Shown here one piece after another: positions 1-44,149 of a DNA stretch of 44,149 nucleotides (position 1 is its first letter; each line of letters starts with the position of its first letter). This DNA comes from Ichthyosporea sp. XGB-2017a. Lineage: Eukaryota > Opisthokonta > Ichthyosporea. The stretch is taken from contig PDIM01000020.1 of assembly GCA_002811675.1 (NCBI GenBank), positions 59,715 through 103,863 of the forward strand. The letters are read 5' to 3'. The notes under the pieces were generated by a model. The model was not told the DNA's origin, did not search any database, and saw only the letters and a list, made by a program, of their open reading frames with translations. The position numbers were made by a program, and so were the translations under genes.

Positions 1-267
1 AATCAGAAATGGGACAAACGCAGCCGAAATTGCCATCCAAAATAAATCCAACAAAAACAAAAAATAAAAACCAAAAAAAAAAAGCAAAAAATACAAAATA
101 CCTCTCAACAAAAAAAGCCCCTCAAAAATATGTGATGCCATTTGACAAAATTTCAAACCTTCTTCTTCATTCAAACTGTCTCGGTGTTCCTTTCTTTTTT
201 TTTTTTTGTTTCTTCTTTTATTGATTTGGTTCTTCCATTGGTGCTGTTGTGGTCTGTGGAGAATGAT

Positions 268-1779
268 ATGGCTACTGAGGAGGGGAGAGATAGTCCTGGG
301 CAGCATGAGGGAGTGACTAGACACTCGGTGGGGGTGTTCACGTGTAATGGGAATGATTGGGTTGGCGAGGAATGGAGTGGGGTGGTTGTGGAGGAGATTG
401 AGGCAATGCGCAACAGTGGTTGTAGTATAGAGGAGTTGATTTTGAAAGGCGGGATCTCAGAGGAAGACATGACTGATATTCGAAAGGTGGATGCGTGTGA
501 TCTGAGTTATGGGAGATTTTTCAGTGAATTCATGGTGAAAAATCTCCCCGTGATTATAAATTGTGAGGGCAATGTGGATGCAACTAAAAAGAGAGATCCC
601 TCATGGGACGATTGGCATATTCGAAGGGAATGGACATTCATTGACAAAGCTGGAGGAGGGAACATATCACTGAATTGCGATCATATTCGAGAGAGGTATG
701 GAAGCTGTACAGTTCCAGTGATGGAATTGTGCGAAGAGGGAAATCGAGAATATGTGGATATGACTTTGGAAGACTACTTGTCCATGTGCTTGCAAAAACA
801 ACCAAGTTCGCAGAAAGAGGGAAATGTTGCTTCTTCTTTATGGTACTTAAAAGATTGGCATTTTGTTAGTTCCCATCCGGAAGTACATCTGTACACTAAT
901 CCGCATATTTTCACTGAAGATTGGTTAAACAGCTTTTGTGATTACAAGAAGGCACAGGACTACAGATTTGTTTATTTGGGTGCCCGAGGAACATTCACGC
1001 CGTTTCATTGCGATGTATTCAAATCATATAGCTGGTCAGCAAACATATGTGGGAAGAAACGATGGCTTTTTTTCCCTCCAGGAGCTGAAGACTTTTTCAA
1101 AGATAAGTTTGGTAATTTCTTTAGTCGAATAGATATAAGCACAGATTTTCATGAAGACTTTGGTTTGGGAAAAAATCCGAGAGAAGATGAAGTTGTTGCT
1201 CAAAGGGCTTTGATGAAAAAGGAAAGAGGTTTTCGCTGCATTAGTTTTGTTCAGTCGACAGGGCAAACTTTGTTTGTACCGAGCGGCTGGTATCATCAAG
1301 TATTTAACGTAGAAGACACCTTGTCTGTTAACCATAACTGGGTCAATGGGTGCAATATTGAGCATATGTGGCTTTCGCTAAAAGAAGATTTTGGGGAAAG
1401 CCAAAAGCATATTGCAGACTTGAAAGATCTGCCTGACTATGCAATGTTATGTCAGCAATTGTTAAAAGGAAACTCAGGAGTCGATTTTGAAATGTTTTTT
1501 GAATTTCTTTCATATCTTGCAATGCAGAATTGCAGACGTTGTTCGCCTGTTGAAGAGCCTACAACGCTTGAGGGGCTGTGTTCGTGCTTTTGCAATATAT
1601 GCAAATACCGCGCTTTCAATGCTCTACGAATTGTTGTAGTTTTAGTAGACTTTAGAAATACTCTTTCAGCATTTACTGGCATTGCTGAAGTGGGAGATGA
1701 ACATGACCAGTCTCCATTGACGACGAGTCAAGATGTTTCGTCATTGCTACTTCGAATGGGCTGGGCATCCAAGGGCTAA
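268..1779 (+). CDS. JMJD4: JMJD4-like JmjC lysyl hydroxylase
   Basis: 503-residue JmjC oxygenase. The JMJD4 family hydroxylates a lysine in translation release factor eRF1, using Fe(II) and 2-oxoglutarate. Seen: a cupin core with the iron-binding HxD (His247, Asp249 in FHCDVF), a distal His343 in GWYHQV, and the family signatures YRFVYLGARG, CGKKRWLFFPPG and NHNWVNG. The start at 268 is the first in-frame ATG; the upstream open frame begins at TTG and is Phe-rich only because of T-tracts. Length is slightly above the roughly 460 residues of the human protein. No intron is needed. It converges on the branching-enzyme gene, with 170 nt between stops. KDM8/JMJD5 is a weaker alternative, because the NHNWVNG block and C-terminal helical region are JMJD4-like. 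Confidence 0.9.
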   Translation: MATEEGRDSPGQHEGVTRHSVGVFTCNGNDWVGEEWSGVVVEEIEAMRNSGCSIEELILKGGISEEDMTDIRKVDACDLSYGRFFSEFMVKNLPVIINCEGNVDATKKRDPSWDDWHIRREWTFIDKAGGGNISLNCDHIRERYGSCTVPVMELCEEGNREYVDMTLEDYLSMCLQKQPSSQKEGNVASSLWYLKDWHFVSSHPEVHLYTNPHIFTEDWLNSFCDYKKAQDYRFVYLGARGTFTPFHCDVFKSYSWSANICGKKRWLFFPPGAEDFFKDKFGNFFSRIDISTDFHEDFGLGKNPREDEVVAQRALMKKERGFRCISFVQSTGQTLFVPSGWYHQVFNVEDTLSVNHNWVNGCNIEHMWLSLKEDFGESQKHIADLKDLPDYAMLCQQLLKGNSGVDFEMFFEFLSYLAMQNCRRCSPVEEPTTLEGLCSCFCNICKYRAFNALRIVVVLVDFRNTLSAFTGIAEVGDEHDQSPLTTSQDVSSLLLRMGWASKG

Positions 1780-1949
1780 TATTGAAATTTTGAGTTTATT
1801 TTCGGAAAGAATCGCAAACTTTCCTGAAGTTCACGAGTGTAAAAACAAAAAAAAAAGATGGTTAAAATAGTAATGAATGCATGCAGCACAAAAAGAGAAC
1901 ATCATTTAATATAAAGCACAAAGGAAGCAGTAGCATATCTGCATGGGAC

Positions 1950-3971
1950 TTAAGCACGGACATTTTTCAAAACAATGGCAGTTCTGCAAGGAAGATATAC
2001 CATCATCGAGGCAGGTCTACCATTCCATCCTTCAGAGCTTGACGGATACAAAATGGTTTCATCAACTCTAGAATGCCCTCCAAACTTTTCGCTATCTGTG
2101 CTCAAAACAACCTTATAGTCTCCAGTCCACTTAGTTCCCACTTTGTAGTCACTAAAGCTTTGGGTTGGATGAAAATTGAACAAAAACAAAAGTCCATCAG
2201 CTCGCTCGTAAACGATGACCTTGTCCCCTTCATGCTTGAGAGAAACGTAGTTGTAGGGATGGTTAAGCCATCGTTCCCTGCCCTCCAGGCACTGCAACTC
2301 TTGATCAAACTTATTCAAGAATTTGTATCTAAGAAGATCGTCGTCAATCAAGTTGAACTGTCTTCGCGCGTAATGGTAGCTTTCATTGTTTCCCTCACGA
2401 GGAAAGTCTAGCCATTCTGGGTGCCCAAATTCATTTCCAATAAAATTAAGATATCCCTCTCCACCAAGTGAATGGGTAATGAGACGAATCATTTTGTGGA
2501 GGGAAAGCCCTCTGTCTACAACAGGTGTCATTGGGGATAGAACAGACATGTTTGTATACATCTCCTTGTCCATTAACCAAAAAGCCAGAGTTTTGTCGCC
2601 AACAAGGGCCTGGTCATGACTTTCACAATATGCAATAGTTTTCTCCTTGTAACGTCTGTTTGTAAGAGTATGAACAATATCTCCCATTTGCCATTCATCA
2701 TCACTCTTTTCCTTCAAGATTTTAATCCACATATCAGGGACAGCCATTGACAAGCGGTAATCAAATCCCACGCCACCCTCACTAACGGGCCGGCAAAGAG
2801 CAGGCATGCCAGAAACGTCCTCCGCAATAGTTGTAACATTAGGGTAGAACTTGTGAAGCATATAGTTGGCAATCATCATGTACACCATAGCTTCATTGTC
2901 CACACTTTCGTCAAAGTATTCGTGATAGCCCCCAAAGGCATGGGCCAAACCATGGTGCTTATACATCATAGACGTAACCCCATCGAAGCGAAAACCATCA
3001 AAATGATATTCTTCAATCCAGAATCTCAAGTTAGAAACAAGAAAACGACACACTTCCCAGTTTGCATAGTTAAATAAACGACTATCCCACAAATCATGGT
3101 TACCCCGGGCACCTTCATGAAAGTAGCAATGGTCCGTACCATCAAATTTGTTCAACCCATCAAGAGTGTTTTTAGAGGCATGGCTGTGAACTACATCCAA
3201 CATAACGTAAAGGCCATGCTTGTGGGCGGCATCTACAAGGCGCTTCAATGCCTCAGGGCGCCCACAACGACTTGATGCAGCAAAAAAGCTAGTGACTTGA
3301 TACCCAAAAGATCCATAATACGCGTGTTCCATGATAGCCATAATTTGGATGCTGTTGTAACCCAACTCGGCAATGTGTGGCACAACATTTTCAGCAAAGT
3401 GGTCATAAGAAGCCACACAGGGCTCGGCAGAAGAAATACCAACGTGGCACTCATAAATTTTCATGTCGTCAGGCTTAGGAGGAGACGCATGCTTCCACGC
3501 AAATGGAGTTTCGTCGCAATAGACAGCGTCAAACATAGGAGATCTTGGTTCCTGGATCACTCTTTTTGACCAAGCAGGAAGCCTGTCGAATCTTTCACCA
3601 TGATGGCCTTTGAAAGAGATTTTGACTTTAGAGTCTACTGGAATATCAGACTTTACAAGAACCTCCCATACACCAAATTCGTTTCTCTTCATTGGATGGG
3701 CTTCAGTATTCCAGCCATTGAAATCTCCAATAAGAGATGCATGGGTGGCACCAGGGGCCCATTCTCTATACATAATGCCTTCCGAAGTCTTGTGAAATCC
3801 ATAATACTCATAACCTCTACTAAAGGCATCAAGTCCTCCTTCAACAGACTCAATGTTCTTTAAAAACCTATCAAAGGCCTGGTAACGCCTAATGAAAGCA
3901 CCTTCAAAAGGCTTCAGATAGGGATCATCCTTCAAGATGTTATCCAGTTGAGGGGGGCGAATCACCGGCAT
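1950..3971 (-). CDS. GBE1: 1,4-alpha-glucan (glycogen) branching enzyme
   Basis: 673-residue GH13 enzyme that cuts alpha-1,4 glucan and re-attaches the segment by alpha-1,6 linkage, in cytosolic glycogen or starch synthesis. Seen in order: an N-terminal CBM48 domain ([19 protein letters not shown]), then the four GH13 regions [18 protein letters not shown] (nucleophile Asp330), AEDVSG (acid/base Glu384) and CESHDQ, and a C-terminal beta domain ending [10 protein letters not shown]. Length matches the eukaryotic GBE1 family (about 700). The start is the first ATG at 3971 (MPVIRPPQ); the frame upstream opens only with TTG. No intron. The gene is divergent from the SHPRH-like gene across a 512-nt shared upstream region. 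Confidence 0.97.
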
Positions 3972-4483
3972 TATTTGGAATAAAGACAAATAGCAGCAAA
4001 AGCACAGGCAATTTCACAAGAGGTTAGCTCTCAATATTCAAATCAGAAGCAGTAAATCCAAATCTCTCACTGTCCAATCAATACTGCAGCAAATTATCTG
4101 GGAACAGATAAGCAATGGAAATATAAATAAAAGGCAGCGAGGCCTATATTGTATCCATAGTGAAAACTCAACCACAGGGAGGGGGCGTGATCCACGAGAG
4201 GTGATTGGGCTAGAGGATAATTGATGGAAAGCCATAATTACACCGCCTTGTGGGAGGGGGGGGGGTGCGCAAAGGGGGTGCGCATAGAGGACTTAATTTC
4301 TTTTTTTTTTTAGGCGGATCATTGGTTTACGTCATGTCTTTTCAAAAGGGTCAGATTTGGGTTTTATCTTGAGGCCTATACTTCAACCCCTGTGCGTTCA
4401 GGATTATATACGCATGCTAGCGGTCTGTAGCTTTGCTAGTGCGCGTTCCGGTGTTGTATGGTGGTGGCTTTACATTGTGAAGG
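3972..4483. promoter_or_regulatory. Shared divergent upstream region (GBE1 / SHPRH-like)
   Basis: A 512-nt gap between two diverging start codons, so it must hold both promoters. It contains a ten-G run at 4256-4265 and two copies of gggggtgcgca (4261 and 4274). A T-tract lies near 4300-4310. No open frame here looks like a protein. Confidence 0.6.
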
Positions 4484-7400
4484 ATGGGGAGAAAAAAGGC
4501 GAGCTCTGCCAACGTGCAAAGACTGTCGAAGGATAAAATCCATGCAAATAGTTGGAATTCTTCTCAAATTGATGTTCTTAGACAGGAAGAAATTATAACC
4601 TCGCAAGGTTCTTCGAATGTGGATTTGGCTCTTATTGGAGATAGAAGTGGCAGTCAAGATGTGCACAAGGGATCTCGAAAACGACACAAAAAGAACAATA
4701 ACTCAACCAAAGCGATCTGTTTTGTTTATGCAATCGAAGCTGCACCGAAAAAGGAAGAGCGTGGCGTTTGTTTTGAGGGGATAAAACTTGATTTGAAGCT
4801 TCGGGAGGACTATCATGGAGAGTTTGAATTGCTAAGCGAAACCTTAAAGGAGTTCTTCGGTTCACGTGGATCTCTCAAACTGGGAATGGGAAAGGAGAGT
4901 GGATACACGGAACGATTTTTGCTTTCAAACAGTTATAAGTGTGGAGGGGAGGAAGGGGAGGAAGCTTCGAGGTTCCTGCTAGCACATGCATTCTTTGAAG
5001 AAGACTTCACAGCTCATATTTGGTATTTGATCGAAAAGATGTATGTTGATGTATACGCAACGAAAGTACTAAGAGAAGATTCGGATGGAATGTCGATAGA
5101 AGTAATGTTACATCTCCGACCTGAAGTACTCGAAGGTGAAGACGTTTTTTCTGATGAGGCCTTTTCAACCATGAACAAACTTGCGTTAGGAATCAAGCCA
5201 TTAATGGAGTTTAGATGGGCTCATTTGAAACTTATTTCTATTGCACGTAATCTTGAAGCAAAGGACAAGGATGAAGTGAACATTGAAGAACTTTATCGGG
5301 CAATACGTCCGGATAATACTACCTTACCAGATTTTTCTAGTCCTTTGGAGCTTTTACCTACTCTTCGGCCCTACCAGAAGCGTGCAGTTTTGTGGATGTT
5401 GGGCAGAGAAAAGGGAACCGGAAAGCGTCGAAAACAGCTGTCATTTATACCGAAAGAAGATGGAAATAGAGATGATGAAGAAAAGAACTTACATCCAATG
5501 TGGACTCAGTTGTATGACGAAGGTGGACGCCCTTTTCTGTATAATCCTTACTCTGGTCGGCTTACAAGAAAACACTTTTGCTACCCCGAAGACGATGAGG
5601 TAAAGGGTGGTATTTTGGCAGATGAAATGGGACTTGGGAAAACAGTCGAAACGTTGGCATGCATCTTTAGCCACAGAGCTCCAGAAGCTTTCTCCAAAGA
5701 ATTGATACCATCCCCTAGTGATCCTAAAGCGAAATTGGTGAATTCCAAGGGCACTTTAATTGTGTCACCAACTGCAATATCTCGACAGTGGAAAGATGAA
5801 ATTCGAAAGCACATTGATAGCCGCTCATTGACGGTCAAAATATATGAAGGCATAACTGTTGAGGGGCCCATTAGTCCAGAGCTGCTTGCATCATATGATA
5901 TTGTAATTACTACTTACCAGGCTCTGCGAAATGACATTTACTTTTGCGATCTCAAAACGAATAAGCGCAATTTACGATTTCATAAGAAATACAAACCTTC
6001 TGCGAGTCCTCTGCCTTTGATTCATTGGTGGAGAATATGTCTAGATGAAGCGCAGATGGTGGAAAGTAAGACGGCCAATTGCGCGAAAATGGCATTAAAG
6101 CTCTCTTGCACTAATCGCTGGTGCGTGACAGGCACCCCTATTGAAAGGGGCTTGGATGATATATTTGGTCTTCTTTTGTTTCTCGGTCCTCGACCTTTGT
6201 GCTATTCACAGTTGTGGGAAGTGGTAATTAAAAGGCCGGTTTGCTGTGGTTCGAGACTTGCTAAAGACACGTTATATAGTTTCTTAGATGGGCTCTTGTG
6301 GCGTACTGTCAAGGACGATGTGAGTCACGAGTTGTATATTCCAGAACAAAATGATTACTTGCAGCAGTTGGATTTTCTTCCTGTAGAGGCACATTTTTAC
6401 CGGAAGCAACACGAACAGTGCTCAGAGGCGGCGATGGTGGTTCTGAACAGGCTTTGGAGGCAGCTACGTGGAAAAGAAGATAGTATACTATCATATGACT
6501 CGGCGAAAAAATTGATTCGACCTTTACTAAAGCTAAGGCAAGCGTGCTGCCATCCCCAAATAGGCAAAGGTGGCCAGCTGTCCCTTCATCACAAAGGAGC
6601 AATTACCATGGTGGAACTCCTTGATGAACTGATATCGAATTCAAAGCTTGAATGTGAAGAAGAACAGCGTGTAGTAGTTGCTGCCCTCAATGGATTGGCA
6701 GGTCTTTCATTTATAGAAAATGATTTGCAGTCTGCTGCTGATCTTTACAGAAATGCTCTTGCATTGGTTGCTTCCAATGAGCAGCACTTTCGAGTAGACC
6801 CCTTACAAAAACTGCATACTTGTTTTAACTTGAATCAATGCCTAAAACTAGCTAGTGAAAGCGATCCGCCTATATCTTTGCCAAAGACTCTAAGGGATGA
6901 TGGACTAGAAAAAGAAGTAGAAGATATAAAGCATAAGTATGTTAGGAAATTTCAAGAGCCTTGTGAAAACGCCTTTAAGACGTTTCATGATATCACAAAA
7001 GAAGCAGAAGTTCTTTTAAATGAAGATCCTGAGTTGCAGACGTGGTGGTATGATGTTTTGAAGGCGATTGAAAATACACACTCTGGCGTAGAACTCGTCG
7101 AAGCTGTTCGTACAGACCTCATTGAATCATTTTCAAGCTCATCAAATGCCGCTTTAGCGTCACTAGCAAACAGCTTCAATGACATTAGCGGGCTATACTT
7201 TATTCTTTCGAAAGAACTTCCTTCAATAATGAAAGGAAGAGGCTCATTACTATTGAAATTGTCTAAACTATCGAGCTCCCCAGCAAAAGGGGATGTTTAC
7301 GTGTCTGGCAACTGTCGATTCTGTCGTCCTGGAAAAACAGGCCCAAAATGTGTATATTGTGAAGCTGATGCAATATTCAAAGCATATGAAAAACTGCTGT

Positions 7401-9115
7401 TTTGCAGCATTAAAACCGCTACGAACAAAACAGTGAAGGGAGAGGCCGAGGAGTTTGAAGAAGGTGAGGAATTCAAAGAAGATGAAGACTTACTGGTTGA
7501 AGAAGAAAAATATCTGGACCCTGCAGAAAGACGAAAGCACAAAAAGTCAGAAACTACTTGGGCCGACTCTGAAATTGAAAGAATTTTGCGAAGCATAACC
7601 AACTTTGTGCGCCATAAGACCAACATCAAGTGGCCGAAATCGGCAGAGCTGGGTAAGCAGCATATAAAGGTGTTTTCACACCTTAAAAAGGAGTTTAAGG
7701 CAGCAAGATCGGCGTGGGTATCCCTTACGTATTTGGTTTCGGCATTAGATGAATTGGAAATGTCATTGATGCGAATGCGTTTACAGCTACCCGATGAAGA
7801 AGTTGATGAATACAACAAACTGTTTGTAATACCAAAGATTCAAATAGAAGATCAAAGATTAAAGTTATCCTCGGATAAACTTGTTGCTCTGGGAACGTTG
7901 GAAAGGTCGAAAGGCCAGCTATTGTACCTTAAGAACTTAAAGGAAAATACGGAGACAAATAGTGGTCACAACAAAGAGCTCTGCCCAATATGCCACGATG
8001 AGCTTGGCACACAGTGGGCGGTTTTTCCGTGTGGGCATTGTGTTTGCACAGAATGTGTTGTTGCCTTAATTGAACATAGAAAATCCGATCGCTTTAGATG
8101 CCCTAATTGCAGAGAAAATGTTGGTATTCACAGTTTCTCTTACGTTAACACAAGGCCCAATTATTGCACTGAGAACGAAGGTGGCGCTTCCTCCTCCGTC
8201 AAAGTAGTTGGTAGTTATGGTACAAAGATTGAGAATATTATTCATAAGCTCCTGTACATCAAAGAACAATCTCCAGGGGCCAAATCCATTGTGTTTTCTC
8301 AGTGGACAGATGTTTTGGAGCTTTTGTCTGTTGGACTAACGAAAAACTATCTATCGCATGTTAGGCCAAAGAGTCGTAAAGACTTCTTTTCTAGTATTGA
8401 AAAATTTAAACAGTCTGTCGATATTCTTCTGCTGCCGATTGAAAGTGGATCTAATGGCCTTAACCTGATCGAAGCCACACACGTATTTTTAGTTGAGCCA
8501 TCGTTGAATCCTGGTGTGGAACTTCAGGCCGTGAACCGTGTACATCGAATTGGACAAACGAAGCCAACGTTTGTGCATCGGTTCATTATCAGAAATACTG
8601 TGGAGAAGAATGTATTTCGACTAAGCCATAAGAAGGTGCTTGATTCACATGATAACGATGAACACACAACGCCAGCCTTAGCTAGTTCCGTTCGTAAACC
8701 ATCAAGTAGAGGTAGGAGTAACAATTTGTCTTTAAGAGACTTTTTGAGTTTGTTCGGAGGCCTTACAGATAATAGTGAAATAATAACCGTGGATGAGACT
8801 GAACAAAGCGACTCAAAAGCCGGAGAGTTCCCTCCATTTGAGAGTGAAATGTTTTGGAACGCCATGGTTGAATATAACGGCAGGCTTATGTCAAGACATG
8901 TGGTTCTTAATCACTTAAACATTCTCCGAGCTCACGAACGCGCTCGAACGCAAGAGGATGATTCACCGGATATAGAGAAAAAAGTAGATTTATTTGGAAA
9001 AGTTGTCCACATTCAATCCGCAAGAAAACTATTTGCATGCCATACTTTGGAAGACGACAACCCTGCAGTTTCTAGCTTTGTGAAAAAGTTGAAAGAAAGA
9101 ATAGAAGGGCTTTGA
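4484..9115 (+). CDS. SHPRH: SHPRH/IRC20-type SNF2 helicase with RING E3 domain
   Basis: 1543-residue intronless protein combining a SNF2 translocase with a ubiquitin ligase. Relatives (SHPRH, yeast Irc20) act in chromatin and in post-replication repair, including PCNA polyubiquitination. Seen: Walker A DEMGLGKT at 380-387, DEAQ box at 521, a long inserted region, a zinc-ribbon-like CxxC..CxxC (CRFC at 944, CVYC near 955), a strongly acidic stretch near 985-1015, a C3HC4 RING starting CPIC at 1167 and ending CPNC near 1210, and helicase C-domain motifs VFSQW and VNRVHRIGQT near 1345-1360. The RING between the two helicase lobes identifies the family. I see no linker-histone (H15) or PHD block such as animal SHPRH has. 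The start ATG at 4484 gives MGRKKASS. Confidence 0.93.
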   Translation: MGRKKASSANVQRLSKDKIHANSWNSSQIDVLRQEEIITSQGSSNVDLALIGDRSGSQDVHKGSRKRHKKNNNSTKAICFVYAIEAAPKKEERGVCFEGIKLDLKLREDYHGEFELLSETLKEFFGSRGSLKLGMGKESGYTERFLLSNSYKCGGEEGEEASRFLLAHAFFEEDFTAHIWYLIEKMYVDVYATKVLREDSDGMSIEVMLHLRPEVLEGEDVFSDEAFSTMNKLALGIKPLMEFRWAHLKLISIARNLEAKDKDEVNIEELYRAIRPDNTTLPDFSSPLELLPTLRPYQKRAVLWMLGREKGTGKRRKQLSFIPKEDGNRDDEEKNLHPMWTQLYDEGGRPFLYNPYSGRLTRKHFCYPEDDEVKGGILADEMGLGKTVETLACIFSHRAPEAFSKELIPSPSDPKAKLVNSKGTLIVSPTAISRQWKDEIRKHIDSRSLTVKIYEGITVEGPISPELLASYDIVITTYQALRNDIYFCDLKTNKRNLRFHKKYKPSASPLPLIHWWRICLDEAQMVESKTANCAKMALKLSCTNRWCVTGTPIERGLDDIFGLLLFLGPRPLCYSQLWEVVIKRPVCCGSRLAKDTLYSFLDGLLWRTVKDDVSHELYIPEQNDYLQQLDFLPVEAHFYRKQHEQCSEAAMVVLNRLWRQLRGKEDSILSYDSAKKLIRPLLKLRQACCHPQIGKGGQLSLHHKGAITMVELLDELISNSKLECEEEQRVVVAALNGLAGLSFIENDLQSAADLYRNALALVASNEQHFRVDPLQKLHTCFNLNQCLKLASESDPPISLPKTLRDDGLEKEVEDIKHKYVRKFQEPCENAFKTFHDITKEAEVLLNEDPELQTWWYDVLKAIENTHSGVELVEAVRTDLIESFSSSSNAALASLANSFNDISGLYFILSKELPSIMKGRGSLLLKLSKLSSSPAKGDVYVSGNCRFCRPGKTGPKCVYCEADAIFKAYEKLLFCSIKTATNKTVKGEAEEFEEGEEFKEDEDLLVEEEKYLDPAERRKHKKSETTWADSEIERILRSITNFVRHKTNIKWPKSAELGKQHIKVFSHLKKEFKAARSAWVSLTYLVSALDELEMSLMRMRLQLPDEEVDEYNKLFVIPKIQIEDQRLKLSSDKLVALGTLERSKGQLLYLKNLKENTETNSGHNKELCPICHDELGTQWAVFPCGHCVCTECVVALIEHRKSDRFRCPNCRENVGIHSFSYVNTRPNYCTENEGGASSSVKVVGSYGTKIENIIHKLLYIKEQSPGAKSIVFSQWTDVLELLSVGLTKNYLSHVRPKSRKDFFSSIEKFKQSVDILLLPIESGSNGLNLIEATHVFLVEPSLNPGVELQAVNRVHRIGQTKPTFVHRFIIRNTVEKNVFRLSHKKVLDSHDNDEHTTPALASSVRKPSSRGRSNNLSLRDFLSLFGGLTDNSEIITVDETEQSDSKAGEFPPFESEMFWNAMVEYNGRLMSRHVVLNHLNILRAHERARTQEDDSPDIEKKVDLFGKVVHIQSARKLFACHTLEDDNPAVSSFVKKLKERIEGL

Positions 9116-9264
9116 TGGAACTCACTCTATTTGCTTGTAATATATGTATATATTGTTCTATGTTCCGTTGCCTGCAGTCTGAGAGGAAATGTAGGTACTC
9201 CTAACAACAACACTCTTGGTAGTCCTTCCCATACATGCAAACCTCGGACTCCAAGTTATAAATC

Positions 9265-9350
9265 AATAAAATGGTAATTGGAACTTTTCGAAAACCCTAG
9301 CACTTGCTGTGGTCTTTACTTATGCAGTTAAATATCTGTTCATTTTTATT
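9265..9350. terminator. Facing poly(A) signals of the SHPRH-like and CHRD genes
   Basis: Between the convergent stop codons at 9115 and 9394 there is AATAAA on the plus strand at 9265-9270 and tttatt (AATAAA on the minus strand) at 9345-9350. They suit the two converging transcripts. Confidence 0.5.
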
Positions 9351-9393
9351 TAAACATGAATGTGTTTCAGCAGTGACATATCCCGTGGTCTTA

Positions 9394-9969
9394 CTAATAC
9401 ATTTTCTGGACCTGCCCGCGGATCAATCCCAGAGGACCCTGGTGGTAGCTCTTCCAAAAAGACAGGGAATACACCGTATGAATGTTCAAGTAAATGTGAT
9501 TCTCGGGATCATTGGTTAAAAGCTTGTCAAGATCTTCCCATGTGGCTGGATCAAAAACATTTCCCTTATAAGTGTGGCCGGAAGTCTGAGCGCAGTCAGT
9601 GGTTCCATCCAAAGGAAGAGGGTGATGACCACAGAAGACTGTGTTGATTGGCCCATTCATGTACGCATCTCCGGTATGAAAATGCATTCCAATGATGGGA
9701 TCTACACTGGTGTCGAGCCCGGAGAAATCTAAAGTGGCCATGATGGATTTTTTTTCATAATCCCATTCGATGGTAGCGCTTCCTTGGGCATCAGTGGGAA
9801 TGGAATCCATCATGGCTCCACTTGTTCCAGGCTCAATAGGCCCAATTGGCCCTAGGGATGGAAGCATAAAGTCCACCTTATATTTGCGAACACCTGAAGA
9901 CATCGAGGCTCCAGAGACGCAGGCAAGGGCAATGCAAAGAATCGCGAGAGAGAAAGACAACTTGACCAT
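9394..9969 (-). CDS. Secreted CHRD-domain protein
   Basis: 191-residue protein with a clear N-terminal signal peptide (MVKLSFSLAILCIALACVSG, predicted cleavage near residue 20) and no other membrane segment. The mature part resembles a single CHRD (chordin-type) domain: an early beta-strand block, IGMHFHTGDAYMNGPI in the middle, then YLNIHT and a closing GLIRGQV. These His-rich and Gly-Arg-Gly-Gln blocks typify CHRD domains in animals, protists and bacteria. Likely secreted or vacuolar; its biochemical role is unknown. Two cysteines (CGHH, CAQTSG) could form a disulfide. The ATG at 9969 is the obvious start, directly before the signal peptide. It converges on the SHPRH-like gene. Confidence 0.82.
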   Translation of the reverse strand: MVKLSFSLAILCIALACVSGASMSSGVRKYKVDFMLPSLGPIGPIEPGTSGAMMDSIPTDAQGSATIEWDYEKKSIMATLDFSGLDTSVDPIIGMHFHTGDAYMNGPINTVFCGHHPLPLDGTTDCAQTSGHTYKGNVFDPATWEDLDKLLTNDPENHIYLNIHTVYSLSFWKSYHQGPLGLIRGQVQKMY

Positions 9970-10899
9970 TTTAATGTTTAATGCCCAATAAATGATTTTC
10001 TAATAAAGATTTAGATTTGTAGAGTGTTTTAATAAATTGTAAAGCTGTAAACTTATTTGTTTTAGTTTGGTGGATGAGAAGTCTGGAAATTGTTGGCCCC
10101 TGAAAACCTTTTATAGTCTCGATGGATGTGAAGCAAAAGGGAAATTTGAGAACAATGCCAAGCAGTGTCATCAATCAATCAAAAGATTCACATTTACGTA
10201 GTAATTCCAATTGCGTGTTCCGCAATGTGGTTCCATCTTGTATACCATAAATGGAAGGACGACCCTTTACTGCCTCACTCAATTCTCCCATTGCCCAGCC
10301 CTAACTGTCTATAATTGGGTCTGCTGTTCCGCAAGGAATAAGAGTATAAGCTGTCTCCTCATTGCACAAGAACAGCACGTACGTAGTTGGGGCTTGGTTT
10401 GTTTTCCAAATTATGTTCATGTAAACAAACGTCTCAGAGGTAAAAGATGGCTGATGTGATCAACGATGAACATTCAAGGGGCTGTTCATAAGAAGCGGAC
10501 CTTTGGTCATTGAGCCACATATTGCTCTAGACACAGCGCCACACTGACATAGAGTCCCACCAGTAGGGACTAGTAATTACAACTGCCAGTAGAATTGATT
10601 GATGGAACGATGAACTGCCAAATTGCTCAATTCTACTAAATTGCGAAAGACAGATGGATAAATGCCCTGCGCTGATGGTGGATATTTGTGGGCACAAGTT
10701 CCTTGTAAGCTAAAAAAAGCATCAGATGATATTCCTTTAACAAGTGAGTTGAGCATCCCTCTTTCGCTCCTATACTCTGGCGGAGGATGAGGCAAAAGGG
10801 GGGATTTCCCTGACCCCGTCGTATTGAGCAGCGAGCTCTTCATTGGCTTAATTTTCTGCTCAGTTATAAATGCACACAAAATCTGAGCAATTATACCTT
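9970..10899. other. 930-nt intergenic region
   Basis: Lies between the start of the CHRD gene and the end of the four-exon membrane-protein gene, both on the minus strand. Presumably the CHRD promoter plus the 3' end of its upstream neighbour. Scattered open frames here have no recognisable content. No RNA gene or repeat seen. Confidence 0.5.
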
Positions 10900-12238
10900 T
10901 TATTCGGAGAAACTCCATGAAATATCGTTAATGGTGTCCATTAGCTGATTGACTGGAAAAGACAATTTGCTCCCCGTTCGAATACAAATACTATCATCTG
11001 GGTTATGCTCCACTGATATTGCATGGACCTTGGGAAAGAACTTTTGTCAATACACGTCTGCTCAAAAAATACACAGTACTTGTCCAATTGCATTTGACTT
11101 TTACTTACCGGAAACGATGGAAGCCATGACTTCTTTGCATACATGCTCCCGTGTTCAAATGAAATTTTACTCTCTTTACTATGAATAGAGCCCGATATTT
11201 CTTTTGAAATTTGAAATTTCACACCCACAGCAAGTCCAATTCCCTCAGGACCCACCGAATTAACCGTCCCATCCTACAAAACACGCACATATACAAACAT
11301 AAGCAAAAAGGCCTTAAGGCGTCTTACGACGTAACTCAGCAACTTACCATGGGGCTGGTCAACACCAGTGAAAATTTTCCATCACCCTGTTCATAGTGCC
11401 ATGATATAATGTTTTCCGCCGGAGGTAACAATCTGTCAAACACATCTACTAAGATTGGGGACACCTCCTTTTTAATAATGTCAAGAACTGTTACTCTCAA
11501 GTCCTTCAGGAGTATTTCCATTTCCTCATGCTCATGCACCTCCGTTCCGCTACTCACATCAACACCGCTATCACTTTCATACGCTGATGCCATACTTTCG
11601 CTTTTCACTATTTCCCTGACGAATTCCCCAGTTTGAAGCTCCGTTTTTCTCGCCGGAAGACCAACCTCGTCCACCCCATGTGCTAATTAAAATATCAACA
11701 TTGTACTTAGTTAATCCACTCAAAGACGTTCACACAGACAAGCCCACAAGCTTCTAAACTTGCTTATATACATACCCGATCTCAATAAATTACTGCACAC
11801 TTTTGTCATCACCCCACTCACTCTTCTTTCAGTGAGGGAAAGAAACCAGGAAGTCATCGATAGGCTTCCGAACAAAAGTATGACATTTCGAAATCCAAAG
11901 TGTGCTTCGAAAAGTGCTATATCGCCCTCATATATCCAATACAACTGAGCATAAACTGCGATGGCCAATGTACACGCTATAAAGTTTGCAAACATAGAGG
12001 GAGACCAGCTCCAATCTACAAACTTAATTTCATTGTTAAAATCAGAATCATTTTTACTTTTTTCCAACAGTAAACGCTGTGCAGCAAGACGCGCTTGTTC
12101 TCTCTCATGATCCCTTTGCATTTGCTTCGTATACTTTAGCCCTTGTTGCTCAGCATGGTGCACCTTGTGGATGCGCCTGAAGCATTCCGCCCTTGACAAG
12201 ACATGACTATCATAATTCCTTAACTGGCTCTTACTCAT
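10900..12238 (-). CDS. Unrecognised four-exon membrane protein
   Basis: I do not recognise this family. By my splicing the exons are 12238-11776, 11682-11348, 11273-11109 and 11028-10900, giving 363 residues in one continuous frame. Intron donors are GTATGT, GTAAGT and GTAAGT; introns are 93, 74 and 80 nt. Seen: a basic/Gln-rich amphipathic N-terminal helix (about 10-62), two hydrophobic segments (about 82-103 and 115-136), an acidic linker near 180-210 (SGVDVSSGTEVHEHEE), a helical block, and a beta-like C-terminal domain with alternating Gly and hydrophobic residues ending DISWSFSE. Two close membrane spans suggest a hairpin or a two-pass protein with both ends on the same side. The last exon could instead start at an upstream AG (near 11059), but that frame reads less like protein. 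Divergent from the 7TM receptor. Confidence 0.7.
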
Positions 12239-12814
12239 CCTTGTGTCCCTGATTCCTTCACCAAATTCAAGTCCCTTGTGCTATCTCCATCCAATATACC
12301 CCCTCCCCTTGTAGTCCTATGCTATAGTCTATACACACACACACCGGGACAGCCAGGCAGGGATTCCAGTCTGGTTTGTTGATCTACCCACAGCTATGCA
12401 TGTACAGGTACAGGTAGACTGGACTGGGTTATTAATTATTATGATATCCATAGTGACGAGGAGAAGGAGGAGCTGGACGGGGAGGAGGAGGGGCTGGAGG
12501 AGGAAGGATAATAGGGGGTGTACACCAGGGACTAGGTGGGGGGTGATCAGGCATTGTTTGGTATTGGGTAGCTGGGACTTGGGAGGTGTCAGTCAGGGGC
12601 CTCGTCACTTGGGCCCCATAAATAATAATAGCTATGAGGTAGTAGTAGACAGTAACATTCCTGTGGCTCTTCTGTGGGGACGTTGGCGGACTGGTAACGT
12701 GGCGATTAGCTCTAGTGAGGTGGAAGGGCAGAGATAGAGATAGAAACAGAGATAGAGATAGAAACAGAGATAGAAAGATTTTGTGTGTTTGAAAGAGAGA
12801 GTGTGTGATTGCTA
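12239..12814. promoter_or_regulatory. Shared divergent upstream region (membrane protein / receptor)
   Basis: A 576-nt gap between diverging starts. It holds a CA run near 12340, purine/G-rich stretches (12458-12545) and a tandem 18-nt GA-rich repeat at 12730-12777 directly before the receptor ATG. No protein-like frame. Confidence 0.55.
12730..12777 (+). repeat. 18-nt tandem repeat, about 2.6 copies
   Basis: Unit agagatagagatagaaac occurs at 12730-12747 and 12748-12765, then a partial third copy to 12777. It sits 38 nt before the receptor start codon, so is likely in the 5' leader. Confidence 0.85.
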
Positions 12815-14135
12815 ATGTCACAGGTAAACGAGGAGATCCCAGAGACCGTCAAAAGGGCAATCTCTGCGGGATTGACAGAGTTGACAAACGAGCATATGCA
12901 TGTTATAGCCTCTCTGTTCATTGCATTTTCTTTATTGAGTACCCTGTCGTCCCTTTGTGTAGTGCTGGCATTTATAAGATTGGGACAGGCTTGGCGGTAT
13001 GCATCTGTGTTTTCACAAAGTTTTCTTGATTTTGTTTCCTCTCTAGCCATACTTGTTGGGGCAGTGTTGTACAGTATAGATTCAGTGGGGAGTGATACGG
13101 GCACTTCTGAAATACCTCCAGGGGTATGCAAACTAATTGGATGCATTACCCTGGTGGCCCTTTCCGCATCTTTTCTTACCTCTCTTGTCTATGCACTTGA
13201 GCTGCATTATACAGTCATTACAGGGAAGGGACAGCATAAATCCACATGGGTCAAGTGTGTGATTCTCCTTTCTATTATAGTCCCTTCTGCTGTTACATGT
13301 ATATTTTATTCTTGGGGAGGGTTTGATATATCACCATGGAGCGGCACGGAAGAAGGGAGCTTATGCACATGGTGCCTCCCTTTGCTGCAAGTGGTTGTTG
13401 CGAACGTCAATTGGTTTGGGCCCGGTGTCTATTTTGTTATAACAATCATGTTTGTGATGGTTGCGAATTGCATTGTTTATTGGCGAACGTGCAGCGTGTT
13501 TTCGTTTAGACTACATCGCGTTTTCGGAGTGTACACTGATAGGGAAAGGAGCCTGGAAAAGAGACTCAAGATGAAGGTTAGTGGGTATTGGGCTTCTTCG
13601 ATCATGTGCTGGGGATTGTTCATAAGCGCATTTTTTCTGTCAACTGCTGGCACTCATCTTCACAAGACAAACTGGGTGGTGTTCTTGGGATTTTTGGTAA
13701 GTTATTTTCCTCTTCTTCTTCTTTTTTTTTGTGTTGATAGGTAGAGATTGCTAATTTGTAATTGTGTATCGCGGTCCTTAACGAGTATAGAGTGCACTTA
13801 GTTCCCTTCATGGTTTTGTAAACAGTTTTGTTCATGGTTGGAGATCAAGGAAATTAGAGCCTGTTGTTTATCGGGTGAAACACTTCGTGAAATACTCTTT
13901 GTGTGGTCTTTGCAGTGGCCGGGAGTCACTGCATCGGGCAACAGGAATAGCACCGCGACAGATAATTGGGGCGCCAAGACGGGCGGATAGAATGAGTAGT
14001 GCATCGCTTTTGGCATCGGCTACAGCCCCTCACGCGAGCACTTCGAGACATTCTGTTGGGGGCGGAAGCCCAAATTCGTACGACTCGCTGCTAAATTCAG
14101 ACAGTCGGAAAGAATATGGAACTGGGGGGTCTTAA
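12815..14135 (+). CDS. Class E/cAMP-receptor-like 7TM receptor, two exons
   Basis: 408-residue protein after splicing 12815-13696 to 13791-14135. The first exon encodes six hydrophobic spans (about 30-54, 62-87, 105-130, 144-167, 193-223, 257-282) and the start of the seventh; without splicing it stops soon after the donor GTAAGT at 13697. The 94-nt intron ends in a pyrimidine-rich stretch, cttaac and TAG. The second exon completes TM7 as SSLHGFVNSFVHGW, close to the PLQGFLNxxVYGW motif of cAMP-receptor/class E 7TM proteins. Cys105 and extracellular CTWC (184-187) could pair. The tail is Ser/Thr-rich with a Cys cluster (SLCGLCSG) that may be palmitoylated. The start is the ATG at 12815. Ligand unknown; presumably signals through heterotrimeric G proteins. 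Confidence 0.85.
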
Positions 14136-14172
14136 GGTTGTATAGAGTGCCAAATGTTTAGTTAAGTTAAAA

Positions 14173-14188
14173 TTTATTTACAAATAAA
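14173..14188. terminator. Back-to-back poly(A) signals
   Basis: AATAAA on the plus strand at 14183-14188 serves the receptor (stop 14135). tttatt at 14173-14178 is AATAAA on the minus strand for the RCCD1-like gene (stop 14215). Cleavage 10-30 nt downstream of each would make the two mRNAs overlap. Confidence 0.6.
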
Positions 14189-14214
14189 GAAAAGAGCATG
14201 TTGCTTGATTAATG

Positions 14215-15588
14215 TTATGAAGGTAAATAACTTATCAATGTATTCCATCCCGAGCAGCTAAGAAGCCAGTTAGTGCCAGTAGCACTAAACAAATGCTTCA
14301 GTGATAAATGGCATTTTAATACTTCTTGCTCATACGCAAAAACATTCTTAGCTGCTTCAAGATTCAGTTCATTCAAATTCAGCTGACCAAATTCATTTGA
14401 ACCACATCCATACACTTCGCCTTTAGAAGAAATAACTATGGTGTGTCTTGTGCCGCATTGAACGTTGGAAAAATTCATCAATTCTGTTTCCCCACCTGCA
14501 CTTCTCTCGAGATGTTCCGTTGCTATAAGTTCTGGGGAAAGAGTAGATGTCGTCGATGTATTTCCAAGTTGGCCCCATTTATTCCACCCCCAAGTAAAGA
14601 CATCTCCACTTTCACTCAAAGCGGCGCAATGAAATGCCCCACAAGACACTTGTATCATTTTCATGCCTCCCAAACCCTCGATAACATGTTCCACAACCGG
14701 AGAAAGGATAAAAGCAGATAACTCGGAAGCGTGCGACAAATCGTCTACACTAGTCTGGCCACTGCCTCTTTGCCCATACCTATTTACCGACAGTAAAATG
14801 AGTCTTCTATCGCAGATACACACATAAAGTGAGTTCACTTTCACTTACCTGTTGTCTCCAAAGCTTAAACATCTTCCATCACTCAACAATGCTAAACAAT
14901 GGTTTTTACTACATGAAATTTGCGATACTGGAGCTCCATGAAAGCAAGGGCCAAAGACGCGCATCAAAAACTCGCTGGGCTTTCGCGATGCAAATGATTT
15001 CCCGTTCAATTCTTCTGGCGGGGGATATGTTTTGGTGCACATATGAGCTACGTACATTTTTCCTGACGACAGATGAATGCACACCAACTCATCTCTATAT
15101 ATATGCACATTTATCTTTTTAGAGCTCGCAGAATTCACTGTCTGCACTGCCATAACTTGAGAAAGTGGAATTTCGAAATCAATCCGTTTTGAGTCTTGCC
15201 GAGCAATAACCGTCAAATATAACATGCTCTGACAAAGAGGGTTTTTCACTGATGCAACACACACAACAAAAGAAGATGAAATATCCAAATCCTCAATCAC
15301 AACTTTCCTTTCCACACAGTCGTGATCAGTCAGGAACAAACTCTTCTCTTCCTCAGCAGAATCCCCACATTCCTCCATGTACTTTCTCACAAGATGCGAA
15401 CACTCACACGCCACCTCCACAACAGCATCACTTAAAGGGTTATAGCCGCTAAACAGGCAGGCCCCTTCGCAACCAAAGAGACAACTCCAATTTGCCCCAC
15501 TACGGATCCCCCTCGCCCTCACCTTCCCATTGGTGTGGTTGAGATTCCTCTGGGCGAATAAGTTACTCCCTGCAGTCTTAGTCTCCAT
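14215..15588 (-). CDS. RCCD1: RCCD1-like RCC1-repeat protein, two exons
   Basis: 434-residue protein after splicing 15588-14849 to 14779-14215 (69-nt intron, GTAAGT..TAG, phase 2). The joint restores SFGDNRYGQRGSG, an RCC1 blade. Further RCC1 repeats: ISCSKNHCLALLSDG, VSCGAFHCAALSESG with FTWGWNKWGQLG, and VQCGTRHTIVISSKG with YGCGSNEFGQL. The repeats lie in the C-terminal half, and the N-terminal half is a divergent propeller portion (GANWSCLFGCEGACLFSG), the arrangement of RCCD1. Human RCCD1 binds KDM8 and affects heterochromatin and mitosis; that role is family knowledge only. The start chosen is the ATG at 15588 (METKTAGS); the frame extends upstream only through a CA-repeat. Divergent from the 551-residue gene by 256 nt. 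Confidence 0.75.
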
Positions 15589-15844
15589 CTCCAGGGTGTG
15601 GATAGGATAGATCACACACACACACACAGATCCCTCCCCCGGGAAGGAACACCTCCCCTGGAGGAGTTTATGATAATGGCGGGAAATATGCGATCCAGCC
15701 TGAAGGGAGGAGGAGGATGTTTTCTTTGTCTTTGTTTTTTTATCCTTTTTCTTTGTGTTTTGTTTTGTTTTTTTTTTCTTTGACTTGTTTGGGTGCCTCG
15801 TCTTGATTTTGATGTCAAGTCTTTAAATTGGGGATCAGGATCTG
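15589..15844. promoter_or_regulatory. Compact bidirectional upstream region
   Basis: Only 256 nt separate the diverging start codons of the RCCD1-like gene and the unrecognised 551-residue gene. Contains a (CA)n run at about 15613-15627 and T-tracts at 15737-15780. Confidence 0.6.
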
Positions 15845-17500
15845 ATGGATTGTGAGTCCGTTAAGGTTTTTTTTGAGGAGCATTTGGTGGAGTTTGAATG
15901 CCTTGGGGAATGCCAAAGGAAGAGTTTGGAAGAGTGTGTACGATGTCTGGTGAAAGTGAATGCCGAAGTTTTGATTGATTGCTATAACTTGTTTGGCGAT
16001 GGTAATGAGGAACCCTTGCAAAGTGTAGACTATGTGGATCGCAGCAAGAAGTGCGACGAGCTTCTTGAAAAGCATAGTATTGTAGAAAATGAATGCATTG
16101 CTGTGATTCGTTACATTGCATCTTGCGGAGTAACTCAGCAGTGCGCCCAAGCTCAAGAACAATGGAATGCGCTTTTTGAATATGCTGTGTACCCATTTGC
16201 AAATGTGATTGAATCTATTCTTGAAGACGATAATTGTGGATCGTTTCTAGCTTATGGTGTCCTTGTTCACTATAGTTTCCAGGAAATGCTCGATATTCTT
16301 GCTATTTTCCCCTCAGATTTTCTAGATGCTATTCTGAATAGCTTCACTCCGCGAATGCGGAGGTTTGTAGCACTAAGCTGGGTCTTTCGGACTGACACAG
16401 TTTCGTTGGACGTTCTTGGTCATGCTTTTCAGAAGAACATGTCGGGGCAACATGAAATTCATGAAGACTTGGTAAAAAACACGCTCATGGTAGTTCAGAT
16501 ATTTGGAACTTTCAATTATTCTGAAACTACTTTGTTTTCTATCTCTGGACTCGTTACTTCTCGAGTATCCGAGCTGTGTAATATATGCAGTTCAAGAATC
16601 TTTGTAACTTTCCTATTCTTTGCACTTGATAAGGCTGATAGATCCTTCAAGAAACAGAGATGGCAGAAAATGGGGCTAGAAAATGTTGAACATATTTGTA
16701 TCGAATATTTGACGAATAGTACATTCCACTGGGATGCTCAATATTTCTATCTTTCTTGGCAGTATTTCAGCAAAAGAAGTAAGAGGACAATAATCAAAAT
16801 GATTGAATTTTGGATTGAGTACCCCAATCTTTCTTTGTTAGAAAAATTCAAGATACCCTCTTTGATTCTGGAGCTTGTACGCTCGAAAACTTCGATACCA
16901 CTAAGGAAAAAAGTACTTGAGTTTTTGGATAAAGTAACGAAAGGAGTTACTGAAGAACGAATATCTGCACACAAAATGGAATTTGATTGGGCTGCTGAGT
17001 GGAATGAGACGCTCCTACGTATAGTACAAGAGTTGCTTCCCGTTTCCGAAAAAAATGACATCGTATTCAACGTTGTAGGTCGAATTGTTTCATGGCAAGC
17101 CCCGAACGCAAAGACCGGATTGGGTATGTGTGCAGGCCTGTCTTCAATTTGCAAACTTTTGACCAATGGGCCGGCAGACGCTTTGCGCGCGGAATATTTC
17201 GAGGGTCAGAAAAGAATATTAATCGATTCTCTAAATAATTACTTGTGTCATCCCGTTAACAATGAGACTGATATATGCTTTCGATTTCTTGAGTGTTTTT
17301 TATCACTTATCGCAAATAGCGATGGTTTACAAGAAATAGTAACTTTTCAATTTAAAATGGAGCTGAGGCCAAGATTGACTTTATTTGACTTTGTGAGATG
17401 TTTGACAATACATAAATTTCCCATGGGCGCCCGGCGCTATGGGAAGCTCTCGGTCATCGCACTTTTGAGTGGCATCTTTTGTGACGAGCTGAAAGGATAA
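15845..17500 (+). CDS. Unrecognised alpha-helical protein, 551 residues
   Basis: Single-exon protein I cannot assign. It has no signal peptide, membrane span or low-complexity tract. It is almost wholly predicted helix, rich in Leu, Ile, Phe and Cys, with alternating amphipathic helices of the kind seen in HEAT/ARM-like solenoids, for example the blocks AVYPFANVIESILEDDNCGS, KNTLMVVQIFG and LRKKVLEFLDKVTKG. A conserved-looking segment near residues 405-435 (NVVGRIVSWQAPNAKTGLG) interrupts the helices. Start is the ATG at 15845; the stop at 17498-17500 lies only 9 nt from the opposing stop of the ANKRD26-like gene. A cytosolic or nuclear scaffold subunit is a guess from fold only. Confidence 0.75.
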   Translation: MDCESVKVFFEEHLVEFECLGECQRKSLEECVRCLVKVNAEVLIDCYNLFGDGNEEPLQSVDYVDRSKKCDELLEKHSIVENECIAVIRYIASCGVTQQCAQAQEQWNALFEYAVYPFANVIESILEDDNCGSFLAYGVLVHYSFQEMLDILAIFPSDFLDAILNSFTPRMRRFVALSWVFRTDTVSLDVLGHAFQKNMSGQHEIHEDLVKNTLMVVQIFGTFNYSETTLFSISGLVTSRVSELCNICSSRIFVTFLFFALDKADRSFKKQRWQKMGLENVEHICIEYLTNSTFHWDAQYFYLSWQYFSKRSKRTIIKMIEFWIEYPNLSLLEKFKIPSLILELVRSKTSIPLRKKVLEFLDKVTKGVTEERISAHKMEFDWAAEWNETLLRIVQELLPVSEKNDIVFNVVGRIVSWQAPNAKTGLGMCAGLSSICKLLTNGPADALRAEYFEGQKRILIDSLNNYLCHPVNNETDICFRFLECFLSLIANSDGLQEIVTFQFKMELRPRLTLFDFVRCLTIHKFPMGARRYGKLSVIALLSGIFCDELKG

Positions 17501-17509
17501 TGTGCCACT

Positions 17510-20500
17510 TTACATGTAGGTTTTTCTGATAGAGTTTAAGTATTGGTCATTGCTATGCTGCCTATGTGGGGCGCTAATTAAACTTGCGGATGAACCAAAT
17601 GCATGAGTGGGGCCAGCGGAAGACGGTCTAGCTAGATAAGATTGGCTTCCAAAAATTGAAGATCCCGGTGGCTGAATTCGGGAAAAAAATAGAGGTCCAT
17701 TTGAAGGGTCTCTGAAACTTTGGTCATTGGCGCTGTGCAAATCGTATGCCATTGATTCAAGTCTACCATTCAACGCCCGATTATTGTCTAGAAGATCAAA
17801 TACTTTCTTCTTTTCGTCATCAAGTGCAGCGATAAGTTTCTCGGCCTTCTGTATGGATTTCGAAAGCTTGTGCTCAAGCTTTTTCCTCATTTTCATTTCT
17901 TCGTGCCACATTGTTCGCAGCTTGATGAGCTCTGCTTGCAAGGGCTTCTTATTTGCTTGTTCAAACGTTAGCTCTCTTTGAGTTGCCTCCAACTGAATCT
18001 TAACGGTGCGCAGGGTGGCATCGAATTCGGTCCTCATTCTATGCTCATTTTCATCGCGTATCCTCGAAAGATTTTCGCGAGCTCTTTGTTGCTCTTCAAG
18101 CTGTTCATTGAGTTCTCGCAAGCGACTATTCACATCTTCCTTCATCTTGCCTTCAAATTCACTCTTGAACTTTTTGATTTCGCTCTTGCACTTCTCTTCA
18201 TACCTCTGCTTGATATTTCTGAGTTCTTCTTCTGTTGCAAATGTAATTGAAGCATTCCCGTAAGCTGGAATCGAAACAGAGCCTCCCGTATTGCGCGCTG
18301 CATTTAATAAAGAGTATTGAGTTTTTAGTGAATTTATCTCTCTCGTGAGATCATTCGCCAATGATTCCATTTTAGCCCTTGATTTTACTTCTCTCTTAAG
18401 CTGAGATTTAAGATTTTCATTTTCTCTTTTCAAAACAGAAATGTTAACCTCAAGGGTTGCCTTATCTTCCATATACTCCGCTTGAAGGCTTGAAATCGTA
18501 TCTTTTACTTCACAGGCTGATTTTTCGTTTTGACTCTGTCTGTTGCTTATTTCACCTTTGGCAAACTTCAGTAATGCGTTTTTCTCGTCCATTTCTTCCT
18601 CGATATCTTGCAACTTTTGCGCCAATAGTTCCATTTCCATTTGCATCATTTCAACTTTTGTTTCTGCCTTTTGGCATTTAGCTTTCTCGGACTCTATTCT
18701 CTGCTTGGCTTTCATCAATAGTTTTTCAAGTTGCATAAGCTTGGCTCCGACTTTGGAGCGAGAATTTACTTCCATTTCCCATAGACGATTACTTTCTTTG
18801 GCATCATTTTCGAATGCTTCCTTGGCCATGGTTGTTTGAGAGAGGCATTCAGTGAGGCTCTTAATCTCCGCTTTAAGCTGCGCTTCAGATGCCGTTGTGC
18901 TTGTTGACTGGTTTCTGACCTCAGTCATTAACTGCTCTTTATCCTCAATTCGCTTTTCAAGAGACCGTTTCTCGTTTTCTTCTTGAATCAGTTTTTGTCT
19001 CAATTCTAGCTCTTTTTCTTTTAGATTGGCAAAATTTTGCTCCACCAAAAGTTTTGCGGATTGAAGTTCAGCATTGCGTTTTTCTTCCACTTCCCATTTT
19101 CCACGCAAACTTGCATGTTCTTTTGAAAGTTCATTGAACTGAACGTTTGATTTTTCTTTCTCTGACTTGATTGATTCATACATTAACTTGGTAGAAGATA
19201 ACTCTTCTTGAACGCCTTTAAGCGAAGCCTGGAGTTGCTCTTTTTCTCTATTCCACATTTCCCTTTCATTTTTGAATTCATCTTTCAACAGCTTGATGAT
19301 ATCTTCCATATCTTTAGAGGGTACCATCGTCTCTTGTTTTTCTGAATACTTTTCTATAGACGTTTGCAGCTCCTCTCTTTCTTTTTGAGTCTGTTCTGAA
19401 TACTGTGTGTAGTTTGCCTCTAAATGCTTCACTTTCTCCTCCCACGTAAACTGCTCCAATTTAAGCCTATCCAGATTCATTGTCATTTCTGTATTCTTCT
19501 TTTGAAGTTCTTTAACAGCCTCAGTTTCCCTTTCCCATTTGGCTTCATACTTTTTCTTTTCCTCTTTAGCATATTCCAGTTCTTGTTCGAGCTTCTCAAT
19601 TTTAGAATTCAACAAAATTCTCTCTTTGTCCATAGTAGCTTCTTTATCTTTGACTGCATTTTCTACGGATTTTATCTCTTTCAACAATTTGTCATTTTCT
19701 CTTTGAAAAACGCCTAGCTCCTCAACCTTTGCAACAGTTTTGCCGGTTTCATTTGATGCCAATATTCGGAGCTCACTTACCTCTGATTTTGATTTAGCTA
19801 GCTCGGCCTCAATACCATCCAAAGCGGTTTTATGCTCGTCATTTTTTTCCTTTAGCTCCACTCCAAGTTCATCTATTTGATCCTTTTTACTCTCTAATTC
19901 AGCTTCAAGAGTTGCAAGTTCTGATTTAAGCGACAATATCTCTTTAGAGCTTTCCTCCTTTTCTTTCAAATAATTATTAGACTGAGACTCAAGTTCACTT
20001 TTCATAGATATGAGCTCCTGCTGCAATAGTTTAAGATCTTTGAGCTCATTTTCAGAATTTGCACTACTTCTAGAAATTTCTGAATTGACAGCTTCCTCTG
20101 TACTTGCATGCTGCTTGGAAATTGACTCTTTAATGAACTCTTTCGTCTCCCTCTCTTGTTTTAATTCATCTTTAAGATCCGATATTGTCTGATCTTGTTC
20201 CTCAACTACTTTAGTAATATCTTCAACTTCAAGTTCCAGCTGCTTTTTTATCATTTCAGCAGCTTCCCTCGCGTCAACCTCAGATGCCACTTTAGCTTTT
20301 AAAGTGGTAATCAATTCATCAAATTCTTGAACTTTATCTTCTAGTGCGTTGATCCGTCCCTCTTGACTATCCAATTCTTTGTTTAACGAATGATTTTTCT
20401 CTTCTAAATCCATTTTAGAATATTCGAGAGCGCTGACAGATGCCTCGAGGCTTTGACAAGACTTTTCTAAAGCTTTCTTTTCAGCCTCAAGTTTCCGGTA

Positions 20501-23500
20501 TGTGTTTGCAGTATTATCTACTTCTACTCTAGGCTCCATGACAATAGGATCTATTCCAGCCAGTGAATCAGAATCTTCATGAATAACGGAGGTTTTTCGC
20601 TCCGACCCGTCAAGCACATTAGAATTTGTCGAGTCTTGATACTGTTTTTCTAGTTCAATGGCTTCTCTAACCACATGTTTGTCCTTTGAAGACTGTGTTT
20701 CAGATTGATCTTCTTCATTTCCACTTATAATGTGCGAACCCCTTGACTGCTTTTCGGAAGCAATCGAGTCATGACTGTTGCTGTGGCTTGTGTATTTATG
20801 AAAGTGAATTTTTAGATCACCGGAATCCTCACGATCGCTTTCTGAAAAAGAATTTTCTTCGGCCGACTGTTTGGCTTCTTCGTCATGCTTTTCTGGCTCC
20901 TGAAACTCCTTGTGAGTGGAGGCCTTTTGTTTATCATCAGAATCAACCTCCTTGCTTACGTGCCTAAGCCCTTGTAAATTTTCTTCCTGCTTCAATATAT
21001 CATCGTTAGCTTTATCTCCTGATTCGGATCCATTATCCTTGTAATTTTCATCTTTAACGTCATTTTCCTCCTCTTTTTCACCTACACTTTCCCTTTCAAT
21101 GTCACTTTCACTCGCACTTTCACTGGAGCTTTTTGATGAATTCAGAGTATTCTCCTCCTTTGTTTCGCCGCCTGCAGTCACCTTTTCTTGCACTTCTGGT
21201 TCTTTGTCCCTCTCCATTACATCTTTTGTAGCCTTGGTAGTAACAAGGTCCTCAACGTTTTCATCTTGAGCATTGTTTATGATATTGTTGTCTGGTTCTT
21301 CTCTAAGATCAGATTCATCTTCGGAAGAATCCCAATCCGAACTTTGAGAGCCATCCTCTAACTCAGCCTGTCCCTGCTTTCCCTCCGCTCCAACCGCTTT
21401 TGCTGTAGCAGTATTGATTTCGCTCTTGTCCTTTGTTTCAGCCATTTCAGGCGGATTTTCATCCCCTTGGTTAGGCAATATAACTTTTTCACTTGGTTCT
21501 TCATCATGCTCACTTTCCGAGCTGTCCCAGTCTGATTCTTCCTCTGGGGGGTTCACGGTAGCTTGTACGGTTGATTTTGACATTACAGGGCTTTGAACAA
21601 CTTCTTCTGATTGAACTGATGAAACTGTATCCGTTTGCTTTTGTACTTGGGCCTGGCCTGAATCTGCTATTTGTGGTACCGTTGTCGCCTGTTTACCCGG
21701 TGTACTGTTGTTGGCCCCACTAAGACCGAGCCCTTCCCAAATGTCATCTGCTCCCTCTGAAAAATCCACGCTACCCTCACTTTCATCAGAGCCACTCTTT
21801 GCTGATTCCACTGCAAACTCAAAGCCTTCAGGCACTTTAAGTGCTTCCTTTTCATTGGAGGCGTCGTACGATGAAGCTGTCGGCAAAGACTTTTTGGCAC
21901 TTGTTGAAGGAACACTTAAAGTAGCTCCATGGCCAGGTTCTTCTTTTTGAGCAATTTTGCTCCCTTCCTTTGTGTCTCGATCTTCCACAGAGTGAAATGA
22001 CAGACCCCTATCGGGATCTTCGGAATCGTCTCTCTCATCATCTGTAGAATCCCAAGAGGATTCATCCCCCGTGCTTCCCTTTTCAATTTCGACATTTTGC
22101 TCTTTCGCCACGACTGACTTTGCTACATCTGGCTCATCTTTAAGTTTGGAGGCGTGGTAGGCTACAGGAAGTGGGGACTGGGCCTCCTTCTTACTGTTGC
22201 CTTTCCTTTCTAAGTCAATCGCATTCTTTTCATTGATATCATTTGCTTCATCTTGATCAGAATTGCTGTCATCACTATAGGTAGAAGGTAATAATTTTGC
22301 GCAGTTGTCGTAACCATAATTATCTGCATAGTCAAACGCAGTCCAATCAGTGTCGTCCTTGATGTTTGGATTGGCCCCCTTTTGTAAAAACAGTTTCACA
22401 AGACCCTCAGCGCCAGAAGATGCCGCAAACATCAATGGTGTCCGGTCCCGTGAATCATGACAGTTGATTTCGATTCCTTCATGAGAAGCTAAAAGCTCTG
22501 CGATAGTTGTATTTTTTCCCCGTACCGCTGTCATTAGCGCCGAAAATCCATCCTAAACGACAGTAGATCGGTTAGTATGTTAATAATAAAGAGGTATCGT
22601 CTGTCGAAGGTTCCATACGTACCTGATTCTTTTCATTGGCAGCACAGTCTTCAGCCTCCAGGAGCATTGCCACAGCTTGCGAGTTGTTGGTCATTACTGC
22701 GTGATGCAATGGAGTGTTCCCCTTATTGTCCGCCAAAGTCAAGTCTGCTTGTCCATCTATAAGTTCTTTAAGACAACTAATGTTTTGCTCCTCAATAGCC
22801 TTTCATGGATGGCAAAGGGCGTGAACAGATTAATGTAAGTTAGTTAATTGATTCTGTCAAGGATGAGAGCGGCCTTCCGAAACTATTCCTAACTTCAACA
22901 CAATTTACTTACAACTGTCGCAGGGGACTTGCCATCCTTGTTCATTTTTGATGTTGCCCCGGAATTCAGAAGAATGCGAACAATTTGAGCATTCCCGACT
23001 TTGCACGCGTGATGCAAAGATGAAAACCCTTCCCAGTCGGTTACATCTACTGTTTTCAAATTAGAGGATTCCTTCACTTGATCTACATTGTTATCTTTAA
23101 TTGCTTTATGTAGGACAGTGTAGTCTACATTCCCAATAGACTCACCGGGTTTTTTAGCAACACCGTCCGTAGACGCAGACGTGTCTCCTCCGGGACTGCT
23201 GACACTTCCTTTGCCCAAAGACACTGTGGTATCAGGAAGGGACGATTCCCTACTGACGGGCTGCTCAACTGGTTGACTTTTCTTCTGCTGTTGAACTGCC
23301 TGATTTGACGTCTTGGAAGTCTTTTGCCAAGGAAGAACTTCAGGCTGCTGTGCACTGGTTTGCTTCCCTCCCCCTTTGCCCTTGGATCCCTGGTATACTT
23401 CTTCTGGAACCTTTCCCTGCATAAGATCCAGCTCGGCCTGGCTGTACTGTGACGTACCTCCCTTTCCACCCCCCTTTCCCTTACCTTTCGAGCTGAAGGA

Positions 23501-23527
23501 CCTTTTCTTCTTAAAGAAGCTCTTCAT
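17510..23527 (-). CDS. ANKRD26-like ankyrin and coiled-coil giant, three exons
   Basis: 1944 residues after splicing 23527-22913, 22799-22623 and 22552-17510 (introns 113 and 70 nt; the second has a perfect branch site TACTAAC). Order: Lys/Gly-rich basic start; ankyrin repeats about 135-345 (SSLHHACKVGNAQIVRILL, NKGNTPLHHAV, DRTPLMFAAS), crossing both introns; a long acidic Ser/Glu linker with three WDS(S/T) motifs; then coiled coil from about 950 to 1840; and a short end YLNSIRKTYM. Vertebrate ANKRD26, a centriolar distal-appendage protein, has the same order, similar SWxxxDDE and PWDSE motifs, the late coiled-coil block EEMKMRKKLEHKLSK and a near-identical ending. So a basal-body role is inferred. 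Golgin-like or generic ankyrin proteins are less likely alternatives. Confidence 0.85.
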
Positions 23528-24075
23528 GATCAATATATAAACGCACTGAAGTTATTGATTGGTGTTGAAATTCACCCCCAGGGCTGCTTGCACTCCTCTA
23601 TACCGTGATAAGCAGGCAATTCCTAGTTCTAATCCTCATACACGACGGTCATTGCAGGGTCAGCTTAGATCTCCTTCCTCTGTGGGGTTCAGGAATAATG
23701 AATGCTATTAATTTGTAGGATTTCAATGAAAAATTAGAAAGAGGAATTCCCTAAAATATTCGACTGCCCCTACTCCCCATTGGGAATTATTGCAGGGCCG
23801 AATTAGCAGAATATTTGCAAAATGTGTTGTTGCTATGGTTAAGGGATTCTCTCGGTACCTTGACTCTAGATTAGTTCCGCTGTCCACGTGAAGGAAGGTG
23901 TCTATCTTCTTTGAGTCTTGATGGGTCTTTTATTTCGGTGTGTTTTGGCTTGTGCGTTAACTCACGTCATGGTGCCAGAGGGTCCTTGATGGGGTTGTCA
24001 AGTCTTTAGCCTGCTTTTCAATGAGCTGTGGTTACACTTATATGGTATATATACAGGTGTGTAAGTCGGGCATTG
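23528..24075. other. 548-nt intergenic region upstream of the ANKRD26-like gene
   Basis: Between the ANKRD26-like start and the kelch-gene stop, both on the minus strand; it should hold the ANKRD26-like promoter. It contains one E-box CACGTG at 23885-23890, about 360 nt upstream of the start codon. No other feature seen. Confidence 0.5.
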
Positions 24076-25449
24076 TCAACCGTCACCGAGCTTTTCGAGT
24101 ATAGTTGGAGGCAAATAGCTTTTGCAATCCGCAAGTGCAGCTCCCACTTCCCCAGAAGCTGATGATAGTTTTGCTACACACAGATCAAGCAGCGGGGGTA
24201 CATCTAATCTGCAGGAATACATTTCATTCGTTCTCTGGAGTCCGAGGAGGTCCAGACATCCCCCAAAAGAATACATTATTCCTCCTGGTGTGACACAAGA
24301 TGTATGAAAGTATCTTCCAACATGGGAGTGACTTGTAGGGACAAACTTCCATTCTTCTTTGTCTAAGTCAAAAGTCCATAAATCAGTGAAGATATTATAG
24401 CCATTCGCGCCCCCATAAAGGTAGAGCTTCCCTTTATACAAGTTACATGTATGTGACCGACGAGCCAAAGGAACGGCGGTTGAGTTTTGGCCTACAATTG
24501 TCCAAACTTTTGAGGAAAGATCAAGTCTATGAACATCAATGATTCCTGTTGGATTTGGGGCCCCGCCGCCCACTACATACAATGCACCCTTGTAAATAGC
24601 CACCTCGTGGCGATAACGAGGATATGGAATATCCCCAGTCGTCTCAATACGGGTCCATTTTCTGGTCATGGCGTCAAGGCGATAAGTGTCATTGAAAAAA
24701 TTGATACCTGAGGTGCCTCCAAAGAGAAAAATGTCTAAACTATCAGGATCTTTCACCAGTGTATGCCCATAGCGCGGGCTTGGTTTATCACCACCGCAGC
24801 AAAGTTCCTCCCACACACCCGTTTCAAGACAGCACAAATGAAGCTTGTCACTATTTGAATGGCCGAAGGGTACATTGCTCCCTCCAAAGACCAATAGATA
24901 TCCCCCGTCCAATACTGCAGAGTGAGAGGCTGTTTCCGAAGGTACATCTCCTCGAGTTTCTATCAGACGCCACGTTCTTGTTGGAATGTGCATTACATGC
25001 AAATCCCTGAAGCACAAGCCATCATGATAGCCCCCAAATACATAAAAATAGGTTCCCGATGAGTCGATGCATGATATATGCCCACTTCTTTCTGAAGGTG
25101 GCGAGCCCAAAGAGTTTTTTGATGGAGGCAGAGAATGCCAAAGCGAATCTGGTATGGGGCTAGAGCGTCTGCGATGTGCGAATAAATGTTCAAATGTGGA
25201 TGAAGACATGATACGACTTGGCTTAGTTGATTGAGTGCCTGTTCGTTGTCGAGAAGCGGAAGATGAGGAAGAAGAAGAAGAAGAAGAAGAAGAAGAAGAA
25301 GAAGAAGAAGAAGAGGGTCGGCCCTGGGCTAAATGAAATCGACCTAAAGATTCTGGGAGGTTGAAAAGAGTGCTACTGTCGTCTAGGTTGGTAGTGTTGC
25401 GTTCGCTAGGTTCAGAGTTTTCAAATAAGTGTGAATACTTATTTCCCAT
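24076..25449 (-). CDS. KLHDC-type kelch protein with BC-box
   Basis: 457-residue intronless protein. Seen: MGNKYS start, which fits the N-myristoylation pattern MGxxxS; a poly-Ser run (about 44-62) made by a GAA/TTC microsatellite; then six kelch repeats from about 110 to 415 with repeated GG doublets and W-x-x(6)-pattern tryptophans (FYVFGGYHDG, YLLVFGG, IFLFGGTSG, LYVVGGG, LYLYGGANG, MYSFGGC). After the propeller, PPLLDLCVAKL (418-428) matches the Elongin BC-box LxxxCxxxL, followed by a helix and SYLPPTILEKL. KLHDC2/3/10 proteins have this order and are Cullin-2 substrate receptors for C-terminal degrons. That role is inferred here. Start is the ATG at 25449. It lies divergent from the UBE2H gene. 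Confidence 0.85.
   Translation of the reverse strand: MGNKYSHLFENSEPSERNTTNLDDSSTLFNLPESLGRFHLAQGRPSSSSSSSSSSSSSSSSSSSASRQRTGTQSTKPSRIMSSSTFEHLFAHRRRSSPIPDSLWHSLPPSKNSLGSPPSERSGHISCIDSSGTYFYVFGGYHDGLCFRDLHVMHIPTRTWRLIETRGDVPSETASHSAVLDGGYLLVFGGSNVPFGHSNSDKLHLCCLETGVWEELCCGGDKPSPRYGHTLVKDPDSLDIFLFGGTSGINFFNDTYRLDAMTRKWTRIETTGDIPYPRYRHEVAIYKGALYVVGGGAPNPTGIIDVHRLDLSSKVWTIVGQNSTAVPLARRSHTCNLYKGKLYLYGGANGYNIFTDLWTFDLDKEEWKFVPTSHSHVGRYFHTSCVTPGGIMYSFGGCLDLLGLQRTNEMYSCRLDVPPLLDLCVAKLSSASGEVGAALADCKSYLPPTILEKLGDG
25268..25315. repeat. GAA/TTC trinucleotide microsatellite in coding sequence
   Basis: About 15 uninterrupted GAA units on the plus strand, read as TCT (Ser) codons on the minus strand inside the kelch gene. 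In-frame, so length changes would only alter the Ser run. Confidence 0.95.
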
Positions 25450-26932
25450 GTTCTTTGTTCTTTCTGTTTATATCTGAAGAGGAGCACACAATTCACAATT
25501 ATATCTGGCCAGTCCCACTAAACAAATGCTACTGAAGGATGCTGGATGTTGAAAGTGAAGAGTGCGTTGGGTAATACCGATGTGATGTCTGGGACTATGT
25601 ACGATGCCTGAGAGCCACTTTGCAATTTCTGTCACCAATGTGTAAGGAAGGCGCGGGTGAAGTACATAAATGGGGGGGAATGGAGAATCAGAATAAAGTA
25701 CATAAAATGATTTTCCAGTGCGTTTTCGACAAGCTCTGTGAATAAGATATCAGGGTATCTCTCCTTTGTTGTGTCCTGGTAAGGTACTTTCTATTTCCCG
25801 GGTAGCACATCTATTCATTGGTGAGGGGTGCGGTGTGTGATCCCCAGGGAGGGCAGCTTTATGCAGGTAGAGGGTGGGGGGAGATAGAGGGGAAGGTGGC
25901 TTAATTATAACAACAAAATAAACTTTTGGGGCTGTTATTGCATGGGATGGATATTATTAATTTTGCAGTGGACCAGAAATGTCAAGGAATTATCTGACTC
26001 CAGGTGTACTAGACTGTAGTACTATTATTTTATTATTGTTATTGGTGCTATTTATAGCCTCAATATCATTCATCCTGTGGAATGTGAAGTAAAGGAAAAA
26101 GCCCCAATTAGCCACTCTCATCAGGAGTAGTGTGCAGCTGTGGCCCTGTGTTATTATAGTGTGTTATAGTGTGTATTAGGGGATCACTGCTCTAGAGTAC
26201 ATGAATATTATTGATAGGGTTAGGGGTCTATTAATTTGTGGTTGTGTGATGTCATTTGACTATGATTCCTCTATAGTCCATAGCTATGCTCCTCCAGTTA
26301 GTTCTAGACTATAAAAAAGAGTCCCTTCCTGCCCCTGTCTCCACTATGGAGGGACTAGGGAGCTGGGACTTGGGACTTGGGAGTGGGTACCAGTAACCAG
26401 TCCCTCTGGGCTCTCTCTCCCTCCCCCAAACTACCTGCACAGTGCACACACAAAGCTGGGAGACGAACCACCCCTTCCCTTTCCAACTACACCACACAAC
26501 ACAGGAACAAGGAAGGATCCCTGACATAGAACCGCACAAGCCTCGAGTAGTTGTCCACCGCCAGTCAGCACAAGAGAACTAACTAACTGCATCGGCTGCC
26601 GCCCAGAGCTAGAGTTGAGTTAGGACACTGGAAGACAACTAAACTGGGGATTGATCTTTATTGGGAGAAGTATCGCTATTTCGCTGATTTATTATTGCCT
26701 TGTTTACTTCCCGCTTTCGAAACCTTCTGCGAATCCTGCTTCGTTGTTGCCGTGCACGCGTATCGAAGATTTGATTTTGCTTGCGGAAGAGCAGATTATT
26801 GCTGAAATCTGAAACTTGCAAATATATTTCTGTATTGCGAGTGACAAACGTATTGTTCGCCACCCATCTTTCAACTGATAAAGAGTGCCAAATCTTGCAG
26901 CAGAACAGTTTTTTAAGAATATATATTGCAAC
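25450..26932. promoter_or_regulatory. Large divergent intergenic region (kelch / UBE2H)
   Basis: 1483 nt with no convincing gene. It contains G-rich tracts (25670-25890), AT-rich tracts (26010-26060), tandem GTGTTATA-like units near 26150-26175, and direct repeats of gggactt near 26365-26378. The 13-mer ctatagtccatag at 26271-26283 recurs at 32623-32635 in another intergenic region. The last 300 nt are probably the UBE2H 5' leader. Confidence 0.5.
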
Positions 26933-27493
26933 ATGTCGTCTCCAAAGCGTCGCATTGAGACAGATGTCATGAAACTCATGATGACTGACTATGAAGTTTC
27001 TCTGATCAATGACTGTATGCTTGAGTTTTATGTTATGTTTAAAGGGCCCAAAGATTCGTCTTATGAAGGCGGACTATGGAAAGTGCATGTAGAAATTCCA
27101 GAAGCATATCCTTATAAATCGCCCTCAATTGGCTTTATGAACAAAATATTTCATCCCAATATTGACGAGTTGTCGGGTTCTGTATGCTTGGATGTTATTA
27201 ATCAGACTTGGAGCCCTATGTTTGATCTTTTAAATGTCTTTGAAACTTTCCTTCCTCAACTTCTCATATATCCTAATCCAACTGATCCGCTCAATGGTGA
27301 AGCAGCAGCTTTGCTAATGCGTGAACCTGAGCAGTACAAAGCAAAGGTGCGAGACTATGTCCAGCGGTATGCGACACAAGAGGCCATTGATGAAGCAGAA
27401 AAGAAAAGGGATGCGAAAAGCGACGACGAAGAGAGTCTTTCGTCAATGGAATCTTTTTCTGATGATGATGCTCCTGGAATGGAAGATGTATAG
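26933..27493 (+). CDS. UBE2H: Ubiquitin-conjugating enzyme E2 H
   Basis: 186-residue E2. The UBC fold is intact: N-terminal helix [27 protein letters not shown], the PYKSPSIGF block, HPNID and the active-site cysteine in [14 protein letters not shown] (Cys85). The C-terminal helices continue into an acidic Ser/Asp tail ([16 protein letters not shown]) typical of UBE2H and yeast Ubc8, which work with the GID/CTLH E3 complex (established for yeast and human). The SPKRR start and the acidic tail separate it from other E2 classes. The ATG at 26933 is chosen; the frame extends upstream only to a GTG. Intronless coding sequence. Confidence 0.96.
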
Positions 27494-28181
27494 CTGTAAA
27501 GGAAAGTGTATAACAGAAAAAATATGTAGCTAAGACAAGGGGGCACTTGGAAAGAAAAAGGGAGGAGGTTGGTATCAGCGACTGGAGCAATGTTTTTCCC
27601 TTTATTTTGACAAAAGAAAAGAACACACACACTCATGAAAAGAAAAGAAAACAATTGTATGTTGAACAATAATGTAGAAAAACAAAAAAGGAAAAAAAAA
27701 AAGAAAAGAAAAAAAAAGGAAACAGCAGACATGAACCAAAAGAATTTTGTTCGCGAAGTGAGGTTCTGAACAACTTTGTGGCCCTTTAGGGCATGGGCAC
27801 AGGTGTGAAGGAGAAGTGCAAGAGGGCGAAGAGAAAGATAGCAAGAGTTCGATAAAGCAAAAGGGTGAGCATGGGGGGGGAGGGAGTGAGGGGTAGTGAA
27901 TTAATGTGGTACATGGCTGCTGTAGTCTGTGTCTAGGCGCTCGTACTCGCTGCGCATGGAATAGACACTCAGCTATGTAGAAAAGATTTGCGCCAAGGAG
28001 AGTCCCGCCTCTTCAATTATTTCAAAGCTGGTCTCTGTTTAATTTCCCCGTTGGTTTACGCGTTCTTTTATTTGGTTTTTGCCTTCATGTTGATTATTAA
28101 AGGAATGGGTTGCTCGTTTCAATAAAAACATATTATATGAAAAACAAATAATGTGAAAAGAAAGAAGTTATTGTTTGTCTC
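27494..28181. other. 688-nt convergent 3' region (UBE2H / PMS2)
   Basis: Holds the 3' ends of two converging genes. It has long A/AG-rich runs at 27645-27725 and G-runs near 27870. Open frames there are low-complexity Phe/Ser products of those runs. No gene seen. Confidence 0.5.
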
Positions 28182-31100
28182 TCACGTTTGCTTTGAAATC
28201 GCTTTCAAGTCAACGAGATGCCTCATAGTTGGTCTTCCGTGAGGGCAATTCCATGGCTGTTCAATTTCGGACATGTGCTTTAAAATCGTTTTCATTTTGG
28301 CCAGCCGCAAAGCAGTGCCGATCATTACAGAGCTTCTACAAGCGCGAGATGCAAACATTGCTGATACTTTCGATGGGCGCACTAGTTCCCCTGGAGCGTC
28401 CATGAGCAGATGTATCATTTCTTCAATATCAGGCTTTCCAAAGCTCACATTTTTGGAGTATGGGATCTTTGATAACGATACTTGGCGCCCACATTCTTTT
28501 TCTCCATCGACGACAAAGTCAAACCCATTTTTTTGAAAAATTGGCAAATTATCAAGAAGAATAGACTCGCTAAGAACATTCAGCTCCAAGGGCATCGGAT
28601 GTATAAGATTTTGGCTGTGCACAATAGTGTTCTGTTGCAACGTTTCATAGTTGTATTTTTCGTCGCTGGCATGTTGGTCAACAATAAAAAGGTCTGTTTT
28701 CCACCGTGCAATAATAAAGCCAAGATTAAATTGGCCAACGACTTCCATTTTTAAAAAGTCCTCCTTCATAAAAGTCTTACGCAACTCCTCCTCCGCTTCT
28801 TCATTTGTTTCCGCAGAAATTTTGGCTTTAAAAAGGTGTGTCTTCTCCGAGGCGGCGTCCGTGTGTTCGTGAATAATACGCCCGTTTTCTCTACGGACGC
28901 ATTGTCCAACGCTGTCTACATCTAAAGATACTTTAAATTCACTGACGGCTAAAGAAGGAGGAGCATTGTCTTCCATTACGTGGTCTACATTCGTTGGAGC
29001 AAGTCGGTCTTTGCGTTGGATTTTCTTCGCGGGGGGTCTCGACACTTCACTGTCGTTGCTTTCATCTTCTGTTTCACTGTCAACAACAACCATTTTGGAC
29101 TTTCGCGAGAGATTTAACGATGACCCACCACTATCCGCTCTACGCGAAGAGATTCTGCTAGACGATGAAAAACCTTCCCTCCCAGAACTCTCTCCATGAG
29201 TTCTTCCCCGTTTAATTGTTATAGTTTCAGTTCTCTTACTAACGTTGCGTCTTGGGTAGCTTTTGTTCACGTCTTGGCGATATTCCATGTCAATAATTTC
29301 ATCTACAGTAAGCTCTCGTGTAGCACTGTTTGATTCAAGTTCGCTATTCTCGTGTCGTACCTCACTTGGTTCTGTCAAATTCTCTTTGGAAGTTGTGTGA
29401 GAGGAAATTAAATTCGCAGACTTATTTTTGGAATTCGCTACTTTATCATCTGTTATCATTTCGACATGAAATGTTCCCTCTTCCTCCCCAGTAGGACCAT
29501 TTTCGTCTTTACCTTCCAACTCCCCGTCCACTATCATTTCAACTTGGTAATCCTGTGCATCAATAGTTTCTTTCATTGGCTGCTTTGCGCCATCATAGGT
29601 TACCATTTCGACCTGATAATCTTGATCTTCATTGGAGATGCTGTTACTCACTGTTCGTGGCCTCTTTTTTACTTCTTGCTCATAGTTCACATCAAAATTT
29701 TGTTCTTGGTAATTTTCATCGGGATTCTTGCTGCTTTCCAAAGAGGACTCTTCGACCGAGCCGGTCACTCCCCGTTTTGACGTAGTTCCACGTCCCAGTA
29801 CGTTTATGTTTGATAAACTAACAGTATTAGCTTCATCTTTTGAGTCGTCATTTGCTTCTCTAATGTGAGTAGCTTCCTTGTTACTAAATGAATTATCCAC
29901 CAAAGATACATGTAAATCTTCGTAAGTATTAGCTTCATCTTTTGAGTCGTCATTTGCTTCTCTAATATGAGTAGCTTCCTTGTTATTAAATGAATTATCC
30001 ACCGAAGATACATGTAAATCTTCGTTTTCCTCTGTCTCTGCAGGGGCATCAACTTTTACAGCTGCCTCTTCTTTTGGTTTTTGCCTTGAAAATGTAGGTA
30101 AGCTGCATGTTAAATCATTGACCGCATAGGAACTTCGTGAAGGTTGAAACATTTTTTCGAGCACAAACTTGAGATAATTTTTTAGCTTCTTCTCTTCTTG
30201 AAGAAAAATGGACCTTTTATCCGGGGTAACGTTCACATCATACAAATCCCGACGTCCAACAATATTTAGAATAAATACTGGATACTGATTCCCATTGAAC
30301 ATTCGGTAAGTTTCATTTACGACTTTAGTCAGGCGCGGAATATCACAGGGTCTGCCATTAATGTAAAAATACTGACGGTCACCACTGCTTCTCCCACATG
30401 ACTTCTCAGGCTTGGATATATACCCGTCCAGTTTCATGTTCAAAGTCGTCAGTACATCGAAGCCCAAAGCTTCATTTGCTTCGTTCATTACCGAAGGTTC
30501 CACTATAGGCATTAGTTGCTGAAATTGCTTTACACCAAATACGTTGATGATATTGTCTTTGATAGTTTTGTTGCTGTTACAGCTCACTACTATAGTCTTT
30601 TTTCCTGATTTGGAACCCCCTTTACCTATTTGATTGGAGCACGATAGCCTCAGATTTATGCTTATCAAGCAATATGCTTGAATCAAAGTTACCATCTTGG
30701 CAAATTCTTTTTTCACATTTTTCTTGAATTCTCGGAGTCTTACCGGCAATGTAGCAAAGAGATTTTTTAAAGTCACGGTAGTCCCGCGTTCCCGTGCACA
30801 TGGAGTTTTCTTCACTACCTTGCCCTCGTAGTCAAATTCCAGCAGAACGCCATCATTTTCACTTTCGTCTTCTTCACATTTTGTTTCTACTGACAATTCC
30901 CCCATAGCGCATAGAGAGCTTAATGCCTCTCCACGAAAACCAAATGTGCCCACTTCGCTTAGATCTTCGAAAGAATGTAGTTTGGAAGTAGCATGTTTTT
31001 TGGTCAGTGCCTCATAGTTACGGCTGTGTACACCCTTCCCATTGTCCCACACGCTGATAGATTGCACACCATAATCACACAGGCGCACATCTACACGGGT

Positions 31101-31229
31101 AGCTCCTGCATCTATGCTATTCTCCACCAGCTCTTTCACCGCAATGGCTAAACTGACAATAACCTGCCCAGAGCAGATTCGGTGAACGTCTTGGCTATTG
31201 ATTGGCTTGATTACTTCCTCGTTTGCCAT
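28182..31229 (-). CDS. PMS2: PMS2-type MutL mismatch-repair endonuclease
   Basis: 1015 residues, equivalent to human PMS2 and yeast Pms1, the latent nuclease subunit of MutL-alpha. Seen: GHKL ATPase motifs ELVENSIDAGA (about 34-44), DNGKGV (about 62-67) and GFRGEAL (about 95-101); a transducer domain with YFYINGRP and DVNVTPDKR; a very long Ser/Glu-rich linker (about 385-800); then the endonuclease domain with DQHASDEKYNYE (Asp851 first residue, the DQHAx2Ex4E metal motif), FASRACRSSVMIG and CPHGRPTMRH. All catalytic blocks are present, so the enzyme should be active with an MLH1 partner. The linker carries a 34-residue tandem duplication and a repeated VEM motif. Longer than human PMS2 (862) because of the linker. 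Start ATG at 31229; intronless. Confidence 0.97.
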   Translation of the reverse strand: MANEEVIKPINSQDVHRICSGQVIVSLAIAVKELVENSIDAGATRVDVRLCDYGVQSISVWDNGKGVHSRNYEALTKKHATSKLHSFEDLSEVGTFGFRGEALSSLCAMGELSVETKCEEDESENDGVLLEFDYEGKVVKKTPCARERGTTVTLKNLFATLPVRLREFKKNVKKEFAKMVTLIQAYCLISINLRLSCSNQIGKGGSKSGKKTIVVSCNSNKTIKDNIINVFGVKQFQQLMPIVEPSVMNEANEALGFDVLTTLNMKLDGYISKPEKSCGRSSGDRQYFYINGRPCDIPRLTKVVNETYRMFNGNQYPVFILNIVGRRDLYDVNVTPDKRSIFLQEEKKLKNYLKFVLEKMFQPSRSSYAVNDLTCSLPTFSRQKPKEEAAVKVDAPAETEENEDLHVSSVDNSFNNKEATHIREANDDSKDEANTYEDLHVSLVDNSFSNKEATHIREANDDSKDEANTVSLSNINVLGRGTTSKRGVTGSVEESSLESSKNPDENYQEQNFDVNYEQEVKKRPRTVSNSISNEDQDYQVEMVTYDGAKQPMKETIDAQDYQVEMIVDGELEGKDENGPTGEEEGTFHVEMITDDKVANSKNKSANLISSHTTSKENLTEPSEVRHENSELESNSATRELTVDEIIDMEYRQDVNKSYPRRNVSKRTETITIKRGRTHGESSGREGFSSSSRISSRRADSGGSSLNLSRKSKMVVVDSETEDESNDSEVSRPPAKKIQRKDRLAPTNVDHVMEDNAPPSLAVSEFKVSLDVDSVGQCVRRENGRIIHEHTDAASEKTHLFKAKISAETNEEAEEELRKTFMKEDFLKMEVVGQFNLGFIIARWKTDLFIVDQHASDEKYNYETLQQNTIVHSQNLIHPMPLELNVLSESILLDNLPIFQKNGFDFVVDGEKECGRQVSLSKIPYSKNVSFGKPDIEEMIHLLMDAPGELVRPSKVSAMFASRACRSSVMIGTALRLAKMKTILKHMSEIEQPWNCPHGRPTMRHLVDLKAISKQT
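29823..30025. repeat. 102-nt in-frame tandem duplication in the PMS2 linker
   Basis: Copy A 29823-29924 and copy B 29925-30025, period 102 nt (34 codons), with about three mismatches by eye. Encodes two copies of a unit beginning EDLHVS and containing VDNSF, NKEATHIREAND and SKDEAN. Confidence 0.95.
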
Positions 31230-32284
31230 TTCCTTTTTAAATATGTTAAAGGCTAATAGTGATATATTTCTCTTAACGGTAGTACTCCTTCACCTCTTCT
31301 CACTCAACGACAACAAACAACAAAATAAGATTTACTGGTTCTATTTTTGCCAACACAAACCAAAAACAAACAAACCGAAAAAAAGAAAATAAAAAATAAA
31401 CCGAAAAAAAAAGAACTGAAAAGTTAAAAGTTTTCGGAAGATGTTTTTTGCGGAAATTTCCCGCCAAAAAGGATCAGGGGCCAGTAGTGAGTAGGAGGTA
31501 GGGGCCAGCGCCCGCCCCGCAGTCATCACTCAGCAGTCTGCAGTCCCCACTTCTCTCCGCTGAAGAGCCCATTCAGGCTCGACTTTTCTCGACTCTGAAG
31601 GCAGGACGTCCCTGTCTGGTCGAGGTGTCCGGTACAAAAGTCAAGGAACGTGTTCAGGGCTAGCTGCCCCTCTTTCTTTCCTATGAGGTTTACTCCAATA
31701 CAGTGTAGTATAACTCTTTTTATTGCTTATCTTCATTAAAGTTGGTTCTTTTCTTTACATGCCATGCCTGATTCATCCATTGTCCGCATAGATATACAAC
31801 AATGCCTGTAGCATTGCCGTGGTAACGCGCACACGAAACACAATCATAGCTCAGATTCAGTACATGCCAGTGAAGGTACCTGCTTAACATGGTCAGCCTA
31901 CACAACATCTACTGGACCTCTATCTCCCTTCCCCAAATATTCCCCGATTGCCAGCTACAAGGACGATATGAAGAGAAAGAGTAAGCACAGGAAATCTTCA
32001 AATCATCTATCAGACTCCTTTCCAAATAAATAATAACATCTACACCACCAAAAAAGCAACCGCCATTATTCATATACTTTCAAGTGATTTCAATCTAACC
32101 TCCAGGGCCTTAATTGTTACCCTCGTTCAAAGTATGTTTTCCTGATGTGCCCATTTCAATAGCGAGATCCTTAACCCCTTCTTCATCATATCCTGTGCTT
32201 GCTTAGCCATTAAAGGTAAAACAAAAACCCACCCATATCACCAGCATTATTTGTGTATTGTACATCTTTCTTTTAGCTACGCTT
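31230..32284. other. 1055-nt intergenic region upstream of PMS2
   Basis: Contains A-rich tracts (31360-31420) next to the PMS2 start, then mixed sequence. A short minus-strand open stretch (about 32107-32192, acceptor-like CACAG before it) could be an exon but has no recognised partner. No gene or RNA called. Confidence 0.45.
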
Positions 32285-32509
32285 CTAATGCTTATAACCA
32301 ACATTTTCAGCTTTCAGTTCCGGTCCAACTAGAGGATGCCACTGGCATAAAAAGGTCACCAGCCAGAAAGTATAGCAGCAGATCGCAGTCAACACCAGCA
32401 TGGTCTGGATCAAACCTTTATCTTTACTGTGGGGGACAACGAATGGACCAACCCCTCCAACAACACCCCAGAAAATCGTAAAAAATGCAAATATCGACAA
32501 GACAGACAT
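32285..32509 (-). CDS. ATP6V0E: V-type proton ATPase subunit e
   Basis: 74-residue, very hydrophobic protein matching V-ATPase subunit e (animal ATP6V0E, yeast Vma9), a small membrane component of the Vo proton channel. Seen: TM1 FAFFTIFWGVVGGVGPFVVP (about 7-26), a short basic loop SKDKG, TM2 TMLVLTAICCYTFWLVTFLC, and the signature QWHPLVGPELK near the C terminus (QLHPL/VAP or QLNPLFGPQL in relatives). Length fits the 70-81-residue family. Start ATG at 32509, stop TAG at 32285-32287. A non-consensus GTTATA donor just before the stop could append another exon, but family length argues for the simple frame. Confidence 0.88.
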   Translation of the reverse strand: MSVLSIFAFFTIFWGVVGGVGPFVVPHSKDKGLIQTMLVLTAICCYTFWLVTFLCQWHPLVGPELKAENVGYKH

Positions 32510-33076
32510 GTTTTGTTTTCTCTTCTTTTTAACAATTAAATCTCTTCGTTCTACTTATGAAATACTATACGCACACTCAACACTTTAGTCTGGTAAACGA
32601 TCTGCCACAGTATTCCTGTCTTCTATAGTCCATAGGCCCGCCAAGATAGATCTATATAAATCAAGTCTGTATAATAACACAGAGGGGGCCGGCCGGGAGT
32701 GATGGACTCGCCCATAGATAATAGGCCTGCAATGGATGGGATGTATGGGAAGGGCCATAGGTAAGGTTCTCTACCAGGGACCCCATAATGAGGGACCTGG
32801 GCACCTCCCACTCTCTATTCTGACTGATCACTTAATTCCCTCGAGGGATTATACCGAGTTCTATAACGAAGTTTTACTAATTGACGCTCCAGCTCCTCCT
32901 AAAAGAAAATTTTATTTTCATAAGCTAGTCGCCGACAATGGACAACTGTAATTGTAAACCTGCTCTTCTCCAACTTCGTTCTTTTCCTTTTCTTTCTTCC
33001 AAAGGAAATGGCCTTTGGACAAATGCAATTTATGGGAGCCTCAGGGGAACACTTGCGCATGTGACTACCATTTCTA
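32510..33076. other. 567-nt intergenic region (V-ATPase e / ACAD8)
   Basis: Between the start of the V-ATPase e gene and the end of the acyl-CoA dehydrogenase gene. Contains ctatagtccatag at 32623-32635, shared with 26271-26283. No protein-like frame. Confidence 0.45.
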
Positions 33077-34531
33077 TTAAGCTGCATTGAAAATATTTCG
33101 TGCGACAATCATTCTCATCACCTCATTTGTTCCTTCAAGGATCATATGTACGCGACTATCTCGGAGGTACTGCTGGATCTTGTAGTCCTTCAGATAGCCA
33201 TATCCCCCATGCATTTGCAAAGCGCGATTAATCAACTAAATTTTAAAACCATAGAAGGCATTAGTCAATGGGTCAATAAAGTTCACTAAATCTACATTTT
33301 TTTACTTACATCAAAACACTTTTCGGTAGCCACCATTTTTGCCATAGCGCACAGGCTTACAGTATTAGGATCACCTGCATCCAGAGCTCTAGCTGCTCGC
33401 CTCACAAGCAGTCGAGATGCTGTCAAATCGGCAGTCATCTCGGCAAACTTAAACTGAGTGTGTTGGAAGTTTGAAATAGGAGTGTTAAATTGTTTCCTAC
33501 CAGTAATGTAATCAAACGTTTGCTCCATTGACGCATGCGCCGGACCCAAACTACAGGATGCAATGTTGATTCTCCCCCCATTCAGACCAGACATTGCAAT
33601 ATTAAAGCCTTCACCTTCTTTACCCAACAGGTTTTCGACGGGTACCTTGCAATCATCAAAGCTAACAATCCTTGTGGGCTGGCAATTCCAGCCCAACTTA
33701 TTCTCATTTGCTCCAAATCCAAGCCCTGGAGTATCTTTCTCTACCATAATGCACGAAATCCCTTTTGGGCCAGCACCACCTGTTCTGCACATAACCAAAT
33801 ACACATCACTAACACCAGCACCACTGATAAACGCTTTTGAGCCATTCAGTACATAGTGGTCACCTTCTTTCTTTGCAAATGTTCTCAGACTGGCCGCGTC
33901 ACTTCCACTGCCCGGCTCCGTTAAGCAATAGGATGAGAACTTTTCCATTGAACAAAAATCAGGAAGGAATCTCTGCTTCTGCTCTTCCGTTCCATAGGTG
34001 TTAATCATGCCACCACACATGTTATGAATACTGATATAAGCAGATACACCAATATCCCCCATAGCGAGCGCTTCCATAATCACACTCGTGTCCAATCTCG
34101 TTAAATTAGACCCTCCATACTTTTCGGGTAAGTAAATACCACCAAAGCCAAGGCCAGCTGCCTCTTTAATTACATCAACAGGGAAATGCTTCTTCTCATC
34201 CCATTCTTGTGTATTTGGCTCCAGCTCATTCTTAGCGAAGTCGATTGCCATTTTCTGACACAGCTGGGTATCCTCTGGCAAATCGTCCGCGACTGCGTTT
34301 AAAAAGCAAAGACAAAAAAAAACTTAGCATGAAGCACACACTAAAAACACCTCCCACATGTGAATACTTACTGTCAATCGCCTTAATGGACATGTTTCTT
34401 ACTCCAACCCCCAACTGGAGTGCCACGGGCTTCAAGGCAAGGCCACACGCTTTTTTCCAGGCATGGCTTATCAGTACGCTACTTTGCCTGGATTTACTAA
34501 CTCCACTAGTTACACTAGACACCAAATACAT
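33077..34531 (-). CDS. ACAD8: Isobutyryl-CoA dehydrogenase-like acyl-CoA dehydrogenase, three exons
   Basis: 433 residues after splicing 34531-34372, 34292-33310 and 33235-33077 (introns 79 and 74 nt; both GTAAGT..AG). Flavoenzyme of valine breakdown, oxidising isobutyryl-CoA in mitochondria. Seen: a basic N-terminal extension rich in Ser, Lys and Arg (about 1-50) fitting a mitochondrial presequence; the ACAD N-domain ([13 protein letters not shown]); the FAD signature [15 protein letters not shown]; the middle beta domain [16 protein letters not shown]; and a C-domain with [15 protein letters not shown] and [11 protein letters not shown]. The last exon supplies [10 protein letters not shown], with catalytic Glu415. 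ACAD8 is favoured over short/branched-chain ACADs by [16 protein letters not shown] and by [14 protein letters not shown]. Length close to human ACAD8 (415). Confidence 0.93.
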
Positions 34532-34985
34532 GACTCTCTGACACAAAGTCAAAATCTGATTATCCTTACTATTGGTTCCTTTTTATATACTTGCTGGTCT
34601 CGTTTCTCCTGAAGCGTCCCTCTCGGTCTCTCCCTCTCTTTCTCTCTCTGCAGCACACGGAGGTTGTAGATCTTGCTTGTGTGTTGGTGTGGTGGAGGAG
34701 TGGTGTGAACAAGGGAATGGCGGGGTGGTGGGGGGGGGACTGTGGGTTTAAGTCATGTGAGCCAGTCCCCCTGGCCCCTTGTGCTGCTCATCATGACGCT
34801 TGCTGGCTCCCATTTTTGTATTTCTCATACATAACCCTTAACCACCCTATACCCTAGCCCCTATGAATTAATTTAGCTGGATTTGTCTAAGCTGCTGCCA
34901 CGAGGAGGGGACCAGTGCAGGGGGTTCATATTGCAGGTGTGTGCCTTGTGTGTCCGATTTAGAGTTTGATTGAGAGTTGGAGAAT
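34532..34985. promoter_or_regulatory. Shared divergent upstream region (ACAD8 / GON7-like)
   Basis: 454 nt between diverging starts. CT-rich tract at 34615-34650 and a nine-G run near 34730. No protein-like frame. Confidence 0.5.
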
Positions 34986-35355
34986 ATGACAGAGTTGAGT
35001 GCGTGTGCAGTATTCACTTCTAATGAGAAGGATTCGGGCGTTAGTGTACGGGAGCTGAAGGGCCAGCAAGGGAAGCCTGCGACTTGCATGAGTGATCTTG
35101 CGAAAGAAGTGGTTAGTTTGAAGGAACAGACTGATGCATTTTTGACCGAAATTGTGGAAAGGGAGAAGGAGGCGGAATCGGTGTCTAAAAAAAAGAAGCC
35201 AAAGCTTGAGCTTGGTAAGTTGTTTGCTCGTATTAGTGTTGGGACAGAAAATGGATGAAACTAATCCTTGCTTCATATTTATTTGCGTTGTTGTATTAGA
35301 TATTGACACACTAGAAGGTGATTATTTTGAAGACCCTCTTCTTGAAGAAGACTAA
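34986..35355 (+). CDS. Small two-exon protein, possible GON7-like KEOPS subunit
   Basis: 94 residues after splicing 34986-35214 to 35300-35355 (85-nt intron, GTAAGT..TTAG, phase 1). Without splicing it would run into unrelated intron codons. Seen: a short polar N-terminus with LKGQQGKP, an amphipathic helix DLAKEVVSLKEQTDAFLTEI followed by VEREKEAES, a basic KKKKPK patch and an acidic tail (DYFEDPLLEED). Fungal Gon7 has a comparable helix (L..QL..LQ..IN.FLT..ME), then a Lys cluster and an acidic end, while animal GON7 has a GxxGKP element near its start. The match is by memory and the protein is tiny, so identity is tentative. KEOPS makes the t6A tRNA modification. Start is the ATG at 34986. 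Confidence 0.55.
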
Positions 35356-36420
35356 AGGATATAGCTTTTCCCCATTTTTTTGACTGCAATAGTGTCATTT
35401 AGGGTAGTAGTTTGCAATAGTGTCATTTAGGGTAGTAGTTACGGGCTGAAACTATTGCAGGCCACTGTATAAACATGACTCGTTTGAGGCATTTTGTTTG
35501 TATTCTTGACACTGCAACCTTCACTTGCGAGGGTGGTTCAAGATTCTAAGCATTCTAAATCTAACAAATGTTAACTAGACACGTGAAAGAAACACAGCTT
35601 TGGGAAGACTCGAGAGAGGTGGGAAGGACATAGGAAATCCAAAACCTCGTACAACCCTTTCAAAGGCAGGGTCAAAGGTAGTGGGGAAAATATCGCTTGT
35701 AAATTACAGTATCAACGACATCTCGGCGCTCATTTTTCAAGGAGCATGGTATCATTGCTGGTGGCAGTGTGAACTGTGAAGAGACTCTACTCTAGCTAGC
35801 TATAGCTAGAGAGAGCTACTCTTTGTGTGTAGACTCTCAGCTATCGACCAAACAGGGCCCCCTTTTCTCTCCCTGACCTCAAAGCCAAAATAAAGTATAA
35901 TAAATTAATAGTACAAATTCCTCGGTAGCTGTTTTTATTATTGTTATCTATAGCGCTTATAATAATAGCTGACTGTAATAGGGAAAGGGAAAGGGCGTGT
36001 GGAAAGGAATTTGGGCTTCCTGCAATTATTTGGGGGCTATGCATACAACGCTTAGTCTCTTTCTTATTATAGTTCTCTTCTAGATCTGGCTGTGTTACCT
36101 GATACTGGAATCTTGATGCCCTCAGAGTTGACCTGGACTGGCCTGGCCTGGAAAGATATCTGTCTGACTACCCACCACAATCACCATCCACTCGGCTGTG
36201 CCTGTGTAAGCACTACTTTTATTTCTTTTCCCGGGGACGCTTGCTAGCTTGGAATAATTTACAACGAAGAGAGTGTTGAGGGAATACAAAGGCAGCAAAA
36301 CGGAGCTATCAAGCTCAAATAGTGAATGAAGTATAGTTTCGTTATTTAGTCGGAGGGTGTACTTCTGTGCTCTAGAAGAAGAGTCAAAGAAAAACATCGA
36401 AAAAGAAAACAAAGATCCGT
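35356..36420. promoter_or_regulatory. 1065-nt region upstream of the bHLH gene
   Basis: No protein-like frame. Contains a perfect 28-nt tandem repeat at 35385-35440, an E-box CACGTG at 35580-35585, and a short inverted repeat tctagcta/tagctaga near 35792-35811 with GCTA between the arms. The last 200-300 nt are probably the bHLH 5' leader. Confidence 0.5.
35385..35440. repeat. Perfect 28-nt tandem repeat, two copies
   Basis: Copies at 35385-35412 and 35413-35440, beginning tgcaatagtgtcattt and ending gtagtagtt, identical by eye. Directly after the 3' end of the GON7-like gene. Confidence 0.95.
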
Positions 36421-36798
36421 ATGTCTTCTTGTCAAATGTACAACGATCAGCCTCTGTCTGCTGGAGAGAGTGGGAATGAATCTTCAACTACCAAGGCTCA
36501 TACAGATAAGAATGGGAAAAAGTCTTCGAGGAGTTCATCATTTAAAAGAAATAGATTTCTTCATAACCTGTCAGAAAAGGATCGAAGAGCACATCTTAAA
36601 CGTTGTTTTTCTACACTAAAGGATTCAATCCCAGAACTGCGCGATGAGGACCTTAGACTAACGAACATCCAAATTATCGAAACAGCGGCAGCATATATTC
36701 AGCACATGCAAAAGGTTTCAATTTTCGGTCAGGAACAAGATATTGCAGTACTAGAAAATTTCAGGGAACGACTAAAGAAAGATCACAGTATCTCCTGA
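36421..36798 (+). CDS. Max/Mad-type bHLH transcription factor
   Basis: 125-residue single-exon protein. Seen: Ser-rich N-terminus with a basic patch KNGKKSSRSSSFKRNR, then a bHLH domain about 46-98. The basic region HNLSEKDRRAHLK has His48, Glu52, Arg55 and Arg56, the class B residues that read CACGTG, and it closely matches MAD/MNT (HNxxEKxRRAHL). Helix 1 continues as RCFSTLKDSIPEL, as in Max (SFxxLRDSVP). Loop about 71-79, then helix 2 NIQIIETAAAYIQHMQ, again Max-like. Only about 28 residues follow, too short for the usual long leucine zipper, so dimerisation would rest on the HLH. Start ATG at 36421; AATAAA at 36805-36810 lies just past the stop. A hybrid Max/Mad relative is the best description. 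Confidence 0.85.
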   Translation: MSSCQMYNDQPLSAGESGNESSTTKAHTDKNGKKSSRSSSFKRNRFLHNLSEKDRRAHLKRCFSTLKDSIPELRDEDLRLTNIQIIETAAAYIQHMQKVSIFGQEQDIAVLENFRERLKKDHSIS

Positions 36799-36804
36799 AT
36801 TCTA

Positions 36805-36810
36805 AATAAA
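36805..36810 (+). terminator. Poly(A) signal of the bHLH gene
   Basis: AATAAA six nucleotides after the bHLH stop codon. The opposing ARMT1 stop is at 36934, so the 3' ends are tightly packed. Confidence 0.5.
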
Positions 36811-36933
36811 TCTCCCACCACCATCCATTTCCATCAAATACAAACGCTTGGCACTACTTTATTATAAGAACTATAAACCCCGTTCTAGTCTCCTCATACA
36901 ACCAAAGGGTAAGACATTTAGTGTCTTTCGTTT

Positions 36934-38469
36934 TCAAGGAACATGGACCATGACAACTGCATATTCCCCGTTCACTTGCCATTCGTTTTTGATTTCTTCT
37001 TGTGAGTTTAGTTCATCCACAACGCTTTGGTCAAGACCGCAAATAACTTCTGCCTTGTTTGTGCGAAGAGCGCACAATGGTGCGGGCTCGAATCCCTGTA
37101 GGGCCACTTTAAAGGGAGTTGTGGGTGCCCATGACCGTTCCCCAATAAGTTTTCGAAAATTTAGATCTCCTTTAAATATCAGCAGACTGCTGTCAGATAG
37201 CTCTTTGTACAGAGCAGGATCTTTGGTAGACATCTCTTCATATGAATTAGGATATGTCCAGAAATAATCCGTAACGAGTGCAAGCTTGCCAGTTCCCAAA
37301 AGAGTATGGATGTGCGACCCAAACTCACGCATTTCTACAGTCGTTCCGTTTACAAGCTGTTCAATAAGCCAACTGAAGTCCTTTTCAGTAACATCTGAAA
37401 CGAACCAATACTGGTACTTGCATCTCAATCGCACAAAATGGCAGAATTTGTTTTCGATCAAGAACACAGCCAGACACAAGTCGCCCAACAACTCAAAACC
37501 AGCGTTGTCAAGAACTATGTCAATGTACACTTCATTTTCCATTTCTTCGCTTCTATCTCTCTTCACTTTGTTCTGTAAACTAGTCAAATTTGAAACCAGT
37601 TGACTGCAATCATCCCTTATAATCTTGTGACTGCTTTGTTCCGAAAACGACTTGCGGCTATTCGCTGGGTGGCCTTCGTTGTCCTTTACATTTGTCTGAT
37701 CCTGATCACAATTAAGTGACAAGTCACACTTATTGCCCCACAATGAAATTAAGATATAGTTTAAAAGATTTTCACTGGCATGTACACTTTTCTCCATATA
37801 ACTGCACAGCTTCTCTATCGCTGGGAGCATATTCGTGAATGACGCTCGCTTCTGAATCTCAAATGGATCGTAGTCTTTGAGCGACTTTGAAAGATTAAAC
37901 GCGTTCTTCAGTCTTCTGTACATATAACACTCTGCAAACAACATGGACACATTGTGGTAATTGCATTGCCCTTCATAATACTTTTCTATTTCACTCTCAA
38001 TTTCCTTTTGCCAAAACTGGAACTCTCCCCCTTCTTTCGTGCCCTTGTGGCTTTCTTCTTTTAGTAAGCACAGAGGCTTGTTGGTCCACACCTCATATTT
38101 TAATTCCGATAGTGCAGACACAACATTGGTGCAATCTTCCTACAAGGACGAGTTAATACAGGGACAGACAACATTCACATAAATGGGGAAAAGGCCTTGT
38201 ACTTACAGCATCAATTTCTTCCCTTGTGCGAAGAGTTGTAAGGTCGTTTAAAGCAGTTGTCAATATGACCGGTAGTCTTTCCGTAATCGTCCTATGAGCA
38301 AATGAGCTATGTTTTCCAAACCCCCACGAAAAATAAATCCAATAAAGCAATATCTGTTTGTTAAAAATGCAGCTCTCACACGAATCGGAAATTCTCCGCA
38401 CAACCACACTTACTCAGGTCCGTCTGCCCCTCTCACTAGGGGCGCGTCGCATTCGTCTTCACACTTCAT
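36934..38469 (-). CDS. ARMT1: ARMT1/DUF89 damage-control phosphatase, three exons
   Basis: 453 residues after splicing 38469-38414, 38306-38207 and 38139-36934 (introns 107 and 67 nt). The first two exons restore the family's N-terminus: PLVRGADGPDSFAHRTITERLPVIL across the joint, matching PLxGxxxGSFAYxTIKxRxP. The main exon has ECYMYRRL, ISLWGNKCDLSLN, the metal-site block VLDNAGFELLGDL (Asp263, Asn264), WFVSDVTEKDFSWL, and KGDLNFRKLIGERSW (Asp377, Arg381). DUF89 family III enzymes are metal-dependent sugar-phosphate phosphatases that clear fructose-1-phosphate-like damage metabolites; methyltransferase activity is disputed. Length is close to human ARMT1 (441). Insert near 200-230 is Ser/Asn-rich. 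Convergent with the bHLH gene. Confidence 0.93.
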
Positions 38470-38783
38470 AACAAACACCCAAACGCTCTGCTACAAAAAA
38501 TCCAAATCAAATCCACATCCAAACCATTCAAACAGTCGCTACAATAAATGTGACTGCAACATTTTGCCCATTCGATTCATGGAGGGAAGAGGGGTCAGCT
38601 GTGGAGTTGTGGAGAAGGGAAGGTTAGGTGTTCAAACAACTCGGTCTCTTCAGACCCATTCTACGAGAGTCACAATGAAATGGTGTGTGAAGCAGTTTCC
38701 TAGATATGTTTGCTTTTCTTTATTTTATTTTATAGATACAATGGAGTCATTAGCTGCACCATATACGACCTTTACTACGAGCT
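38470..38783. other. 314-nt region upstream of ARMT1
   Basis: Between the ARMT1 start and the TMBIM stop, both on the minus strand. Presumed ARMT1 promoter and TMBIM 3' end. Nothing distinctive seen. Confidence 0.45.
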
Positions 38784-39734
38784 TTAGCGATCCAGTTCTC
38801 TAAGGATTCTCAAAAGATAAAGGAACAGGTTAATAATGTCAAGATATAAGTTAAGCGCAGCAAATACGTGCTCTTCGGGTGAAATTGAGACTGCGTGGTC
38901 GCCTCCCATCATCAATTGTGTATCATAGAGAAGATAAAAGACAAAGATCAACGCCCCGATAATAGAATATATAAGATTTCCTGTATGTGAAGGGAAGAAC
39001 ATCATAAAAAATCCTGCGAGGATAAAAACGAGTAAGGTGCAGAAAAGGAACCCACCGCACAAAGTAAAGTCAATCTTGGTTTGGCACGCAAACAATGTAA
39101 CACCCAGTACGCAAATTGCTGTCATAGCAAGAGCCGTTACCACCTCATTGACAGAGTAAAAAGTGGTTACTGTTCCGATCAGATATCCTTCGCAGAAAGT
39201 AAATATACCTAGAAATATCATGTTGTGGGGGCTCTTTTTTCTGATGTCCCCGGCACATGCTAAGACTATCAAACACACAAAGGTAGCAATCATCGCCAAA
39301 AACATAAGGCCAGGGGCGCGTTGAACATAATTTTTCACAGATTCGTTCAGCACAAACACCAATGAGATTCCAAAGGTCACAAAAAGCTGAAGCGATAAAA
39401 TCCCATATACTTTACGAATAAATCCCAGACGAACTGACCTCTCATTAAAGTCTGCATACAGTTTGGGTCCTCCTTCCAGCTCATCATCTTCGTCGTATTG
39501 GCGGGAATAGCCATTAGCTCCGGGGGGTGGTGCAACATAAGGCTGCTGGTTGTATTGAGGAGATTGCATGTAAGGCTGTTGGGGTTGCTGGGCCGGGACT
39601 GCCACTGGGGTGCCCGCTGTGGGATGAGCAAACGAATCTTGGTACCCCGGCGGAGGAGCCTGATATGACTGCTGTCCTGCTGGTGGAGGAGGCCCTGTGT
39701 TCTTATTGTTATTTTGATTGTAATATCCACTCAT
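38784..39734 (-). CDS. Lifeguard/TMBIM (BAX inhibitor-1 motif) membrane protein
   Basis: 316 residues. N-terminal 85 residues are Pro/Gln/Tyr/Gly-rich (PPPPAGQQSYQAPPPGYQ), as in GRINA/TMBIM3, TMBIM1 and other Lifeguard proteins. After the acidic ADFNERSVRLGFIRKVYGILSLQL junction there are seven hydrophobic spans. Family marks: SLQLFVTFGI, DIRKKSPHN, YDTQLMMGG (Asp271) and LNLYLDIINLFLYLLRILR (Asp299); the paired aspartates correspond to the pH/calcium-sensing pair described for BI-1 relatives. Lifeguard proteins act as ER/Golgi calcium-leak and anti-death factors. Function here is inferred from family. Start ATG at 39734; intronless. Confidence 0.94.
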   Translation of the reverse strand: MSGYYNQNNNKNTGPPPPAGQQSYQAPPPGYQDSFAHPTAGTPVAVPAQQPQQPYMQSPQYNQQPYVAPPPGANGYSRQYDEDDELEGGPKLYADFNERSVRLGFIRKVYGILSLQLFVTFGISLVFVLNESVKNYVQRAPGLMFLAMIATFVCLIVLACAGDIRKKSPHNMIFLGIFTFCEGYLIGTVTTFYSVNEVVTALAMTAICVLGVTLFACQTKIDFTLCGGFLFCTLLVFILAGFFMMFFPSHTGNLIYSIIGALIFVFYLLYDTQLMMGGDHAVSISPEEHVFAALNLYLDIINLFLYLLRILRELDR

Positions 39735-40679
39735 GACTGAATCAGTTTTGAAAAAAATAAATAAAAAAAAAAAAGGAAAAGTCCTTATTCGCCAATCAAA
39801 CTATTCAAACTTCAAACAATAGAGGTACTTTAGTCGCACAGAAATCTATCTTTGACAACAAACTACAAATCAGTGATTTCAAAGACTTGACAGTATAACT
39901 AATATATTATCTATTTTCTGAAAAAAACACTCGATCAAGCAAAAAAGGGAGGGATCAGCAGGGAAGGGTGTATGGGAATCCTCATAGCTAGAGAATAATT
40001 ATAATTTAAGTCACCACATCGTCACCAACCCATTACGTATTGCTTTTCAAGGGAAGAGCCAGTGGGAGTTGGGAGTACTTCTTAAAGCCAGTTTCTTCTT
40101 TGCTGTTTCTCATACTTTGCACTTCCTCATTTAATCTATAAAAGAGAAAGCGCGAATGTGAAGAAGTTGGGGCTAGGACCGAGGAAGGTTAGGAAGTGCG
40201 GGGTGAGAGACAAGGTGCTGGTACCAAAATGCGTCTTCGCTGGTAACTTGGAAGTGTGACCTTAGCGATTAATATTTAATTAGCAAATTTAGCCGATATT
40301 AGTTGCATAGTTGTGCTCAAGGCACTCAAAACATTCACTTTTGAGAAGGCTTATTGATATTTGATTAATTCCCACCTTTTGCTCAACGGTACAAAACTTT
40401 GGCCATGCTTTCTGCAGAATAAAGTAAATTATCTGAAATCATCTGACACGTGACACCCAAGAACTTTGAATCCACTTCTTTCTGTGTGGTACCTCTCCGC
40501 GTGATGAGACACTCGCAAAAGCCGACAAAGAACTAGGTCCATTTGTGGTCAGCTCGCCTTTTAGAATTCCTTTGCTAAGCCAACATATCTAGATTGCTTA
40601 AGCCTCTAAACCAACAGGAAGAAGTTTTACACGAAGGCACCCAACGAAAACCAAGGCAATGTCAAAGTGTAAAAGCTTC

Positions 40680-40883
40680 TTTTAAGTGTTACTTTAGGAG
40701 GAACCTTCATACAAAGAACAACAGACTGCAAGAAACGGCTAGCTTCTTGACTCTCAAGTCTCAAGAGTCTTTTTAAGTGTTACTTTAGGAGGAACCTTCA
40801 TACAAAGAACAACAGACTGCAAGAAACGGCTAGCTTCTTGACTCTTGAGTCTTGAGACGTCTTGACTCTTGAGACTTGAGAGT
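40680..40883. repeat. Tandem duplication with fold-back arms
   Basis: Copy 1 at 40680-40770 and copy 2 from 40771 to about 40850, period 91 nt, about 70 nt identical by eye. Copy 1 ends in actctcaagtctcaagagtc (40750-40769), whose exact reverse complement lies at 40864-40883. The two arms can pair across a 94-nt loop. No flanking open frame. Confidence 0.9.
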
Positions 40884-40927
40884 TGCAGAGGGGGTAGAGG
40901 GGAAAGAAATATTTGCCTCGGATACTA

Positions 40928-40989
40928 TAAAAAAAAAGATAAAAAAAAAAAAAAAAAAAATTGGGGGCGAAAAAAAAAAAAAAAAAAAA
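40928..40989 (+). repeat. Poly-A tracts upstream of CEP19
   Basis: Two near-pure A runs of about 20 nt, separated by ttgggggcg, within an otherwise A-rich stretch. Could be promoter poly(dA:dT) or relics of an inserted tail. Confidence 0.8.
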
Positions 40990-41128
40990 GGAATAATTTT
41001 GAATTTTGCAGGGGTTTTCTGCTTTTTTTTTCTTGATTTAAATTTTGAAATTTTTTCGGAAATTTGCTGATTCTGGTTTCAGTTCTGGTTTCAGTTTTGT
41101 TTTAAGAGAGGGGGAGGGAAGGGAAGGG

Positions 41129-41953
41129 ATGAGTTTTGATATATCCGAAGAGTCGTACATCCCGCAAAAGTGTGGGCTTGATTTCCAGCAGCGGAAACTG
41201 TACATTGAGTACACTGTGAGTGGGGTGGGTAAGAAGACGAGGCGGCGAAGGGGGATTCCTGTGAGGCACCTGGAGAGTGAGGAGGATCTCTATGACGTTG
41301 TGGAGGATCTCTATGACCGCCACGGGCCTTATATCGGGGCCATCCCGCGGAGTCAGATTGAGGGGCTGTTGATGAGGCTGCTGGAGGGACCGGAGAAGAA
41401 CGAGAAGGCGAGGAGGAAATTGATTGAGGAGGAGGAAGGGAAGAAGAGTGCTGTGTCGCGGTTAATGCGGGGGAATTCGGGGGTTGGAGAGGGACTGGAT
41501 GGATTTACAAAGTTGGATTCTGTTCCTGATATTCCAGATGAGGTGGGAAGGGGGGGAGGGGTTAGGGAAGAGGGGGATTATGAGTTCCAAGAGCGGTTGA
41601 GTGCAGAAAAGGAGATGCATAAGGGATTACTGGCGAGCCAGGGTGGGGAAGACGAGGAGGAGGAGGAGGAGGAGGAAAACACCTCAGAGTTGTCTGTGAG
41701 TAACGTAGTGGTGGACCCAGAAGAGAATCTCAATCTGGTTAGTGATCGGGTGCTGAAGCAGAAAAAAAAGGTGATGAACGAGGTGTTTGAACAGAATCGG
41801 GTGCGCCCCGGGGATGACGGGTACGTGTATGATAAGCGGGTGGAGTTCCCCGCCAAAGAGGCGGGCTCGGGTACAGACAGTGCGGATGACTGCAGTTGGG
41901 ATGACGAAGAAGAGGAAGAGGGGTCTTCACTGTCTGCTATTTCGTACGGATAG
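41129..41953 (+). CDS. CEP19: CEP19 centrosomal/ciliary-base protein
   Basis: 274-residue single-exon protein. Human CEP19 (163-167 residues) sits at the mother centriole and recruits RABL2 for entry of intraflagellar transport. Seen: N-terminal PQKCGLDFQQRKLYIEY, matching AKKCGIRFQPPAIILIYE; a Lys/Arg-rich strand ending IPVRHLESEEDLYD; a middle helix; and the family C-terminus DPEENLNLVSD, QKKKVMNEVFEQN, DDGYVYDKRVEFP and CSWDDEE. The additional 100 residues form an acidic, Gly/Glu-rich insert near 115-195 (a run of eight or more Glu). The first ATG, 41129, is chosen; the frame upstream opens only with TTG in the A/T-rich leader. Convergent with CMTR1. Confidence 0.9.
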   Translation: MSFDISEESYIPQKCGLDFQQRKLYIEYTVSGVGKKTRRRRGIPVRHLESEEDLYDVVEDLYDRHGPYIGAIPRSQIEGLLMRLLEGPEKNEKARRKLIEEEEGKKSAVSRLMRGNSGVGEGLDGFTKLDSVPDIPDEVGRGGGVREEGDYEFQERLSAEKEMHKGLLASQGGEDEEEEEEEENTSELSVSNVVVDPEENLNLVSDRVLKQKKKVMNEVFEQNRVRPGDDGYVYDKRVEFPAKEAGSGTDSADDCSWDDEEEEEGSSLSAISYG

Positions 41954-42148
41954 GAAACAATCATCTCCTCCTCCTCCCCCTCCCACTCCTTTCTTTCTGT
42001 TTGGTTGTTCCGTTTTCGTTTTTTTCAAGGCCCATCGAGGTTCTTTTGTTAATTATTTATTAGCAGGTGCCATCGCTTATTTCTTTGAATAATATTATTG
42101 TGCATTATCATAATGTAATATTACTCACCACATCAAGCAGTGTCTTTA

Positions 42149-43921
42149 CTACGGAAGATGCCATTCCTTTTTGCACATTTCCTTCACTCGTTTTGCTTCT
42201 CGGTCTTGGTCACTATAATCCTCTTCTTCGTTCTTTCCTTGGTTGATAATCGCCAGCAGTGATTCTTGCTGTTTTTTACCCAATCGCTCGCTCATTGCTC
42301 TCATGTATGTGAGGAAATCCTCATCGCGTTGAATGAGATCAAAACTGACCACCTCAATAACACTGAATGGATCCCCAAAGAGGAGCTTTTCCTTTTGTTC
42401 CTCTTCTGCATTATTTCTGCCGTCACACATGGTGTTCAAGGCATCAAGCACTCCAAGAAGATGATCAATAACCGCTTTGGTAGTGTTCATCGTTGTCTGC
42501 CCGTCACTGCTATAACCATGCGCATAACCATTGCTTCCACCGCTACTAAGCAGCAGCTCCTGAGCGATAATAAACCTCTCGGAAGAAGCGGGACGGGAAC
42601 TGACCGGCTTCATCACTGATACTCGATTAAACAGATGGAACAAGATATACATTATTCCAATATTAAACTCCGTGTAGTTATCAAACACTTTGCAGATAAA
42701 TGTCCCTTTGGTGTTTAGCAGCCCCAGGCCGAGAATCACCTGGGCCAGAAGCACTCTTGAGTTGAGTCTCTCCTGGTATTCTTCCCGGCCTACAGTATTA
42801 ATAGCCCCGTCTGCCACTACTAGGTCCGCCCCATCCACCTGCGCCTCTTTTTCACCCTGTTCCTCCTCCCCTTTCCTTTTCCCGTCGAGCATTTCCAACC
42901 ACCCTTTGATATTCTCCACCCGTGTCACATCCCCACTTCCATCCATCCCATAGTCCACAGTCAGCATTTGTGGATTAGCGCCAGCGTTAAACCTTGCAAC
43001 ATCAAAGTCAGCACCGTAATTCCCCCGTGATAAGCCCCTTCTGCCTTCCTCCTCCTCCTCCTCCTCCGGATCAACCTTTTTGGTGATTGCCCACCCTTTA
43101 CAGTTATTCTTGGTTCTCCACAAAAGGTACTCTGAGAATCCCCCAGGACCCCCACACAAATCCACAAAATGAAGCTTCTTATGTTTCCCAACGTCACGAT
43201 GTGCCTGAGATATGCGATACTTTAGAACAGCATCCAGATTTGCAAGCTTCACGGCTGAACGATTGACAAAAATACTCTTCCCCACACACTCAAAAGGGTT
43301 CGTTTTGTTACGGATACGCACAAAGTCATCATATTGAGGAACTATTTCACCCAACTTTCTTTTTAAATCAGCTATGCCTTGCCTTGTTTTCACCGAAAGA
43401 GCGCTTTCTGAATATTGATCTGTGATTTGCTTGGCAGCGCGGGGATCCTCTACAACATTAAAACTCATCCACACCCTCTTCTTCATATTTTCCTTCTCAT
43501 ACTCGGAATAATCATTCCCGCCCTCCCCGCCACACGTAAACAACACATCCAGCCCTTCCTCGCTGTACAATCTTGGCCTAAACTCTTCTGACAATAAAAC
43601 AGGCATCCATACTTTCGGATCCTTTGAAGAAGAAGTGGCATTCAGCATTGAAATCCACAATACGCGTTCTTTTAAGTGCCTCTCTGAGACACTTTTTGCA
43701 CCAAATCTAGATCCAGCCTCCCCTCCCTCCTGCAGCCCTTTATGTCGTCTATTCCTTCCATCACTATGACTCTGTCCCTCACCATAGTGCCCCTGCTGCT
43801 GGTGGTGCCCCGGAGCGGGGATGGTAGAGAAGGCAGAGGTGTCCCTGTATAGGGGATCCTGGTCTGTGTACAAGTGAGGGAGGAGATCCTCTAGAGAGGG
43901 AGAGTGATTGCCTCCTGACAT
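42149..43921 (-). CDS. CMTR1: Cap-specific mRNA 2'-O-methyltransferase 1
   Basis: 590-residue RrmJ/FtsJ-type methyltransferase that methylates the ribose of the first transcribed nucleotide next to the m7G cap. Seen: SAM-binding HFVDLCGGPGGFSEYLLWR (about 245-263), and the catalytic tetrad Lys225 (RSAVKLAN), Asp371 (DLVVADG), Lys411 (FICKVFDN) and Glu448 (SSERFI). N-terminal residues 1-75 are polar and probably disordered; an acidic/Gly insert follows KKVDPEEEEEEE. I see no G-patch or WW domain, both present in human CMTR1 (835). A C-terminal dead guanylyltransferase-like domain is also largely missing. Start ATG at 43921; intronless. Confidence 0.93.
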   Translation of the reverse strand: MSGGNHSPSLEDLLPHLYTDQDPLYRDTSAFSTIPAPGHHQQQGHYGEGQSHSDGRNRRHKGLQEGGEAGSRFGAKSVSERHLKERVLWISMLNATSSSKDPKVWMPVLLSEEFRPRLYSEEGLDVLFTCGGEGGNDYSEYEKENMKKRVWMSFNVVEDPRAAKQITDQYSESALSVKTRQGIADLKRKLGEIVPQYDDFVRIRNKTNPFECVGKSIFVNRSAVKLANLDAVLKYRISQAHRDVGKHKKLHFVDLCGGPGGFSEYLLWRTKNNCKGWAITKKVDPEEEEEEEGRRGLSRGNYGADFDVARFNAGANPQMLTVDYGMDGSGDVTRVENIKGWLEMLDGKRKGEEEQGEKEAQVDGADLVVADGAINTVGREEYQERLNSRVLLAQVILGLGLLNTKGTFICKVFDNYTEFNIGIMYILFHLFNRVSVMKPVSSRPASSERFIIAQELLLSSGGSNGYAHGYSSDGQTTMNTTKAVIDHLLGVLDALNTMCDGRNNAEEEQKEKLLFGDPFSVIEVVSFDLIQRDEDFLTYMRAMSERLGKKQQESLLAIINQGKNEEEDYSDQDREAKRVKEMCKKEWHLP

Positions 43922-44149
43922 TGCTATTGGGAAACTAATACGAAAAATAAGAAAAGCAAAACAGAAGAAGGAGGAGGAGGAGGATTTGGTTTAGAAGTTC
44001 AAAAATAAACCAACAGAAAAAAGCGAAACTAAACAAAACATAAAAAAAAAGCCAAAAAAAAAGACAAAAAAAGACAAAAAAGTAAAATAAAAAAAAAAAA
44101 ATCTCGGTACCTTATTTTTCCTTTTTTTTTTCTTTTTTTTTTTTTTTTT
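43922..44149. other. A/T-rich terminal stretch
   Basis: A GGA-repeat (43968-43981) then A-runs and T-runs to the window end. Upstream sequence of CMTR1; nothing else seen. Confidence 0.5.

Follow-up and report, generated by a model that had tools for sequence, protein, structure and literature searches.

A probable counterpart of animal ANKRD26 in the ichthyosporean Chromosphaera perkinsii

The window, by which the whole analysed stretch of 44,149 nucleotides is meant (assembly GCA_002811675.1, contig PDIM01000020.1, positions 59,715 to 103,863), contains on its minus strand a gene of three exons (23527-22913, 22799-22623 and 22552-17510) with GT/AG borders. Six splice combinations keep the frame open and differ by a few residues; the version encoding a protein of 1944 residues was chosen. 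This protein is identical, in every letter, to the EukProt entry Nk52_evm29s967 (P0001) of Chromosphaera perkinsii, so the splice model is in line with the published gene model. The Nk52_evm prefix denotes C. perkinsii, of the class Ichthyosporea (PMC6981761). An intron density of 0.7 per kb of coding sequence has been reported for this species (PMC5560861), and the gene has two introns in 5.8 kb. The genome searched here comprises 25.06 Mb in 291 contigs and is smaller than the published assembly of 34.6 Mb (PMC5560861).

The ankyrin repeats, the acidic linker, the coiled coil of about 900 residues and the terminal YLNSIRKTYM that an earlier note had read from the DNA are all borne out by the splice model (Table 1), and in the protein the acidic linker comes after the ankyrin block and before the long coiled coil, which was judged by eye. 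Five ankyrin Pfam models score above their cut-offs. When the protein and parts of it were scanned with Pfam for a coiled-coil family, the only matches were weak, generic and below cut-off. An open frame of 557 residues lies tail to tail with the gene, nine bases separating the two stop codons; other open frames of the window are included in the table.

Table 1. Coordinates of the ANKRD26 homologue, its parts and other open frames, numbered from the first base of the window
Feature	Position	Strand	Basis or remark
ANKRD26 homologue, full coding span	17510..23527	-	splice model, stop codon included; EukProt Nk52_evm29s967
N-terminal residues 1-9, MKSFFKKKR (compare mammalian MKKIFSKKG)	23501..23527	-	BLOSUM62 score
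Ankyrin block with two introns inside, residues 131-352, divided by hand into seven repeats	22289..23137	-	Pfam Ank families; repeat register
Acidic linker, residues 356-935	20540..22279	-	25% D+E, 11% K+R
WDS motif 1, SSWDS, residues 429-433	22046..22060	-	linker pattern search
WDS motif 2, SDWDS, residues 604-608	21521..21535	-	linker pattern search
WDS motif 3, SDWDS, residues 669-673	21326..21340	-	linker pattern search
Coiled coil, residues about 940-1860	17765..20527	-	by eye; weak generic coiled-coil Pfam matches below cut-off
Conserved segment with homology to the C-terminus of ANKRD26, residues 1705-1848	17801..18232	-	genome and profile searches, alignment
C-terminal tail QYLNSIRKTYM, residues 1934-1944	17513..17545	-	tail score
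Open frame, JmjC match	136-1779	+	
Open frame, CBM48/amylase match	1950-4013	-	
SHPRH-like SNF2/RING ubiquitin ligase, single open frame	4481-9115	+	Pfam
Open frame, one RCC1 repeat	14845-15822	-	
Open frame, 557 aa	15827-17500	+	without Pfam match
Open frame, Kelch match	24076-25467	-	
Mismatch repair protein of MutL type, dimerisation domain at its C-terminus	28182-31289	-	
Open frame, FtsJ match	42149-43990	-	

A human ANKRD26 C-terminus, used as a lead and checked against the database, had a single match at E up to 10 in the whole C. perkinsii genome, namely the gene described here (E 4.5e-6; all four first-look candidates scored). This query is recognised by Pfam as DUF3496 with 183 bits, and the database sequence of human ANKRD26 agrees with the human sequence used here at 99% over the searched region and at 99.4% over residues 1-1670. 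The armadillo ANKRD26 C-terminus, a database sequence, likewise found this gene as its single match (E 8.5e-8; all five candidates scored), with 30% identity over query residues 4-143. Mammalian ANKRD26 C-termini thus match this gene alone in the genome, which supports the ANKRD26-like reading proposed in the earlier note. In a paralogue search with the C-terminus, the best other locus in the genome reached E 0.51, and by this search the gene has no C-terminal paralogue there. An elephant query reversed by hand gave a weak hit at the position of this gene (13.3 bits, E 0.75).

Controls for the coiled-coil composition comprised 114 queries, that is, 57 forward windows from armadillo ANKRD26, from a coiled-coil protein of a chytrid and from an oyster protein, together with their 57 exact reversals. 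Four forward armadillo windows that reach into the C-terminal part scored 30.7, 30.3, 29.9 and 15.1 bits, each match covering residues 1705-1848 wholly or in part; the best of the other 110 reached 7.7 bits, and the armadillo windows over 781-1560 gave at most 2.2 bits. With filters off, a profile of seven mammals scored the ichthyosporean protein at 29.5 bits over the full sequence, the best of 75 other ankyrin proteins at 3.4 bits and the best stretch of the reversed ichthyosporean protein at 5.8 bits, and among 2000 heptad shuffles that kept the real tail the best domain reached at most 10.5 bits, as against 30.4 bits for the real sequence. With the default HMMER filters the same profile fails to report the protein, and this failure, together with a large bias correction, calls for caution with the profile result.

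In the opposite direction, the ichthyosporean C-terminus found itself alone among 2008 candidates from a large protein collection (E up to 10) in a search that requires shared exact words, and the last 240 residues matched nothing in the PDB sequences below E 0.48. The two Pfam families that match horse ANKRD26 strongly gave no support at this gene: PF12001 (DUF3496; cut-off 23.3 bits) left it unmatched and had five genome matches elsewhere, below cut-off, and PF14915 (CCDC144C; cut-off 35 bits) had no genome match at E up to 10.

The extreme ends of the protein and its linker were compared with a set of mammalian sequences. With E limited to 1, a search with human ANKRD26 returned 463 proteins, the best 120 of which were examined, all from mammals; 112 of these best 120 of 463 end in (I/V)LKKNYM plus one residue, which corrects the terminal EALKKNYMI given in the earlier note. 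Because the human entry P0077 represents an isoform that ends differently, the reference for the mammalian tail was taken from other species. Against mammalian tails, the 11-residue ichthyosporean tail scores 29 (the better of two tails at two offsets), and the 75 control C-termini score 11 at most; a score of 29 is reached by 2 of 133,057 control 11-mers and, within the ichthyosporean protein, by one of 1934, which is the tail itself. Both the tail and the late part of the coiled coil match ANKRD26. The earlier note had named, as evidence against its reading, a coiled coil hitting myosins or golgins only and a tail lacking an ANKRD26 match, and neither came about. At the N-terminus the BLOSUM62 score is 26 over eight residues, the best of 75 control N-termini reaching 17. 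In the linker, the WDS/SWPT pattern [DS][SDP]W[DP][ST], which was chosen after both sides had been viewed, occurs three times in the ichthyosporean protein and at least twice in every one of the best 120 of 463 proteins, all 120 being mammalian and including several isoforms per species in some cases. Its variant SDWDS is found twice in the ichthyosporean linker and in 84 of the same 120 mammalian sequences. The pattern is absent from the 133,807 residues of the 75 controls, and none of 100,000 linker shuffles reached three occurrences.

The ankyrin block is less informative. Used as a query, it retrieved 76 proteins, itself included, from 866 candidates, with no ANKRD26 among the names shown, many rows being nameless or incompletely named. 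The human ankyrin block matched 54 places in the genome but not the ANKRD26-homologue gene, in which introns interrupt the block, and the block was therefore set aside as evidence. Horse ANKRD26 and the ichthyosporean protein have seven repeats each, and their pairing gives the highest mean score at shift 0 (29.3); since shift +1 comes close (27.5), the evidence for repeats in the same order is weak. Among the 120 mammalian sequences, the best of the 463 proteins, 26 keep the sixth repeat, which human P0077 lacks, and the horse entries P0195 and P0093 also have a seventh, with GWTAEEYA.

On these comparisons, homology with ANKRD26 is demonstrated for residues 1705-1848, with the N-terminus, the WDS motifs and the tail agreeing in the same order. 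The gene is with good confidence the C. perkinsii counterpart of animal ANKRD26, and a probable orthologue, the assignment being based on a one-way unique match and on co-linearity, not on a tree. Homology might nevertheless be confined to the C-terminal part, the ankyrin block and linker having been joined to it independently in the ichthyosporean lineage. The ankyrin block, which is not specific and whose register favours the same order only slightly, would permit such a history, as would the description of the Caenorhabditis elegans protein as homologous to the ANKRD26 C-terminus (PMC7198521). We regard it as unlikely, since the N-terminal residues and the linker motifs, which lie outside the C-terminal part, agree as well, and since the horse isoform and the ichthyosporean protein share the number of seven repeats.

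Still less probable is convergence, in which the gene would encode an unrelated ankyrin and coiled-coil protein, either lineage-specific or kin, for example, to UACA, RAI14 or ANKRD24. The architecture does recur, as in a 3005-residue chytrid protein (P0073) that combines ankyrin repeats, an acidic linker and a long coiled coil but lacks the C-terminus of ANKRD26. Yet convergence would have to account for a localised, co-linear C-terminal match with clean controls and for three short features outside the matched segment, namely the N-terminus, the WDS motifs and the tail. An animal gene that entered the assembly through contamination or lateral transfer is hardly credible: no point in its favour was found, the same protein is present in the EukProt record of the species, and in the matched segment it has diverged strongly (30% identity to armadillo). 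We therefore retain the reading of the gene as the ichthyosporean ANKRD26.

Published work places ANKRD26 at the centriole. In worms and human cells, it is reported to recruit FBF1 to transition fibres together with TALPID3, and the human C-terminus alone to be sufficient for localisation to these fibres (PMC7198521). The earlier note had ascribed a distal appendage role to vertebrate ANKRD26; the role stands, and its restriction to vertebrates does not, given that C. elegans ANKR-26 is a published C-terminal homologue (PMC7198521). Canonical ninefold centrioles of near animal size are described in C. perkinsii, and an acentriolar organiser, with Sas6 and Plk4 lacking, in Sphaeroforma arctica (PMC11153136). 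The genome searched here has one SAS-6 match (E 8.3e-31). Genome searches for the published partners FBF1 and TALPID3 returned nothing above cut-off, misses that are weak as the control genomes were prokaryotic. Since the C-terminus is the best-conserved part of the ichthyosporean protein, since the human C-terminus localises alone and since centrioles are present, we infer a C-terminally anchored transition-fibre protein. By analogy with the published ANKRD26 work, the C-terminal segment would anchor the protein on the basal body or mother centriole, at its transition fibres (distal appendages), and the protein would there contribute to gating or docking the flagellum. The long coiled coil may be a rod, extended and probably dimeric, while partners or membrane may be bound by the ankyrin block, the WDS motifs and the basic N-terminus.

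A role in the PIDDosome, which the earlier note had named for ANKRD26, finds no support in the ichthyosporean protein. The autoproteolytic domain of PIDD1 (PF10461, a model of 33 positions) has two genome matches that stay below cut-off (E 0.27 and E 0.54), in an assembly smaller than the published one. Residues 911-1181 of human ANKRD26 are reported, in a commentary, to bind PIDD1 (PMC7878771), and the middle coiled coil that includes this stretch is not recognisable in the ichthyosporean protein by the window searches. According to the same commentary, a second study found PIDD1 to bind an 'acid region' of ANKRD26 (PMC7878771), and if this region is the acidic linker, the ichthyosporean linker could still matter for PIDD1. 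The protein is most likely, by analogy, a basal-body transition-fibre protein older than the PIDDosome role, the link to PIDD1 being presumably a later addition in animals.

Given this counterpart in a unicellular relative of animals, ANKRD26 probably predates them. We lean slightly towards a history in which the ancestor shared by ichthyosporeans and animals already had a full-length ANKRD26 as a basal-body protein, the worm form was reduced secondarily, PIDD1 was recruited in animals, and the WDS repeats are an unrecognised ancestral docking motif. If this is true, a full-length ANKRD26 in a centriole-bearing ichthyosporean dates the protein before animals, and its old basal-body role is separable from that in the PIDDosome. 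A second, distant sequence also makes the short conserved pieces (the C-terminal segment, the tail and the WDS motifs) stand out, which renders them testable. Transition-fibre proteins are reportedly not all widespread even within holozoans, a statement for which Tischer 2021 is cited. A literature search found no pairing of ANKRD26 with choanoflagellates and, in titles and the opening lines of abstracts, nothing on ANKRD26 outside animals, although Tischer 2021 may already list a holozoan ANKRD26; within the literature searched, the protein is apparently undescribed in unicellular lineages. Among animals, it has already been published in nematodes (PMC7198521), and the gene described here is a further member of a known family, not a new kind of system.

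Among known systems, mammalian ANKRD26 has an ankyrin block, an acidic linker, a long coiled coil and a conserved C-terminal helix in the same order as the ichthyosporean protein. Both tails have the form Y-x-x-x-(I/L)-(K/R)-K-x-Y-M, the first eight residues are alike, and mammalian ANKRD26 too carries WDS motifs in its linker. Unlike it, the ichthyosporean protein lacks matches to PF12001 and PF14915 and a recognisable PIDD1-binding coiled-coil stretch, and, besides the ankyrin repeats, identity of about 30% is confined to one segment of about 144 residues. In the chytrid Rhizophlyctis rosea, P0073, which carries the name 'Ankyrin repeat domain-containing protein 7', resembles the ichthyosporean protein in its three-part architecture and differs in having no ANKRD26 C-terminus by profile, no PF12001 or PF14915 and a different tail. 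The POTE family, compared by description, is described as derived from ANKRD26 but is a primate-specific descendant. ANKR-26/CANK-26 of C. elegans (K10G6.4), likewise compared by description, resembles the ichthyosporean protein in its published homology to the C-terminus of ANKRD26 and is placed at the transition fibres of the basal body; it is described as a C-terminal homologue, whereas the ichthyosporean protein keeps the whole order.
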